Assembly (NCBI RefSeq): GCF_003472385.1
Contig: NZ_QRLV01000011.1
Location: forward strand, 1-61,729
Direction of reading: 5' to 3'
Origin: Sutterella sp. AM11-39
Lineage (GTDB): Bacteria; Pseudomonadota; Gammaproteobacteria; Burkholderiales; Burkholderiaceae_F
Length of the DNA stretch: 61,729 nt
The translations under genes were made by a program, and so were the position numbers. This document shows positions 1 through 61,729 of this stretch, in pieces (position 1 is the stretch's first letter; every line of letters begins with the position of its first letter). The notes beneath the pieces are model-generated. The model ran no database searches, had not been told where the DNA came from, and saw only the letters and a list, made by a program, of their open reading frames with translations.

Positions 1-52
1 GTTTATTGATCCAGTTCAAACGTTATGTGGATCAGTTAACCGGGAGTTCGGG

Positions 53-95
53 ATAAAGGGCTGCTTGAAGAACCAAGTAGCCCTTTATCTTTTTG
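53..95 (+). terminator. Strong hairpin with T tract, probable intrinsic terminator
   Basis: Arms at 53-67 and 74-88 form a 15-bp stem with one G-T wobble and a six-base loop, followed by a short T run at 91-94. Its orientation suits a plus-strand gene that ends left of the window. It also lies just beyond the end of the minus-strand M20 gene and could stop transcription from that side, although there is no T run on that strand. The first 52 bases hold no gene I can support. Confidence 0.7.
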
Positions 96-142
96 TAAGC
101 GAGCTCAAACGCAAACGAGCTTTCTCAAACCCGACCCCACGG

Positions 143-1324
143 CTACTTCGTGCCAAGCACGTAGAGCGCGTAGCGCACAAACATATTGCACGCCACGAGC
201 AGTCCCTCTTCGTCAATGTCGAAGAATCCGTTGTGGTTGGGCCGATCGGTGCCCGGCTTGTCGCTGTGCGTACCGAAGTAAACGAACGTCCCCTTGCAAT
301 GCGGCAGATAGTCGGCGAAGTCTTCGGCCATCATCGACTTGGGATAGTCCGTGATGATGTTTTCGGCACCAACAATTTCCTGCGCTACGAGCTTGGCTTC
401 CTTTGTCGCATCCGCGTCGTTTATCAAGGGGTTGGAATAGTTCTTGATGACGATGCTTGCCTTGGCGCCCAGCATCTCTGCCGTCTTCTCGACGATGTCG
501 GTAAGACGACGGTTCGTGGCTTCACGGACTTCGGGCAAAAATGTGCGCACCGTCCCTTCCAGAACGGCCTCTTCGGCAACGATGTTGTACTGCGTGCCGG
601 CCCAGGCCTTGCCGATGCCGACGACAGCTGACTCCATCGGATCTGTGCTGCGCGCAACGATGCTCTGAACGGCCACCACGATTTGGGATGCTACGTAGAG
701 GGCATCCACGCCCTTGTGCGGCATCGAAACGTGTGCCCCTTTGCCTTTCACTTCGATGCGGAAAAAGTCGCAGCTTGCGTTGAGAGGTCCTGCAACGACG
801 CCCACCTGACCGACGTTGAGGGTATTGGTAACGTGCTGACCGTAGATGCGATCTACCCCTTCGAGCAAACCTGCCGCAACGAACTGTCGCGCCCCCTGCC
901 CGATTTCCTCGGCCTGCTGGAAGAAAAAGCGCACTTCCCCGGCAAAGTCGTTTTCCATTGACTTCAGAATGCGTGCGGCAGCAAGCAACGTTGCCGTGTG
1001 GCCGTCGTGGCCGCAGGCGTGGCAAAAGCCCGGATTCTGAGAGGAGTACTCGCAGTTTTTGAGATCTTCCATGCCGAGAGCGTCCATATCGGCCCGCAGC
1101 GCCACGATTTTCGTTTTGCCTTCGCCAACTTTTTTCCCGACTACACGAGCATAGACGCCCGTTTCACCCACACGGGTGTGCTCAATGCCGACCTTGTCAA
1201 GTTCTTCCTCAATGCGAGCCGATGTTTGGAATTCCTTCAGGCTTACTTCCGGATGCGCGTGAAAGTAGCGGCGCATGCCGACGATGTAGTCCTTTTGTGC
1301 CAGAACGCAGGTGTCGATTGCCAT
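143..1324 (-). CDS. M20-family amidohydrolase (aminoacylase/hippurate hydrolase type)
   Basis: Zinc-dependent amidohydrolase of the M20D type, which removes acyl groups from N-acyl amino acids or cleaves related amides in the cytoplasm. Near the N-terminus is the RRYFHAHPEVSLKE motif. Later come the metal-binding ALRADMDAL and CHACGHDGH motifs and the QQAEEIGQGA segment, all in family order. At about 393 residues the length is normal. The start at 1324 (MAIDTC) fits the family; an upstream in-frame ATG at 1378 would add 18 residues, and neither start has a clear ribosome site. The gene is last after metN-metI-metQ on the same strand, which suggests a role in releasing methionine from N-acyl-methionine or a similar conjugate. 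The exact substrate cannot be read from the sequence. Confidence 0.85.
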   Translation of the reverse strand: MAIDTCVLAQKDYIVGMRRYFHAHPEVSLKEFQTSARIEEELDKVGIEHTRVGETGVYARVVGKKVGEGKTKIVALRADMDALGMEDLKNCEYSSQNPGFCHACGHDGHTATLLAAARILKSMENDFAGEVRFFFQQAEEIGQGARQFVAAGLLEGVDRIYGQHVTNTLNVGQVGVVAGPLNASCDFFRIEVKGKGAHVSMPHKGVDALYVASQIVVAVQSIVARSTDPMESAVVGIGKAWAGTQYNIVAEEAVLEGTVRTFLPEVREATNRRLTDIVEKTAEMLGAKASIVIKNYSNPLINDADATKEAKLVAQEIVGAENIITDYPKSMMAEDFADYLPHCKGTFVYFGTHSDKPGTDRPNHNGFFDIDEEGLLVACNMFVRYALYVLGTK

Positions 1325-1390
1325 GTCAGATGTATCCGTTCGTTCAAAGAAAAGCCGGCAGTCGGTCTCTAAACCCATTACTGCCGGCCG

Positions 1391-1407
1391 CGGCGGTCAG
1401 CCCGCCG
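1391..1407. terminator. GC-rich hairpin between metQ and the amidohydrolase gene
   Basis: CGGCGG at 1391-1396 pairs with CCGCCG at 1402-1407 across a five-base loop, directly after the metQ stop codon. There is no T run. It may lower read-through into the amidohydrolase gene or protect the 3' end of the metNIQ message. Confidence 0.4.
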
Positions 1408-1408
1408 A

Positions 1409-2293
1409 TCAGTACGTGTATTTTTCAGAACCCGCCCAAACAGGAGTAAAGGCACCCTTGTAGACGTCCACGAGCGTCTTGGCGGTTTCGGGCGTGTGAT
1501 AGGCGTCGACCACCTTCTTGTAGACGGGGTTGTCCTTGTCTTTGCTGCGGGCGACGATCACGTTGAAGAGCTGACCCACGTTGGGATTGGTCTTGGGATC
1601 AATGTCCTCGGCAAAGATTGAGTCCTTCTTGGAGTCGAGCCCTGCCGTATAGGCGTTGCCGCCGTTGATGAGCGCCGCTGACACGTCGGGCAGGATGTTA
1701 AAGAGAACGCCCGATTCGGCTTCGCGGATCTGAATCTTGACGTTGTACTTGGTGATGTCGGTCTTGGTGGGAACGTAACCCTTGGCCGGGTCGCAGACGA
1801 TCAGACCGGCGGACTCAAGAACCTTCAGAGCTCGGCCGCCGTTGGTGAGGTCGCTCGGGATGGCGAAGATGTCGCCGTCCTTGACGTCCTTCATGCTCTT
1901 TAGCTTTTCCTTGTTGTTAAAGACGCGAAGCGGCGTGATGAGGGTATCACCGATCGCTTCGATCTTGTAGCCGTTGCGCTCGATGTCGTTCTTGAGATAG
2001 GCCTTGTGCTGGAAGGCGTTGAGATCGATTTCGCCGTCGGCCAAAGCGCGGTTGGGGGTGGCGTAGTCGGAGAACTTCACGAGTTTGACCTGAATCTTGT
2101 CCTTCTTGAGAAGGTCGTTGACGGTATCCCACTGCGCGTTGTAGTCGCCCACGACGCCCACCTTGACTACGGTAAAGCCGTCGGCCGTCGCCTGCTTTTT
2201 GTCGTCGCCGCAACCGACGAGCGTCACCGCCACGATGCCTGCGGCAACAAGCGCCGTCGTCACTTTGCCGAATCGAGATTGAAGTCCGGTCAT
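1409..2293 (-). CDS. metQ: Methionine ABC transporter substrate-binding lipoprotein MetQ
   Basis: NlpA/MetQ-family lipoprotein that captures methionine in the periplasm and delivers it to the MetI permease. It has a signal peptide ending in the lipobox LVGC (Cys28), followed by the typical mature start with VKVGVVGDYNAQWD and the family segment DGEIDLNAFQHKAYL. At 294 residues the length is normal. A GGGAG ribosome site lies about 8 bases before the ATG at 2293. It follows metI after 20 bases in the same operon. Family members bind L- and D-methionine; the ligand here is inferred from family and operon context. Confidence 0.93.
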   Translation of the reverse strand: MTGLQSRFGKVTTALVAAGIVAVTLVGCGDDKKQATADGFTVVKVGVVGDYNAQWDTVNDLLKKDKIQVKLVKFSDYATPNRALADGEIDLNAFQHKAYLKNDIERNGYKIEAIGDTLITPLRVFNNKEKLKSMKDVKDGDIFAIPSDLTNGGRALKVLESAGLIVCDPAKGYVPTKTDITKYNVKIQIREAESGVLFNILPDVSAALINGGNAYTAGLDSKKDSIFAEDIDPKTNPNVGQLFNVIVARSKDKDNPVYKKVVDAYHTPETAKTLVDVYKGAFTPVWAGSEKYTY

Positions 2294-2313
2294 GTTTTGT
2301 CTCCCTTTTGAAT

Positions 2314-2991
2314 TTAGTGCGTCGATTTCTTGATGATGATGTTTCCGAAGAACTGGAATACGCTGATGATGAGCAAGATGATGATCACGGTAAGCCAGAT
2401 CATGTCGCGGTAGCCCATCTGATAGCCGTAGCGGATGGCAAAGTCGCCCAGGCCGCCCGCGCCGATTGCGCCCGCAATGGCCGTGATGCCCACAAGGCTC
2501 ACAAAGGTGATCATCGTCACGCGGGTGATGCCGGGAATGCTCTCGCGCAGATACACCGAGAAGATGATTTCGCGCGGCGAAAAGCCCATCGCCTGGCTCG
2601 CTTCAATGAGACCGTGATCAATGTCGGCCAGGACCGATTCGATCTGACGGGCAAAGAACGGGACGGTGCCGGCCACAAGAGCGACGAAGGACCCCGTCAC
2701 ACCCGAGCCCGTGCCGACCAGGAAACGGCTCACCGGAATCAGTAGCACGATCAGAATGATGAACGGAATCGAGCGGATGATGTCGATGCCGCGGTCAAAG
2801 ATCGTAAAAAGCCACCGGTTTTCCAAAATGCCTCCGGGGCGGCAGACGGTAAGAAGCACGCCCACGGCAACACCGAGCACCCAGGCGATGCTCCCGGAGA
2901 CGGCGAGCATGGTGAAAGTCTGTCCGATGCATTCGTAGAGTTCGCCGCTCAAACGCTCGAAATTGGGCATCAGTGTGTTAATGAAGTCCAT
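2314..2991 (-). CDS. metI: Methionine ABC transporter permease MetI
   Basis: Integral inner-membrane permease of the methionine importer. It is 225 residues, with five or so hydrophobic segments and the EAA-type coupling loop EASQAMGFSPREIIFSVYL that contacts MetN, followed by GITAIAGAIGAGGLGDFAIRYGY as usual for MetI. A GAGGAG ribosome site precedes the ATG at 2991. The start overlaps the end of metN by 14 bases, suggesting translational coupling and a fixed subunit ratio. Confidence 0.94.
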   Translation of the reverse strand: MDFINTLMPNFERLSGELYECIGQTFTMLAVSGSIAWVLGVAVGVLLTVCRPGGILENRWLFTIFDRGIDIIRSIPFIILIVLLIPVSRFLVGTGSGVTGSFVALVAGTVPFFARQIESVLADIDHGLIEASQAMGFSPREIIFSVYLRESIPGITRVTMITFVSLVGITAIAGAIGAGGLGDFAIRYGYQMGYRDMIWLTVIIILLIISVFQFFGNIIIKKSTH

Positions 2992-4018
2992 TTTTGAGCT
3001 CCTCTACATAAACGCCGTTTTCCTTGAGATAGTCCTCGGCCTGCTGCACCGAGGCTTTTTCACCAGTGAGCACCACGCCGAGCTTGCCCAGGGCCGAGCC
3101 CTGAATGAAGTCGATGTTTCCGAAGACGATGTTGGCCCGCACCTTGAAGCGCTCGTAGAGCGCCACGACGAGCGGTTCGCCGGCCGAGCCGCCCGTGTAG
3201 GTCAAAAGCAGGATTTTGCCGCCGTCGGCAACTTCGTTGTCAAGCTGACCGCTTTCAACGAGACCAAGGAACTTCTTGACGTTGTTGGCCGTGTTGATGA
3301 ATTCCTTGGTGAGATCAGCCTTAGGATGGGCGAAGATCTCCGTAATCGTGCCTTCCTCGACGATGCGCCCCGTCTTCATTACGGCGACTCGATCGCAGAT
3401 TTCCTTGATCACCGACATCTGATGCGTGATCACCACGATCGTGAGCCTGAGCTTTTGATTGACTTCCTTGAGAAGCTTCAGAATCGAGTGCGTGGTTTGC
3501 GGATCCAGTGCGCTCGTGGCTTCGTCGCACAAAAGCACTTTCGGGTCGTTGGCAAGGGCTCGTGCAATTGCCACGCGCTGTTTCTGGCCGCCGGAAAGCT
3601 GCGCGGGATAGGCGTTTGACTTGTCCGAAAGCCCGACCAGAGCCAAAAGTTCTTCAATTTTCTTGGCCTTTGCTTCTTTGCCGAGCTCGGAGTGTCGCAA
3701 CGCGAGTGCGATGTTGTCGAATACCGTGCGGCTGGGCATCAGATTGAAGTGCTGAAAGATCATGCCGATGCGGCGGCGAACGACGCGGAGATCGGCGTCG
3801 GAAAGCGTTGTGAGGTCCGTGCCGTCGATGACGACATTGCCCGAGGTCGGGCGCTCGAGCAGATTGATGCAGCGCACCAAGGTGGATTTGCCGGCGCCTG
3901 AAAATCCGATGATGCCGAAAATTTCCCCGGGATTGATCGTAAGCGACACGTCGTCGACGGCCTTCACGCGGCCGGCGTCCGTGTCGAACGTTTTTGTAAT
4001 GTGTTTGAGTTCAAGCAT
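2978..4018 (-). CDS. metN: Methionine ABC transporter ATP-binding protein MetN
   Basis: ATPase that powers the MetNIQ importer. From the chosen ATG at 4018 (MLELKHITKTF) it is 346 residues, normal for MetN. Walker A is GFSGAGKST, the signature motif is LSGGQKQR, Walker B is VLLCDEATSALD and the H-loop is VITH. The C-terminal ACT-like (NIL) domain, which senses methionine and inhibits transport in characterised homologues, is present over roughly the last 90 residues. The reading frame stays open to 4186, but that extension is Arg/Gln-rich and does not look like family sequence. An AGGA element lies about 13 bases upstream. First gene of the metNIQ-amidohydrolase operon. Confidence 0.93.
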   Translation of the reverse strand: MLELKHITKTFDTDAGRVKAVDDVSLTINPGEIFGIIGFSGAGKSTLVRCINLLERPTSGNVVIDGTDLTTLSDADLRVVRRRIGMIFQHFNLMPSRTVFDNIALALRHSELGKEAKAKKIEELLALVGLSDKSNAYPAQLSGGQKQRVAIARALANDPKVLLCDEATSALDPQTTHSILKLLKEVNQKLRLTIVVITHQMSVIKEICDRVAVMKTGRIVEEGTITEIFAHPKADLTKEFINTANNVKKFLGLVESGQLDNEVADGGKILLLTYTGGSAGEPLVVALYERFKVRANIVFGNIDFIQGSALGKLGVVLTGEKASVQQAEDYLKENGVYVEELKNGLH

Positions 4019-4478
4019 GTTCGTTGGTTCTTTTCCTGATCTTTTGCGGCTTCGCACGACAAACGCAGCTTGCGCGTCCGTGCCGTCGATGGTGTCTGCT
4101 TGTGTTGGTTGCTTTGGGCTTGAGTGAACGCAGTGGTTCTCAGTTGAAGACCTGTGTCGAAATTGCCGCTGAGCGCGGACGAACAAGCCCTGTGCGCGTG
4201 GAGATCAGCGCATGAGATGGGAGCGGCAGTACTGAGTAAGAACCGCAAAGGAAACGAGCGTTGTGGGCAACGGACGCATATTTGTCGGAAAAGACGGAAA
4301 TACGGGAATTTGCACGATATCGAAGTCTCCGATTTTGTCGAGGTTTTGTCAAGATCAACAAACTACCTAGATGACCGCTCCTTGAGGTATTACCGCTTCG
4401 GACAAGACAAACGGCCGATTGTTTTCTGCCGTTAAGCGCATTATGCTCGGTAACCTTCGGAGTATCAGCATTAGAACC
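4019..4478. other. Intergenic region between metN and the patatin gene
   Basis: This 460-base divergent spacer should carry the promoters for the metN operon (minus) and the patatin-like gene (plus). I looked for a SAM-I or SAM-II riboswitch on the metN side and saw no match. Short open frames here have no ribosome sites or family features and were not called. Confidence 0.5.
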
Positions 4479-5336
4479 ATGCAGAAAACGCAGAAGAGCA
4501 AACTCGGACTTGTGGTCGAAGGCGGCGGCGTGCGCGCCATCTATGCGGCGGGCGTCTTGGACGTCCTGCACGACATGCGCCTGCCCTTTTCCGGAGTCAT
4601 CGGCGTTTCTGCGGGTGCCATTCACGGAATTTCGTTTGTGTCGGGCCAGAAAGGCCGCAGCTATCGCATCTATACGCGTTTTTGCAGGGATCCGAGGTTT
4701 TTCAGCTTCAGAACATGGCTTCGCACCGGCAACATCGTTGACAACGACTTTTGCTATCGGCAAATCCCTCAGGAACTCGAGCCGTTCGATCAGAAAGCGT
4801 TCGAAGCTTCCGGCATGGCATTCTGGACAGTGAGCACAAATTTGGAGACCGGAAAACCCGAGTACATTCGTATGCGGGATTGCTTTGCCGAAATTGATGC
4901 GCTCATCGCTTCGGCCTCTCTTCCCTATGTCTCCAAGCCGATTCACTACCGGGGAAAGCTTCTTCTCGACGGCGGCTGTTCGGACCGCGTTCCGCTCAGA
5001 GCCTTTCAGTCCAGGGGTTTTGATCGAAACGTCGTTGTGCTCACGCACCCGGAAGATCATCGTGTCAAGGATCGCGATGCTGCGCTCGTACGTCTCTTCT
5101 ATTGCAAGTACCCTGCGTTCTGCCGAACGTTTGAAAATAGCCCGCAGGACTACGAAAAGACTCAGGCCTATCTCAAAGCAGAAGAGCAGAAAGGCACCGT
5201 TTTCACTATTAGACCGAAGGCTCCGATTCCGGTGAGTCGTCTTTCGCACGACCCGCAGGCGATCATCCGCGCGTACGAAATGGCGCGTCGTGATGCCCGG
5301 GAAGTCTCGAACAAACTGGTGAGTTGGGCTTTGTGA
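4479..5336 (+). CDS. Patatin-like phospholipase family protein
   Basis: Predicted lipid acyl hydrolase with a Ser-Asp dyad. From the ATG at 4479 the oxyanion-hole motif GGGVR is at about residues 15-19, the nucleophile elbow GVSAG at 42-46 (Ser44), and the catalytic DGG near residue 164. At 285 residues it resembles the E. coli YjjU type rather than the large secreted patatins, and it has no signal peptide, so it is probably cytosolic or membrane-associated. In-frame ATGs at 4443 and in the codons before it give a longer N-terminus, but the family homology begins at KLGLVVEGGG, so the shorter start is preferred. Transcribed alone. Confidence 0.85.
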   Translation: MQKTQKSKLGLVVEGGGVRAIYAAGVLDVLHDMRLPFSGVIGVSAGAIHGISFVSGQKGRSYRIYTRFCRDPRFFSFRTWLRTGNIVDNDFCYRQIPQELEPFDQKAFEASGMAFWTVSTNLETGKPEYIRMRDCFAEIDALIASASLPYVSKPIHYRGKLLLDGGCSDRVPLRAFQSRGFDRNVVVLTHPEDHRVKDRDAALVRLFYCKYPAFCRTFENSPQDYEKTQAYLKAEEQKGTVFTIRPKAPIPVSRLSHDPQAIIRAYEMARRDAREVSNKLVSWAL

Positions 5337-5506
5337 TTGATTTTGGCTATTGATTCATGATTATGTTGGCTGAAATCTGCTTGATTACATACAGGTTGCA
5401 GATATTCATTCAATCTGTTTGTCCGGCTAAGTTCCTCTGCTTTTGACGCTCTCTTCACGTTTCGAGCAGATAATGGCCCCAGAATTGTCCTTCCTGTTTG
5501 ACGGCC

Positions 5507-6700
5507 ATGTCGTCCGATCGTCCTGCAACCAAAATCAAAATTCCTCGTACCGTATGGGTGCTGGGTTTTGTTAGTCTGTTGATGGACATTTCTTCGGAAA
5601 TGATCCATGCGCTTCTGCCTCTTTTCATGGCCGGCACTCTCGGCGCCAGCGCCATTTGGATCGGTCTCGTTGAAGGTATCGGCGAAGGTACGGCGCTGAT
5701 AGCCAAAGTCTTTTCAGGCGTCGTAGCCGATCGATTCGGGCACAAGAAGCACCTGGTGTTTGCTGGTTACTTTCTGGGAGTTGTCTCGAAACCGGTCTTT
5801 GCTTTGGCCGGTTGTATGCCGGTTGTTCTTGCCGCTCGCTTTTTCGACCGGATCGGCAAAGGTCTCAGAGGTGCACCACGAGACGCCATTGTGGCAGACG
5901 TCACCGATGAAAGCATCCGAGGCGCAGCTTACGGACTCCGGCAGTCGCTTGATGCCGCCGGCGCTTTTGTCGGTCCTCTGATTGCTACGCTGCTGCTTTT
6001 GCTTTGGACTGAGGATCTGAGAAGCATTTTCTGGATCGCGCTGATTCCCGGGGCTGCGTGTCTGCTATTGATATTGATCGGCGTCGAAGACAATGTCACG
6101 GAAACAAAAAGCACGAAGCGGATCGAATGGAACGAAATCGGCAGTGTCATGACGCCTGCCTTCCGGCAACTGGTAATTCTGGGCACGCTCTTTTCGCTGG
6201 CACGCTTTTCCAATGCCTTTATTGTGCTCAAAGCTGCAGATATCGGTATTGACCAAGCCTGGATACCGATGATCGTCGTGCTCATGAATTTCGCCTTTTC
6301 TCTATCCAGTTATCCGTTCGGAATGCTCGCCGATCGACTCAATCCGATGAGGCTGTTGGCTTTGGGCATGGTTTTGCTGGCACTTTCCGATTTGTTGTTT
6401 GCCTTTGCTGCAAACACTGCCGTTTTGGTACTCGGTGTCGTTCTGTTCGGGATGCATCTCGGCGCCACTCAGGGAATCTTCTCCGCTATCGTTTCCGAAG
6501 TAGCAGTTTCTCATTTGCGCGCGACTGCCTTTGGCGTATTCAACTTTTTCTCGGGTATCGCTTTGCTGGTTTCAGGCCTTATTGCGGGCGGCTTGTGGGA
6601 GCTGTTCGGTGCGCAGTACTGCTTTGCCGGCGGGGTGGTCTTTGCCGTCTTGACGCTCGTTCTGATTCAAAGATTTCGTTTCCTGGCCGTGCGGCAGTAA
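5507..6700 (+). CDS. Major facilitator superfamily transporter
   Basis: Inner-membrane transporter of about 397 residues with around 12 hydrophobic segments. The loop between helices 2 and 3 reads GVVADRFGHKKH, the usual MFS motif, and RIGKGLRGAPRDA follows helix 4. It resembles the uncharacterised bacterial MFS proteins that start with LMDISSEMI; the substrate is unknown. The ATG at 5507 is chosen; an in-frame TTG at 5498 gives three extra residues. No partner gene shares its strand nearby, so the substrate cannot be guessed from context. Confidence 0.88.
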   Translation: MSSDRPATKIKIPRTVWVLGFVSLLMDISSEMIHALLPLFMAGTLGASAIWIGLVEGIGEGTALIAKVFSGVVADRFGHKKHLVFAGYFLGVVSKPVFALAGCMPVVLAARFFDRIGKGLRGAPRDAIVADVTDESIRGAAYGLRQSLDAAGAFVGPLIATLLLLLWTEDLRSIFWIALIPGAACLLLILIGVEDNVTETKSTKRIEWNEIGSVMTPAFRQLVILGTLFSLARFSNAFIVLKAADIGIDQAWIPMIVVLMNFAFSLSSYPFGMLADRLNPMRLLALGMVLLALSDLLFAFAANTAVLVLGVVLFGMHLGATQGIFSAIVSEVAVSHLRATAFGVFNFFSGIALLVSGLIAGGLWELFGAQYCFAGGVVFAVLTLVLIQRFRFLAVRQ

Positions 6701-6823
6701 CAAATGCCGGTGCCATGGATAGAAGTACAGTTTCGCAAATTCAAAGAAAATACCAATGCTCATCCTAAGTTTTGGTTCACAATGACAGTAAGCCGAGATC
6801 GGTGATACTTGAAGGAGAGTTAT

Positions 6824-7279
6824 ATGATCAGCAGACGATTGCTCATTACCGGTTTCGCCGCCGCTGCGGCGTCAGCGATCGCTCCGGCAGTTATGGCCGC
6901 CGGTGACGGTGGTTTCGGCGATCTTTTGGGCGGACTGGCTGATGTAGCATCTCGCCGTTACGCCGAAAAATATCGAGACGATGCCCGCTGGGACGGCAAG
7001 TACTACTACGACAAATACGACAACCGCCGTTATTCCCGCAGCGAATGGCAGCGTGAAATTCAAAGACGCGCCCGCGCTGAAGAAGAAGGACGTGATTGGC
7101 GCGACAGCAAGCGTCGTGCCTGGGAAGAAAAACGTTACGGCAAGAACTATCGCAAGTTCAAGAAAGAACAGCGTCGTGATGAAAAAGATCGCCGCAAGGA
7201 TGACCGCCGCGATGCCAGAGAGCGTCGTCGCGATGAACGGGATCGTCGAGACGACAATCGTCGCCGTGACAACCGTTAA
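6824..7279 (+). CDS. Exported Arg/Asp/Lys-rich protein with twin-arginine-like signal
   Basis: A GAAGGAG ribosome site seven bases upstream fixes the ATG at 6824. The first 27 residues form a signal peptide with the SRRLLITG motif, an Ala-rich core and a cleavage site near VMAAG. The SRR-x-L pattern is Tat-like but could also be read by Sec. The mature protein of about 120 residues is Tyr/Asp/Arg-rich first (KYYYDKYDNRRY) and ends in about 50 residues made almost only of Arg, Asp, Lys and Glu. Such a tail is probably disordered and mixed-charge. I do not recognise a family with known function. A good intrinsic terminator follows. Confidence 0.8.
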   Translation: MISRRLLITGFAAAAASAIAPAVMAAGDGGFGDLLGGLADVASRRYAEKYRDDARWDGKYYYDKYDNRRYSRSEWQREIQRRARAEEEGRDWRDSKRRAWEEKRYGKNYRKFKKEQRRDEKDRRKDDRRDARERRRDERDRRDDNRRRDNR

Positions 7280-7317
7280 TCCGTTACTTCACAACTAACT
7301 ATTGCAACGGAATCTGA

Positions 7318-7350
7318 GACTCTGTCGTTAGCGCGCCAGGGTCTTTTTTT
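7318..7350 (+). terminator. Intrinsic terminator after the Arg/Asp-rich protein gene
   Basis: GACTCTG at 7318-7324 pairs with CAGGGTC at 7337-7343 (one G-T wobble) and is followed by seven T at 7344-7350. Confidence 0.8.
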
Positions 7351-7396
7351 GTGTTCGACAATCCGTAACAGCCATGGCTATGGTTCGGGGAAAATA

Positions 7397-8653
7397 TTAA
7401 TGTGACTTGTTGACGGACATCTTTTTCGCAGGCACCTGATAGAACGCATTCTCGGAGAGCGCTTCGGCATTCGGAACATCTTGCAAAGACAAGTCAATCG
7501 TATAAGCGCCCAAGAAACGCTCCGCAAAGTATGCGCTGTAGATCGGTGAATTCGGAGACAGCGACTCAATTCGCACGGCTCCCAGCGAATGGATAAAGTC
7601 ACCGTTTTCCAGAGCAATGCCTATGTGGCGCACGATATTGTCCCCGGCTTCGTTTTTCTTTCCGAAAGCAACAAGACTGCCTGCCGGGATATCTTCCACA
7701 GAATGCACAACCAGTTTTTCAGCCTGAGCAATCTGTTGATCAGCGTCCCGGCTGAGTATCACACCGTTAAGCCGCCACACCAGCGACACAAAACCGGAAC
7801 AATCCACGCCATTGGTGCTCGTTCCGCCCCATAGGTACGGAGTTCCGAGAAGTTTCTTAGCATTACCAAGCAGGTGACGGACAAAAGTCCGCGGGGCCTC
7901 CTTTCGGACTCGGTCATAAAAGGCGAAATACGTGTTCGCCTCCCTGACATCGATTGTTCTGAGAAAACCTGAATTTCCGTCCGGCAGCTGGACCCAAACC
8001 CGTTTACCCTGCTTTTCAATCAAGCGAAGGATGCTGCCGGCGGTAAGCGGAGCCAGAACCGTTCCGTTTTCATTTGTAAGTGTTGTGGAACGTGCGGTCA
8101 CAACCACACGCCGTGAGGCGTTCCAGTCCGAGAGTTCTTGTTCGGTCATACGAGCAATTTGCAGCCGATGCACCCAGCCGATATAGCCGTCGGGCATTTG
8201 CACGCGCCAAAACGGAGCCTTGAATTCGAGAAGACGTAACGGCGTGCCGGCCAGAGCCTGCGTTGTTGCAGCCACCGCAAATCGAGGTTCCTTTTTGACG
8301 GTCGCTACGGAAACATTCACAAGTGCCCACGGCTTATCCCCTATTTGCGCATTGTCTTGCGGAAGCACCGTCACGCGAACGTCAACCGGCATTTTCTTTG
8401 CGTGCAGTCGGCTATTGAGTTCGTCTAGCGCCTCTTTGCGATCTGTCTTGCCCTCGATCGTCCAACCGTCAGACGTCTCATTGACCTTGACTTCCCAGAC
8501 GGACAGACGTGCATCTGCGGCATAGATGTTTGCAACATCGGCAACCATTTCGGCGAGTTCCGAGTCAATTGAGGTCGTGACGCATGCGCAACCGGCGACA
8601 CTGAGGCAACCGCTCAGAAGCAAAAGTTTGGAAAAACGCGTGACAGCAAGCAT
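7397..8653 (-). CDS. NlpC/P60 endopeptidase lipoprotein with SH3 domains
   Basis: Predicted outer-membrane or periplasmic lipoprotein that cuts peptidoglycan stem peptides. From the ATG at 8653 (MLAVTRFSK) there is a signal peptide with lipobox VAGC. After a leading region of about 90 residues come two SH3-like segments (around VAATTQALAGTPLRLLEF...WRVQMPDGYIGWV and VVVTARSTTLTNENG...VWVQLPDGNSGFL). The NlpC/P60 domain has the catalytic VDCSGF (Cys about 285) and RHIGIAL (His about 340). The length, 418 residues, suits the multi-domain YkfC-like type that acts on gamma-D-Glu-mDAP peptides. The substrate is inferred from the family. The gene points away from the unknown lipoprotein gene at 9000. 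Confidence 0.88.
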   Translation of the reverse strand: MLAVTRFSKLLLLSGCLSVAGCACVTTSIDSELAEMVADVANIYAADARLSVWEVKVNETSDGWTIEGKTDRKEALDELNSRLHAKKMPVDVRVTVLPQDNAQIGDKPWALVNVSVATVKKEPRFAVAATTQALAGTPLRLLEFKAPFWRVQMPDGYIGWVHRLQIARMTEQELSDWNASRRVVVTARSTTLTNENGTVLAPLTAGSILRLIEKQGKRVWVQLPDGNSGFLRTIDVREANTYFAFYDRVRKEAPRTFVRHLLGNAKKLLGTPYLWGGTSTNGVDCSGFVSLVWRLNGVILSRDADQQIAQAEKLVVHSVEDIPAGSLVAFGKKNEAGDNIVRHIGIALENGDFIHSLGAVRIESLSPNSPIYSAYFAERFLGAYTIDLSLQDVPNAEALSENAFYQVPAKKMSVNKSH

Positions 8654-8999
8654 GTCGTTCTCGGACCTGATGAATGATGTTTTTGCAATTTTCGGCACGA
8701 TGCCTTTTTTGACGAAACGGCCTTCTTGCCGAAATCGTCTCCAGTCAGATAAGCCTCTTTGATCTTACTGACGGTCAGAGCACCGAGACAACCTGTTTAG
8801 AGCATTCTTACTCACCCGAGGGATATGGCTCTAATCGGTCCAACATTTCTTTCACTGCGACAAAACATTCTTGTGTTTCAGCGTTTATACCCAAGTATTT
8901 TCCTGTACAATCCCGACTTGCGTTTGATCTGCATCAAATGCACCTCAACATCTTTTTTATTTGACTTATGACAAGCCCACCACGATAGGAATCACTTAC
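8654..8999. other. Divergent promoter region with TACAAT element
   Basis: This 346-base spacer separates two divergent lipoprotein genes. A TACAAT hexamer at 8906-8911 could be a -10 element on the plus strand, and an FNR-type palindrome lies just downstream (see separate entry). No open frame in it looks real. Confidence 0.4.
8924..8937. promoter_or_regulatory. FNR/ANR-type box TTGAT-N4-ATCAA
   Basis: TTGAT at 8924-8928, spacer CTGC, ATCAA at 8933-8937: a full match to the FNR-family consensus. Its centre lies about 70 bases before the start codon of the lipoprotein gene at 9000. A transcription start near 8972 would put the box at -41.5, the usual class II activator position. Oxygen-responsive control is an inference. 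Confidence 0.55.
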
Positions 9000-9887
9000 A
9001 TGAAAAGAACGGCACTTTCCTCAGCTGTCCTGTGTTCGGTTCTACTCACAGCATGCTCGACAGCGGAAATACCGCGAACAGTTCCTGAAAACAGCGCTTC
9101 GTACGACCAAACAGCTTCTTACGCCCAAAACTTGGGGCGTCAATTCGGCATCCTGAAAATCACTGATGCAATGACCGGTACGGAGCAATGCGCGAGTGTG
9201 AAGACAGAAACTCACCTGGCGCGCAATTTAGGTGTCACATTGTTGGCCAACTCTCCGCTTCAAGATCTTTCCAAAAGCGTATCCAAAGGCCCGTTCAGTA
9301 CCGGCGTAGGTCTGGACTTTGCCAACCTCGGCTGGAAGAACGACACGGTCTATTTCGAAAATCTTGATCACTGGTTCGCATTTGTTCCGCAGCAATCGTA
9401 CTCGAGCAAGGAAGCCGCTCAGAGCTACACCGTTCAGGCTCTGGCAGAAGCGACGATCGCCGTCTTCAGTCAAAACGGTTACACCGTTAAAGACATCAGA
9501 ACTTCAGAACTTGAGCAATCCGGCGACACGCTGCGGCAAAGCGTGCAAATCAAACTCGTGAACGAAGCCGCGGGCTGCTTAAAGCACTCCCCGTGCCGAA
9601 TTGCCTTTACATCGCATTTTTCGGAAAACGAACCGATGAAGCCGGCCGATTGGATCGTACAGACTCAAAAGCTCGATGGCGGCAAACACTGGAAATTCTG
9701 GGCAACCTCGCTTGAATCGGACTTAAAACAAACCCCTCTTTCGGAACAAAGCCGTCTGTGGGAATCTGTTTCAGGAAAGCTTCCGAACGGCTTTAGCCTG
9801 TATTTTGCGCCCAGACAGGTGGACAAGGGCCTTTGCCGTGAAGCCAGACTCATGAGCAACGGCAAAACCTACATGTTCAGTCGCTAA
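9000..9887 (+). CDS. Uncharacterised lipoprotein
   Basis: The ATG at 9000 has AGGA about 10 bases upstream. The signal peptide ends in the lipobox LLTAC (Cys near 19), so the 295-residue product should be lipid-anchored in the envelope. The mature part has four or more cysteines and no motif I can name; it is not obviously repetitive. The FNR-type box upstream suggests expression under low oxygen. It converges on the giant tpsA gene. Confidence 0.75.
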   Translation: MKRTALSSAVLCSVLLTACSTAEIPRTVPENSASYDQTASYAQNLGRQFGILKITDAMTGTEQCASVKTETHLARNLGVTLLANSPLQDLSKSVSKGPFSTGVGLDFANLGWKNDTVYFENLDHWFAFVPQQSYSSKEAAQSYTVQALAEATIAVFSQNGYTVKDIRTSELEQSGDTLRQSVQIKLVNEAAGCLKHSPCRIAFTSHFSENEPMKPADWIVQTQKLDGGKHWKFWATSLESDLKQTPLSEQSRLWESVSGKLPNGFSLYFAPRQVDKGLCREARLMSNGKTYMFSR

Positions 9888-9981
9888 AACAATCCTTTCA
9901 GACAGCGCTGAAGGCGATGCGTGACACGATATCCGGAACGTGTTATCCGTTAGAGCGCGACCATGCCGAGCGCACCCAATC

Positions 9982-10012
9982 GAAACCGCCGAGATCACCT
10001 CCCGGCGGTTTC
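9982..10012. terminator. Inverted repeat between convergent genes
   Basis: GAAACCGCCG at 9982-9991 pairs perfectly with CGGCGGTTTC at 10003-10012. It sits between the ends of the lipoprotein gene and tpsA. There is no long T run, so it may be a two-way transcription barrier rather than a classic terminator. Confidence 0.5.
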
Positions 10013-10028
10013 GTTCGTTGACGGCTTG

Positions 10029-13000
10029 TCAGTCCACGCTTTGAGCCATCCACCACAGATTGTGCGGATCACGAATGCGGTGGTCTATGATGATCGCCTT
10101 GGGAGAAGCCGGCAGCCCGTTTTCGAGCGTCAGACTGGATTCTTCCTCCTCATCCTTTGCGGACTGCGCATCGGTTCTCAGATGCATGAAGAAATACGGG
10201 TCCGTGGGCGAATCGAAGTCGCCGAAAGGTGCAACGATGTTGGCATCGACCGCACGACCGGCCGTTCCGTACATGGCATCGTTAAGTTCAAGATGAGGCA
10301 AATCGTCGGGCGATAGGTCACGAGCAAGAATTTGCCGCAATCCTTCGAGCGTCAACAGCGATCCGAACTTCTGTGCATGGTCGCGTACGAGAATCGTGCC
10401 GGATTCGGACTTGAGCAGGTCTTGACCGTGAGCCTGTCCGCCGTGCCCCGTTAGAACAATGATGCTGTCTTCGCCGACATACGGATCGGTGATGTTCACG
10501 TCTCCGTTGTGGTTGAGAATCATCGTCGAGTCTTCGGAGACGCCGCCATCGATTGTCACCGTTCCCTTTTCGGTTTGACTCAGGCGATAGACGTCGAGGT
10601 AACCTTCGGTCGTGTTCACCTCGGCAAGGTGGATGTTTCCTTTGTCGGTATAGACCGTCACACGGTTTCCGGTAAGCGACCCGGTAAAGACCACGTCACG
10701 CAGCTCTCCCTCTGCAATCGAGTCGTCGTAAAGGGCGCTCACGATGCCAAGCGTACCGCCGGCGGTAAGACTGTCGCCGTGAACGGCCGCAGCATTGATG
10801 AGTACATCGCCTCCGGTCGTCACGTTGTTGGCAAGAGTCACACCCGCATTGTCGGCATGCACCTTGAGGCTGCCGGCAAGCTCGCCGCTGGTCGATTCGT
10901 TCACCGTGATCGTTACGTCTCTGCGGCTTGTGCCAAAGGCGATGTTTTCTGCGGCTTCAAGATTGGCGTTGGTGACGGTGTTGCCCGAGGACCCGGCTGT
11001 GTCGTCGAGCGGCGCATCGAGAAGAATGCTTCCCGCTTCAGACTTGGCCGTAAGAGCATTGCCGTGTATGCCTCCTTCTGCGAGCGCATTCTGCTGAACG
11101 ATGTCATCACGTGCAGTAAGAACCACGTTGGCCTGATCGTCGTCGGCGGTCTTGCCTCCGAGTTTGACATTACCGGCAAGTTCAATGCCGCCTTCTTCGG
11201 ACGTGACTTCAGCGGTCTTTCCCGTCACAAGAACATCGCCTTGCAGGTACGCACCTTCATGCCCCGAAACAGAAGCCGTCTGACGTGCTTCAATGACAGT
11301 GCCGTCTTCGATACACAATGTCGACTCGGTGCTCGAGACGCTGACGTTGTTGCCTGTCATCGTCACGCCTTCGCCGCCCACCGTGAGATTGTCGGCCACG
11401 GCGATCGTGAGAGCTTCGGCCGCATTGAAGTTCGAGCCGGACTTCACCGCGTTGTCGTCAAGCCGTCCGGCTTTGATCGTAAGACTGCCCTCGGTGCTCG
11501 AGACTTTCACCGGATCCGGCCCGAGCATCAGTTCGTCGCCGGCGGTAATGAAGATTTCACCGGCGCTTAGCCCTTCATCCGTTGCCGTAATGCCCGAAAT
11601 ATCCACGTTGCCTTCGACGGCGGTTACGGTGAGCGTTCCCGGCGTCTTCACGTCTGCGTTGCTCAGCGTGATGTCGCCTTCGGAGGAAACAACCGTCAGA
11701 GCCTCGCCCGCAGCGGCTTTACCCGTGAGCGAAACGTCGCCGGTCGCCTGCACACCGATGTTTTGCGCGGCATCGAGATTGACCAGATCAAGCGATCCGC
11801 CCGTACCGACGGTATGCAGCCATACGTTTTCAACGCTGTTGTTAAAGACAAGGGTTTCGTCGGAGTCCACTCGCAACGCGGTGGTTTCGGTGCCGATGTT
11901 TCCGATTACGTTGAGAATGACCTCCCCGTCCTTGCCCGCCGAGAGGTAACCCATGGTCGAGAAGTCGAGTACGTCGTCGCCGAAGTCGACTTCCTTACCT
12001 GCGAATGCATAGAGATTGGACGCGGTGAGCGACACATCGCTGCCGCCCGAAACCGAGTAAAGTGTCAGATTGCCCGAATCGCTTGTCACGAAAATGTCAT
12101 CGGCGCTCGACAAAGCGACCCATCCGTCTGCGGCGTGCGTCACATGAAGCGGTGTATCGGACGTGCCGATGCCGCCCGATCCGCCGCGGATCGCAACGCT
12201 TGAGCCATTTACTTCTCCCTTGATTCCAAAGACGCTGTCTACACCGTACACGCCGTTGGCGCTGGCAAGCCTCACGGCCCCGTTGCGTGCGATGACGCGA
12301 GAAATCTTGAGTGCCGTATCGGCGGAGGACTGCACGAAAACGTTTGTTTCGGTTTCGGCCTGGAACTTGTCGGCCTTGACAGTCACGGGCTGCTTGAGTT
12401 CAACGGTTACCGTGCCGTCGGCATTCCAGTCCACGTCGTCAACATCGGCTTGAGCAAGAAGCTTGAGAATCTCGGTGTTTATCTCACCGCTTTGCGTGCG
12501 CAGTTCGCCCGTTACGGAGTCGCTGTTGACGCCCAGGCCGCCGTATGCGGAGTTGACGGTGATCTGCTTGCCGATGATGTTGGGTTCACCGGCAACCGGT
12601 ACGTCTCCGGGATCGGGATTGACGATTGACTCGGCTATTGAATAGAGCAGTTCGTCCTGCGTCCAGTCGTAATTGTCGGCAGAGCGTGCAAGTTTGCCCA
12701 AGTTTGTCGACTCGTCGGCCTTTTCTCCTTCGACGGCGGCCTCTGCCGACCCGTATGCGGCAAAGCGTTCGGTGAGCGAAGCGAAATCCGCTTTCTGTTC
12801 GTCCGTCAGATTGTCCTGCGACTTGTAAGCCTCATAGCGCTCGTAGTCATTGACCACTGCCGCTTCGGCTTTCTGCATGTCGGATTTCCAGTTCTGTTCA
12901 CCGATGTCTTCACCGTTTTCGCCGATCAACCCGAGGTCCTTCCAGAGCGCAATGCGCTCTTCGGCGGTAAGGGCTGTCTCTTCGGAGCGATCGATCGCGT

Positions 13001-16000
13001 CGAACACGGTTCCTTCTTCAAGATTAATCAAGACATTGCCTTCGGTCGACTCGACCTTGCCGAGGCCTAGATTTCCCTTTCCTTCACCGACCGTGACTGA
13101 AATGTCTTTGGCCGCGGTTGCGTCGAACCGTTGCGAGGAATCGAGCTTGGCGATCTGTTCGACATCGGCCTTGATGCTTCCTTGCGTGCTGGTAAGCGCA
13201 ATGTCGGATGCCTTTACGGTGGCCACCAGGTCTGCGCTTGACGTAAACCCGACGGCGTCACCCGCCGTCAAATCAGCCTTGACTGCCGAATTGGTCAGGC
13301 GCGAGCCGTCGATGTAGATATTGTTGCCAGCGGAGATCTTGGCGATCAGCTGCTCGTTCCCTCCCGAAAGCGCGATGGCGTTGTCTGCTTCACCGATTGA
13401 TCCGCCAGCCGACATCGAAAGTTCTGAAGCGCCGTTTATGACCGCATGACTCGAGGCTGAGAGGATGTCGTTTCCGGCAGTCAGCGTCACCTTACCCTCG
13501 GTTGCCGAGACACGATTTCCAAGCAAAAGCGTACCACCCGTCTTGATGTCAATCGAGTTGGAGCCTTCAATCAGTCCGCCGCCGATGCCGTAATCGGCCT
13601 TAACGGTAAAAGTCACGATCTTTTGCGAAGATTCGGTCCGGGTTCCTGCCAAATGGTCGGTACCGCCCCAGTGAAGCGCATCGTCGTACGTTCTCCACTC
13701 GACCCATTGCCAATCGGATTTGTATTCCTTGACCGTCTGGACAATGCCTTGAGCCTGATTGGTCTGCTCGGAAGAACTCTGAATGAATGTCGTGCCTTCG
13801 AGCATGTCTTTTCCGAGTTCAGTCAACGTGATCTCCGATTGGTCAGGTTCTGTGTTTTTGTCCCAAATCGTTTGACGCCACCAGGTAAAGTGGTTTTCGC
13901 GGTTTACTCGCCCGACCGTACCTGTCTGATAGCCCCATGACCAGGAGTAAAGCGTTCCCTTGACCGGGTCGTAGCCGAAAGTATTGCTGTTGTGGTCTCG
14001 GATGATGATGCTGTCTTCAATACGTTCGCCCTTCTCATCGAGGTACCAATTGCCATACTGATTCTGTGACCATTCGGTTACCATGGCCGAGGCCTTCCGG
14101 TCACCGTATGACTTGTAGTTCGTGTCCGTGATGCGGACGCGCCCTGCAATGTTGCCGGTGTCGACGACACCTGTGAGCACGTCATAGTCACCCACGTCAA
14201 CCTTGATGTCGGCGCTGCCGTTGGCAACGTAGATGTTGCCGTTGCCGGTGCTCGCAATGCGCCCCGTGATGTAGACGTGCCCGCCCTGCGGATTGATGTC
14301 ATCGAGCACGATGCGCTCGTTGACCGGGTCGTACCAGGCGGCGACACGATAACTGTAAGTGCCGTCCTTATTGTCGACATAGCCACCCTCGCTGATAAGG
14401 TAAGCGGCGCTCTTGACATCAATATTTTGCTTGGAACCGTTCTTCACCCAATTGTCGGTCACCGTTTTGATTCTCTCGAGCGCGTCGCCGCTCAGGTCAA
14501 GCTGGTACGAGGAATATCCGCTTTGCACGGTTCCGTTGATGTTGATCATCTCGCCCGAGATGATCACATCGCCGCCCGCGATGATGCTGCCGCCCTGTAC
14601 CTCCTTGTTATTCCAAGCGTAGTTGTTCTGGTCATAATTCTCAGCGATTTTCTTGTCGATCTCTTCTCTGGCCTCTGTCCACTGATCCTCCACGTTCCCG
14701 CCGATGTTCGTGATTCCGCTCGAATAAGCCTGCGTGACCGTACCGTTGGCCGACAAATCGACGTTGCCGGCGGCAGAGATCGTGGATCCTTCGTGTTGGA
14801 AGAGGTCGGACGCCGAGTGAATCTTCACGTCGCCCGCAGCATTGACGATATTACCCGTGAGAATCACGCTGGTGTCGGGCTTGATCGTTCTCGTCACCGT
14901 TTCACTGCCGTCCTTGCCCGTGTAGGTGATCGAATCGCCGAGGTTAGAGGCGATGTCGATGACCGGCTTGTCGGCCGTCGGGTTGGTTGCGACATTGGCG
15001 ACGTCAAATCCTGCCGTGCTCTGTCCGGGCATTACGGCAACGTCGTTCATGGTCACGTTACCGCCGACATTGAGGATTTCGAGGTCGCCTATCTTGAGCG
15101 CGAGATTGGAATTGTTCTCGATCGTAATGCCTGTGGCTGAATTCGCCTTAACAGCCCCCTTGCCCGATACGGTGCCGGTTGTGAAACTCACATTGCCGCC
15201 TGAAACCGTGATGTTGTCGACCAAAACATAGCCTCGATCAACCGATGTGGCTGCTCTCACGGCACCGTCTTCGCTTCTCGTCGCATAACCCTTGTCAAGC
15301 ATGACGTTGATCAATGCTTCGTCTTCGGCCATGTACGCGGCCAGAATCGATCCGTTGTCGGTGCCTAGCCCCGAATACTCCTGTATCAGGCGCTGCAGCT
15401 CCATGTGACGATCCCAGTATTCGTTGGCATTCTCATCCATTCCGATGCTGATGCCGTCGCGAATCGATTCTGCAAATTCCGTCTCTTCGCCTTCGTTGAC
15501 GGTGACGATCGGACTTTCCCGAACGTCTCCACCCGTCGTCAAGCCCCAGTCGTTTTCATGCAACACGACGCCCTCTATGGTCACATTGGCGGCGGTGTTG
15601 ACGCCCGCAAGAATTTCTCCGTCGAGCGTCACGGCGTTGGACTGCTGCGTTGTGCCCTTCGGAATTTCGCCCGAACCGGAAGTCACCATTTCAACGTTGC
15701 CCGCGGTCTTGCCGCTTGTCCAGTTGTAGTAGCGCGCTTCCTTCTTGCTTGTAAGATCACCGAGAATGGCCGCAACCTTGGTGTCTGCCGTCGAAAGAAC
15801 GGTTGCTCCTTCGTTAACCGACACAGAGTTGGTAAACGCATACGCATCCGTGATCTTGGAACTCACCGGCGCAATGAGCGAGTGGTTGTAGGCGTGCGTG
15901 TAAGTGTGGAAATCCAGCGAAGCGTCGGCGCCGCTGGCATCTCGGCCGGCGTACAGGTTGACGTCTCGGCCGGAATGGACGGAAGCGTTCTTGGCAATGT

Positions 16001-19000
16001 CAACCGAATTGTCGCGCGCGTAGGTGAGCGTGAGACTTGCCGTTGAGCCGCCGCCCGCCGCACCGCGGACGTTTCCGACGGCTGCAAGTTCATAGGTCTC
16101 GTCTCCGGAAGCAGACAACGTGATGTTGCCCGCGGACGTCGTTGTCCGCAAAGAAGCTCCTTCACCGATATTCACCGTGTCGGTGACATGGATGTTGTGC
16201 GTGGCGCTGGTGCCGACGCCTGCCACAGCCCCTGCCGTGAGCGACTGCACGCGAAGAGCGGTCGCGCCCGTGGTCTTAGCCGCGAGCGTCATTGCCTCGG
16301 CTGAAGTCAGTTTGGCGTTCTTGCCGACCGTGACGGACGCCGTAGACGTCTGGGTATTGCTGACGCTCACCGTGCTTCCTGCCACCGCGCCGTAGTTGGC
16401 GGAAATGAGAGCAAACGCGTTTTCACCCTCTTGCACGGGTTTGATCGTCCATTTGGAGTCACTCAGCAGTTCAAGTGTCCCCCCGCTTTCAATTTCCGTG
16501 TTGTCCGCAAGCGTGACGGCGGTGGCTCCCGTCATTGAATTGACGATGCCCGCACCGCTGCCGCCGGCCACATCGCCCTTGGTGTTTCGACCGTGGAAAG
16601 CGACGTCGCGGTCTGTGAGAGCCGAGACGCGCATGTCCTCTGCCGTGAGCCACTTGCCGGAGATGTCGGCCGACGTGCTTGACGTATCGTTGTGTTCAAG
16701 TCGAATGGCATCGACGTCGATCGCGATGACCGAGCCGCCGGCGCCGGTGGCGTTGAAAACGGCGTTTTCCGTGTTGTGTGCTTTGACATCAATGTCTTTG
16801 GCTTTCGTCTCATCGGACTTGCCGACCATGGTAACCGAAGTTTTGACGCCGTGGCCGAGCTTCAGAGCGCTGTTGTCGCTCGAAATGACTTCGCCGGCGG
16901 CTTCACGTGACACAAGCGAGTATTCGGCATGCCCTTCCGCATCGATGTCGACGGTCGTATCCTGCGAGTAGTTCACCTTGTCCGTCTTGAGTTTGACCTC
17001 GGCATTGTTCGTGAGGCTACCGGTATTGACCTGAACGCCCAGACCGGCGCCGCCATAGCCCTTCACAAGAGAGGTCATGTGAAGCGCATCGGCCGAGTTG
17101 TCCGTGTCGCGCCCGGCCGAAGCAAGCAGACTGACATCATGGGTGCTCAATTGTCCGCCCCTGACTTCAAGTTCGGCTTTTCCGGACTCGACGGCTTTCG
17201 CTTCGACGATGCCGAGCGCAAAGCCGCTGCCGCCGTAACTGTCGGCCGTTACCGAAATAGTGGGTTTGAGAACAACGCTCGCCCCGAAGATGCCTGTCTT
17301 GCGATCCTGCAAAACACCGTCCTCTTCCTCCTTCCAAACATAGTCTTCGGCCGTGACATTGTTGATGTCGGTTCGGGCGGTTCCGGAATCCGTGATTTCG
17401 GCTACCGCGCCGACGCCGGTGATGCCGCCGAAGTAACCGGCCTTGGAATGGGCTGTCAATACGGGGGTTCTTTGTGCCGAGAACGACGTCGTTCCCTTGA
17501 CAGCGGCGTTGTCCATGCGAACCCGCGCGGCGGTCCTGTCCTTGATTTTGCTGATCACGGCCCCGGCCGTTCCGACAGCCACTTCCACGCCGAGCGATTC
17601 AATCGAACTTGAGCGATTGTCGGCTGAATTGATCGTCAGCGTTCCCTTGTCGTCTTCCGACGTTTGTCGAGCTTCGTAGGTGCCGCTCTTGATTTCGACC
17701 GATGCCTGACCGTCGGCCTTGGTTTCACCGTAGACGGCCGAGCCTGCAACGATGCCGAGCGATCCCTGATAGAGCTTGAGCTTGTCAACCGCACCGAGAC
17801 GCGATTCGATGGTAATGTTGTCCGAACGAACACCGCCGTTTTCAATACTCACCGCCGCGTCGCTGTGACGCGTCAATGTGGCTACCGACGCGGCAAGTGA
17901 CGCCGCGCCGCCGCTGCCGGATCCGAGCGTGACATTGACGCCCGCGCCCGCATCCGTATCTTCATTGGCTGTAATCGACACGCTGCCTTTCTTTGAGGTA
18001 TCGGCAGGTTCAGAGACGATTGTCGTATCGGTGAGCGCAACGTGAGTGCCCGTGAGCCCCTTCGTCGGGGTGGGGCCGGCAGACACGGGAGCGTCCGTGT
18101 CCGCAGATGCGCCCTGTGCGCCGCCCTCGGCCGTCTTCTTTGCGCGATTGAGTATCTCTTCGGTGGTGACGCTGCCGAACTTATCCTGATATCCGGACAC
18201 TTCGTCGCTCGGATCATCAGCACTGCCCGACGGAAATGCGTCGCCGAAAATCGATTCGTTGCCTGTGGGTTCGCCGATTTCAGTGGCAACGACATTGGCT
18301 GCGATGCCGCCGATCAAACCTCCGGTCACCATCACGAGCGTACCGTCGACCGTGCGGTTCTGCCCGGCGCTGATCTCCATTGTGTCCGCCGCAAGAGCGG
18401 ATTTGTTCACGTTGACACGTGCGGCGTCGTGAATTCGGTTGACGACGACGCTGGCGCCTGCTCCGCCGTAAGCGCCTGCTCCGACGCCTATTTCAACGAT
18501 ATCGATCGTATCTTTGTTTTCAGCGCTTATCCCGATTCTTTGGGCACCTTGGGACTGCCCTTGCGCGTCCGTCTTGCGGATGTCTGCGTTTTGCACCGTG
18601 ACTTCCGACTCCCCGTCGACCGTATTGACACCCACAAACGCGGCCCCCGCAACGCCCTGAACGGCAACAGCCGCGCTGGCGCCGTAAAGCTTGATGCCGG
18701 TGGTTCGCTCGGCCGTAATTTGCGCACTGTCGGTGTGAAGTGTCAGCGTCGCGCCGGTTGTCGATCCGAAATGCGATGCCACACGGTTATTGATATTGTT
18801 GATGGCCACACTCACGGCACCGGCGCCGGCAAGCGTGCCGGCTCCCGTGATGCCGAGATTGGAAATGCGGCCTAGGTAATTAGCATTCTGCAGATAACTT
18901 CGAGCTGCCGTGAGTGTAGAGTTTGTCCGAACATCCGTCTCAACGCTCGAGTGCAGATTCGTGACCGCGGCTGAAGCCCCCAATGCTCCGCTGCCTGCGA

Positions 19001-22000
19001 CTGCCGCGGTGATCGTCATGGCCGAGACGCCTTCTTTGCCTTCGGCTTGAATCGAAGCGTCCTTATCCGTCGTGATGATTGAATCTTGCGTGAGTTCGGC
19101 CTTGGTTGCGTGCTTGGTCTGAACGACAGAGACGTTGGCGTCGCCCGCAAAGGTCATGGCGCCGCCCACTGTCGTGAGCGACGTAAAGAAATTGGCGTAG
19201 TCGCCCGCAAAAATGCCGATGTCAGCCGTGCGGCTGTCGATCGAAGAGTTTCTCACGGAAGCCGTCGTTGTGCCTCCGTGCGTGACGGCGTTGGCTGATC
19301 CCGAGACCTCCGCGCTCGAGGCACCGCCCCCGTTGATGACAAGCGTCTTGTAGGTCGTGGTGCTTGTTGCCGACACCAACGTGCCCGACACCGTGACGTC
19401 GTCTCGATCCGTTTCAAGAGATTTGCCGATGCTGACGTCTTCGACCACATCGCTGTTGATGGCGTCATCGTCTACGCCGCCTTTAACGGCAAGCATATGT
19501 CCGCTGTCGCCGGTTCGGTTGAGCGTGACGTAATCGAGTTCGGCCGTCGTGTTGACCGAGTGATCGGTAACGCCGATATTGAGGCCTACGGCTGCCGTGC
19601 CGGCGCCCACCACTTGGCCCGCATAGGTGCCCACCGTATCGTCGGACGTGGCGTAGATTGCCGCCGCTCCTTTATGCTGCAGCAGCATCGGCGCGTCACT
19701 CGTTCCGGCTAGCCGCGCCGTTACGTCGCCCGAGATGTTGTTGATGGTCGCAGAGCCCGCAACTGCCGTGTTCATGGCTCCCGCACCGCCCACGCCGATC
19801 GAATTGATGTCATTGGCGGAAACTGCTCCGACCTCAATCGTGTCGACTTCAAAGTTGCTGATTTTCTCACCGACGGAAGAGACATCGATATCGATCGTGT
19901 TGAACCCGAAGCCCACGCCGACGCCGGCCATATTGCCGCCGCCGGCCATGATGCCGAGGTTGCCGATGGTCGCTCTGCTCTCCGATTTGATCGACAGCGT
20001 TCCGAGAGCGCCGCTTTGCTGCGTGTGATTGACGTTGCGAACCTGGGCCGTTACCGTACGATCGATTTTGTTTTTAGCCGACGCCGTCGTGATGCCCACG
20101 CCTCCCGGGGCCGCCGACACGCCGAGCGTCATGGTCATCACTTTGTCTTTGGCGTGAGCCTCTACGGAAATGTCGGTTGCCGTATCCTTCGATTCGATCG
20201 AGGAATCTTCGAGCTTTGCTTCTGTGGCACCCCTGTCCAGGGTAATGCCGATTCCGCCCGAAACCGATGCGCCTTCTCCGTAGTTGACGGATACGGCGCC
20301 CGCCAGTGTCCAAGCCTGAGACTCGTCCTTGGCATTGATGTCAATGCCGCCCAGACCCGTAAGCATCGATCCCTTGATGTGAGCCTGTGCGTTGTTGGCC
20401 AGACGGTTAAGTACGACCGAACCGCCGACGGCGGCATTGGCCGCGACGGAACCGTTAACGGCGGCATCCCACGTCTGCGCATTGTTGTGCGCGTTGACCA
20501 CAAAGTCACCCATGCCGGTGCCGTTGATCGTCGAGCTGTCCAAACCGGCAATGGCGTTGTTTTCTACGCCTGTACTCACAAAAGCGGCTCCGATGCCCGC
20601 TCCCGACTCGCCGACGGCAGCGCTCGCGTTCCCCGCGACATTTACCGTTTTGGCTTCGTTGGTGGCGCTGACGGCGTTCTTAACAGTCGCTGAGTCTTCG
20701 CTTTGCGAAGGCGTGAGCGTCAAACCGGTGGCAGTCGATTCGGCCGTCTGTTCGATGCCGCCCAGGATAAGCGACCCTGCGACACCGAAACTCGTCTCAC
20801 CTGTTGCCGCAGCGGCAACGCCGGCGGCGACGTTAACCGTCGAGACGTCTGTTGCGGCAATCTGCGTAAAGCCGATGCCTTGGACGGCCGTCGTGTCGGT
20901 TTTCACGGTGAGCGTATCGCTCTTTGCCGTAAAGCGATTGTCAAAGTCGCTCACCAGGATCGCAGCGCTGCCGGATCCGCCGCCTTGGCTTCCGACGGCA
21001 ACGCCCACACCGATGGCCACAGACACTTGACTCATCTTGCTGCCGTCGACGAATTCGCCCTTGACGTCGACACTCTCCTTCTTGTCTTTATCCTTGTAGA
21101 GCGTTATTCCTTCAAGCGCATCGCGATTGAGAAGTTTTTCTCGCGTGAGAACGCCGTCAACGCCTTTGGCACGCTGAGCCAGATCGTGAGCCTCTTGCCC
21201 GTTTCCTGTTCCTGCGGTGCGCGCGGCAATTTCAACCGTTCCGCCGTCAGCAACGGTAAGTGTGGTGCGGTCGGCCTGAGCATTGACATTGTTGGTGATG
21301 TCCGCGTAGAGAATCGAGCCCGAAGCCGCGCCGGCTGTTTCCGACGACACGGCCACGTTGGCGCCCACGGCTGTATTTACCTGCGTGAGGCTTGCAAGCG
21401 CGCGAACACTTGCGTTCGAAAGGTCGGAAAGATTCGAGTCTGACATTTCCGAACCGATGGTGTTCTTGATTTTGGCTACGGCAATGGAAGCGCCGAAGGC
21501 TCCGGAGAATGTACCGCCGCCGGCGGCCACGCCCACGGCCGTGCCGCCCGTGACCTGCGTTTCGCCGGACCATGCCGTCTGATCGTAGACATGGTCTCCG
21601 TCGTCACTGGAGCTGTAGTTCAGATTCTTGACGCTGGCCGTGACCTCGTTTGTAACGAGATTGGCTGAAATGCCCGCGTCAATGCCAAGGGCCGTCTGCG
21701 ACTGACCGGCTGCGACGGCGAGCCCCAGACCTTCGGCGACTGTCGTGCCGTTGACGAGCGATTTCACGCTCGTGTCTTGAGCCGTGATCTTGAGGCCGTC
21801 AATACCGATTGCGTTGACAAAGTCCAACCTGTTGACGGCGCCGGATCCGCCGATGCCGACGTTGCTCGTTGTATTGCCGCCTCGCGTGATCGAAAGAGCC
21901 GCAGCGCCCGCAAAGGCGCCGATCCATTTGTTCGAAAGTGCTTCAATGGACAGACTTTGGGCCTTCAAAGAGAACGGATCGCTTGCACTGCTCTGAATCG

Positions 22001-25000
22001 TGAGACTGTTGTTCTGATTGAACTGATTCCAGCCGATGCTGCCCGCGGCCGCGATGTTGATCGTGCGAGGTGACAGTTCGGCGACGCTTGTGTCGGGAAG
22101 CGTAGGCAGCTCGGAAGCGCTCTCGGCCGACGAATTGTCTTCGTTAAAGAGCCAGTTGAGATCCGAGAGATACGTGTCGTCGCCGTTCTGACCGGCCGCC
22201 ACTTCGGTCATGTTCTCGATTTCGTCGGCACTGAAGGCGTCCCCGTCAACCTCTTCACCGGGGAGGTTGTCGAGCTGCTCTCCCAGATCCTTGTGTGTCG
22301 TTGTCGCCGCTTCTCCGGCCACACCGATTGCGTTGGCGTTGACTGTTGTGTCGGCCGTCAAGGTAAGTGTGCCCGCCGAGGACACAAGGTGCCCAGCACC
22401 GTAATTTATGGTCGAAGACGCACTGTCGTTGTCCTTGATTTCAAGCTTGTTATCGACTCCGCCGAGATTGACGGCAATTCCGGCTCCGACCGCAACGCTG
22501 CCTCCCTCGTCGCTTGATGTTTTTCCAAGGGCGCCGGCGATTGTCTCAAGCAGGTCGTCGCGCCGGGCGTCAATCGTCATGGCACCGGCCGAATCAAGAG
22601 TTGCCTCGTCATCGATCGCCAGCGTATTGCTGCCGTCGGCCTTGGTGACCGCGACCATGCCTGAAAACGATGTTCCGCCCGAATTGAGGCCGGCTGAAGC
22701 CGTCACGGCTATGGCCTTGAGCTGATCGCTCGCCGTAAGGGTCAGGCTGCCATGCTCGGCTTCGATGTCGGCTCCTTCACTGATGGTGAGCGCATTGTTT
22801 GACTCGAGCTGCTGATAGCCAAGTGACGCCCCGAAAGCTTGGGAATTGTCGCGCGAGGGAAGCGGAATGCCGATCAGATTGTCCAGATACCCTGTCAGAG
22901 CAACATTGCCGTTTTTGCTGTCCGCCGTAATCGATAGATTGCCACCAGAAACAAGACTTGTTTTTGTGCCGATCTTTAGCGTATTTGAAGATGATTGATT
23001 GAGAACACCTATTGCGCCGGAAACCGACAACGACGAATGCTTGGAATCCTTGGAGGTGCCGGCGGCTGAAACGTACATATTGGCCCAGCCGGCCGGATTG
23101 ACGATGTCGAGAATGCTGAATGCCGTTTCCTTGGCACCCGCAATCACCGGGCTCACGGCACTTCCTGCTACACCGAACGTATCGACGACAAGCTTGCCGA
23201 ATTCGACCATGGCCGACAGGAGCTGCTTGAAGTTGTCCGTGGAGTTTTGTCCCGAAGTCACCGCCTTGAACGCGGTCACCATCTTGTTCTTTTGATCCTC
23301 AAACTCTGCCAGTTTGGGCTTGAGATCGGTCTCAACGAAGTAGCCCGTCAGTTGCTTCCAACGTGCTTCAATCTCTTCGATCAAATGGTCGCGCCGGTTT
23401 TGCTCGATTAGAACGGTGCTCGAGAGCTCCAATTTACCGTCAACCGATTCGATGGCTGCATTGTCTGCAATGGTAAGTTCGGACGCAGCCGCGTCGCTGC
23501 TGCCGCTCGTGGCGACGACAATGGCAAGCGCGCCCTGCTTGTTTGTCTGCTGGTTTCCCTGTTCCTCGTCGATCGACGACGTTGTGGCGGCTTCGTAACG
23601 GTGGTCCTTGAGCGTTGCTGCGCTTGCGATGGAAATATCCTTAGAAGCATTGAACTTTTCATCCTGTCCGGGATCAACGAGCGCTTTCGAACTCTGGCGG
23701 TTGGTGACAACCGTGATGGCTCCGCCGCCGTTGAAGCTCGAATCCGTCACAGTCCCGTCGACCGAAGCGCCGTGTTTGCCGGCAAACTGTGCGATCTTAT
23801 TTAAGGCGACGTCCGAAATCTTGGCCTGCAGTTTCATCATCAGACCGGTGTCGCCGACATCCGTTTTAGAACTCGCCGTGAGCGTCTCGGTCAGATTCTC
23901 GGCGTTGATCGTGAGCGAATTCGCCGTCCCGTCCAAGCCGCTTTTGAGCGTCAGAATCGAATCGGACGAAAAATCGGTGTAGTTGACGGCAAGTCCGATG
24001 TTTCCGGCTGCCGTTACATACGTTTCGGCACTGGTCTTGACCTTGTTCGTCGTCTTGGATTCGAGGCTTGTTTTTCCTAAAACGGTTTGGTTTTCCAAGG
24101 CTCCGATTTCCGCCGATCGGTCCACCGTCAGCGTTGATTTGCTGTCAAAGTCTGCATAGACAAACGAGGCTTGCGGATTGCTCGTGCCCTGCATTGTGGC
24201 CGTCGTGCTCACATCCGCTTTGAAATCCGTGTTCGCCTTAATCGACAAATCGCTTCCCGCACGGGCCGTACCCTTGATGGTGAGCGTACTTGACGCATCA
24301 GCCTTGGCGACGGCGATCGCCGCTATCGGCAGTGACTTGGCTTCGGGCAGCAAGTTGGAATAGTTCTTCCAGGCCGTCGAGTCGCCGATGGCAAGTTCCA
24401 GATCCGTCTTGGCGGTCAGCGAGAGATTTTTCTGAGCTGTGAGCAGCGCGTGTTCGTTTACCGTGAGCGACGAACTTGCACCCATGTCGACGTATTCCAC
24501 CGCGTGTCCCACGAAGGGTCCGAGCACCGAGCCGAGAAATTGTTCGCCCAATGCCTTGATCGTAAAGAGCGATGAATGGTCGATCATGTTGTAGGCGTTG
24601 GCCTGTACGTCAATGTCTTTTCCGACCGAAATGGTGCCGTCGATGGTGACCGAGGCGCTCACCTTGGTGCTGCCCTGCCCCTCTTTGGCCACCCAGGTCT
24701 TGTTGACGAAATCGTAGGTGGTGTTGCCGGCTTCGGCTAAAACCTTGACGTTGCCTGCGGCGTCAATCTTGGCTTTCTGTCCGACCGAAATGACAGCATG
24801 AACGGGCGCTAGGTCGCCCGAACCCGAGCTCGTATTGCCCGAAGCCTTTTCGTCGGCGCGGGCAACCAAAACGATGTCGCCGGACTTTGGATCGACGTTA
24901 AATGTCAGATCCTTTTCAAGCAGATCGGCGGATACGGACACGGAGCCGTCGGCATTTTCAATGTTGACAAGCTGCGAGAAATTGTCGACGCCCGTTTTAA

Positions 25001-25763
25001 CCAGAGCATTTTCCTTCAACTCGATTTTGGCGGCCGACAAAGCAATGCGGTTACCTGCGTTGATGCTGCCGGCGACCGTGATGACGGCATTGGGGTTGAG
25101 CGGAACGTCGCCTGATTGAAGGTTGGACCAGTAGGAATCGGTAAAGAGATCGGCCTCGAGCACCGAGTTGCCGAGCGCACCGGTCCATGTTTCGTACTCA
25201 TCCTGCGTAGGTGCAACGGCCGTGAAGCTGCCTGCGTTGATGACGCCGGTCGATCCCACGGCCATGCCCTGAGGTGAGACGAAGATCAGATCGCCGCCGA
25301 TCTTGCCGTCCTTGACGGCGTTCACCGTCCCGTCGACCTTGATTTGCTGGTTGACGAAATTGAGCAGTCGATCGGCGCTGATCGTGCCTGAGGCATTGTT
25401 CAAATGCAGATTTGCGATGTTGCCTGCGTCCAAACTGAACTTGTCAAACCGATTGATGCCCGTTTTATTGTTGTTGACGAACTTTTCCGTGTGAATGTCG
25501 TATCGATTGCCGTTAGCGGTGATCGTCGTCTGGTTCCAACCGGCAGGTCTTGAAATTTCCGTGGCCGCGATTGCCGGTACGGACAGCCCCGTCCCCAACA
25601 GGCCGATGGCGAACAACAGCGTAACAGCGTCAATTGAGGATGGACGCACGTCCGTTGCCACGGTCGCTTCTTGGCGGCCTTTGCCGCAGGCGGTCTTCGT
25701 TTCGTTTGTCACGACGCGAACGCCGCGCGATCGGTTCCACAAAACTTTGAATATCTTGTTCAT
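10029..25763 (-). CDS. Giant two-partner-secretion exoprotein (TpsA; leukotoxin/FHA-like adhesin)
   Basis: Surface or secreted beta-helix protein of 5,244 residues. The ATG at 25763 is preceded by an AGGGGG ribosome site. The N-terminus has the ESPR-type extended signal (MNKIFKVLWNRSRGVRVV), then a hydrophobic core ending about SVPAIAA. The TPS secretion domain follows, with NLHLNNASGTISADRLLN and KIGGDLIFVSPQGMAVGSTGVINAGS. The rest is a very long run of short Gly/Ala/Asn/Asp/Thr-rich beta-helical repeats of the GxGAGxxG and LxxxGDVxLxA kind. Composition is acidic and low in cysteine. The TPS domain resembles the LktA (Fusobacterium leukotoxin) family of filamentous adhesins; that placement is from memory. 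Its partner TpsB is 48 bases upstream in the same operon. The C-terminus (ending NLWWMAQSVD) shows no toxin domain that I recognise. Confidence 0.9.
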   Translation of the reverse strand: MNKIFKVLWNRSRGVRVVTNETKTACGKGRQEATVATDVRPSSIDAVTLLFAIGLLGTGLSVPAIAATEISRPAGWNQTTITANGNRYDIHTEKFVNNNKTGINRFDKFSLDAGNIANLHLNNASGTISADRLLNFVNQQIKVDGTVNAVKDGKIGGDLIFVSPQGMAVGSTGVINAGSFTAVAPTQDEYETWTGALGNSVLEADLFTDSYWSNLQSGDVPLNPNAVITVAGSINAGNRIALSAAKIELKENALVKTGVDNFSQLVNIENADGSVSVSADLLEKDLTFNVDPKSGDIVLVARADEKASGNTSSGSGDLAPVHAVISVGQKAKIDAAGNVKVLAEAGNTTYDFVNKTWVAKEGQGSTKVSASVTIDGTISVGKDIDVQANAYNMIDHSSLFTIKALGEQFLGSVLGPFVGHAVEYVDMGASSSLTVNEHALLTAQKNLSLTAKTDLELAIGDSTAWKNYSNLLPEAKSLPIAAIAVAKADASSTLTIKGTARAGSDLSIKANTDFKADVSTTATMQGTSNPQASFVYADFDSKSTLTVDRSAEIGALENQTVLGKTSLESKTTNKVKTSAETYVTAAGNIGLAVNYTDFSSDSILTLKSGLDGTANSLTINAENLTETLTASSKTDVGDTGLMMKLQAKISDVALNKIAQFAGKHGASVDGTVTDSSFNGGGAITVVTNRQSSKALVDPGQDEKFNASKDISIASAATLKDHRYEAATTSSIDEEQGNQQTNKQGALAIVVATSGSSDAAASELTIADNAAIESVDGKLELSSTVLIEQNRRDHLIEEIEARWKQLTGYFVETDLKPKLAEFEDQKNKMVTAFKAVTSGQNSTDNFKQLLSAMVEFGKLVVDTFGVAGSAVSPVIAGAKETAFSILDIVNPAGWANMYVSAAGTSKDSKHSSLSVSGAIGVLNQSSSNTLKIGTKTSLVSGGNLSITADSKNGNVALTGYLDNLIGIPLPSRDNSQAFGASLGYQQLESNNALTISEGADIEAEHGSLTLTASDQLKAIAVTASAGLNSGGTSFSGMVAVTKADGSNTLAIDDEATLDSAGAMTIDARRDDLLETIAGALGKTSSDEGGSVAVGAGIAVNLGGVDNKLEIKDNDSASSTINYGAGHLVSSAGTLTLTADTTVNANAIGVAGEAATTTHKDLGEQLDNLPGEEVDGDAFSADEIENMTEVAAGQNGDDTYLSDLNWLFNEDNSSAESASELPTLPDTSVAELSPRTINIAAAGSIGWNQFNQNNSLTIQSSASDPFSLKAQSLSIEALSNKWIGAFAGAAALSITRGGNTTSNVGIGGSGAVNRLDFVNAIGIDGLKITAQDTSVKSLVNGTTVAEGLGLAVAAGQSQTALGIDAGISANLVTNEVTASVKNLNYSSSDDGDHVYDQTAWSGETQVTGGTAVGVAAGGGTFSGAFGASIAVAKIKNTIGSEMSDSNLSDLSNASVRALASLTQVNTAVGANVAVSSETAGAASGSILYADITNNVNAQADRTTLTVADGGTVEIAARTAGTGNGQEAHDLAQRAKGVDGVLTREKLLNRDALEGITLYKDKDKKESVDVKGEFVDGSKMSQVSVAIGVGVAVGSQGGGSGSAAILVSDFDNRFTAKSDTLTVKTDTTAVQGIGFTQIAATDVSTVNVAAGVAAAATGETSFGVAGSLILGGIEQTAESTATGLTLTPSQSEDSATVKNAVSATNEAKTVNVAGNASAAVGESGAGIGAAFVSTGVENNAIAGLDSSTINGTGMGDFVVNAHNNAQTWDAAVNGSVAANAAVGGSVVLNRLANNAQAHIKGSMLTGLGGIDINAKDESQAWTLAGAVSVNYGEGASVSGGIGITLDRGATEAKLEDSSIESKDTATDISVEAHAKDKVMTMTLGVSAAPGGVGITTASAKNKIDRTVTAQVRNVNHTQQSGALGTLSIKSESRATIGNLGIMAGGGNMAGVGVGFGFNTIDIDVSSVGEKISNFEVDTIEVGAVSANDINSIGVGGAGAMNTAVAGSATINNISGDVTARLAGTSDAPMLLQHKGAAAIYATSDDTVGTYAGQVVGAGTAAVGLNIGVTDHSVNTTAELDYVTLNRTGDSGHMLAVKGGVDDDAINSDVVEDVSIGKSLETDRDDVTVSGTLVSATSTTTYKTLVINGGGASSAEVSGSANAVTHGGTTTASVRNSSIDSRTADIGIFAGDYANFFTSLTTVGGAMTFAGDANVSVVQTKHATKAELTQDSIITTDKDASIQAEGKEGVSAMTITAAVAGSGALGASAAVTNLHSSVETDVRTNSTLTAARSYLQNANYLGRISNLGITGAGTLAGAGAVSVAINNINNRVASHFGSTTGATLTLHTDSAQITAERTTGIKLYGASAAVAVQGVAGAAFVGVNTVDGESEVTVQNADIRKTDAQGQSQGAQRIGISAENKDTIDIVEIGVGAGAYGGAGASVVVNRIHDAARVNVNKSALAADTMEISAGQNRTVDGTLVMVTGGLIGGIAANVVATEIGEPTGNESIFGDAFPSGSADDPSDEVSGYQDKFGSVTTEEILNRAKKTAEGGAQGASADTDAPVSAGPTPTKGLTGTHVALTDTTIVSEPADTSKKGSVSITANEDTDAGAGVNVTLGSGSGGAASLAASVATLTRHSDAAVSIENGGVRSDNITIESRLGAVDKLKLYQGSLGIVAGSAVYGETKADGQASVEIKSGTYEARQTSEDDKGTLTINSADNRSSSIESLGVEVAVGTAGAVISKIKDRTAARVRMDNAAVKGTTSFSAQRTPVLTAHSKAGYFGGITGVGAVAEITDSGTARTDINNVTAEDYVWKEEEDGVLQDRKTGIFGASVVLKPTISVTADSYGGSGFALGIVEAKAVESGKAELEVRGGQLSTHDVSLLASAGRDTDNSADALHMTSLVKGYGGAGLGVQVNTGSLTNNAEVKLKTDKVNYSQDTTVDIDAEGHAEYSLVSREAAGEVISSDNSALKLGHGVKTSVTMVGKSDETKAKDIDVKAHNTENAVFNATGAGGSVIAIDVDAIRLEHNDTSSTSADISGKWLTAEDMRVSALTDRDVAFHGRNTKGDVAGGSGAGIVNSMTGATAVTLADNTEIESGGTLELLSDSKWTIKPVQEGENAFALISANYGAVAGSTVSVSNTQTSTASVTVGKNAKLTSAEAMTLAAKTTGATALRVQSLTAGAVAGVGTSATHNIHVTDTVNIGEGASLRTTTSAGNITLSASGDETYELAAVGNVRGAAGGGSTASLTLTYARDNSVDIAKNASVHSGRDVNLYAGRDASGADASLDFHTYTHAYNHSLIAPVSSKITDAYAFTNSVSVNEGATVLSTADTKVAAILGDLTSKKEARYYNWTSGKTAGNVEMVTSGSGEIPKGTTQQSNAVTLDGEILAGVNTAANVTIEGVVLHENDWGLTTGGDVRESPIVTVNEGEETEFAESIRDGISIGMDENANEYWDRHMELQRLIQEYSGLGTDNGSILAAYMAEDEALINVMLDKGYATRSEDGAVRAATSVDRGYVLVDNITVSGGNVSFTTGTVSGKGAVKANSATGITIENNSNLALKIGDLEILNVGGNVTMNDVAVMPGQSTAGFDVANVATNPTADKPVIDIASNLGDSITYTGKDGSETVTRTIKPDTSVILTGNIVNAAGDVKIHSASDLFQHEGSTISAAGNVDLSANGTVTQAYSSGITNIGGNVEDQWTEAREEIDKKIAENYDQNNYAWNNKEVQGGSIIAGGDVIISGEMININGTVQSGYSSYQLDLSGDALERIKTVTDNWVKNGSKQNIDVKSAAYLISEGGYVDNKDGTYSYRVAAWYDPVNERIVLDDINPQGGHVYITGRIASTGNGNIYVANGSADIKVDVGDYDVLTGVVDTGNIAGRVRITDTNYKSYGDRKASAMVTEWSQNQYGNWYLDEKGERIEDSIIIRDHNSNTFGYDPVKGTLYSWSWGYQTGTVGRVNRENHFTWWRQTIWDKNTEPDQSEITLTELGKDMLEGTTFIQSSSEQTNQAQGIVQTVKEYKSDWQWVEWRTYDDALHWGGTDHLAGTRTESSQKIVTFTVKADYGIGGGLIEGSNSIDIKTGGTLLLGNRVSATEGKVTLTAGNDILSASSHAVINGASELSMSAGGSIGEADNAIALSGGNEQLIAKISAGNNIYIDGSRLTNSAVKADLTAGDAVGFTSSADLVATVKASDIALTSTQGSIKADVEQIAKLDSSQRFDATAAKDISVTVGEGKGNLGLGKVESTEGNVLINLEEGTVFDAIDRSEETALTAEERIALWKDLGLIGENGEDIGEQNWKSDMQKAEAAVVNDYERYEAYKSQDNLTDEQKADFASLTERFAAYGSAEAAVEGEKADESTNLGKLARSADNYDWTQDELLYSIAESIVNPDPGDVPVAGEPNIIGKQITVNSAYGGLGVNSDSVTGELRTQSGEINTEILKLLAQADVDDVDWNADGTVTVELKQPVTVKADKFQAETETNVFVQSSADTALKISRVIARNGAVRLASANGVYGVDSVFGIKGEVNGSSVAIRGGSGGIGTSDTPLHVTHAADGWVALSSADDIFVTSDSGNLTLYSVSGGSDVSLTASNLYAFAGKEVDFGDDVLDFSTMGYLSAGKDGEVILNVIGNIGTETTALRVDSDETLVFNNSVENVWLHTVGTGGSLDLVNLDAAQNIGVQATGDVSLTGKAAAGEALTVVSSEGDITLSNADVKTPGTLTVTAVEGNVDISGITATDEGLSAGEIFITAGDELMLGPDPVKVSSTEGSLTIKAGRLDDNAVKSGSNFNAAEALTIAVADNLTVGGEGVTMTGNNVSVSSTESTLCIEDGTVIEARQTASVSGHEGAYLQGDVLVTGKTAEVTSEEGGIELAGNVKLGGKTADDDQANVVLTARDDIVQQNALAEGGIHGNALTAKSEAGSILLDAPLDDTAGSSGNTVTNANLEAAENIAFGTSRRDVTITVNESTSGELAGSLKVHADNAGVTLANNVTTGGDVLINAAAVHGDSLTAGGTLGIVSALYDDSIAEGELRDVVFTGSLTGNRVTVYTDKGNIHLAEVNTTEGYLDVYRLSQTEKGTVTIDGGVSEDSTMILNHNGDVNITDPYVGEDSIIVLTGHGGQAHGQDLLKSESGTILVRDHAQKFGSLLTLEGLRQILARDLSPDDLPHLELNDAMYGTAGRAVDANIVAPFGDFDSPTDPYFFMHLRTDAQSAKDEEEESSLTLENGLPASPKAIIIDHRIRDPHNLWWMAQSVD

Positions 25764-25810
25764 ACTGCCCCCTGCAGCCGGCACGCCTCAGACGTACGGG
25801 CTATTGGTGG

Positions 25811-27484
25811 TTACCACGTCGCAACCAACGAAATGTCGAATCGTGCGGTGTTGACGTGGGTGTCGTCGCCGATGTCCTTTTCGAGCGGTACGCCGACCGT
25901 GGCGGTCAAGCCCGCGCCGTTCCACAAGGGCCAAGTGAGGCCGGCGCCGATGCTGGCAAGCGTCTGCTGTTCATAGGCCGACGTGCCGGAAATCCGCCCG
26001 GCGTCGACAAAGGCAAAAAGCGACGTTTTCGGTCCCAGAAACGCCCAGTCGAGCTGCGCATTGACGTAAGCGCCCTGTTCGGCCGACAGCACGTCGTTTT
26101 CATAACCTCTCACGCCGCTTGTGTGACCGAGATAGAAGTACTGGGACGTGGTGAGATCGTCGCCGCTCACCACGCTTTGCCAGGCTCCCGACAAGGTAAA
26201 TGTGACGCTGTGAGTCAAGCGATAGCGCCAGAAGGCGTTGCCGGTGAAAATGTTTTGCTTCCACTCTTGGCCGAACGTTTCTTCTACGGACTTTTCGTGT
26301 GACAGGGCCGCTGTGGCGTAAAAGACCGAGCGTTCGCCAAGGAGAATCGCCTCAAGGCCTCCCGTCCAGGAGTCGATCTGCGTGTCGTTGATCGTGATGT
26401 CCCAGAAGTCGGTCGTCGATTTCTGGCGGCTCCATTCGCCGTAGATCGTCCATTTGGTCTCGGACGTTACGTATAGCGGATGATCCAATCGGATCGAATA
26501 GTATTCAGACGTGCCCTTCACGTCGTCGTCCGCAGACGGTCCCTGCACCACTTCGACGTCGCCGAACGAGGCCGAAGCAGTGAGTTTCGTGCCGAGGCTG
26601 TTGAGCGGCACGGCATAGCTGGCCATGAAGCTTTTGCTTCCTTCGCTCACAAGCCCTAAAACCGTGAATGCGTCGCGAAAACCCAGTACGCTGCGGTTGG
26701 TGACGCTCGCGCCCACGCGCGGCCGACCCGTCGATCGCGTGCCTAAAGTATCGGCAAAGACTGTTGCCGTCCAGTTGGCGGGTTCGGCCGCGGTGATCTC
26801 ATAGTCTGTGGTTTCAGGAGAACTGCCCGCACGTATGTCGATACGAAGCACCACGTCGTTGGTCATGTTGAACCGTACGAGGTCTTCGCTCATTTCGCGG
26901 TAGTTGGCGATTTCGCCCGGCTCAAGATCAAACGCCCCGCGAATGTAGCTCTCTCGTGTGTGTTCGTTCCCCGTGACCGTCAGTTTTCCGGTCTTGCCTT
27001 CCACAAGCGTGATCGCCAGTCGCCCGTTTTTGATGCGCTGCGGCTTGATGCGAGCTTCGCACACGACGTAGCCTTTTTCACGATAGAGTCGGTTGATCGC
27101 TTCGAGCATGGCCTCAATGTCACTCATGCTCACTTCGCGACCGATCCAAGGCGCAACGGCCTTGTCGATCTCTTCATCGGTGAGAATCGCCGACTTGCCG
27201 TGCTCGACGGCATTGAGCTGAAACCGAAACGCCGATGCTTTCTCTTGTTCAAGCGTCCTCTCGCGCTCCTCTTCGTGCCCGCGGCGGATTTCCTGCATTC
27301 GCTCGACTTCGCGCTCCTGCTGCCACCGTTCAACATCGCGTCTGATCTGCTGCAGGTCACGCACGGCCGGATTGCGTATGTCGCGGCCCACATCGTCAGC
27401 GACCTGCGCATGGACCGGCGTAAGCATGCACAAGGCGAAAACCGCCATCAACCGCGTGGTCAGTCGGTCTTGCCAAATCGCCAT
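25811..27484 (-). CDS. TpsB outer-membrane transporter (ShlB/FhaC/HecB family)
   Basis: Omp85-superfamily pore that exports the TpsA protein encoded next to it. The ATG at 27484 has AGGAGG at the right distance; an open upstream extension lacks a ribosome site. It is 557 residues: signal peptide ending PVHAQ, a charged Arg/Glu-rich helical linker, POTRA domains (about residues 95-230, with the motif LYREKGYVVCEARI), then a 16-strand barrel. The loop-6 motif GVRGYE and strand motif FVDAGR are both present, and the chain ends in an aromatic residue (SLVATW), as needed for barrel assembly. The linker between signal and POTRA1 is longer than usual and very rich in Glu/Arg. First gene of the tpsB-tpsA operon. 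Confidence 0.92.
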   Translation of the reverse strand: MAIWQDRLTTRLMAVFALCMLTPVHAQVADDVGRDIRNPAVRDLQQIRRDVERWQQEREVERMQEIRRGHEEERERTLEQEKASAFRFQLNAVEHGKSAILTDEEIDKAVAPWIGREVSMSDIEAMLEAINRLYREKGYVVCEARIKPQRIKNGRLAITLVEGKTGKLTVTGNEHTRESYIRGAFDLEPGEIANYREMSEDLVRFNMTNDVVLRIDIRAGSSPETTDYEITAAEPANWTATVFADTLGTRSTGRPRVGASVTNRSVLGFRDAFTVLGLVSEGSKSFMASYAVPLNSLGTKLTASASFGDVEVVQGPSADDDVKGTSEYYSIRLDHPLYVTSETKWTIYGEWSRQKSTTDFWDITINDTQIDSWTGGLEAILLGERSVFYATAALSHEKSVEETFGQEWKQNIFTGNAFWRYRLTHSVTFTLSGAWQSVVSGDDLTTSQYFYLGHTSGVRGYENDVLSAEQGAYVNAQLDWAFLGPKTSLFAFVDAGRISGTSAYEQQTLASIGAGLTWPLWNGAGLTATVGVPLEKDIGDDTHVNTARFDISLVATW

Positions 27485-27883
27485 ACTCCTCCTTTGCTTG
27501 AAACGAATCCAAGCCACATTTCCACTTTAACGGGAAATTCTCGGTTTTCCGTCGTTCTGTATGATTTGCGTTAAGGAAGACAAAAATGTCCCCTTTCTGG
27601 CAAAACCCTTCATTGACGGGGCATTCAAAGCAATTTGAACTGCGATTTGCCTTGGCATTTCGGCAAAAATAGGGTTATCCCTCCCTCTTCGGGTTACGTT
27701 TCGCAAACGATGAACTCACCGTTTCGCAAGAGATCTTCCTTTGCGCGACAGGTGGCATCCTGACCAGGGCAAACATAATCCTTCAAAAACTGGCAGCCTC
27801 ACAACGGCCAAGACAAGCTGCGTATCCGGTTCCCGACGTGAAACTTTCGTCCTCGTTAACAAGTCCGGAAAACGCCCTCTTCT
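27485..27883. other. Non-coding stretch upstream of tpsB
   Basis: Should hold the tpsB promoter, of which I see no convincing example. A weak TTGTCT / TACAGA pair with 16 bases between exists on the minus strand near 27560. Otherwise nothing I can support. Confidence 0.3.
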
Positions 27884-28120
27884 CACGGTATTGCTTTGGC
27901 GATAGCAACTGCAGGCTTGCCACAGGCTTAGTTACCCGGCAAAAGTGTCAGCAGGTGCCTATCGTGTGGCCAATCTGGTTATGCCTTGGGCATTTCGCCT
28001 GAGACGAACGACGGTCGCTGGGTGCTCAAAATCACAGGCAGCGGTAACTCTCAGTGACATTTCGGCGGCTCGGTCGATGCTGGACTGCAGTGGCAGCAGT
28101 TCCGAGATTTAACGTCATCG
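27884..28120 (+). pseudogene. Remnant of an autotransporter beta-barrel C-terminus
   Basis: Joining three reading frames gives the end of an autotransporter barrel: GDSNCRLATGLVTR, then SAGAYRVANL, then GYALGISPETNDGRWVLKIT, an in-frame TGA at about 28056, and HFGGSVDAGLQWQQF. The pattern (ETNDGRW, GGSVDAG.QW, final aromatic) is that of the last strands of pertactin-type barrels. At least two frameshifts and one stop separate the pieces, so the gene is dead. A terminator-like hairpin follows at 28163. It lies directly in front of an intact autotransporter gene on the same strand, so it may be the relic of a tandem copy. Confidence 0.6.
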
Positions 28121-28162
28121 TCTGATCCATTAGCTTTCTCAATTCAAGAGTTCTTTAATTTT

Positions 28163-28192
28163 GCTCCGCAAACTTTAAGGGGAGCTTTTTTT
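28163..28192 (+). terminator. Terminator of the dead autotransporter gene
   Basis: GCTCC at 28163-28167 pairs with GGAGC at 28181-28185, followed by seven T (28186-28192). No intact plus-strand gene lies upstream, so it most likely belonged to the degraded autotransporter. Confidence 0.6.
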
Positions 28193-28507
28193 CGTGGATT
28201 TTTGATCAGCCTATCCATAGCTTGCTTTGGACAACAGTAGTTGTATTCAGTTATAGCAATACAATATAATCGCGCTGTGTTGCCGGCCGAATTTGTGCAC
28301 CAGAATCTTCAAGTAAGGCTCATCATCGACACAATCGGCCCAGTGCAACTCCTGTCGGCCTTTCGAGGGAATCAGAAGACAAGTGCAATCTTTTCGATAC
28401 TCCGGGAAATTCATCTCCCTATAGTGGTTTTGTGTCTAAACCGGAATGAATTGCGTTGGGCAGACAGAGAGATTAATTCATCTACACCTTTTACAGGAAT
28501 AAAAAGA

Positions 28508-30814
28508 ATGAAAGCAGAGTCTCTGAAGGTCATGTGTAGCGTAGATGGTCGTATCGTAATAAGTGATTTGCCCCCCCCGTCGCAAGAAACTAATACCCTT
28601 TCCCGCCTGAGGGCAACTCTCGCTCTCAACACCTGTGCCGCAGTCGTCGCCGCATGTTTTTCTACGCCATCTCTTGCTGATATCATCACCAATGACTGGC
28701 TCAATTCTGGTAAGGATTTCCCTCATCTTTCCCTGGATGAAGAAACCATCGTTGAGGGCATCAATGTTGACGTCAAGACGGTGGTTTGTTGGAATAACTA
28801 TACGATCACAACTAACAAAAACCTGACAGTCACCGGCGACACAGTCCTACATCTTTACGGAACTCATGTCAGCGGAAGCGGAGCTGCGACACAAGCTCTT
28901 CATACGGGCACCGCTGGTGTCACAATCCGCCTGAACGGCAATGTCGATCTGATAACAACGTATGAGCCGGGAATCGAAGACGATTATGGTGCTAATGTGC
29001 TGTACATCAATAACGGCGCACAAGCTATTCTCGGAAATTCAAACTCAACAACGCGCATATGGAGCATTGCGGCCAGCCCCGACGCCATTAGTGCCAAAAA
29101 AGGCTCGACAATTGAATTTGTCTCAACACGAAACCAAGTTGTCGGAACAATGGACATGACTGTAAATGGCGGCGTAACCGATACTGCCGTCTCAAAGATT
29201 ACAGGTACCTTTTCGGGCTCGGATTCCTATTGGTTCGGTGACGAGGCCTCAAGCGAAAACACATCTGCTGACGGACGAAAGAACGCCAAAGGTGTTCTCG
29301 ATCTGACCTTCACAAACGGTGCTCAGTGGTCCTATCTGGCGGTTGCCGGAGAGAAAACTATCGACAAGCGCATCAGTTCCATCACGCTAAGAGACGGTGG
29401 CATCATCAACCTCTTCGACGACAACCTGGAAGCGTTCTGGGATGAAATCGGTCTTTTGCCGCTTTTGAAAGAAGGGAACTACGACGTTGAGCACAATTAT
29501 GTCCGCATTGGTGACCTCAAGGGCAGCGACGGCATCTTCCGTCTGGATCTCAACTCGGATGACCGCACGCAAAGCGATATGGTCTTTATCGAATCCTCAA
29601 ACGAACCAGGGCGTCACTGGATTGAACCTTATCGCCCCTCTCAGCTCGTCAGTGTCTCTGCCGACAATACGCTCACATTCGCTCTCACCCAAAAAGAGGC
29701 CAATGACGTCACTTTTGCTGACAAAATCAACATCTACGGCGAAACGCTCTACGACTACGAACTGTCCATTGACTACGAGACGATCAGTTCTGAAGATTTG
29801 GCCGAACTAGAAGATCAAATCAAATCCAACTACACAGACTTCGAAGACTTTAAGGTCAGCGATTATGAAGACGGCACCAGATGGTTCATCAATCGCGTCA
29901 CTGTTTCCGAATCGGCTGCGACTGTCGGCGTGCGCAACGCCGGCTGGGCAGCCTATGACGCCGTAATGCAGATGGATCGCCGCGATCGTCGTTTACGTGA
30001 AAGCGCATTTGCCAACGATGCTTCCAACGACGGCCTGTGGGTACGAGTACAGTACGGCAGACTCGGCGCAGATGACGCATACAAGTCCGACACGACCACC
30101 GTTCACGTGGGTTACGAACGTCAGACTTCTGACAACAACCGCTTCGGTGTGAGTGTCTCTTACATGGACGGCAGTCCTGACTTTGAAAACCTGAAGGGAG
30201 GCGGTGATCTGAAACGCTACGAAATCGCCGTTTACGATACCCTCACCTTCGGCAACCACTACTTGGACTTCGTGGGACGCTTCGGTCACTTGAGCTCAGA
30301 CTTCTCATCTTCAAGAAGCGCCAGCTCGATTTCCACCCAAGGTGAATTCTCGACGAACTACTTCGGCGTTTCTGCTGAATACGGTTATACGCTCAAGTCT
30401 GCGGCAGGTTTCTTTGCCGAACCTCAATTACAGATGCAGGCGACTCGACTTGAAGGCTACAACTACGGTTTGCAACGCGACATGTCAGTTGATGTTGAAC
30501 AGGAAACGGCGCTTGTCGGACGTGCCGGTCTGAGACTCGGCAAGCACTTTGCCGGTGAACGCAGCTCGGGCGAAATCTACGTTCGAGGCGACCTCTTGCA
30601 TCAGTTCACCGACGGTCAGTTCGGCCGCATCCGTGACCTTGAGGATGTTGAGGTACTGCATTGGGGAGATGCCGGCACCTGGACAAACTTCGGCGTAGGC
30701 GGCTATTACCAATTCGCCAACAAGTTCTCGATGCAACTTGATCTCGAAAAGGGCGCCGGCGGCGAGCAACTTGATGCCTGGATGGTGTCAGGTCGTCTGA
30801 CCTATATGTTCTAA
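28508..30814 (+). CDS. Autotransporter (type Va) with pertactin-like barrel
   Basis: Self-secreting surface protein. The open frame begins at 28241, but the ATG at 28508 has AGGA 11 bases upstream and gives a coherent extended signal peptide: about 40 polar residues, then the core LALNTCAAVVAACF and the site PSLAD. The product is 768 residues: a passenger of roughly 430 residues, Asn/Thr/Gly-rich beta-helix in style, without a protease motif, then a C-terminal barrel of about 280 residues (from ASNDGLWVRVQYGRLG to GRLTYMF, final Phe). A C8 tract lies inside the signal-coding part (28571-28578). The function is unknown; adhesion or surface coating is typical for such proteins. Dead autotransporter fragments lie on both sides. 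Confidence 0.85.
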   Translation: MKAESLKVMCSVDGRIVISDLPPPSQETNTLSRLRATLALNTCAAVVAACFSTPSLADIITNDWLNSGKDFPHLSLDEETIVEGINVDVKTVVCWNNYTITTNKNLTVTGDTVLHLYGTHVSGSGAATQALHTGTAGVTIRLNGNVDLITTYEPGIEDDYGANVLYINNGAQAILGNSNSTTRIWSIAASPDAISAKKGSTIEFVSTRNQVVGTMDMTVNGGVTDTAVSKITGTFSGSDSYWFGDEASSENTSADGRKNAKGVLDLTFTNGAQWSYLAVAGEKTIDKRISSITLRDGGIINLFDDNLEAFWDEIGLLPLLKEGNYDVEHNYVRIGDLKGSDGIFRLDLNSDDRTQSDMVFIESSNEPGRHWIEPYRPSQLVSVSADNTLTFALTQKEANDVTFADKINIYGETLYDYELSIDYETISSEDLAELEDQIKSNYTDFEDFKVSDYEDGTRWFINRVTVSESAATVGVRNAGWAAYDAVMQMDRRDRRLRESAFANDASNDGLWVRVQYGRLGADDAYKSDTTTVHVGYERQTSDNNRFGVSVSYMDGSPDFENLKGGGDLKRYEIAVYDTLTFGNHYLDFVGRFGHLSSDFSSSRSASSISTQGEFSTNYFGVSAEYGYTLKSAAGFFAEPQLQMQATRLEGYNYGLQRDMSVDVEQETALVGRAGLRLGKHFAGERSSGEIYVRGDLLHQFTDGQFGRIRDLEDVEVLHWGDAGTWTNFGVGGYYQFANKFSMQLDLEKGAGGEQLDAWMVSGRLTYMF
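28571..28578 (+). repeat. C8 homopolymer tract in the autotransporter signal-peptide coding region
   Basis: Eight C in a row code for the Pro-Pro-Pro stretch about 22 residues into the protein. Loss or gain of one base would shift the frame before the secretion core and silence the gene, as in known phase-variable surface genes. Confidence 0.6.
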
Positions 30815-31106
30815 ATTACTTCGAAACAATCTAACGGGTCCGCGCTAAGTAAACCAAACTGAGTTGGATTTGCTTTACAAACGTGGTTTTACTTATGGGA
30901 CGAATTCCAATTAGAAACAGTCCATCACGAAAAGTTGATTCGACGAAGTAATCACTTTTTCAAAGCTGCCGCAAGGTCAGCTCTATAAAAAATCAGACCA
31001 TATCACCTAAATTACGTTACTTTTGAGCTTGTGACGTAATTATGTGATGTCACGTACCCTTACGTAAACCGAAGCGAACTGACGTTATATCAGTGAAGAT
31101 CGTACT
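30815..31106. other. Spacer after the autotransporter gene
   Basis: I see no gene here. Several short inverted repeats occur around 31036-31075 (GTGAC...GTCAC; TTACGTAA-like). Confidence 0.3.
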
Positions 31107-31151
31107 GGGCTCGGTAGTAACCGAAATTGTCTTTCGGCTTCTTCCGAGCCC
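31107..31151. repeat. Nested inverted repeat between convergent autotransporter sequences
   Basis: An outer pair GGGCTCGG (31107-31114) and CCGAGCCC (31144-31151) encloses an inner pair CCGAAA (31121-31126) and TTTCGG (31132-31137). It lies 14 bases beyond the end of the minus-strand autotransporter remnant. No T run follows on either strand. It may be an old terminator or an RNA-structure element. Confidence 0.5.
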
Positions 31152-31164
31152 GTACATCTAGCCG

Positions 31165-31900
31165 TCACAAAACCCACCGCAGTCCCGCGCTCACCTGTCA
31201 AGGATTTTGGACGGGAGACCCTGTTGATGTCATGAGGCATCCGTCGGCGTATATCGACTCATTGGTGCCGTAGGTCCCGCCGACCAAAGTCTCGCCTAGG
31301 TTCCGTCCAAATCTGTTTCAAAGCGACGCTGCGTTCCGGCTAAAGGGTGTTTCGTAGCGGTTTCTCCATTCCAGTCGTGGAGCGCCGAAGCGCGGAAATA
31401 CGTCAAAGATGTAGCCGAAAACCGACCCCAAATAACTGACAAGCGTATGGACCACGTCCTGTTATACCATCACGCCATGATCGGAGTGAAAGTCAACGGA
31501 ATCGAGTTGACCTCAGGGGAGTTTGTCACTCGGTTCGAACCAGGAGTTCGTCGCGGGACAACGAAACCGCCAACCGTATTCAACTGCCCAGTTGTAGTAG
31601 CCCAGGCCGCTCCGCACACCCGACTGATTCCGCAACGCTCCATCTGTATCCATGTTCGATGGAGCTTCATCTTCACGTCAAAGAATTGACCGTTGTCGGC
31701 CAAACAACCGCTGTAAAAACACCGTGGCCGTAGTTTCGATGGTTAACCGATCCGTTTCTCAAATCGGAATCTTCGTCGAGAGGCTTACCGAAAGGTTGAG
31801 GTAAAAATTCTCGATCCACTTGTCTACTCCAACCTGAAGCATGTTTTGTTGAGCTTAGCAGGCAGCCGGACGAATGAAAAACCGCGATCGGCATATCAGA
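31165..31900 (-). pseudogene. Remnant of a second autotransporter barrel
   Basis: Reading the minus strand in shifting frames gives successive barrel pieces. From upstream to downstream they are NGQFFDVKMKLHR (about 31690), DGALRNQSGV...YYNWAVEYGWRF (about 31570-31650), FRASALHDWNGET and RRFETDLDGT (31320-31400), GGTYGTNESIYADG (31240-31290), and VSAGLRW before the stop at 31165. These are the strand and loop motifs of autotransporter barrels in correct order, broken by several frameshifts and stops. No passenger can be recognised upstream; the intact protease-type autotransporter ends at 32010 on the same strand. So this is a decayed copy or the barrel left after recombination. Confidence 0.65.
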
Positions 31901-32009
31901 CAACTTCCATCGTTTCTAAGGCTCGACATCGTTAAAGCAAGTGCACGTATTTTTGGAAGACTACGTCTGGTACGCCGAGAGTTGAACGGTTCCGAAGCTG
32001 CAGTCTTAC

Positions 32010-35000
32010 TCAGAACTCCCACTTGAGATTTAGGTGTCCCCAAACGCCGGAAACATCTCCTCCAAACTCGGTGCCCACGCCGAGACTCGCGGCAAAGCCT
32101 TCTGCAAATTTTCCTGTCAGCGAAACCGAAGCTGTACCGGTGTCGCGCGTGCCGACCTCCTCGTCAATGCTGAAAACCGAGTCGCGCCAAGGCACGAAAC
32201 TCGCTCGAGCCATACCGTAACGATTGAGAAATTCATGGTTCCATACGACCGTTGCATCAATCGCCGCTTCTTTCTCGTTCGCCTCAAACTGCGCCGAAAG
32301 CTTCACGCCGAGACTTGATCTCAACGACTGATAAGTTTCGCCTTGCACATAAAGCTCGGCTCCGTGATGCGAATCTTCGGTTATCGAAGGCTGATGCATG
32401 AAACTGTAGTCGAGCCAAAAAACGGGACCGGCCTTGATGCCAGTCGAAAGACGATAGGCTTGTCCGAGTCCTGCGACCAAACTGCCGCCCCACCCCGTCC
32501 AGTCGCTTGAAGCGCTGTCGGCATACCCCTCAAACCGCACCACACGATCGGTATCAGCATTTTCAACGGCAAGCTGTGCCAACCCGAAGGCGTATGTTTC
32601 AACGGTTGTGGCAAAGTCGTATCGGGCATGAGCACCTAAATAGAAGCTTTGCGCGTCGGTCTGACTGCCGTCGGTTCCGTCGTATTTGTCTTTTCTATCG
32701 AGAATTGCTGCGTGCGTGCCGAGCGTCAGTCCGCCTTCGCTCAAAGAAGTCCTAACGTCGACCCCCGCAATCAGTCCGGCGTAGTTGCAACGAATTCCGC
32801 GGTCTTCGATCTTGCCGTAACCGCCCAAAGGACGGATGTAAAACGACCGCCCCGTGGCGTCAACTTCAAGTGCCGTCGGAGAGCTGATTTGCTCAAGCAC
32901 CGTGCCACTCACCACACGCTGAGCCATCAATGCCGCACGCCCGGCGCGTGCAAACACATCGGGGCCAAGCTTTTCGTAGGCGGTGTTCAGCGTACTGCCG
33001 TCGGGATTGGAAAAGTCGAGCGTCGCAACCAAATCCTGCATGCCGCCCTGCGCTTCATCGGCATGTTTGTCGAAAGCCGCCGCTATGGATTTCGTGTTGA
33101 AATTTATCGCATATTGACTGTAGGCATTTGGGGCGCGTTCGGTTGTCACGGTGAGCTCATTGTTTTCCACGCTACCGGTCATTTTGAGCGTGGGCGAAAG
33201 CTCGGAAATGTCGCGCAACGCCACCTCTGTTAGCTTCTGTTCAACATCATTGATCTTTATTGCTTGAGAAAGATCCACAGTATGTGCACCGCTGTAGTAG
33301 CCGATGACAGGCGTAAGGATCACTTTCCCGCCGAATTCGCTCGGTATTTCTTCTGTATCTCGGGTTTCATCACAAATCACGAGCTGATCGGTTGTCTTGT
33401 CCGCAGCAAATTCAAGCAAAACACTCCCCGTATCGCCCATCGAGAAAGCACCGTTGATTTCCATCGTGCCGATGCCGTTGCCGGGCGAGAGTGTTCCGTT
33501 GTTGATGAACGTGCCGTATGAAAAGAACACTTCTTCAGAAACATCTGACTTGTCAAGTACTGTGTACGGACCTTCGAGGAGCGTATACAGTGCCGCCAGG
33601 TTGTACTGTCCTTCTCCGCTTAACGTCGCACCGTCGTCGACCGTCACGGACAACACATTGGCCATGCCGTTGAAGTTAAGTTCTCCTCCCTTCACGTCCA
33701 TTGTCATGGCCGCGGTACCGGCTTGCCCTTCGTAGTCATCCCAGGCGCCGTAGATGTTGCCCGTATAAGACAGGCAGAAATTCTCGTCAGTCGTCTCTCC
33801 TACAGCGGCCCCCGCCTCATCGGCTTTACGGCCGAACGTCAGGTGCGTCAGCATTTCGTTAACGGTGTCGACGGTTACTTTCTTCGGATCTGTCATCCTC
33901 TGTCCAGATTCATCGTAGAACTGAACTCGATCAACCATCGGGTTCCACAAAGAAACAATGTCCCCCGAAAGACTGGCACCGTTCATGATGTTGATGTTGG
34001 AGACGAGCGCGCTGTCGTCAATGTAGATTGCTGCTCTTGTTCCGCTCAATGTGCCCGCGACGTCAAACGAGGAGACCAACGCGCCGTCGAGTCCGATCGT
34101 GTCCGTACCCAGATCTTCATCAGTGGCCGGATCATAGATATACGACCCTCGCTGCTCGGTCGTTTCTCCGATCGTATTGTCGCCGAACGAAAACATGGCA
34201 CCGATGCCGTAGGCACCGTCGGCCGCCAGGGTTCCCTGATGCACAATGTGATGATTTTTACCGTAGGTCACGGCAAGCGCATAACCGTAGTCGCCATCCG
34301 ATCGTACCTCTACGTCCGGGGCGATGCGCAGCGTATTGTCGGTACCGTCAACACGTATGCCCAGCGCATACGTGCCGCTTGTCAGAATGTCGGCCGCTTG
34401 CTTGATGTCATTGTTGCGGCCGTATACGTGAAGACCCACACCCCAAGGATTGTCGTTGGCAACACCCTCGATCCAGCCCGTTCCGTCTTCGTTTCGAGCG
34501 AAATAAGGATTCGTGTTAACGAGAGTGATGCCTGAGTTATAGACCGAATACCCGAACCAGTCGCGGCGATCAATGTCAAAACCGAGGTCCTGCAGGACGG
34601 CAAGTTCAGCTTCCATGAAGGTGTTCCAATTTCGCCAGTACTGATGACTCATCAAACTGTTTTGCAGTTCAATGTGACTCAGTTCGGCCACACCCTCTTC
34701 CCAGCCATTGACCGGTAACCCGTTGACACCCACAGGTTTTTCGAAATGAAGCTGATCGTGATAGTAGATAGTCGCACCTTGGAGAACGTCTTGAACATTC
34801 TCGCTCGTGTAATAAACACCGGCGTCGCTTTCACCTAAGCCGAGTTTATCTCGCTCTTCTTTTGAGTAAAGATCAAATGTATTTGAACGATCGCTGTGAT
34901 TATCCGTAATGGACATAGCCGCTTCTGGTGCATCACCGTCAATGTCCCGAAGACCTTTGTCCCACACGGAAAGAGCGTCGCCAAACTTGTTTTCAACCGC

Positions 35001-35591
35001 ACTGCTCAGCAATCCCAAGGCATGAAACATCTCGTGCGCCAGTGTGGCCGAAAGGTCGCCGACTTCACCGTTTTCGGGTAACGAATACATCGGTCCGTAA
35101 TACCAGTTACCGTCTTCGGCAGACGTATGGTTGATGAAAATCAGGCCTGTATTATCGTCACCCTTGACGCCGTAGAGCAGTTCGGCTGTGAGTTCCGTGA
35201 TGCCTGCTAACGGTCCCGTTGTAATGATGTTGCTGGTCGCGGCAGCATTGCCGTCTTTATCAGAATCGGTCACAACTGCGATGGACCCTGTTGAAACAAC
35301 GAATTTACCAATCATTCGGCCGAGATAATCGAAACTCTCATCAATGCGAGTCTTATCGTCATCCGAAAGCGTCCAGCCGGACTCACCCTGTAGCGGAGAA
35401 CCGTCGTCATCAGGATAGTTATTAAAGACGAAGTCATCGCCCTCGTCATACACTTCAAGCGTCACAAAAGGACTGCCGTCGGCCAGCGTATAGTCCCAAT
35501 ACTGCAGAGCTTGCGCCGTTTGCGACGCAACAACGGTCAACACGCCGAAACAAGTCAACGTTTTGACGGTTTGAGGCAATGTTTTTTTCAT
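32010..35591 (-). CDS. Autotransporter with metzincin-like metalloprotease passenger
   Basis: Surface protein of 1,193 residues. The ATG at 35591 (MKKTLPQ) has GGAGG a few bases upstream; a longer open frame to 35663 lacks one. The signal peptide ends QTAQA. The passenger carries HEMFHALGLLS at about residues 185-195, the zinc-protease HExxHxxGxxS motif, and, near residue 314, SLMSHQYWRNW, which fits a Met-turn. The third metzincin His is replaced by Ser at the standard place, so a distant His may serve as ligand. After the protease-like part come Gly-rich beta-helix repeats, and from about residue 910 a C-terminal barrel (starting near RSFYIRPLGGYG) ending WGHLNLKWEF. It likely cuts host or bacterial surface proteins; this is an inference from motif only. 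Confidence 0.82.
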   Translation of the reverse strand: MKKTLPQTVKTLTCFGVLTVVASQTAQALQYWDYTLADGSPFVTLEVYDEGDDFVFNNYPDDDGSPLQGESGWTLSDDDKTRIDESFDYLGRMIGKFVVSTGSIAVVTDSDKDGNAAATSNIITTGPLAGITELTAELLYGVKGDDNTGLIFINHTSAEDGNWYYGPMYSLPENGEVGDLSATLAHEMFHALGLLSSAVENKFGDALSVWDKGLRDIDGDAPEAAMSITDNHSDRSNTFDLYSKEERDKLGLGESDAGVYYTSENVQDVLQGATIYYHDQLHFEKPVGVNGLPVNGWEEGVAELSHIELQNSLMSHQYWRNWNTFMEAELAVLQDLGFDIDRRDWFGYSVYNSGITLVNTNPYFARNEDGTGWIEGVANDNPWGVGLHVYGRNNDIKQAADILTSGTYALGIRVDGTDNTLRIAPDVEVRSDGDYGYALAVTYGKNHHIVHQGTLAADGAYGIGAMFSFGDNTIGETTEQRGSYIYDPATDEDLGTDTIGLDGALVSSFDVAGTLSGTRAAIYIDDSALVSNINIMNGASLSGDIVSLWNPMVDRVQFYDESGQRMTDPKKVTVDTVNEMLTHLTFGRKADEAGAAVGETTDENFCLSYTGNIYGAWDDYEGQAGTAAMTMDVKGGELNFNGMANVLSVTVDDGATLSGEGQYNLAALYTLLEGPYTVLDKSDVSEEVFFSYGTFINNGTLSPGNGIGTMEINGAFSMGDTGSVLLEFAADKTTDQLVICDETRDTEEIPSEFGGKVILTPVIGYYSGAHTVDLSQAIKINDVEQKLTEVALRDISELSPTLKMTGSVENNELTVTTERAPNAYSQYAINFNTKSIAAAFDKHADEAQGGMQDLVATLDFSNPDGSTLNTAYEKLGPDVFARAGRAALMAQRVVSGTVLEQISSPTALEVDATGRSFYIRPLGGYGKIEDRGIRCNYAGLIAGVDVRTSLSEGGLTLGTHAAILDRKDKYDGTDGSQTDAQSFYLGAHARYDFATTVETYAFGLAQLAVENADTDRVVRFEGYADSASSDWTGWGGSLVAGLGQAYRLSTGIKAGPVFWLDYSFMHQPSITEDSHHGAELYVQGETYQSLRSSLGVKLSAQFEANEKEAAIDATVVWNHEFLNRYGMARASFVPWRDSVFSIDEEVGTRDTGTASVSLTGKFAEGFAASLGVGTEFGGDVSGVWGHLNLKWEF

Positions 35592-35665
35592 CTGTCCTCC
35601 CCTCGTGCGATCGTACGGCTCGGTCTTCCTGAGAAAGCCTTTTACTTTGAGTGTTTTAATCATGC

Positions 35666-36223
35666 TTATTCGCGTGCCGCGACTCCCGAGACTTGCGGAC
35701 GCAACTCAAACAACGCCCGCTCGCCCTTCTTGAAGTACGCGCACATTTCCGGGTCGGGACAGTATAGGTTGCCCGCGGCATGAGCTCTCGCCCGACAACC
35801 GCCACAGAGCAGCATTTTGGCAAGTTGATTTTCATTGCTTACGTTTTCGCTGAGCACGTTGTAGTGATCGACCTTGGTCGTGATCCCCTTTTCGCTCAGT
35901 TTGCGCTGCATCTCCACGAGTTCCTGAATGCGGTCGCGATTTTGCTTCATCAGGGTGACGAGATGGTCGATGAGCTCGTTTTTGCGCTTGTCGGCCTCGC
36001 TGCTCTTGGCGGTGATCGAACTGATGCCGCGGTCACGAACGACGATGCCGCTGCCCGTGACACTGTCAATGAGCGTTCCGAAGAAAGCCCAGTAGACGAC
36101 TGCCGCCATGCAGACGGTGAAGCCCACGAGCAAAACCCACATCCAAGGCGACGTGACATTGGATATGACGTCCGGCTCACGTAATTCGTTTCTCCGATTG
36201 GAAAGTTCAGAAAGCAGCTTCAT
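35666..36223 (-). CDS. Truncated membrane-fusion-like protein with Cys cluster
   Basis: A 185-residue protein with a cytoplasmic start, one membrane segment (about residues 29-50) and then a periplasmic coiled-coil-prone region. The start resembles the first 60 residues of HlyD-type fusion proteins of NHLM/NHLP bacteriocin export systems (VTSPWMWVLLVGF...YWAFFGTLIDSVTGSGIVV). The beta-barrel and lipoyl parts of a full adaptor (usually over 300 residues) are absent. The C-terminal third instead has CGGC and, 18 residues later, CPDPEMC, a possible metal or disulphide site. It ends 75 bases before the autotransporter protease start on the same strand, so they may be co-transcribed. Start site uncertain: no clear ribosome site. 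Confidence 0.6.
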   Translation of the reverse strand: MKLLSELSNRRNELREPDVISNVTSPWMWVLLVGFTVCMAAVVYWAFFGTLIDSVTGSGIVVRDRGISSITAKSSEADKRKNELIDHLVTLMKQNRDRIQELVEMQRKLSEKGITTKVDHYNVLSENVSNENQLAKMLLCGGCRARAHAAGNLYCPDPEMCAYFKKGERALFELRPQVSGVAARE

Positions 36224-36601
36224 AAAACCATACTTCGAACAACAAACTCATATCAAGCGGATCAAGGTCAGGCCGCTCCGCATCATTGTTCTCGGTCTGC
36301 ACACGTGCGCTTGTCTCGACAGCGAAAGGATGCTTGCTGTTTCCGCGTTGTTTGAATACGAGTCTTCGCTTCACTGTAGCCGCAAATTTCAGAACTGCCG
36401 TCGATTTCGTTCATCCGCGAACATGATCAGCCCGTTGTCTCCTTCCCTTCGCAAACCTTTTATTCATCGGGCTTTTTAGGTCATCGCCCGTTAAAGCTCA
36501 GATTTTCACCTTCGCTTAATGGGTTTTCCCTAGGCCTTGAGATTTCAATTCGCATATACTCGAATTAACGTTTCGCACAACAAAAAAAGAGGCCAAGCAC
36601 G
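36224..36601. other. Divergent intergenic region
   Basis: A 378-base spacer between the fusion-protein fragment (minus) and the degenerate ATPase (plus). A long-loop inverted repeat AGCCCG...CGGGCT followed by T5 lies near 36429-36477 but has no gene to end on that strand. A TATACT hexamer near 36555 may be a -10 element for the ATPase gene. No further gene seen. Confidence 0.35.
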
Positions 36602-38050
36602 ATGGCTGTTCGCAGCACTGTCTGTTCAAATCGTCCGCATGTCGCCGCTCGCTCTCTCAAGGCGGCCTCGACTGACTACAACATCACGCTTCCGGAAGAG
36701 AAGTCGTCAGCCGGATCCACTGAAGCTTTGTTCCGTTCAAGCTCCGTTTCCGTGCCCCAGTCTCCCGAAAGAGCTCTCTTGCGGCGTCTTGAAGCGCCAT
36801 TTCTGGAGTGTCTGCAAGACGCTTCGGTCTGCAGCCGCCGCTCGGTCTTTGTCGTCATCGGTCCCCGCAAATCCGGCATGCACACGTTTTTTGAGCAGGT
36901 TGTTCCCGATGCGCCGTGTGTGAACTTTGCCGATGAAGGTGCAAGAATGGACGCCGAAGACGCACCGCGGACTTTTTTTGCGCGTTACGCGGCTTTGCCG
37001 ATGCTGGTGCTCTATAACGTGCATCTGGTACCCGCCCTCGCGAGATTGATTGTTTCCGAGGCCGGACGCATGCACGAGGGTGCTGATCTGGCCGCCCCCA
37101 AAATTGTCATCATGGGATCCAGCGTACGACTTCCCGAGCTTGAAACCGCTGCCGAACGCAACAGCAACGTTCGAATATTTCGTATGCGCACCCTGTCTCA
37201 GGGTGAAATCACGGGCGGCGGACACGATTTTCTCGAGCGGCTACGCCTTTTGGATTTCCCTTCCGTTGTCTCTTACAACGAAAGCAACCGCGATCTGATT
37301 CTGAGCCAAGCCATGAGAGGCGGTTATCCGTCGGGACGAGACGGCACGCCCGACGAGCGCCACGACTTTTTCCATGATCTCATCCGTGAAATCTGCCGAC
37401 TCGATCTTCCGTCTGTAAGCCCGTTGAAAAATCCCTTGTTGCTTCGCAAGGTTTACCGCATGGTTGGCGCGGTTTCGGGAGAAAGTGTCAATCTCACGCA
37501 CATAGCAGAGGTGCTCGGCATCGGACGCCCCTTTGCCAAGCATTGTCTGGAAACGCTCGAGCGGCTTTGCTTGGTGGACCGCATTGCTGTCTGGCCGGGC
37601 AGCCTTGCCTTTGAGCGCGGCGTACGCAGTCCTAAATATGTCGTAGCCGATTCCGGCTGGCTGTGCGGTCTGCTTGGTTTTTGCAGCACGACGCCTTGCG
37701 TTATTTCAAGCGATCATCCGGAGGATGTCCGCAGGTTGCTTACGACCTGGACTTGGGCTCAATTGGCAACCCTCACGGACAATGCTCGGGATTTGCATCT
37801 GTGGCACTTTGCTTTGCGAACGGGGCTAAGCATCGACCTGATTCTGGAAGACGCCAGAACGGGGTCGCTCACAGCCTTCAAGGTCTCAACCAGGGAAAAC
37901 GTCACGGAAAACGATTTCGGCGCTTTAGTGAAATTCAGAGAACTTGTCAAAGACCGTGAGGTTCAAAACGTTCTTCTTTATTGCGGGCAAAGCTTAAGAC
38001 GCTTTGATTCGATCGGAGTTGCGGTGCCGATGGCGTTTCTGTGGTTGTGA
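36602..38050 (+). CDS. Degenerate AAA_14/DUF4143-family ATPase-like protein
   Basis: A 482-residue protein with the layout of the AAA_14 plus DUF4143 family: an N-terminal P-loop domain, a winged-helix-like middle (SVNLTHIAEVLGIGRPFAKHCLETLERLCLVDRI) and a C-terminal nuclease-like fold. The key motifs are broken. Walker A reads GPRKSGMHT (residues 87-95), where the family has GPRxxGKTT, so the lysine is lost. Walker B reads MLVLYNVH (134-141) instead of a LDE-type core. The C-terminal ExK of the nuclease-like motif reads AFKVS. So it probably binds without hydrolysing, or has another role. It has a poorly conserved N-terminal 60 residues. AGAGG lies before the ATG. Role unknown. Confidence 0.75.
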   Translation: MAVRSTVCSNRPHVAARSLKAASTDYNITLPEEKSSAGSTEALFRSSSVSVPQSPERALLRRLEAPFLECLQDASVCSRRSVFVVIGPRKSGMHTFFEQVVPDAPCVNFADEGARMDAEDAPRTFFARYAALPMLVLYNVHLVPALARLIVSEAGRMHEGADLAAPKIVIMGSSVRLPELETAAERNSNVRIFRMRTLSQGEITGGGHDFLERLRLLDFPSVVSYNESNRDLILSQAMRGGYPSGRDGTPDERHDFFHDLIREICRLDLPSVSPLKNPLLLRKVYRMVGAVSGESVNLTHIAEVLGIGRPFAKHCLETLERLCLVDRIAVWPGSLAFERGVRSPKYVVADSGWLCGLLGFCSTTPCVISSDHPEDVRRLLTTWTWAQLATLTDNARDLHLWHFALRTGLSIDLILEDARTGSLTAFKVSTRENVTENDFGALVKFRELVKDREVQNVLLYCGQSLRRFDSIGVAVPMAFLWL

Positions 38051-38073
38051 CGGATTGCGGGGAGTGTATTGCC

Positions 38074-38092
38074 TGCGGCGTTCGTTGACGCA
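38074..38092. promoter_or_regulatory. Operator-like palindrome TGCGGC-N7-GACGCA
   Basis: One mismatch to the TGCGTC-N7-GACGCA element seen six further times in this window. Its centre is 53 bases before the start of the small basic protein gene. A second palindrome, GAGGTTAACCTC, follows directly at 38096-38107. Confidence 0.5.
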
Positions 38093-38135
38093 CCCGAGGT
38101 TAACCTCATGTTGAACCATCTACTCAGGAATCAAC

Positions 38136-38297
38136 ATGAGCAAAACCAAAAAGAAAACCGTCGTCAAGGTCAAAGTACCTCGTACCCGCAACCTGATTGC
38201 CAAGGCGCTGTGTTCCGGCCGGCAATTTCAGAGTCGTCCCTTCGTTAACAGGAAAAAGATGCCGGCGAAATTCGACTGGCGCAAAGAGATAGGTTAA
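38136..38297 (+). CDS. Small basic protein, 53 residues
   Basis: ATG at 38136 with AGGA seven bases upstream and TAA at 38295. The product has a Lys-rich start (MSKTKKKTVVKVKV), then RTRNLIAKALCSGRQFQSR and a second basic stretch, RKKMPAKFDWRKEIG. The RNxxAKAL pattern and size recall small conserved proteins of the DUF7230-like kind in proteobacteria; this link is weak. The charge suggests nucleic-acid binding. A hairpin terminator follows at 38330, and an operator-like palindrome lies upstream, so it has its own transcription unit. Confidence 0.7.
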   Translation: MSKTKKKTVVKVKVPRTRNLIAKALCSGRQFQSRPFVNRKKMPAKFDWRKEIG

Positions 38298-38329
38298 ACG
38301 ATAAGGCCGTACGTCTGGAAAATCTTTTC

Positions 38330-38360
38330 AAGCCGTTTAGACTTGAACGCGCGGCTTTTT
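38330..38360 (+). terminator. Intrinsic terminator after the small basic protein gene
   Basis: AAGCCG at 38330-38335 pairs with CGGCTT at 38352-38357 and runs into T5 (38356-38360). Confidence 0.6.
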
Positions 38361-38375
38361 AACTAGGTCTCGGCC

Positions 38376-39137
38376 ATGATTGTCCAATACGCTTCAGATC
38401 TGCACCTCGACTACGGACAGAATTACGAATACGTCCTCAACAAAGGCTTTGAGGAGGAAGGCAACGTGCTCATTCTTGCCGGAGACGTTGCAAATCTAGT
38501 GGCGCTGCGTACCTATCGCCTCTTCTGGGACCTGTGTTCCTCAAACTTTGAAAAAACGATCTTCGTACCGGGCAATCACGATTACTACGGCGAATGGGAC
38601 AAGGTCGAAGACCTGATTGAACCGATCAAGATTTCGATCCGTCCCAATGTGACGTGCTGCAACAATGAAGTCGTGCGTGTGGGCGACACTGACTTCATCT
38701 GCTCGACTCTCTGGTCGAACATCATTCCCGAACAGGCTGCCGCGGTCAATTCCACACTGCTTGATTTCAGTGAAATCACGTTTGACGGCAAGAGAATCAC
38801 GGTCGACGACTACGTCGCCATGCACAAGGAGGCCGTTGCATTCCTTCAGGAAGCCGTAGCAGGGTCCGATGCCAAGCACATCGTCGTCGTAACGCACCAC
38901 GTGCCGAGCTTTACGCTTTGCCGAGAAGATCACAAGAATTCGCCCATTGCTTCCGGTTTTGTCACCGAACTGGGCAACTGGATTGCAGACTCACGCATCG
39001 ACTACTGGGTCTACGGCCACTCACACACGTCGATTGAAGGCAGCATCGGTAAGACAAAGTTCGTCTCCAACCAATTGGGCTATCTGGCTCTGAACGAAGG
39101 CGAAGACTATTCGCCTTGCAAGACGTTCTTGATCTAG
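38376..39137 (+). CDS. Calcineurin-like metallophosphoesterase
   Basis: Cytoplasmic two-metal phosphoesterase of 253 residues. All five family motifs are in place: DLH (Asp8, His10), GDVAN (Asp37), GNHDY (66-70), THHVP (about 176) and GHSH (about 220). No signal peptide. The substrate could be a nucleotide, a phosphodiester or a phosphoprotein; the sequence does not say. The gene at 39156 follows after 18 bases on the same strand. Confidence 0.9.
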   Translation: MIVQYASDLHLDYGQNYEYVLNKGFEEEGNVLILAGDVANLVALRTYRLFWDLCSSNFEKTIFVPGNHDYYGEWDKVEDLIEPIKISIRPNVTCCNNEVVRVGDTDFICSTLWSNIIPEQAAAVNSTLLDFSEITFDGKRITVDDYVAMHKEAVAFLQEAVAGSDAKHIVVVTHHVPSFTLCREDHKNSPIASGFVTELGNWIADSRIDYWVYGHSHTSIEGSIGKTKFVSNQLGYLALNEGEDYSPCKTFLI

Positions 39138-39155
39138 TCGGTTTTCCATCTTTCA

Positions 39156-39593
39156 ATGATCGAGTCGATAACCTCGTTTCTAGCCGGCGACGGCGGCCTT
39201 TGGGCTCTTTGCGTGTCCGCCTTTTTGTCGTCAACTGTCTTACCCGGAAGCTCGGAAGCGCTTCTGGCAGCGGCTCTCGCATCCGCCCCGCAAACCGATC
39301 GCGCCCTTTTGCTTGTTGCCGCGGCAAGCCTCTTTAATACGCTCGGCAGCATGACCAGCTGGGCGATCGGCCGCTATGTTCCCCATCGCGTGCCGGCAAA
39401 CGACGCCGTCGATCGTCTGCGCCGTTGGGGTGCCCCGGGACTGGCGCTGGCCTGGGTACCCGTCATCGGAGATGTGCTGCCGCTCGCCGCCGGGTGGCTA
39501 CGCATCGGTTTCTGGCCGGCTCTTCTTTGGACAGCAGCAGGCAAGACCGCTCGTTATTCGGTCATGGCCTTGGCACTTCTGGGAGTTTTCTAA
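39156..39593 (+). CDS. YqaA-family (DedA/VTT-like) membrane protein
   Basis: Small inner-membrane protein of 145 residues with about four hydrophobic segments. The early segment FLSSTVLPGSSEALLAA and the later GRYVP...WGAPGLALAWVPVIGDVLPLAAGWLRIGF match the YqaA branch of the DedA/VTT superfamily, members of which are linked to lipid flipping and membrane homeostasis. A role in lipid transport is inferred from the superfamily. Its stop lies six bases from the end of the convergent UPF0158 gene, with no terminator visible between them. Confidence 0.85.
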   Translation: MIESITSFLAGDGGLWALCVSAFLSSTVLPGSSEALLAAALASAPQTDRALLLVAAASLFNTLGSMTSWAIGRYVPHRVPANDAVDRLRRWGAPGLALAWVPVIGDVLPLAAGWLRIGFWPALLWTAAGKTARYSVMALALLGVF

Positions 39594-39599
39594 CCGGCT

Positions 39600-40073
39600 C
39601 TATCTTTGCAGCGCCGCTATCCTCTGCGCTTCTTCGGAAAGCGGCCGATCATCCACATAATCGATGTCGTTGTCCTTGAGCCATTGTTTAAGTGCCTCCA
39701 GTACGGTGAGTTCTTCGTAGGCGTACCACTCATGAAGCTTTCCGCATTCATCAAGAAAATCTTTGAATCGTCGGAAGGCGCCGCGGCGAGAGAAGATTGC
39801 GACGACGCGTTCACACTGCTCTTCAGACAAGAACTCTCGGGCGAACCGCAGAGCCATGCGATGGCCTAAACGCAATTCGGAGGCATCCGGAAAAGCGATC
39901 CAGGAACCTTCTTTCATTGCGTCGTATGCGGCGTCGATTTCCTCGGTGTCGGCAAACATAGAGTTCGGCACATAGACGATGCCGTCGGCATCGGTTCGCA
40001 CAAACGCTTCGGCATCCGACTCCCAAGGTGCCAGCATGGAAAAAACGGCTTCGAATTCGCGCAAGGAAATCAC
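39600..40073 (-). CDS. UPF0158-like protein
   Basis: A 157-residue soluble protein. The C-terminal half has the family pattern RRGAFRRFKDFLDECGKLHEWYAYEELTVLEALKQWL in short form; only conserved residues (F, R, GA, RFKD, WY, E, WL) are used for the call. The start is GTG at 40073, supported by an AAAGGAG ribosome site eight bases upstream. Function in the family is not known. Confidence 0.8.
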   Translation of the reverse strand: MISLREFEAVFSMLAPWESDAEAFVRTDADGIVYVPNSMFADTEEIDAAYDAMKEGSWIAFPDASELRLGHRMALRFAREFLSEEQCERVVAIFSRRGAFRRFKDFLDECGKLHEWYAYEELTVLEALKQWLKDNDIDYVDDRPLSEEAQRIAALQR

Positions 40074-40260
40074 GATCAGTCTCCTTTCCGATTCCTGATG
40101 TTCAACGATACCGTAATTGGCACAAAACCGTTAGGCACAAATTCGCATAAAACTTTAACTACGAAAACGCCGGAGTCCCGGACATTCAGAGAAGCAAAAA
40201 TAACAACGTGAAACGTTTTTGCTAAGTTCGATTTCGCAATCCGAACAACTCAGAAGGAGC

Positions 40261-40530
40261 TCACTTGTCGGCTTTCTTTTCGTCCTTTTGCTTTTTGTCG
40301 CCCTTAGCCTTGCCCTTTTCATCGTCGGAGAAACCGTCGCGGAAAGCGTGACCGACTTCCCGTGTGGCGTCGCGAGAGGCATGACCGATTTCACGGGTCA
40401 CGTCGCGCGTGGTGTGACCGATGGTTCGGCCGACTTCCTTAATGGAATCAAAGAACGAGTCAGCAGCCGAAACCGTGGGAATGGAAAGCATCAAAGCGAT
40501 GGCGGAAGCAACAGCGGCAAGTTTGTTCAT
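40261..40530 (-). CDS. Small exported protein with 11-residue amphipathic repeats
   Basis: An 89-residue protein with a clear signal peptide (MNKLAAVASAIALMLSIPTVSAA) fixing the ATG at 40530. The mature chain has near-perfect 11-residue repeats IGHTTRDVTRE / IGHASRDATRE / VGHAFRDG, typical for amphipathic helices that lie on membranes or form rods. It ends in about 25 Lys/Asp/Glu-rich residues. No enzyme motif. A periplasmic role in the envelope is likely. The divergent spacer to the gene at 40812 contains an operator-like palindrome. Confidence 0.75.
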   Translation of the reverse strand: MNKLAAVASAIALMLSIPTVSAADSFFDSIKEVGRTIGHTTRDVTREIGHASRDATREVGHAFRDGFSDDEKGKAKGDKKQKDEKKADK

Positions 40531-40653
40531 GTATGAGACCAATTCGGTTCGTTGGTGGTGGGTGCTCGCAATTATGCCATTGCACCTGACACTCAATGAC
40601 CGCAAGCTTCTGACGATCGTCTCGAACGACTTCCAAAAGCGATTGTTTTTGCA

Positions 40654-40672
40654 TGCGACGGAAATTGACGCA
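40654..40672. promoter_or_regulatory. Operator-like palindrome TGCGAC-N7-GACGCA
   Basis: Lies in the 281-base divergent spacer, 133 bases from the 40530 start and 149 bases from the 40812 start. One mismatch to the shared element. Confidence 0.5.
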
Positions 40673-40811
40673 CGTAGCTTTAATGTTTCAGTGTCGCAGC
40701 AAGAAAGCTTTGAAAAACAAAGCAACACGCTCGAATTAAGAACACGAACCGGCGCCGCGACCTTAGCGAACTACTGAGAAAAACAACCGACAACCTTTAC
40801 CGAGGACGACA

Positions 40812-41207
40812 ATGTTTGCGTACAAACTGACAATAAAGACTCGAAAGAGTCGCAAGGCCAAACTTGAGAAGTTCATCGCCGCTCTTGAATCAAGCGATCT
40901 TACGAAAATCGAGCAAGACCATATTCGAAAGCAGATTGCCGCAAAAGTGCGAGACTTCTATGCGCTTGCCAAGAAGTACGAATGCCTTCCGATCACCGTT
41001 AAGCAAACATTCGAAAATGAAAAGGTCAGCATTCGGATTAAGCTCATCCATGCCGGCACATTGGATGCTCTGGGCGAGCACCTCATCCGTATGTTCGATA
41101 CAAAATACTATTCGCCGGTTCAAATGACGGTCACGTTTCCGAATCCCAACGGTGACGACCTGTCAGCGGCGATTGAAATTGCCAACTGCGCAAAACGCAA
41201 AACATAG
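40812..41207 (+). CDS. Hypothetical protein
   Basis: A 131-residue soluble protein, not recognised. The N-terminal half is Lys-rich and helical (TRKSRKAKLEKFIAAL); the C-terminal half looks alpha/beta (KVSIRIKLIH, SPVQMTVTF). GAGG lies six bases before the ATG, and a hairpin terminator follows, so it appears to be a real single-gene unit. Confidence 0.65.
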   Translation: MFAYKLTIKTRKSRKAKLEKFIAALESSDLTKIEQDHIRKQIAAKVRDFYALAKKYECLPITVKQTFENEKVSIRIKLIHAGTLDALGEHLIRMFDTKYYSPVQMTVTFPNPNGDDLSAAIEIANCAKRKT

Positions 41208-41244
41208 ATTCGATAAGTAACGATTATCCATTCACTTAGCCAGC

Positions 41245-41294
41245 CTGCCGCCGTTAGAGATTTCCTCCTTTTGCTCTTTCGGCGGCAGTTTTTT
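41245..41294 (+). terminator. Intrinsic terminator
   Basis: CTGCCGCC at 41245-41252 pairs perfectly with GGCGGCAG at 41281-41288 across a 28-base loop, followed by six T. It ends the gene at 40812. Confidence 0.7.
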
Positions 41295-41528
41295 CCTTCA
41301 ATCCGCCCCATCCCTTGTTCCTCCTGTCTCTGCGAGTTTCAGCCGCGGGCTGCCAACTCACCCCGACACAATCCCCAATATTTTCACTTCGCTTTCGTCA
41401 AAATATTTCCTTGAGCCCAAACCAATGATCTCGTCTTCAATTTTCGGCAGTAAGCCCCGAATATCTTGAGATATCCTAGATAGAATCTCCTAATTTAAAA
41501 ATTTCGAATGTTTATCATCAATTATTCA

Positions 41529-41558
41529 TTGACAATTGCGAATAAAGACTGTTAGACT
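41529..41558 (+). promoter_or_regulatory. Probable sigma-70 promoter of the H-NS-like gene
   Basis: TTGACA at 41529-41534 (perfect -35), 18-base spacer, TAGACT at 41553-41558 (4/6 match to -10). The upstream 100 bases are strongly AT-rich with runs such as AATTTAAAAATTT, the sort of DNA H-NS proteins bind, so autoregulation is possible. Bases 41295-41520 hold nothing else that I can support. Confidence 0.6.
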
Positions 41559-41584
41559 CACCGCATCTAAGTAGGAGGATAAAA

Positions 41585-41920
41585 ATGTCTGATAATTTCA
41601 AGGAACTTTACGCTAACTTGCAGCGTCAGCAGGAAGAACTCAAGAAGCAGGCTCAGGAAGCCAGAGCTGAAGCCATCGCTTACGTTCAGGAAATCATCAC
41701 CGATTTCCAACTCAAAGCTTCCGACTTCACGTTTGCCGAAGAACCTGTTGCCGCCACCAAGAAGTCCCGCGGCAAGTCCCCGATCAAGTATCGCCTTCCC
41801 AACGGCGTCGAATGGACCGGCAAGGGCAACATGAAGCGCGAAGTTCGCGCCTTCCTCGAAGCCAACAATATGAAGCGTGAAGACCTTGAACAGTTCCTGA
41901 CTGAACAGTTCAAGAAGTAA
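41585..41920 (+). CDS. H-NS-family nucleoid-associated protein
   Basis: A 111-residue DNA-binding protein. Residues 1-45 form a Gln/Glu/Ala-rich coiled coil for oligomerisation; a Lys/Ser linker follows; residues 64-92 hold the H-NS C-terminal motif in the form KYRLPNGVEWTGKG (where classical betaproteobacterial members have KYRDP...TWTGRG). The final 20 residues are an extra acidic helix. AGGAGG lies five bases before the ATG. Such proteins silence AT-rich, horizontally acquired DNA, which fits its place in an accessory region. Confidence 0.85.
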   Translation: MSDNFKELYANLQRQQEELKKQAQEARAEAIAYVQEIITDFQLKASDFTFAEEPVAATKKSRGKSPIKYRLPNGVEWTGKGNMKREVRAFLEANNMKREDLEQFLTEQFKK

Positions 41921-41942
41921 TCCGAAGCCGTTCGGATTCGAA

Positions 41943-41975
41943 AAGCCTCCCAGGACAACCTCGGAGGCTTTTTTT
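41943..41975 (+). terminator. Intrinsic terminator of the H-NS-like gene
   Basis: AAGCCTCC at 41943-41950 and GGAGGCTT at 41963-41970, followed by T to 41975. Confidence 0.85.
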
Positions 41976-42041
41976 GCGATCAATTCCGGTCGAAATCCTA
42001 ACTTTCAACCGATCGGCCTTTCGGCCATTTTCGTACACACG

Positions 42042-42071
42042 AAAAAACCGCCAGCTGTCTTTGGCCGGCGG
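42042..42071 (-). terminator. Intrinsic terminator of the minus-strand repeat-protein gene
   Basis: Read on the minus strand, CCGCC (42071-42067) pairs with GGCGG (42052-42048), followed by six T (42047-42042). Confidence 0.75.
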
Positions 42072-42097
42072 CGTGGATCATTTGATTGGATCAGGTG

Positions 42098-43345
42098 TTA
42101 TTCAAGACAGCTGATCGTTTCGAGAATGTATGGGTCCTTCGAGTCGCCGTAAGTCTGCCGAAGCAGACGTGAAATGCGGCTGCTCGCGCAGCCAAAACCG
42201 AAGGACTCGCTCAAAAGACCGGGGTCAGCCTTGATGATATTGAGGATTTCCTTATCGGAAAGGTCCGCAAGAACGTCTTCGTTGGCGAGCAACGCCTGGC
42301 GCACATCGTATGTGCTGTCAGCACAAAGCGCCTTGACGGCGTCCGTCGGCAGCGCATCCCGTCGCGCCACTTCGCTTCGTACCGCGCGAGCCGGGTGGTA
42401 GGCCATGCGAACCACAAACGGTTCCGTATCGCCGTTGATCGGAAGGTCGCGAGCGACCCCCTCAAGACCGTCTACGGGAATCATGAGTTTTGGCGTTGAG
42501 CCGGCCGCGCGCAGGTCGCCCTCGACTTCCTCAAGAAACACCAAGGCATAAACATAGTCTTGCGGTCGTCCATAGAGATCCAGTCCGAACTCCGAGGCGC
42601 TGCGTCTGCGGCGGGTAAACGGATGACGGCGTTTCGGAACCTCATCGGAAAATTTTTCCAGCCGGTCCTGCAGAATTCGCGCCTCCTGGCGCACACTCAG
42701 ATCGGGATGTTCATAGAAGTGCTCGATAAGCTTTCGAGCTTTTTCGGCAAGCGCTTGATATTGCTCGTCAAACGCCACAGAGCGCTCAAACTCTTCGACG
42801 GTAGCCGCTTCGCTCTTCTGACGCAGCGGATTGTGGTAGGCATTGTTCGCAGCCTGCGTCATCGACTCCATCGTGTTTTCAATGAGTTGTCCGTCTTCGC
42901 TGGCGAAGGCCACGGCCTGATCGAAACTCATCAGACCGACGGCCTGAGCATTGAGCGAGAGATTGTTTTTGACGTCGTGCGAAGCGTCGTCTGCAAGAAG
43001 CGTGACGGACTCGGCCGTCAGATTCGGCTCCGTAGCCGCAGCCGTGCGCAGTCGTGCGTCCGGGTGACGGGCAAGCAGATTCATAAAGGCGGCCCGGCGC
43101 ATCGCCTCTTCCGGCATTGCCGCATCCATGCCGCCCCAGCGAACCAGGTCGGCCACAAACTCTGTGGAAACCGCCACCGTGATGATTTCATCCCACTCGT
43201 CCGAACCCGTCATGCGCTTGCCGCTGATCAGACCGATGCCGCTGGGAGCACGCTTGATCAGTTCCCGGAATTCGGGCAGTTGAGGCTGCAGGATCGGCGG
43301 CACACACTGATGGTTGTCGTTAACCGTTGATGGGGTATGGGTCAT
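42098..43345 (-). CDS. Leucine-rich-variant/HEAT-like repeat protein
   Basis: A 415-residue soluble helical-repeat protein. It contains units of the LRV kind, such as HPDARLRTAAATEPNLT, HDVKNNLSLNAQAVG and YDVRQALLANEDVLADLS, where a DVRxxLAxN core repeats about every 24 residues. Such solenoids bind proteins or nucleic acids. The ATG at 43345 has GAGAGGA upstream. It is divergent from a related gene at 43568, with which it shares the order of a family-specific N-terminal region (EWDEI / WQHLPIY) and repeats, so the two look like an old duplicate pair. No enzymatic motif. Function unknown. Confidence 0.7.
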   Translation of the reverse strand: MTHTPSTVNDNHQCVPPILQPQLPEFRELIKRAPSGIGLISGKRMTGSDEWDEIITVAVSTEFVADLVRWGGMDAAMPEEAMRRAAFMNLLARHPDARLRTAAATEPNLTAESVTLLADDASHDVKNNLSLNAQAVGLMSFDQAVAFASEDGQLIENTMESMTQAANNAYHNPLRQKSEAATVEEFERSVAFDEQYQALAEKARKLIEHFYEHPDLSVRQEARILQDRLEKFSDEVPKRRHPFTRRRRSASEFGLDLYGRPQDYVYALVFLEEVEGDLRAAGSTPKLMIPVDGLEGVARDLPINGDTEPFVVRMAYHPARAVRSEVARRDALPTDAVKALCADSTYDVRQALLANEDVLADLSDKEILNIIKADPGLLSESFGFGCASSRISRLLRQTYGDSKDPYILETISCLE

Positions 43346-43379
43346 TTTCAAATTTCCTCTCGAAAACCTTTTTTGCCAA

Positions 43380-43396
43380 TGACAAATTTATTGTCA
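43380..43396. promoter_or_regulatory. Palindrome TGACAA-N5-TTGTCA
   Basis: A perfect 6-5-6 inverted repeat 35 bases upstream of the minus-strand repeat-protein gene. On the minus strand it includes a perfect TTGACA -35 element, so a factor bound here would control that promoter. Confidence 0.45.
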
Positions 43397-43415
43397 ACCG
43401 CATGGTAACGGAGGA

Positions 43416-43434
43416 TGCGTCATTTTGCGACTCA
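43416..43434. promoter_or_regulatory. Operator-like palindrome TGCGTC-N7-GACTCA
   Basis: One mismatch to the shared TGCGTC-N7-GACGCA element, in the 222-base divergent spacer of the two repeat-protein genes. Confidence 0.5.
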
Positions 43435-43567
43435 CCCGCAAAATAGCTTTACAACTCGGGCAATTTCGGCGGATCTCTCTTTCGATAACAGGTGTCTTGC
43501 AAGCGTCAATCAGTGTCGCACCGACTGTCAGAATGATCGTATCTCCAATGTCTTTCAAGGAGTCGAA

Positions 43568-44926
43568 ATGACCGATCAAAACAATACGACCACCGTCGAA
43601 ACCTCCCAAACGAACCCCAAGGCCACTCTCGAACAGTGGCAGCATCTTCCTATTTACCTGACCAAAGATCGTGTAAAGCCTCTGGCAGTATTGCGCTACG
43701 GCGACACGACCGTGCGACTGGGCTGGCCCATCGTGGATTACATTTTGTCGGCACAGTATTCACCCACGCGCCACACTGAAGACGGAATTTCGCCGGCACT
43801 GATCGTCGAAGAGACCGAGATGACCTACACGGCCGAGCCCACGGCGGTGCCTGAGCCCCAACGTGAAGTCTGGGAAATTCTTGCCAAGAGTCCGTCCTAC
43901 GAAATGCGCAAGATAGCCGCCGGCCGCGGCCTGAAACTAGGAACTTTTATCAAGCTTCTGAACGATCGCGCTTTTTGCGTGCGTGAAGCTGTGCTTGACA
44001 ACATCGACGGTCTCGAGACGCTTGCCTCGACCGAAGACGGACGCCGAGCTGTTGCCGACGCGCTCAAGGATCGCACGCTTCGCAACACTGTGCGCCACCG
44101 CATCCGCTACATTGACGAGCATGCTGCAGCCGTTCTGCGTCCCCTGTTGATTAAAGCCGTTACCGAAGGCGACGCCGTTGCGGGTGATGCGATTCCTTTC
44201 GAACTGGTGCTCAACCCCGACACCGATCCGTACACGATTACGCTCACGGAACCGGCAGCAATCGAAAACGCGATCGACAGCCTCATGAGTTACGACGACT
44301 TTGACGATACGGAAGGCCATAACGGCCCCGATCTATTCGATCTGACCGCGCAACCCGAGTACGTGATTGAAAAATTTGCATCGGATCCCAGAGAATTCGT
44401 ACGACAATATGCCGCGCACTACGTCCGTTCGTCCATGCCTGCCGCAAGAAAATTGGCCTTTGACGAGAGCCCGGCAGTACGTCGCGCCGTTTGTGTCGAA
44501 CCCCAGGATCTCACGAACGAAGAGCGCATCGCGTTTTACGGCGATGATCCGGAGCGCCTGATTGACTACGTCGAGAATCTCCAGGAGCTCCCGGCAACGA
44601 CCGACTTCATCCGCCTTCTCCTTGCTGACCCCGATCCCGCGGTTGTGCAACACACCACGCGCCAAATCCAAGACCTCATCGTCGAGGCGGTCAACGACGC
44701 CGAGGACTTTGAGGACGAAGACGAGGAAGATGAAGTCGACGAGTTCGGCCTCGATGAAGACGGGCTGGATCCCGACTGGGACATCGATTTTCGCGATCTG
44801 TACGGAGACGACGAAGAAGATGGCGAGGACGACGATGAGGATGAGGATAAGGAAGAAGACGAAGTCAGCAGAGAAAAGTCCGATGCACGCAATCTGAAGT
44901 TGCCGCTTTTCGACGAAAAGCTGTGA
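43568..44926 (+). CDS. LRV/HEAT-like repeat protein with acidic tail
   Basis: A 452-residue protein from the ATG at 43568, which has AAGGAG at good distance; the open frame upstream is not coding in style. Repeats such as SYEMRKIAAGRGLKLGTFIKLL, FCVREAVLDNIDGLETLAS and PREFVRQYAAHYVRSSMP give a helical solenoid like that of the divergent neighbour. The last 80 residues are extremely rich in Asp/Glu (EDEDEEDEVDEF, DDEEDGEDDDEDEDKEEDE), close to a nucleic-acid-mimicking surface. A structured inverted repeat follows at 44948. Function unknown. Confidence 0.7.
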   Translation: MTDQNNTTTVETSQTNPKATLEQWQHLPIYLTKDRVKPLAVLRYGDTTVRLGWPIVDYILSAQYSPTRHTEDGISPALIVEETEMTYTAEPTAVPEPQREVWEILAKSPSYEMRKIAAGRGLKLGTFIKLLNDRAFCVREAVLDNIDGLETLASTEDGRRAVADALKDRTLRNTVRHRIRYIDEHAAAVLRPLLIKAVTEGDAVAGDAIPFELVLNPDTDPYTITLTEPAAIENAIDSLMSYDDFDDTEGHNGPDLFDLTAQPEYVIEKFASDPREFVRQYAAHYVRSSMPAARKLAFDESPAVRRAVCVEPQDLTNEERIAFYGDDPERLIDYVENLQELPATTDFIRLLLADPDPAVVQHTTRQIQDLIVEAVNDAEDFEDEDEEDEVDEFGLDEDGLDPDWDIDFRDLYGDDEEDGEDDDEDEDKEEDEVSREKSDARNLKLPLFDEKL

Positions 44927-44947
44927 CCATACACCGAACTGACGCAT

Positions 44948-44979
44948 CCTATAGAGTTCGTTGCTACGAACTCTATAGG
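44948..44979. repeat. Perfect 13-bp inverted repeat, possible terminator
   Basis: CCTATAGAGTTCG at 44948-44960 and its exact complement at 44967-44979, six-base loop. No T run follows; instead the palindrome TTACGCGTAA begins at the next base (44980-44989). A GACGCA half-site lies just before at 44941-44946. Confidence 0.6.
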
Positions 44980-45105
44980 TTACGCGTAAAGAGAGACCTC
45001 GAATTGTGGACTAGACTTTGCAGAACCGGTTCGCCGCTATTGATCCTTTCGTATCTTTACATGCTCAGGGAAGTCCTGCAACACAGTTAGTGCAGCCAAA
45101 TACGT

Positions 45106-45396
45106 CTATTTTCTCATTACGCTTTTCCACCATTCCTCATTCCGGTACCTGACCGGCGAAAACCGCACCTTGCCTTCCTTTTCCATCGTCCAGATGTTGG
45201 AAACCTCGCGCGGCAAGATCAGATTGAAATCGTCAAACGCCTCCTCTACGTCCTTTGCCTCGGTGATCCGCACGGCAGCGTTCAACGCAGCGCGCTGACG
45301 AGCCCGCCAGGCGCGGTGCCAGCGCTGCTTGTCAAACCTTTCGCTGTCAACTTTGAGCAAAGAACAGATCGGCGAGTAGCGGTGTGATCGGGACAT
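45106..45396 (-). CDS. Small hypothetical protein
   Basis: A 96-residue basic protein, not assigned to a family. The N-terminal part is rich in Arg, His and Trp (DKQRWHRAWRARQRAAL); the C-terminal part has LPREVSNIWTMEKEGKVRF, which looks conserved. The ribosome site is weak. It diverges from the SF0329-like gene, and two tandem operator-like palindromes lie between them. Confidence 0.55.
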   Translation of the reverse strand: MSRSHRYSPICSLLKVDSERFDKQRWHRAWRARQRAALNAAVRITEAKDVEEAFDDFNLILPREVSNIWTMEKEGKVRFSPVRYRNEEWWKSVMRK

Positions 45397-45443
45397 TTCA
45401 GAGGCGTACCTAAAAGAATCTTTTCGCCCACTCTATTGCCTGC

Positions 45444-45462
45444 TGCGTCACTGACCGACGCA
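45444..45462. promoter_or_regulatory. Operator-like palindrome, first of a tandem pair
   Basis: TGCGTC, spacer ACTGACC, GACGCA: perfect arms. Centre 38 bases from that of the next copy, which is close to 3.6 helical turns. Confidence 0.6.
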
Positions 45463-45481
45463 GTCGCACGCTCGCCTTCTA

Positions 45482-45500
45482 TGCGTCAATCGTTGACGCA
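45482..45500. promoter_or_regulatory. Operator-like palindrome, second of a tandem pair
   Basis: TGCGTC, spacer AATCGTT, GACGCA: perfect arms, extended to TGCGTCAA/TTGACGCA. Its right arm contains a TTGACG that could serve as a -35 element for the operon starting at 45566. Confidence 0.6.
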
Positions 45501-45565
45501 CAACCGGATACCTTACTTGCGAACCCACTGTTTTTCACAGTCAACCGAAGTAAGGAGAGCCACAC

Positions 45566-46078
45566 ATGTGGTCGCAAATCCAACGAAAACTCTACGAAAT
45601 CATCGATCCCAAAATTAACCTGCAAGTCCATTGCGCCGTCTATCCGGGCGGCGGCAAAACGTGTGCCAACGGCATACCGCGCTTTTGGGTAACTCTCGAC
45701 GGAGAAGTCATCTTCGATTGCATGCATGACTTCATGTTCATGTGGCACGACAAGGACTTCGACATAGGCAATCTTCCGTTTGAAGACGACATCTCGTGGT
45801 GCTGCGGTATCGTCATTCGCCACTTTCAGGCCCCCGTCGACAGACTCATGACCTTGCACGACCGTTTCGGCCTCACGGACATTCTTCTGGCGGCCGACCG
45901 CCGCATCGGCAAACGCCGCTGGCCGGAGATCTATAAAAACCGCTCCGAGGCTGCCCGCAAGGTACTCATCGCTCGAGGCTATGTACCGCCAAACGAAGAC
46001 GAAACCAAGCTCGAAGCCGAAATTCAGGATGTTTTGAACACACTCGCGGCGAGCAACGCCGCTCTCAAATCTCTTTAG
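45566..46078 (+). CDS. SF0329-like protein
   Basis: A 170-residue protein with AAGGAG eight bases before the ATG. The start MWSQIQRKLYEIIDPKINLQVHCAVYPGG and the segment PRFWVTLDGEVIFD match my memory of the SF0329 family, small proteins of unknown function found next to immunity-like and stress genes. Seven His and three or four Cys residues. It is the first gene of a run with the Doc/Fic gene (10 bases later) and the ADP-ribosylglycohydrolase. Confidence 0.65.
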   Translation: MWSQIQRKLYEIIDPKINLQVHCAVYPGGGKTCANGIPRFWVTLDGEVIFDCMHDFMFMWHDKDFDIGNLPFEDDISWCCGIVIRHFQAPVDRLMTLHDRFGLTDILLAADRRIGKRRWPEIYKNRSEAARKVLIARGYVPPNEDETKLEAEIQDVLNTLAASNAALKSL

Positions 46079-46087
46079 GAACAGAAC

Positions 46088-47026
46088 ATGCACCTTCTCA
46101 AACCGAAAGAAATCCTTCGCATTCACGACGCCGTGATTGAGCGTTTCGGCGGCTTAAAAACATCCCCGATGGCGCCCGAAGAATCTCTTTCCAAGGCCGA
46201 AGCTCTCGTCGGCCGCATCCGTACCGCGATGACCTACAACACGGCCTACGATTGGACCAATGTCTTTCTGTGCGCCGCCTTTCAGACGTACTGCATCGCT
46301 CGCGCTCATGCCTTTGCCGACGGCAACAAACGCACAGCCTTAAACGCCGCCGGACTTCTTTTGAAGCGCGCAGGCTGCCGCCTGAAAGATTCCGAGGCCC
46401 TTCCCGAGCTTCTGGTGGAACTCGCGCAGGACCGCGTCAAACTCGAAGACATCGCCGCGCATCTGAAAGCGGAAATGACTGTCTCCGAGAAGACATCTGA
46501 CGTTTCCGAACCCAACGATCCGTTCACGAAATTGACCTGGATGAAAGTTGCCCCACAAACAATGGATCTCATTCGAGACTTCGCGGAAGAGCGAACCGAC
46601 ATTCCGACGCTGTGCATCATCGGTTCTTCGCGGTGGCTCTCCCTGAATCCCTTAGATCTTGCCGAGCTTGCCGTACAGTCAAGGCTCCTTGAGCGCCACC
46701 CGGAATGGTCGCTTGTCACATTCGACTGCGAAATCCGAGCCTTGAATAAGGAAAAGCGCGCGGACGTCGTGAGCGCAGCGCTCACCATCATCGAGACGGC
46801 AGACCTTCTGCACCTTCGTGGACCGTCGTCGTTTATGCACGGTTGGCCGGAAGACTTTGAGACCGTCATGCAGGCGCTCAACGAACGCGCCAACGCCGGC
46901 AAACGAACGATCGTCACGGATGGCGAAACCGTTGCCGAAAGCTTTGCACGGTATAACCGTCCCGTACCGGATATTTTTGCGAATGCCTTGATCGCCGAGT
47001 TCAGTCTGGGCGCGATCGAAAATTAA
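46088..47026 (+). CDS. Doc/Fic-family protein with long C-terminal extension
   Basis: The first 125 residues form a death-on-curing type Fic domain; the active-site loop reads HAFADGNKRTA (residues 74-84), with catalytic His, the Asp-Gly turn and the Asn-Lys-Arg phosphate-binding set all intact. Such enzymes transfer AMP or phosphate to target proteins (Doc phosphorylates EF-Tu). Unlike free Doc toxins (about 125 residues), this protein goes on to 312 residues, with an extension I do not recognise (LTWMKVAPQTMDLIRDF to IAEFSLG). There is no Phd-type antitoxin gene next to it and no obvious inhibitory (S/T)xxxE(G/N) helix motif. The next gene is an ADP-ribosylglycohydrolase, 19 bases downstream. 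Confidence 0.8.
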   Translation: MHLLKPKEILRIHDAVIERFGGLKTSPMAPEESLSKAEALVGRIRTAMTYNTAYDWTNVFLCAAFQTYCIARAHAFADGNKRTALNAAGLLLKRAGCRLKDSEALPELLVELAQDRVKLEDIAAHLKAEMTVSEKTSDVSEPNDPFTKLTWMKVAPQTMDLIRDFAEERTDIPTLCIIGSSRWLSLNPLDLAELAVQSRLLERHPEWSLVTFDCEIRALNKEKRADVVSAALTIIETADLLHLRGPSSFMHGWPEDFETVMQALNERANAGKRTIVTDGETVAESFARYNRPVPDIFANALIAEFSLGAIEN

Positions 47027-47045
47027 CCTTGTCAGGGAGACAACA

Positions 47046-47855
47046 ATGCTCGGAGCCATTGTCGGCGACATCGTCGGCTCTCAGTTCGAACACGCCAATC
47101 ATCTCAGCAAGTCTTTTGAGCTCTTTTCGCCCGAATGCTCCTTCTCTGACGACACCGTGCTCACGCTCGCCGTCTGTCAGGCGCTTCTGGAGACCGAAAC
47201 AAAGCCTGAGCTTTTGCCGCAGGCCGCCGAAAGGCATCTTGCCAACTTTGCCAACCGCTATTGGAAGCTCAGTTACGGCGGACAATTCAACCGCTGGCGC
47301 ATATCGGAAGTCAAATCGCCGTACTTCAGCTGTGGAAACGGTGCGGCTATGCGCGTAAGCGGCTGCGGCTACGCAGCAAAAACGCTCGACGAGGTCTTTG
47401 CACTGGCTGATGCAGTCACCGCCGTCACGCACAACCACCCGGAAGGTCTCAACGGCGCCAAAGCCGTGGCTGCCTGCGTCTTTCTCGCCCGCACCGGCCA
47501 CGACAAAGCCTCTGTCAAAAACTTCGTCGGTCGCCACTTCTACGACCTCTCATTTTCGCTTGATTCGATCCGCCCGACATATTGCCGCGGTAAAGCGCTC
47601 AACACCTGTCAAAACTCGGTGCCGCAGGCGCTGTTATGTTTCTTCGAGTCGACGTCCTTCGAAGACGCCCTCAGAAACGCGGTGAGTCTCGGCGGTGACA
47701 GCGATACGTTGTGCGCGATTGCGGGAAGCGTCGCGGGCGCCTATTACGGCGTTGCCGATGAAATCGCACAGCAAGCCTCGAGCTTTCTCGACGATCGCCT
47801 GCGCGGTGTGCTTGCCGCATTTGAGTCCAGATACCGACCGGTCTCTCGGGATTGA
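47046..47855 (+). CDS. ADP-ribosylglycohydrolase (DraG/ARH family)
   Basis: A 269-residue enzyme that removes ADP-ribose from protein or nucleic-acid targets. Metal-binding motifs are intact: GDIVGS near the N-terminus, SDDT at 34-37, GNGAAMR at about 99-105 and GGDSDT near 215. GAGAC-type ribosome site before the ATG at 47046. It follows the Fic-like gene, so the pair may write and erase modifications on the same or different targets; that is an inference. It may alternatively protect against ADP-ribosylating toxins. Confidence 0.9.
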   Translation: MLGAIVGDIVGSQFEHANHLSKSFELFSPECSFSDDTVLTLAVCQALLETETKPELLPQAAERHLANFANRYWKLSYGGQFNRWRISEVKSPYFSCGNGAAMRVSGCGYAAKTLDEVFALADAVTAVTHNHPEGLNGAKAVAACVFLARTGHDKASVKNFVGRHFYDLSFSLDSIRPTYCRGKALNTCQNSVPQALLCFFESTSFEDALRNAVSLGGDSDTLCAIAGSVAGAYYGVADEIAQQASSFLDDRLRGVLAAFESRYRPVSRD

Positions 47856-47860
47856 TCGGT

Positions 47861-47879
47861 TGCGACGGAAAACGACGCA
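47861..47879. promoter_or_regulatory. Operator-like palindrome TGCGAC-N7-GACGCA
   Basis: One mismatch to the shared element; starts six bases after the ADP-ribosylglycohydrolase stop codon and is centred 115 bases before the HD-domain gene. Confidence 0.5.
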
Positions 47880-47984
47880 CGCGGTTTTAGTCTTTTGTTG
47901 TCAATCGACAAGACTTCCGAAGATAAGCTTCCGCGGAAAAAGTGTCGAAGCGCACGACTCAACGCAACCGAAAGGACCAAACAA

Positions 47985-48584
47985 ATGTATTGCACCGACC
48001 GCATCTGCGCCGCCTTTGCTCTGGCCGCGCTTGTACACGAAAACCAAAAGCGCAAATCCACCGAGATTCCGTACATCTCGCATCCCATGGCCGTGGCCTC
48101 TCAGGTAGCCGTTTGGGGCGGCAGCGAAGATCAGTTCGTCGCAGCGCTCCTGCACGACGTGATCGAAGACGGCGGCGCGCAGTACATTCCGGTCATCGAA
48201 GAGCATTTCGGCAAGCACGTGCTCGAACTCGTGATAGCTTGCTCGGACGCGGCACCCGCCTCGGGCCAAGCGAAAGCTCCCTGGCTTGAGCGCAAGAGGC
48301 AGTACCTTGAGCACTTGCGCGCGGCTTCAGACGAGGTACTGCTCATCAGCGCCGCTGACAAATGGCACAACCTTCAGTGCACTCTGGCCGACGCCAAGCA
48401 CCTGGGTGACGCCGTGTTCGATCGTTTTGTCGACCAGAAAAAGGTCCGCGCCGAAAAACGCGAGCTCGTTCTGTGGAACTACTCGGAGCTTGTTGCCATC
48501 TATCGAGAGCGTAAGTTACCTGTTGCGCACGAAGTCGAATCCTTGCTCAATGAACTGATCATCGCGTTACAGAAGAAAAACTAA
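47985..48584 (+). CDS. HD-domain phosphohydrolase, small alarmone hydrolase-like
   Basis: A 199-residue protein with AAAGGA before the ATG at 47985. The HD motifs match the hydrolase half of RelA/SpoT and MESH1-like proteins: HPMAVA (His33), LLHDVIEDG (His57, Asp58, Glu61, Asp62), and SAADKWHNL (Asp about 129). It lacks a synthetase or TGS/ACT domain. It may degrade (p)ppGpp or (p)ppApp, or another nucleotide. The operator-like palindrome upstream and terminator downstream suggest its own transcription unit within the regulated cluster. Confidence 0.8.
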   Translation: MYCTDRICAAFALAALVHENQKRKSTEIPYISHPMAVASQVAVWGGSEDQFVAALLHDVIEDGGAQYIPVIEEHFGKHVLELVIACSDAAPASGQAKAPWLERKRQYLEHLRAASDEVLLISAADKWHNLQCTLADAKHLGDAVFDRFVDQKKVRAEKRELVLWNYSELVAIYRERKLPVAHEVESLLNELIIALQKKN

Positions 48585-48631
48585 CCTTCTGCAGCTCACT
48601 CTTTTATGCAATTTCTCCTTGAACCTCCTCG

Positions 48632-48660
48632 GGCCGGTCTTCGGATCGGCCTCTTTTTTT
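48632..48660 (+). terminator. Intrinsic terminator with UUCG tetraloop
   Basis: GGCCGGTC at 48632-48639, loop TTCG, GATCGGCC at 48644-48651 (one G-T wobble), then T7 at 48654-48660. Ends the HD-domain gene. Confidence 0.9.
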
Positions 48661-48715
48661 CCTGCGACGCAGATATTTCTATGACTTTTCGGTTTCCTCC
48701 TTCGGGCTTTCCGAA

Positions 48716-48734
48716 TGCGTCAATTATTGACGCA
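48716..48734. promoter_or_regulatory. Operator-like palindrome in front of the defence-like operon
   Basis: TGCGTC, spacer AATTATT, GACGCA: perfect arms, extended to TGCGTCAA/TTGACGCA. Centre 59 bases before the AAA+ gene start. A related compact palindrome CTGCGACGCAG lies at 48662-48672. Confidence 0.6.
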
Positions 48735-48783
48735 TGATGTCTGACAATGTCTGCTGCAGACAACCAAAAAGAGTCAAAAGGCC

Positions 48784-49830
48784 ATGAAATTCTCCGACCT
48801 GAAATCAACCATCCTCGAACAGTTCAAGACCACCCACGAAGTGGTTCCGTTCATCGTCGGCAAGCCCGGCGGCGGAAAGAGCTCCTGTGCACGCGAAATC
48901 GCGCAGGAACTTGCCGTCACCCACAAGATTCCTTCTGAGCGCATCGTCGAATTCAACCCGTCTCTGCGAGAGCCTTGCGACGTGCTGGGTCTGCCGCAAT
49001 TTCACGGCGAGTGCACCAAATGGCTGCCGCCCGAAGAGTTCTGGGCCTTGCGCCAAGGTGTGGGACCGTGCGTGCTGATTCTGGAGGAACTGAGCGACGC
49101 CGACATGAACATGCAAAATCCGCTCTGCCGCGTCGTGCTCGATCGCTGCGCCGGGCAGCTGCGTCTGTCGGATCAACTCTTCATCATCGCCACGGGCAAC
49201 CGCACCGAAGATCGATCGGGCGCCAATCGACTGAGCACGAAACTTGCCAACCGCATGCGCGAGCTCGAATTCACCGAAAACCTCGACGACTGGCTCGAGT
49301 GGGCGCAGGCAAACAACGTGCCTGTGAAACTGCAGGCCTTTCTGCGCTTTCGCCCGAGTCTGCTCTCGGACTTCGACGCCAAACGCAGCAGGAATCCGAC
49401 GCCGCGCTCCTGGGCCTCCGTGGCCTTAATCCCCGAGTCGATCGAAAAGAAAGCAAAGCTCTTTCGGGAGCACGTCGCAGGTTCCGTGGGCGACGGCGCC
49501 GCGGCTGAATACGTGGGCTTTCTGAGAGTCATGAAACGCCTTCCGAGTGCCGAGAGAATCATCAACGATCCTGAGGGGATCGAGATACCGAGCGCCAACG
49601 ACATTCAGTGGGCCACGATTGCCCAGCTCAGCTCCGTCCTCACGACCCACAACGCCGAGGCAATCTGGACCTACACGGCGCGCCTGAACCCCGAAATGAC
49701 CGTGGCCGCGGCCAAGATGTATCTCTCGGCCAACCGTAAGGACTTTACGTCGGCGAAGACTCGCGACGGCAACAACCTCTACAGCACGGTCGTGGCGCGC
49801 TTTCTGCTCAAAAGCGGCCTTTTGATCTAA
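48784..49830 (+). CDS. AAA+ ATPase (MoxR-like)
   Basis: A 348-residue single-domain AAA+ protein. Walker A is GKPGGGKSS (26-34), Walker B is VLILEEL (97-103), sensor 1 lies in IIATGNRTED, and RMRELEF follows as in MoxR-type ATPases. A helical lid with a family-specific loop (FRPSLLSDFD) makes up the rest. MoxR-type proteins act as chaperones that load or remodel partner complexes and normally pair with a VWA protein; exactly such a gene follows 19 bases downstream. First gene of the seven-gene operon reaching 58642. Confidence 0.85.
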   Translation: MKFSDLKSTILEQFKTTHEVVPFIVGKPGGGKSSCAREIAQELAVTHKIPSERIVEFNPSLREPCDVLGLPQFHGECTKWLPPEEFWALRQGVGPCVLILEELSDADMNMQNPLCRVVLDRCAGQLRLSDQLFIIATGNRTEDRSGANRLSTKLANRMRELEFTENLDDWLEWAQANNVPVKLQAFLRFRPSLLSDFDAKRSRNPTPRSWASVALIPESIEKKAKLFREHVAGSVGDGAAAEYVGFLRVMKRLPSAERIINDPEGIEIPSANDIQWATIAQLSSVLTTHNAEAIWTYTARLNPEMTVAAAKMYLSANRKDFTSAKTRDGNNLYSTVVARFLLKSGLLI

Positions 49831-49849
49831 AGCGTGAAGGAGTAAAGCG

Positions 49850-51142
49850 ATGCTTGCCGCCGACGTAGACCAGGGACAGAAAATCAGCAAGGCCTCCGTG
49901 GGGTTGCTTCTTCGTCATCCCTTTTTCGGCAGCCTTCTCTACCGTCACGAAGTGCTTATCACGGCTTCCGTCGAGACCGCCGCCGTGACGACTGACCGAG
50001 TCATTTTGCTCAACCCCGAGTTCGTAGAGAAATGCTCTGCCCCGCAGCTTGAATTTTTGCTTGCCCACGAGGTGATGCACATCGTCTTTGCACACATTGC
50101 AAGGCGCGGTGACCGGGATCCGGTGATCTACAACATCGCATGCGACGCCGTCATCAACGAAACGCTTATCGCCGAAGGTGTCGGCGAGTTCATCGCAGGC
50201 GGCATCCGTATGCTCGGCGCGCAGTACCGTACGTCGGAGTCTATCTACGACGAGATCGCGTCAAGGCTCAAACCCAAGGAAAAAACGTCTCCCTCGATAG
50301 GCCAAGGCCTGACGCTGCCGTTATTTCCGGATGATCCTGAGGCCGATGGGCAAGCCGGCGGACTCGCCGGTGCATCCGATGACGGATCCGAGAATGGCAA
50401 CGACAGCTCGGCAAGCACTTCTCCCTTCATCGGGGAACTCAACATCCCGGACCTTCCGCGTGAAGCACGGAAGATGACGCAGGAGGAAATCAACGAGCAG
50501 ATCGAAGAAGGAAAGCTCGCGCTCGGCCAGGCGCTCACGACCGCCAGGACCTGCGGAAACATGAGCGGCGGCCTTGCCCGCTTCATCGGTTCGATTCTGG
50601 AATCCTCCATGCCCTGGTACGAACTGCTTGAGCGCTACATGGTCGGCAAGGCTGAGCAACGTTACAACTGGAGCCGTCCCGACAAACGGCGGCTGAACAT
50701 CGCCTACCTGCCGCGGCGCGAACGTTTCCCGTCCTTGGGAACGGTCGTGATCGGCGTCGACGTTTCAGGTTCCATTTCCGACATTGAAATCGCCGAGTAT
50801 CTCGGCCATTGCGAGCGAATTTTCGACCTCTGCCACCCGCGCAAGGTCTATGTCGTCTACTGCACAACGCAAGTTGAAGCCGTCGACGAATATGAAAAGG
50901 GAGAACCGCTCGAACCTCGCAAAAACCTTTGGAGCGGCGGCACCTGTATGCCGGCCATCATGGATTGGATTGCAAAGAACGACATCGAAGCCGACGTCTG
51001 CGTCACGTTTACCGACGGCTATACGCCCTATCCAACCGAAAAACAGGTCCCCTGCCCGCTTGTCTGGGTGTTGAGCAGCGATTTCCACCCGCATCAAGAC
51101 ATGCGGGGCGAAGTGATCTACGTCAATGGCAACCGGAACTGA
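49850..51142 (+). CDS. DUF2201-type protein: putative metallopeptidase domain plus VWA domain
   Basis: A 430-residue protein. The N-terminal domain has LAHEVMHIVFAH with HExxH at residues 73-77, then CDAVINETLI, as in the putative zinc peptidase part of DUF2201. A Gly/Ser/Asp-rich linker of about 60 residues follows (SIGQGLTL to ASTSPFIGE). The C-terminal VWA domain has the MIDAS motif DVSGS (about 304-308) and a TDG turn. In MoxR-VWA systems the VWA partner binds metal and links the ATPase to its target. The upstream AAA+ gene supports that. GAAGGAG precedes the ATG. Confidence 0.85.
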   Translation: MLAADVDQGQKISKASVGLLLRHPFFGSLLYRHEVLITASVETAAVTTDRVILLNPEFVEKCSAPQLEFLLAHEVMHIVFAHIARRGDRDPVIYNIACDAVINETLIAEGVGEFIAGGIRMLGAQYRTSESIYDEIASRLKPKEKTSPSIGQGLTLPLFPDDPEADGQAGGLAGASDDGSENGNDSSASTSPFIGELNIPDLPREARKMTQEEINEQIEEGKLALGQALTTARTCGNMSGGLARFIGSILESSMPWYELLERYMVGKAEQRYNWSRPDKRRLNIAYLPRRERFPSLGTVVIGVDVSGSISDIEIAEYLGHCERIFDLCHPRKVYVVYCTTQVEAVDEYEKGEPLEPRKNLWSGGTCMPAIMDWIAKNDIEADVCVTFTDGYTPYPTEKQVPCPLVWVLSSDFHPHQDMRGEVIYVNGNRN

Positions 51143-51145
51143 AAT

Positions 51146-52369
51146 ATGTACGTACACACGCCACGATCTTATTTTTATCCCGACCAACTCCGAAAGTTTC
51201 TCAGTCGGCATGCGAGCGACGTTCCGATCGGTCAGGTCACCGCTGCCGACCTTGGAAAGCCCTACCTGTACAGCATCGTACGGCCCAACCGTTTTCGTTT
51301 CGTCTACGAGCTTTGGTCGGCCAGCTACCTGCCGCTCAATTTCTACATCTCGATGCAGCACATTTACACGGGGCCTTCGCCGGGCTTTTACTCTCGCGCA
51401 AAGGCTGAGCTCATGCGCACCGGTAAACATCCGATGTTTTCCTTTGTGGACGGCTGGGCGCCGTTAAGACGTTTCGGCCTGGACAGAGACACCAGAGCGC
51501 CGCTGCAGATGCCGCTGTCCGTGCATACGGTCGACCGCATGGCCAAGTCAGTGTGGAACAAACTGCCCTTTCACAGCGTCTATTCCAGACCGCACGCCTT
51601 CTCGCTCATCATGACGGCCCTTGAAGGTCGGCTGACGCTCGAAAAGCTTGTCGAGCGCGCCAAGAGCGGAACCTTGCCCAAGAAATGGAAGCCGGTTACT
51701 TTTGCCTTTCGAAGCGTAGAGCTTGCGACTGATCGGCTGCTGGATCGCCGAACGCTGTTGGAGCCGAGTTCGAGAGCCAAAAGCCGGTTCTATCAACCCG
51801 AAAACATTCGATTTTGTGTGCCGCTCTACACCAAGTTAAGCGGAACCTTTGCAAGCGTCTCCGACAACAATGTCGACTTTTTCGAGGACCTGCCGGCTTA
51901 CTTCGTGGCGCAAGAAGGTGCCGGCTGGAAATTGTTTTTGTCGGATGCGAGAAAAACCGAAGTCGAAACTGTCGCGCAAGGCAAAGGCAAACCGGAAGAT
52001 CGTCAGACGAAAATCATTGAGGCGATCAGCAATCATCTGATCACCGCCCTTCTGAACGCCACTGAAGAACAGAGTCTCCTGCTCAATCTTACTCGGGAGA
52101 AGTTTTATAAGGTCACGCTGGTGCCCTTGTCTGCCGCTGACTGTGTGCAGTGTTACGAGGACATGCTCGACTGTTATCTCAGGCAATTGCAGAAGGTGTT
52201 CGACAAGCCCGAAAAGTACACGGACAAGGAAGGCGACGAGGTGAAAACCGAACTTGAAGTCATGGTCTATCGGGTGATGCAGGAGGCTTTCGACGAATTT
52301 TTCCCAACGCCCGACAAAGGCCTACAATCGAACAAACAAAGGCGCTTGCCCCTAAACGAAGGAGAATAA
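51146..52369 (+). CDS. Unknown 407-residue protein of the AAA-VWA operon
   Basis: Starts three bases after the VWA gene stop, so translation is likely coupled. I do not recognise the family. It is basic and aromatic-rich in the first half (RSYFYPDQL, RPNRFRFVYELWSASYLPLNFYISMQHIYTG), more helical and acidic later, and ends QRRLPLNEGE. No membrane segment, signal peptide or P-loop. Its fixed place suggests a third component of the AAA-VWA machine, perhaps the target-recognition part. Confidence 0.7.
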   Translation: MYVHTPRSYFYPDQLRKFLSRHASDVPIGQVTAADLGKPYLYSIVRPNRFRFVYELWSASYLPLNFYISMQHIYTGPSPGFYSRAKAELMRTGKHPMFSFVDGWAPLRRFGLDRDTRAPLQMPLSVHTVDRMAKSVWNKLPFHSVYSRPHAFSLIMTALEGRLTLEKLVERAKSGTLPKKWKPVTFAFRSVELATDRLLDRRTLLEPSSRAKSRFYQPENIRFCVPLYTKLSGTFASVSDNNVDFFEDLPAYFVAQEGAGWKLFLSDARKTEVETVAQGKGKPEDRQTKIIEAISNHLITALLNATEEQSLLLNLTREKFYKVTLVPLSAADCVQCYEDMLDCYLRQLQKVFDKPEKYTDKEGDEVKTELEVMVYRVMQEAFDEFFPTPDKGLQSNKQRRLPLNEGE

Positions 52370-52374
52370 ACAAA

Positions 52375-52677
52375 ATGCTGATCACGATACGCAATGGCAA
52401 AGCGGAACTGCGAAACGACAACGGAGGATTGGTGCGAACGATGGGTTCGTCCAACGTGGTGAGCGTCTCGATGAGTTCGGAACTGGAACTCGTCGGCATC
52501 GTCTACGCCAGCGGCAAGGCTGAACTCCGGCGACTTAACGGCGGCTTGCTTCGTACGCTCGAACCCAAGGACGCCGTGGACATTTCCTTTAGCGGCGATC
52601 TGGTAGCGATTCGCATGAGCAACGGTAAAACGAAGGTTCGCAAGGCTTCCACCGGAGGTCTCGTGCGTACGATCTGA
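52375..52677 (+). CDS. Three-repeat beta protein
   Basis: A 100-residue protein of three related units: GKAELRNDNGGLVRTM, GKAELRRLNGGLLRTL and GKTKVRKASTGGLVRTI. Each is a pair of short strands around the core G-K-x-x-x-R-x(3,4)-G-G-L-x-R-T, preceded by a variable strand pair. It looks like a small beta-propeller/beta-flower fold made from one duplicated hairpin, of the kind used for binding. Starts five bases after the previous stop, with GAAGGAG overlapping it. Function unknown. Confidence 0.7.
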   Translation: MLITIRNGKAELRNDNGGLVRTMGSSNVVSVSMSSELELVGIVYASGKAELRRLNGGLLRTLEPKDAVDISFSGDLVAIRMSNGKTKVRKASTGGLVRTI

Positions 52678-52686
52678 CGAACCGAC

Positions 52687-52717
52687 ATAGATCTCATCTA
52701 TCGGATCGTCCCGATCC
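52687..52717. promoter_or_regulatory. Two adjacent palindromes in front of the antitoxin-like gene
   Basis: ATAGAT-CTC-ATCTAT (52687-52701) and GGATCG-TCC-CGATCC (52703-52717), both perfect 6-3-6 repeats set side by side. This 97-base gap is the largest inside the operon, so it is a likely internal promoter/operator, possibly bound by the RHH-type protein encoded next. Confidence 0.5.
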
Positions 52718-52774
52718 TGTCAGAATTCAGTACAGAATCAACATATCGTGCAAAGATCAACCTATGGGTCGCCC

Positions 52775-52957
52775 ATGGACTCGCTGAGCATCGAACTTGA
52801 TTCCGAGCTGCTTGTTCAAGCCGAGGAAGTCCGCGCCGAAATGGGCGTCACGATCGAAGACGCCGTCGTGATGTTCCTGCAGGAGACGCGTCTTGAGGGA
52901 CGGCTTCATTTTGAGGTGCCGAAGGACACCGATCTTCTCAATACACCGCAGGAGTGA
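52775..52957 (+). CDS. RelB/DinJ-like antitoxin (orphan)
   Basis: A 60-residue protein from the ATG at 52775; a GTG at 52748 would add nine residues. The segment SIELDSELLVQAEEVRAEMGVTIEDAV has the strand-helix-helix form of RelB/DinJ ribbon-helix-helix DNA-binding proteins, followed by a short acidic tail. RelB-type proteins neutralise a RelE/YafQ toxin and repress their own promoter. No toxin gene follows: the stop overlaps a GTG at 52954 opening into the McrB-like frame. So it may act as a DNA-binding regulator of this operon or respond to a toxin elsewhere. Confidence 0.65.
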   Translation: MDSLSIELDSELLVQAEEVRAEMGVTIEDAVVMFLQETRLEGRLHFEVPKDTDLLNTPQE

Positions 52958-53139
52958 CTGCTGAGTGCGACCGGTACGCGCCGCCCGCGAAACTATCCAT
53001 TTGCCGGCGGCCGCCCTTTTTCCAACTTCCGCAACGTCCAGCGCAGCTCGCTAAAATCCAAGAGATATCGTTTAAGGGCGCGGCTTTTCTTTTAGTACGC
53101 CGATGCCGCGCGCCCGTTATTTCGGACCTGGTTTCTCGT

Positions 53140-56100
53140 ATGTCTGACAGCAATACCGTTTCGCCCGTGCCCTCCATCACCGCCTCCGATCTTCTCAACT
53201 TTGCGTTGGATCACGCACCCAACAAAGCCAAAAAAGAAGTCGGCCTCTACGTCAAGGAGAATCTCTCCAAGGCCCCTATGTTCAAGGGAGTACGCACGAG
53301 CAGCAACACCTTTCTCGACGGCGCGACGTTTCGCAACCGCATTCCGACGTCTTTCAAAAACAGCTTGCCGTCGATGAGCGCCTTCATCAAGACGCTTTTG
53401 AGAGAAACGCATGTCCAGCTTCTTGCCGACAAGAAGGCAAAGCACGAGGACCCGTTTAAGGCTGCGGGCGAATTCGCTCCCGAAACGGTGTACGGCATCA
53501 CTGAGAAGCTTCTCACGCTACTCAAGGGCAAGCCCGAGGAACTCGCCGCTCACGTATTGTTGCTCTTCTTTGATGAATTTTTGGAAGCCGACGGCAAGGG
53601 ACTCTCTTTCTCGATTCCGGACGAGCGAAAGGATCGCTTGAGCGAAGTGCTCGGCGTGGTGCTCACCGCTCTTGATTCATCGGAAAAGTCCAAAGCGGGC
53701 GCCGAATCGTTCAAAGCCTACGTGCTCGCTCGCCAGCCGCAGTCAACGCAAGACAAGGAAGCGCGCGAATCTCCCGTTGAACCGAAAGCTAAACCGGCCG
53801 CCGCCAAGAATGTCCGCAAGACGAAGACCACAACCAGCGCCAAGTCCCGCGTGGCAAAACTCGTCAGCGACGGGTTCGATGCAAAGAAATCGAATCCTGC
53901 TGCCGAAACGCTGCTGACGACCGCCGCCAACAGTCTCTCAGCCGAAGTGACGCCCGCACATGACACCCATACGCTGCGCAGCAAGATTGAGGCTGTCTCC
54001 CTTGCGGCTGCCGTGTCGAAAACGACGACCGCAGGCACCAAGGCACAAGAAGCGCCCGCTGATACTCCAACCGAAGAAAACCGAACCGCCGCAGACCCCG
54101 CAGCCCCTGCTCCGGAGCCCGAGCCCGAACCGGCTCCTTACGTTGCGCCCGACAACTTCCCGATTGAAAATGAATTCACGTACGACGTCAAGCCCGCCCG
54201 CGGCAAGACGAGAAGTCTCGGGTGCGTTCGCCGCTTCGGAAACAAATTCACGAACCTCTTTCTCGTCGCCAACTGGTCGGACGCCGCCAAACGCTTCATC
54301 CAGCAGGATCTCTCGACCCGGTTTCCGAGCTTTGGTGCCGTGAGTCTGGATTCGAGCAAGTCGCCCCTGAAGATCAACGAAGGCTCGTTCTTTATCTTTG
54401 ACTGGTCAGACGAAATCTTCTACGACCGCAAGGATGGCTACGGAGGTCGCCGCTCGGACTACGCTTTGGGCGTAGACTACGACGACATCGTCTCTTCGGG
54501 TGCCCTGCGCCGCGTTGAAGACGCGGGCGGCTATGTGGTGGTCTATCCGGATCTGCCCGACAACGAGGCGCCCAACCTGCAGGACAAGGTATCGATTCGC
54601 TTCCGTCGGAAGGAAGAGCCCGAAGACGCGGAAAACCGCAAGCTTCTGCATCTCAACAACGTTCCGGTACTGCTTGCTGTCGGCGATCGCCTCTACGGTC
54701 CGCTTAACCTTCTCGAAGATTCCCTGCACCGGCCGTACGTCAACCTGCAGCTGCGCTCTGGCTCGCGCGTGATCAAGGGTTTTGACCGCACAAGCGGCGA
54801 GGCACCGTTGCTCACTGTCGAACAAAGCTGCCAGTCCGGCGACTCGCGCGTCAATGTCAAGGTCGACGTCATCTTCGTCACCAACCTGCAGCGCTGTGCC
54901 TACGATATGCTCTCGGACGACGGGCTTCTCAGCAAACTCTCTGCGAGCATCGCAGAAAACCGTTCCGAACGAGAAAAGCTCGAGGAATGGGCCGCCACGC
55001 AGCTCGAGACGAGCGAACTCTTCTGCGAAGACGACCGCATTCGCGCATCCCGAAAGAACCGAATCAGGAGCCTCCTGCAGCGCGCCGAAACCAACGACCG
55101 TTATTTCGACTCGGTCATTGCTCTCCTGGCAAAGACGATCGATCGCCGCGTTGACGATCAAAACTTCTTTGACGGCATCGTCAAGCAGTTCATAGACAAT
55201 CCCGAGCTGAGAAAACGCCTGGAGTCGCACCGCGTGGTCACCACACAGCTCGAGAACTTGCGTGAGATGGTTTCTCAGCTCGAGACCCGTCGCGACACCC
55301 TGCAGCGCGAAATATCCCGCACGCTCGAGATGGAACGCAAGCAGGCGCAGGAAAACAACCGCACGCTTCTCGAAGACAACCGAAAGCTCGCGCAGCAGTG
55401 TTCCGAGCGTCGTGCCGAACTCGGGCTCATCGACGACATCGAAGAGCTCACCCAACAAAAAAAGAAGCTTCAGACCAAGGTCGACGACCTTTCGGCTCAG
55501 CACTCCAAGATCTCGTCGGAAATCAACGCGATCGACGACCATCTGAAGCAAGCCGTGCAAAAGGCGCACGCCTACGCGTTTGACGGCGCCATTGCGTCCA
55601 AATTGTTGCAGGCCGCCTCCGACTGGGAGTCCGACACCGAGCAGACCAATTTCGAAGCTCGCGCCCGCGTGGTCGCTACTCTGCCGCGTCTTGAACTGAC
55701 CGGTAAGGCGTTAGCTGACGCGCTCGTTGCCGACGTGCAAAGCTACCGCGCGTACGACAAGAACACGATCCTCAATTTCTTCATCCTGCTCACCCAGAAC
55801 TTCCTCACGGTCTTTTCGGGCGAACCGGGTTCCGGCAAAACGTCGATCTGCGAGATTCTCTCCTACGTTCTGGGCTTGCGCTCGTTGCATAAGATGCCTG
55901 CTGTTGCGCAGTCGGGCCTGTGGAAAAATCCCATGGCGGCGCAGCGCTTCCTCACCGTCCCGGTAGAGCGAGGATGGACGTCCAAGCGCGACTTCATCGG
56001 TTACTACAACCCGCTTTCCAAGACCTTTGAGAGCACCGACTCTCGCCGTCGCGAAGCCTTTGCTGAACTGCACGCCGAAAACCAGAGAGGCTTTGACGAC

Positions 56101-56784
56101 ATCGCGTTTGTGATGCTTCTCGACGAAGCCAACCTCTCGCCCATGGAATACTACTGGGGCGACTTCATGCGCATCTGTGACAACCGTACGCACATCGGTG
56201 AGTACGTGTCGTTTGGCGGCGAAGCCACCTACTCGGTACCGGATACGCTGCGGTTCCTCGCGACCATCAACAACGACTTTACGACGGAAAACCTCTCGCC
56301 GCGTCTCTTGGATCGCGCCAACATCGTGAAACTCCCCGAGCAGGACGTGCGATTCTCCAAACAACCCGACGAACGCGAGGAACACCCGATCGTCTCCTGG
56401 CACGCCATGAAGGACTACTTCGGTCCCAGGACAATGGAAAACGCCGACGAAGTCAACGCGCTTTTGGAAGATATTTACGCGGGCTTCAAGAATCAGCTGG
56501 GCATCTCCGTTTCGATGAGAACGCGTCTGGCCATACAGGATTACGTTTCTGCCGGCGCCGTGGTCTTTACGGGCGAAACCGAACCCGCCTACCGCACTGC
56601 TATTGACTTTGCTGTCGTGCAGCGCCTGATGCCGCGCATTGACGGCAACGGCAAGGAATACCGCGAGCGGTTGGAGGCCATGCAGTCGATCTTCGACGGC
56701 AACGGTCTGGATCGAAGTCGCACGGAACTAGCCGAACTCATCGAGCGCGGCGAAAAGTCCATGGGGTGGTATCGCTTCTTTTGA
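53140..56784 (+). CDS. Large coiled-coil McrB-like AAA+ NTPase
   Basis: From the ATG at 53140 (MSDSNTV) the protein has 1,214 residues; the frame is open to a GTG at 52954 that overlaps the antitoxin stop, giving a possible longer form. Layout: N-terminal helical region (to about 185), Ala/Pro/Lys/Glu-rich linker (185-345), an alpha/beta region I cannot name (345-690), a long coiled coil (about 697-808), then a C-terminal McrB-type AAA+ domain. Walker A is GEPGSGKTS (about 894-902), Walker B is VMLLDEANLSPMEYYW (about 990-1005), and INNDF...LSPRLLDRA is the sensor/arginine-finger region. The DEANLSPME core and IDRANxV type end are McrB-like. In coiled-coil McrB homologues this NTPase drives a McrC-type nuclease; the next gene supplies one. 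Confidence 0.8.
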   Translation: MSDSNTVSPVPSITASDLLNFALDHAPNKAKKEVGLYVKENLSKAPMFKGVRTSSNTFLDGATFRNRIPTSFKNSLPSMSAFIKTLLRETHVQLLADKKAKHEDPFKAAGEFAPETVYGITEKLLTLLKGKPEELAAHVLLLFFDEFLEADGKGLSFSIPDERKDRLSEVLGVVLTALDSSEKSKAGAESFKAYVLARQPQSTQDKEARESPVEPKAKPAAAKNVRKTKTTTSAKSRVAKLVSDGFDAKKSNPAAETLLTTAANSLSAEVTPAHDTHTLRSKIEAVSLAAAVSKTTTAGTKAQEAPADTPTEENRTAADPAAPAPEPEPEPAPYVAPDNFPIENEFTYDVKPARGKTRSLGCVRRFGNKFTNLFLVANWSDAAKRFIQQDLSTRFPSFGAVSLDSSKSPLKINEGSFFIFDWSDEIFYDRKDGYGGRRSDYALGVDYDDIVSSGALRRVEDAGGYVVVYPDLPDNEAPNLQDKVSIRFRRKEEPEDAENRKLLHLNNVPVLLAVGDRLYGPLNLLEDSLHRPYVNLQLRSGSRVIKGFDRTSGEAPLLTVEQSCQSGDSRVNVKVDVIFVTNLQRCAYDMLSDDGLLSKLSASIAENRSEREKLEEWAATQLETSELFCEDDRIRASRKNRIRSLLQRAETNDRYFDSVIALLAKTIDRRVDDQNFFDGIVKQFIDNPELRKRLESHRVVTTQLENLREMVSQLETRRDTLQREISRTLEMERKQAQENNRTLLEDNRKLAQQCSERRAELGLIDDIEELTQQKKKLQTKVDDLSAQHSKISSEINAIDDHLKQAVQKAHAYAFDGAIASKLLQAASDWESDTEQTNFEARARVVATLPRLELTGKALADALVADVQSYRAYDKNTILNFFILLTQNFLTVFSGEPGSGKTSICEILSYVLGLRSLHKMPAVAQSGLWKNPMAAQRFLTVPVERGWTSKRDFIGYYNPLSKTFESTDSRRREAFAELHAENQRGFDDIAFVMLLDEANLSPMEYYWGDFMRICDNRTHIGEYVSFGGEATYSVPDTLRFLATINNDFTTENLSPRLLDRANIVKLPEQDVRFSKQPDEREEHPIVSWHAMKDYFGPRTMENADEVNALLEDIYAGFKNQLGISVSMRTRLAIQDYVSAGAVVFTGETEPAYRTAIDFAVVQRLMPRIDGNGKEYRERLEAMQSIFDGNGLDRSRTELAELIERGEKSMGWYRFF

Positions 56785-56794
56785 TTGAGAAACG

Positions 56795-58642
56795 ATGTCG
56801 CAGCTCGAACTTTTTACGGACACCGAACGCGTCGCGCTGAGGCTTCAAAGGGAGCCCGCTACCGTCTGCGCCGAAACGCTTCACCGTATCCGCCTGTCGG
56901 TCAAAGCTGATCGGCTGTGGCGTATCCGTATTCCGCATGCTGCTTTTGCCGAATTGGGGGTCGAGCCCGAGGACATTGCGCACATCTCCATCCCGACGCT
57001 TCTCCTCAACGGCGAGCCAATCGTCACAATGGGTTGGCGCGATCAAGATTCCTTCGTCCTGACGCCGGTCGTATCCATTGCGAATACGAGGCCGGCTGTT
57101 CTTTTCAAGGACTCGATCGGCGCGGTGTCACTCTCAGTCGATTCGAGTATCGGGGCAATCCACACTGAGGCCTTCTTTCTTTCGCTCAAGCGCGGCTTTG
57201 TGGCCGACTACGTTAGCAAAATGGCCGACTACGTCGTCGACCGACTCAATGTCTGGGCCAAGGCGCCTACGCCCGGGGAATACCTGACGGCTCCTGCAGA
57301 AGAATCCACATTTGCTACCGAACTCCAAAACCGCCTGGATTCGATCGAAAGGACGCTGAAAACCTTCGAGCAGCTGCTGCCCTACTTTCGTACCAACGCC
57401 AAGTTCGAGCTCGTCTCGCAGGAAACGGTCGATGGCGTAGGAAGGCTCACGGGGTTTTCGCACTCGACACTTCGCCACGTCATCGAACATCCCGAAGATC
57501 TCGTCACCTCGAGTCACGGCACCGGCATTCGCATCCACAACCGCTACTACATGCCGCGGCATACATTGGTGGAAACCAAGCGCAAGACCTTTGACCTGCC
57601 CGAAAACCGCCTGATGCTGGGTTTTCTCGAATGCGTCACCGAAGTGCTTGAGGCAGAGGTTGAGGCCGTGGGTGCTCGTCGCTCGCAACTGCCCGAGCTT
57701 CTCAAGGTTGAGGATGAATACGTAAGCAGCGCCGAGGCAATCATGGGCGTGGTACTCAAGCGCCTCAAAAACCATCAGTCGCAGCTTGAAGCATTGCTCT
57801 CACACGCCAAACGCATCAGCGGACAGTACCGACAGGTTCTGCCAGTGACGCCGGCGCCCTATGGAGAGACTCCGGTTCCCTCGAAGGTCTTTCTGACGAT
57901 TCCTGCCTATCGTCTGGTGTATCAGTGCATGTGCGACTGGCAGAAGATGGGCCCGCTGCATCTGATGGACGAAGGACTGCTTCTGACGACATTTGAGCGC
58001 AGCCGACTCTACGAGCTCTTTTGCCTCTTCAAACTCATCGACGATCTGCGTGCCGCAGGCTTTGAAATCACCGACCACAAGCGCTTCGTCTATTCGGCGC
58101 GACCGCCGCACTGGCCGCAAAGTCCGGTGCCCAACACCTTCGTTCTCGAAAAACCGACGGCTGACAACTCCGTCTGTCGCGCGACGGTCTTTTATGAGCC
58201 GTTTGTGTGTTCGCCCCGCATGCCGCTTGAAAACGGCGTGGGGCTCGTGCGCACGTCTCCCTTCTCTTGGGATGGCGGCTTTAAGACGACGGATGCGCAA
58301 AACAGTTTCGTGACGCCCGACTACATCGTCAAACTGCAGACGGGTGAACGCGTGCGGTGGTTCATCGCCGACGCCAAATACACCGACGGCTGGAACGCCG
58401 TGCAGACGCAGACGCGCGAGCTCCTCTTTAAGTACCTTTATTCCGTGTGCCCCGTCAACGACGACGAAACGCTCGAAGGCTTGTGGATTCTCTACGGCTG
58501 GCTCAAACCAGAGTCCGAACCGATGCCCGTGACGGCACGCAAGTGGGCGGCAAAGCCGGGCGTCGACGTGCATTACGAGGAAGTGAGTCCGATGGTGACC
58601 GATGTCGGGAGACTTGCCGCGACCGTGGCGAGTCTTGCATGA
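56795..58642 (+). CDS. DUF2357-like protein with PD-(D/E)XK nuclease site (McrC analogue)
   Basis: A 615-residue protein starting 10 bases after the McrB-like gene. The N-terminal half is a beta-rich DUF2357-like region, the middle is helical (ENRLMLGFLECVTEVLEAEVEAV, KRLKNHQSQLEALL), and the C-terminal domain carries the nuclease motif TPDY (Asp509) followed after a strand turn by FIADAKY (Asp526, Lys528). This Asp-x(n)-(D/E)xK set is the McrC/PD-(D/E)XK active site. Paired with an McrB-type NTPase it makes a type IV restriction-like module that would cut modified or otherwise marked nucleic acid. The target cannot be read from the sequence. Last gene of the operon. Confidence 0.8.
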   Translation: MSQLELFTDTERVALRLQREPATVCAETLHRIRLSVKADRLWRIRIPHAAFAELGVEPEDIAHISIPTLLLNGEPIVTMGWRDQDSFVLTPVVSIANTRPAVLFKDSIGAVSLSVDSSIGAIHTEAFFLSLKRGFVADYVSKMADYVVDRLNVWAKAPTPGEYLTAPAEESTFATELQNRLDSIERTLKTFEQLLPYFRTNAKFELVSQETVDGVGRLTGFSHSTLRHVIEHPEDLVTSSHGTGIRIHNRYYMPRHTLVETKRKTFDLPENRLMLGFLECVTEVLEAEVEAVGARRSQLPELLKVEDEYVSSAEAIMGVVLKRLKNHQSQLEALLSHAKRISGQYRQVLPVTPAPYGETPVPSKVFLTIPAYRLVYQCMCDWQKMGPLHLMDEGLLLTTFERSRLYELFCLFKLIDDLRAAGFEITDHKRFVYSARPPHWPQSPVPNTFVLEKPTADNSVCRATVFYEPFVCSPRMPLENGVGLVRTSPFSWDGGFKTTDAQNSFVTPDYIVKLQTGERVRWFIADAKYTDGWNAVQTQTRELLFKYLYSVCPVNDDETLEGLWILYGWLKPESEPMPVTARKWAAKPGVDVHYEEVSPMVTDVGRLAATVASLA

Positions 58643-58993
58643 TGTGGTCTGCGGTGCATAAGGCTCTCGCAGAAATAGGCTTGTGTCTACCTGCCCGGGC
58701 CCGACTTTCCCACAACCGCTGCCTACGGTCCAGTGAGTGGCCTGAGCGGCCTTGGATGCGGAAAAGTCTCTTCTCGTGGGCTCTTTTGCGACGGTGCCCG
58801 TGACGCGTTCGGACTGACGTGTTGAATTAGCATCCCCTCTTTTGCCGGCCGGCTTCTCCGAAAAGTGACATTTTTGCCCCAGCCTGTGACAGGCGGGAAT
58901 TCCAGCGCAAAGCCATAATCAAACACAACGAATAACTCTTTTCTTCGGGGCTAGTAAATGGCTCTCGAAGGAACACGAACAAGGAAGGCAATG
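58643..58993. other. Intergenic region after the defence-like operon
   Basis: A 351-base spacer. It contains GC-rich palindromic bits (GCCGGCCGGC near 58843; CCTGT-G-ACAGG at 58883-58893) and a CATAAT hexamer at 58914-58919 that may be the -10 element of the aldo/keto reductase gene. I see no gene and no clear terminator. Confidence 0.4.
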
Positions 58994-60007
58994 ATGCAAA
59001 AAAGAAAACTTCGCGATCTGGAAGTCTCCGCCATCGGCGTGGGCTGCATGGGTTTTTCTCACGGATACGGCAAAGTGCCCGAGACTGAATACAGCATCAA
59101 TGCGATGCGCAAAGCCTTTGAAGTCGGCTGCAATTTCTTTGACACCGCCGAAGTCTACGGCGACGTAGTGTTTTACCCAGGCCACAATGAAGAGCTCGTC
59201 GGCAAGGCTCTTTCCTCGGTACGCAAAGACGTGGTGCTTGCCACAAAACTGCATCTGCGACCCGATGAAGTGGCGGCAAGATCAAGCGTCTACGACGCCG
59301 TCAAGTCCCATCTCGTTGCCTCGATGAAGCGTCTTGGGACCGACTACGTCGACCTGTACTACCTGCACCGCATTAACGAAGAAGTCTCTTTTGAGGAAGT
59401 GGCCGCGGCCATGGGGCGCCTGATCGATAAAGGACTGATCCGCGGTTGGGGACTGTCGCAAGTCGATGTCGAGACACTGGCCAAAGCACATGCCATAACA
59501 CCTGTGTCTGCCGTGCAAAACATCTACTCCATGCTTGAGCGCGGCTGCGAAGCCGAAGTGATCCCGTACTGCGTTGAACACAACATCGGCTTTGTTCCCT
59601 TCTCTCCGATTGCAAGCGGTTTCTTGTCCGGAAAGGTGACAGTGGACACCAAGTTTGAGGAAGTCGACGATGTGCGCAAATTCGTGCCGCAGCTCAAAAA
59701 GGAAAACATTACAGCCAATCAACCGATTCTTGATGTGCTCGCCGACTTCTCCAAGCTCAAGAACGCCACCAACGCGCAGATTTCACTAGCCTGGATGCTG
59801 CATAAGTATCCCAACGTGGTGCCGATTCCGGGCTCAAAGAATCTGGAGCGAATTCTTGAGAATCTTGGCGCTGCCGACGTGACGCTCACCGATAACGAGT
59901 TCGCACAGCTCGAAGCGGCTCTCAACGCCTGCACCGTCCACGGCCATCGCGGTTTTGTGGAAACGGAACAGCATACCTTTGGGAACAACTGGAAAAAGAA
60001 AGAGTAG
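58994..60007 (+). CDS. Aldo/keto reductase
   Basis: NADPH-dependent reductase of about 337 residues with a TIM-barrel pattern. The catalytic tetrad is complete: Asp50 and Tyr55 in FFDTAEVYG, Lys85 in LATKLH and His125 in YYLHRI. The C-terminal cofactor-binding segment VPIPGSKNLERILENLGA is intact. It belongs to the YghZ/AKR11-like group of short reductases acting on small aldehydes. Two neighbouring ATGs (58991, 58994) lie after AAGGAAGG; the second has the better spacing. The gene appears to be single and not part of the defence-like operon. Confidence 0.9.
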   Translation: MQKRKLRDLEVSAIGVGCMGFSHGYGKVPETEYSINAMRKAFEVGCNFFDTAEVYGDVVFYPGHNEELVGKALSSVRKDVVLATKLHLRPDEVAARSSVYDAVKSHLVASMKRLGTDYVDLYYLHRINEEVSFEEVAAAMGRLIDKGLIRGWGLSQVDVETLAKAHAITPVSAVQNIYSMLERGCEAEVIPYCVEHNIGFVPFSPIASGFLSGKVTVDTKFEEVDDVRKFVPQLKKENITANQPILDVLADFSKLKNATNAQISLAWMLHKYPNVVPIPGSKNLERILENLGAADVTLTDNEFAQLEAALNACTVHGHRGFVETEQHTFGNNWKKKE

Positions 60008-60039
60008 GAATTCAGATCAGTTCTTGCCATTGGAATGAA

Positions 60040-60077
60040 GCGCTCTTCGCTCGATACGGTCGGAGAGCGTTCGTTTT
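60040..60077 (+). terminator. Probable terminator of the reductase gene
   Basis: GCGCTCT (60040-60046) pairs with AGAGCGT (60064-60070, one G-T), followed by TCGTTTT. Confidence 0.45.
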
Positions 60078-60108
60078 ACTGGTTTCCGGCTTATCGATCG
60101 ACGCCCCG

Positions 60109-61179
60109 TTAAGCCCAATAAGGAATGTATCGGCGCAAACGCGGACCGGCTTCCGGGTCGTAGAGTTTGATCAGCTTCTTCGATAACGCATCCTTGATGA
60201 TTCGGCTGATTTGTGAGGAATTCTTGGCTTCAATCCCGAATCGTTCCCGCAACGTCGCGTTGGTCATCGGCTTGCGATTCACATGCTTGAGCACACAATG
60301 CTGGTAGCAAATCTGCTCTTTTTCTTGCGACGAATAGTCCTTGAAGGCTTTTCGCGCACACAAAACAACCTTGAAATTCTCGCCGGTGATTTCAAACTCG
60401 GGCGCTGGCAGAAAGGCCTGCTCGGTTGCTGCGACCACTTTGTCAATCCCGCTGCCTCGTTCTTCGCAGATGTTGATTCTTCGCATCAAGGCGGCCAAAT
60501 CTTCGTTTCGGCTTCTCGGCGGACTGTCTATGAAACGCTCAGTATCGACCAGAGGACGGCCGAGATTGAAGATCTCGATTCGGTCTTTGAAAATCTCCAA
60601 CATCGGACCGCTGCCGCTGATCCGGAAATCCTGATGGATCAAAGCATTCGGAATCAGTTCACGAATGATGATTTCAGGATACATGCTGACCTCTCGTCGA
60701 AAGGCTTCGCCAATGACCTCCTTGCTTGGCAAAAGCCTTTGATGAGACGAATCAATCCGTCGAAGTCAACGGCATAACCCTGATCCCAGACGAATTCGTT
60801 TTTCGGTGAAAAGGCGACTGTCATCCGCGTACCTGACGATGCGAAAAGCCCTGCGCGCAAGCGACGGAAAGTTACTTAACTTTTCCGCAAAACAAATGGC
60901 GCCGAGGTTTGTAATGGAATACAGACCGTTAATCTCTTTGACGAGAAGCTTGTACAACACCATGCGATCCAGAAGCGCCTCCTGCGTTTTGGGACGATCA
61001 ATGGACATGCGCTTCACATAGGACTCAGCTGATAGCAGCTTCAAAACCTCTGCTGCCGAAAGCTTTGATGAAGCCATCCTTGAATCAAACGGCTTTTTAG
61101 CAAAAGCTCGCGATAAGAAACGCTCTTTGTCCCGGGCTTCCTTTTCGACTGCTTGTGTCGGAGTGTGTTTGGCTACCAT
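60109..61179 (-). pseudogene. Frameshifted AlbA_2/GHKL-type ATP-binding regulator
   Basis: Three overlapping minus-strand frames add up to the middle and C-terminal parts of a COG2865-type regulator: LSAAEVLKLL...ITNLGAICFAEKLS, then NEFVWDQGYAVDFDGLIRLIKG, then SKEVIGEAFRREV and the GHKL-like ATPase motifs ELIPNALIHQDF and CEERGSGIDKV, ending in a winged-helix region. Each junction is explained by loss of one base in a homopolymer: one A in the A5 near 60806 and one T in the T4 near 60739. The AlbA_2 domain at the N-terminus is missing as well, so the gene is also truncated. Either a true pseudogene or, less likely, two sequencing errors. Confidence 0.75.
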
Positions 61180-61209
61180 GTCGGTTCTGTTTGACGGTTA
61201 ACCTACAGC

Positions 61210-61235
61210 AAAAAGGCTCCGCTTGAAGCCGAGCC
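61210..61235 (-). terminator. Minus-strand hairpin with T run
   Basis: On the minus strand GGCTC (61235-61231) pairs with GAGCC (61219-61215), then T5 (61214-61210). It lies 31 bases upstream of the pseudogene start and may shield it from transcription out of the IS side. Confidence 0.5.
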
Positions 61236-61317
61236 CGTTTTGGTGTTTTCTTTCAGTCAGGCCCAGCGAAAACCTCTTGGCCGACGAACAGATTATTCAT
61301 ATAAATCCGCGAGGAAA

Positions 61318-61729
61318 CCCGCGGCTTTAGCCGCGGGAGGAATCGTGGCTCTAAAAATGATAATATGTGTCCATGCTGGAATTAATTTTTAATCGGAATT
61401 GTGTTTACCAGACTGCATACCATGTGGTATGGTGTCCCAAGTACCGAAGATCAGTATTGACGGGAGCTGTTGCCGATTCTTTGCGTCTTCTCTTAACAGA
61501 AGTGTGCAACGAAAACGGCTGGGTGATTCTGAGTCTGGAAATTCAGCCTGATCACATCCATCTGTTCGTCAGCATACCTCCCTCGAAAGCTGTTTCGGAC
61601 GCCGTTAAAAAGCTAAAGGGAACTACGGCACGCAAGTTATTCCTTCAGCACCCCGATTTGAAAAAACAACTTCGGGATGGGCACCTTTGGTCTCCATCCT
61701 ATTATGTAGGCACAGCTGGCAAGGTCAGC
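61318..61729 (+). mobile_element. Left end of an IS200/IS605-family insertion sequence (partial)
   Basis: A perfect hairpin, CCCGCGGC-TTTA-GCCGCGGG at 61318-61337, sits 36 bases before a TnpA-type transposase gene. IS200/IS605 elements carry such subterminal hairpins, recognised by TnpA, instead of inverted terminal repeats. The element runs off the window, so its right end and any tnpB are not visible. Confidence 0.75.
61373..61729 (+). CDS. tnpA: IS200/IS605 transposase TnpA (HUH, Y1), 3' truncated by window end
   Basis: The frame opens at ATG 61373 and stays open to the window edge (119 residues). It shows the Y1-type HUH motif PDHIHLF, the start AYHVVWCPKYRR and the tyrosine-containing WSPSYYVGTAG, all usual for TnpA of IS200/IS605. 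TnpA moves single-stranded copies through a transient 5' phosphotyrosine link. No strong ribosome site, as is common for these genes. The coding part seen is intact; about 20-30 residues are expected beyond the edge. Confidence 0.88.
   Translation, partial: MLELIFNRNCVYQTAYHVVWCPKYRRSVLTGAVADSLRLLLTEVCNENGWVILSLEIQPDHIHLFVSIPPSKAVSDAVKKLKGTTARKLFLQHPDLKKQLRDGHLWSPSYYVGTAGKVS

Follow-up and report, generated by a model that had tools for sequence, protein, structure and literature searches.

Genes and features of the locus

The window, that is, the whole stretch of 61,729 nucleotides of Sutterella sp. AM11-39 DNA that was analysed, carries seven ORFs (p1-p7) running in one direction from 48784 to 58642, with a further four-gene operon (u1-u4) upstream. 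Features are listed below in order.

45482..45500, no strand assigned: putative operator copy 1, TGCGTCAATCGTTGACGCA, lying 65 nt before u1, with 8-nt outer arms that match perfectly
45566..46078, + strand: u1, SF0329-family protein, 170 aa (PF25753, 3.6e-18)
46088..47026, + strand: u2, Fic/Doc-type protein, 312 aa (PF02661, 1.2e-10), motif HAFADGNKR
47046..47855, + strand: u3, ADP-ribosylglycohydrolase of DraG/ARH type, 269 aa (PF03747, 5.2e-37)
47895..48584, + strand: u4, HD_4 protein, 229 aa, TTG start (PF13328, 3.9e-23)
48631..48652, + strand: terminator-like hairpin in the u4-p1 interval, 9 pairs with a T-rich tail, consensus match only
48716..48734, no strand assigned: putative operator copy 2, TGCGTCAATTATTGACGCA, 49 nt before p1
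48784..49830, + strand: p1, MoxR-type AAA+ ATPase, 348 aa, Walker A GKPGGGKS
49850..51142, + strand: p2, DUF2201 protein, 430 aa, N-terminal metallopeptidase (HEVMH) and C-terminal VWA (DVSGS)
51146..52369, + strand: p3, rare 407-aa protein with 8 protein-database relatives plus one in genome G021 (31-32% identical)
52375..52677, + strand: p4, 100-aa repeat protein, weakly IceA2-like (7.5e-5, below cut-off)
52748..52957, + strand: p5, RelB-like protein, 69 aa (PF04221, 24.4 bits, cut-off 22.4)
53140..56784, + strand: p6, McrB-like NTPase, 1214 aa: N-terminal region, beta-rich domain, coiled coil, AAA with NxD (ATINND)
56795..58642, + strand: p7, McrC-like, 615 aa, DUF2357 + PD-(D/E)XK (TPDY...ADAKY, lysine 528)

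All seven genes that the initial annotation called co-directional are present, and its description of a MoxR-VWA pair with an HExxH motif is borne out by the Walker A of p1 and the two p2 motifs. Pfam recognises DUF2201_N (5.5e-34) and the DUF2201 VWA (1.5e-14) in p2, while the AAA score of p1, 20.1 bits, lies slightly under the cut-off of 21.2. The 407-residue protein was first described as being without assignment, and this holds for p3: no Pfam family scores above cut-off, and its predicted structure (mean pLDDT 59) has no PDB match at E <= 0.001. The RelB-like match of p5 also stands, but as an orphan, since no toxin gene was found beside it (no Pfam toxin family, RelE/ParE-type or other, in p4, p6 or eight further short frames). 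Upstream, the C-terminal part of u2 is without a Pfam match.

The p6-p7 pair (53140-58642, module B below) was initially read as an McrB-like NTPase carrying a coiled coil, partnered by a DUF2357-like nuclease, and the domains agree. SMC, LmuB and PbeC profiles match the coiled coil of p6 at ~590-830, and long helices are predicted at ~698-846; the N and D of NxD are conserved throughout two alignments, one of 5 and one of 10 sequences; and p7 matches DUF2357 (PF09823, 8e-8). An alternative GTG start at 52954 would lengthen p6 to 1276 aa, overlapping the p5 stop by 4 nt. The PADLOC model PDC-M26A matches p6 at 4.4e-26, in a match spanning only parts of the protein, and also matches p6 relatives at three other loci (L001, L002, L003). 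PADLOC PDC-M entries are multi-gene; p7 matches 0 PADLOC families at E up to 0.1.

Spacing within the locus is uneven. Successive gaps from p1 through p7 are 19, 3, 5, 70, 182 and 10 nt, so that "mostly 3-20 bases", as first described, is right for the 19, 3, 5 and 10 nt intervals and wrong for p4-p5 and p5-p6, junctions that must be considered loose. No tRNA lies in the window, and no integrase was seen among the ORFs scanned, which are part of the window's ORFs. Terminator-like sites number 21 in the region versus 15.6 in shuffles.

The palindrome and the recurrence of each gene set

The shared operator proposed at the outset corresponds to a real palindrome in two copies, which differ by 2 mismatches; the copy at 45482-45500 fronts the u1-u4 operon, which the proposal omitted. 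Because the palindrome precedes both the MoxR gene (48716) and the upstream operon (45482), the seven-gene boundary was drawn too narrowly. Counting both strands, the window has 4 matches to the palindrome versus a shuffle mean of 0.02. Among 67 genomes of the family, GCGTCAATNNTTGACGC has a single site, upstream of the p1-p2-p3 operon of G021 (locus L036), and that operon is the sole one of its kind in those genomes. Its palindrome lies ~0.3 kb from p1, versus 49 nt in the window, with a 5' fragment resembling the SIR2 gene of related loci in between. Taken from sequence, these placements suggest that the palindrome may be an operator in use.

In G021 the proteins p1, p2 and p3 recur at 74, 55 and 31% identity, and relatives of p6 and p7 are absent; the same p6 search does detect those of G003 and G063. 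Conversely, p6-p7 occur in 11 of the 67 family genomes, 9 of which have no p2 match anywhere. In G004 p2 and p6-p7 sit on different contigs; G063 has a diverged MoxR-DUF2201 pair ~11 kb from p6-p7. Module A adjoins p6-p7 in none of the 11 loci, several of them cut by contig ends (L001, L163, L164, L168, L169). Such absences are provisional because genome completeness figures are lacking. Named relatives belong to Duodenibacillus and Sutterella.

Neighbours of the two sets are suggestive of conflict biology. The p6-p7 pair directly adjoins a gene for a type IV restriction enzyme in G001 and one for an ADP-ribosylglycohydrolase in G003; in G005 a DarT-domain protein is encoded nearby. Of the 12 family genomes that carry p2, 4 (G004, G006, G007, G012) have SIR2 no more than 1 kb from it and ADP-ribosylglycohydrolase no more than 10 kb away, this SIR2 being the sole match in each genome; two of them (G006, G007) likewise have Fic and relatives of u1 (SF0329) near MoxR-DUF2201. 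Because these four genomes form one related group (p1 proteins 77-86% identical to each other), independent associations are perhaps two, including the window. Family-wide, ADP-ribosylglycohydrolase is found in 37/67 genomes and Fic in 44/67. SIR2 and ADP-ribosylglycohydrolase neighbours are lacking in the other 8 p2-bearing genomes and at the second p2 locus of G012 (L038), and G021 has no Fic match and has its ADP-ribosylglycohydrolases on other contigs.

Beyond the family, DUF2201 was found in 92 of 399 genomes sampled from the larger order, and 80 of these loci were fetched (one, G044, being a family member; the G012, G021 and G063 matches, already seen, were omitted, along with others that were mostly short or weak). 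MoxR is retained in 76 of the 80; the remaining four, which gave no p1 match, are close to contig ends (L094, L101, L106, L113). Several of the order loci are cut by such ends. The third gene after MoxR-DUF2201 varies among lineages. At least 16 of the 80 adjoin HemL-like (9) or FliP-like (7) families when sequence starts are read by eye, and the neighbour-gene clusters are approximate because long spurious antisense ORFs remain among the ORF calls. SIR2, ADP-ribosylglycohydrolase or Fic-type neighbours occur at 0 of the 80 loci, and the fetched stretches contain no p6 or p7 relative (single-sequence phmmer, E <= 1e-4, a search that misses distant relatives); nor was a p4 relative found in the loci. 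The p2 protein also matches 53 plasmid and 386 phage records, with conjugative plasmids and N4-type phages carrying the pair. The initial annotation held that its idea would fail if genes 1-4 were widespread in housekeeping contexts without the McrBC-like pair; such spread is found in part, for genes 1-2.

Likeness to known systems

MoxR with a metallopeptidase-vWA fusion is known from jumbo phages, where the part of the source available proposes virion assembly (PMC7824862). N4-type and jumbo phages have the two-gene architecture of p1-p2 in common with the window; in Acinetobacter phage Presley, "N4-like (gp25)" matches p2 and an ATPase gene lies two genes upstream. Identity is 25-30% among the matches listed. 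In contrast to the phage pairs, the window has host-type neighbours, the palindrome and ADP-ribose/Fic genes, and a pattern scan found p3 in no viral contigs.

Closer in organisation are the MoxR-vWA ternary conflict systems, which, in the sections available, include VMAP, iSTAND and others (PMC7159879) and lie near type III CRISPR loci (PMC10910872). Like these, p1-p3 combine MoxR, vWA and a variable third protein in one operon; unlike the VMAP-MoxR-vWA order given there (PMC7159879), theirs is MoxR-vWA-third, and the p2 vWA has an N-terminal metallopeptidase and ends near the VWA with no C-terminal effector. Conflict networks built on NAD+ and ADP-ribose (PMC9503650) likewise feature, in the portion available, the chemistry represented by ADP-ribosylglycohydrolase here and SIR2 in relatives; MoxR is nowhere mentioned in that text.

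For p6-p7, the counterpart is CoCoNuT type I McrBC as set out in the available part of PMC11090510: p6 has NxD and a coiled coil before the AAA domain, and p7 is a DUF2357 partner with its PD-(D/E)XK motif intact. CnuB of that group has a cold-shock-like OB fold ahead of its coiled coil, where p6 may possibly carry an OB-like domain; a further trait of the group is an Ig-like domain in CnuC. The likeness is one of motifs and domains, and unlike CoCoNuT type I, p6 has a long N-terminal extension. Canonical McrBC of the E. coli type has NxxD, unlike p6 and its relatives. As to the PADLOC candidate PDC-M26, only the p6 side corresponds, since p7 matches none of the models.

Competing explanations and a proposed working

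We put about even chances on the region being a composite conflict island, made up of two modules that can occur apart, for which a defence role is plausible. That module A has p1-p3 (48784-52369) as its core and a wider unit that adds u1-u4 is held with similarly balanced confidence. In favour stand the palindrome copies, the recurrence of p1-p3 in G021 apart from p6-p7, and the SIR2, ADP-ribosylglycohydrolase, Fic and restriction-type neighbours; counting against it are the relatedness of the four SIR2-bearing genomes, how common ADP-ribosylglycohydrolase and Fic are in the family, the many p2 loci lacking such neighbours, the unequal palindrome spacing, a p3 without fold assignment and the terminator-like hairpin that parts u4 from p1. 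The composite character initially claimed is upheld; a single seven-part system was too strong a claim. One such system, in which MoxR-VWA governs McrBC, is improbable, and the sequences speak against it: p1-p3 occur in G021 without p6-p7, most p7-bearing genomes have no p2 match, adjacency was seen at none of the 11 loci, several of which contig ends cut short, and the two wide gaps separate the parts. In its favour are the short gaps within each module, the single direction, the presence of both modules in one locus, the p5-p6 overlap allowed by the GTG start and the diverged pair near p6-p7 in G063. Rather unlikely, too, is that the locus amounts to a defence hotspot of unrelated genes, with an McrBC pair that is ordinary for the CoCoNuT group. 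The NxD motif and coiled coil of p6 fit this, as do the DUF2357 domain and undamaged nuclease motif of p7 and the genes for restriction, DarT and ADP-ribosylglycohydrolase that lie near p6-p7 in other genomes, yet it leaves unexplained the shared palindrome, which stands before two operons here and before the G021 operon.

A possible if doubtful alternative casts p1-p3 as a maturation chaperone, of housekeeping or virion type, that serves a single client enzyme or particle, the island neighbours being incidental. The pair's frequency in the order, the HemL-like and FliP-like neighbours, its carriage by conjugative plasmids and N4-type phages, and the proposal for jumbo phages in the available part of PMC7824862 would all be in keeping with this; against it, the lineage-variable third gene argues for no fixed client, the palindrome is common to p1-p3 and the Fic/ADP-ribosylglycohydrolase operon, and family loci have SIR2, ADP-ribosylglycohydrolase and Fic neighbours. 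A bolder and less probable reading is an undescribed conflict system in which MoxR, a metallopeptidase-VWA protein and a third protein that can be swapped (p3 in some cases, the unrelated F5 type in others) would control Fic, ADP-ribosylglycohydrolase, SIR2 and HD functions via a dedicated palindromic operator, with NxD McrBC as an optional add-on. The link to conflict biology stems mainly from genes outside the original seven.

Under the composite-island reading, which we prefer, module A would comprise two operons (u1-u4 and p1-p3) under one operator, which would hold the genes low pending a stress signal. The p1-p3 transcript perhaps extends into p4-p7, and modules A and B may be co-transcribed. 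The MoxR ring and its VWA-metallopeptidase partner could remodel or cleave a client, in the simplest case p3 itself or a protein that p3 holds; this processing would toggle a cell-arresting activity on or off, for which the Doc-type u2 is the best candidate, and ADP-ribosylglycohydrolase u3 and HD protein u4 would clear ADP-ribose or nucleotide products. Module B, having presumably landed downstream of module A, would independently recognise and cut invading nucleic acid.

Although its parts are recognisable, the first gene set, taken together with its putative DNA switch, may represent a conflict system of a new kind. If module A is a real unit, it would link a widespread and little-understood chaperone-peptidase pair to ADP-ribose and Doc-type chemistry, and its operator and three genes would offer a compact handle on the pair's targets. 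The p6-p7 pair, for its part, represents an NxD coiled-coil McrBC branch, seen here in one family, that is suited to testing the proposed targeting of RNA or DNA.

Two operons behind a common palindrome

The seven open reading frames (p1-p7) at 48784..58642 stand at the positions proposed in the initial annotation. A palindrome is indeed present before them; its second copy fronts a further operon (u1-u4), which lies outside the seven genes for which a shared operator had been suggested. Palindrome matches averaged 0.02 in shuffles.

45482..45500, second palindrome copy (2 mismatches, 8-nt arms intact), 65 nt upstream of u1
u1, from 45566, SF0329 protein
u2, Fic/Doc protein (motif HAFADGNKR; C-terminal part without assignment)
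u3, ADP-ribosylglycohydrolase
u4, HD_4 protein
48716..48734, 19-nt palindrome TGCGTCAATTATTGACGCA, 49 nt upstream of p1
p1, MoxR-type AAA+ ATPase
p2, DUF2201 protein, metallopeptidase N-terminal (HEVMH), VWA domain C-terminal (DVSGS)
p3, 407-aa orphan
p4, small repeat protein, sub-threshold IceA2 match
p5, RelB-like, score above the Pfam cut-off
p6, McrB-like NTPase with coiled coil (alternative GTG start at 52954)
p7, DUF2357 protein, PD-(D/E)XK motif intact

Spacers within u1-u4 are 9, 19, and 39 nt, and 199 nt containing a terminator-like hairpin separate u4 from p1. The gaps from p1 to p7 are 19, 3, 5, 70, 182, and 10 nt, so the spacing of mostly 3-20 bases described earlier applies except on both sides of p5, the loose places in the row; a p6 start at GTG 52954 would close the 182-nt gap. 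No toxin family was found adjoining p5.

Across 67 genomes of the Sutterella wadsworthensis family the pattern GCGTCAATNNTTGACGC has a single site. It lies in genome G021, which holds the one p1-p2-p3 operon detected among them, and it precedes that operon. Between palindrome and p1 there, a short stretch that precedes the MoxR gene and shares its reading frame (L036:13902-15221, minus strand) resembles the front of SIR2 (35-40% over 52-60 residues). It is probably what remains of an earlier SIR2 gene, and no SIR2 match in G021 reaches the threshold applied. A WYL gene lies ~5 kb past p1-p3 (L036:5661-6656).

Other features of the window are as follows.

10029-25784 (-), 5251-aa open frame; the stretch also holds two autotransporter genes (28241-30814 and 32010-35663)
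36602-38050 (+), AAA/DUF4143 protein, match to PADLOC candidate PDC-S01 (2.4e-51)
38376-39137, metallophosphatase after the AAA/DUF4143 gene, PDC-S10 match (4.9e-12)
60109-61179 (-), HATPase_c_4 (RecG C-terminal-like) protein, apparently split into at least two frames

Recurrence and separability

Relatives of p2 occur in 12 of 67 family genomes and those of p7 in 11; p3 has one in the family and one among 399 order genomes (both G021), and eight in a large protein database. At E <= 1e-30, p6 relatives occur in 2/399 order genomes, both belonging to the family set. In G021, p1-p2-p3 are 74, 55, and 31% identical to the window, and neither p6 nor p7 was found, the same p6 search detecting relatives in G003 and G063. 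Nine of the 11 p7 genomes lack a p2 match; in G004 the two are on different contigs, and G063 has a diverged MoxR-DUF2201 pair ~11 kb from p6-p7. Among 11 loci, at least five of them ending at contig ends, none shows p1-p3 adjoining p6-p7. Given this pattern, p1-p3 and p6-p7 are separable modules. Among the genomes compared, the seven-gene order was seen only in the window, and the single system once proposed is quite improbable, since G021 has p1-p3 without p6-p7 and most p7 genomes have no p2.

In other genomes, near p6-p7 lie a type IV restriction enzyme (G001), an ADP-ribosylglycohydrolase (G003), and, ~1.2 kb downstream, a protein of 538 aa whose C-terminal part is a DarT domain (G005, L163:6941-8557, minus strand). 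That the locus is a defence hotspot, a reading that overlaps with the others, is unlikely. The 1096-aa p6 relative P0044, listed as 60% identical over 30%, carries an Autotransporter Pfam domain and is possibly from a chimeric contig.

Conflict island or widespread machine

In four genomes (G004, G006, G007, G012) SIR2 (PF02146) and ADP-ribosylglycohydrolase flank the MoxR-DUF2201 pair, with Fic and SF0329 also nearby in G006 and G007. Each genome has a single SIR2 match, <1 kb from p2. The third component is a family (F5) with no profile similarity to p3, in two copies wherever the contig is uncut. Gene order varies somewhat, in SF0329/Fic presence, SF0329 position, and one versus two ADP-ribosylglycohydrolases. 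Because the four are related (p1 identity 77-86%; 52-54% to the window), their association may be one lineage event and the window a second. WYL-type regulator and NERD-helicase genes lie near the F5-F5-MoxR-DUF2201 cluster in G012 and G004 (L037, L040).

Several results count against a defence role of the p1-p3 module, and p1-p3 may instead be a housekeeping or virion-type machine. ADP-ribosylglycohydrolase and Fic are common family-wide (37/67 and 44/67 genomes), and ADP-ribose-type neighbours are missing in 8 of 12 p2-bearing family genomes and at the second p2 locus of G012. DUF2201 occurs in 92/399 order genomes. Of 80 fetched DUF2201 loci, 76 retain the MoxR gene, and none matches u1-u4, p3-p7, SIR2, F5, F10, F11, beta-flower, WYL, or NERD-helicase within the fetched stretch; at least 16 adjoin what we read as HemL-like or FliP-like genes. 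Likewise, p2 matches 53 plasmid records (the one checked is conjugative, and an ATPase gene lies two genes ahead of the match) and 386 phage records; N4-type phages such as Presley carry the pair, and a table for N4-like phage RG-2014 gives Vwfa and DUF2201_N for a single gene (PMC5735904). Being so widespread, the pair alone does not identify a conflict system. We consider a housekeeping or virion-type role of p1-p3 somewhat unlikely. After the second G012 pair (L038, C2:50000-68000) comes a family-A DNA polymerase that includes an exonuclease domain, and this pair may be in an N4-type prophage region.

Each part taken singly belongs to a known kind; word searches of open-licence literature did not find a set of MoxR, metallopeptidase-VWA, and an exchangeable third protein that has a palindrome of its own and lies beside Fic, ADP-ribosylglycohydrolase, and SIR2 genes. 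We give even chances to a composite conflict island of two separable modules. In such an island, the MoxR-metallopeptidase machine would act on p3, or on a partner held by p3, and thereby gate a Doc-type arresting activity, u3 would clear ADP-ribose products, and p6-p7 would be a stand-alone restriction pair cutting nucleic acid.
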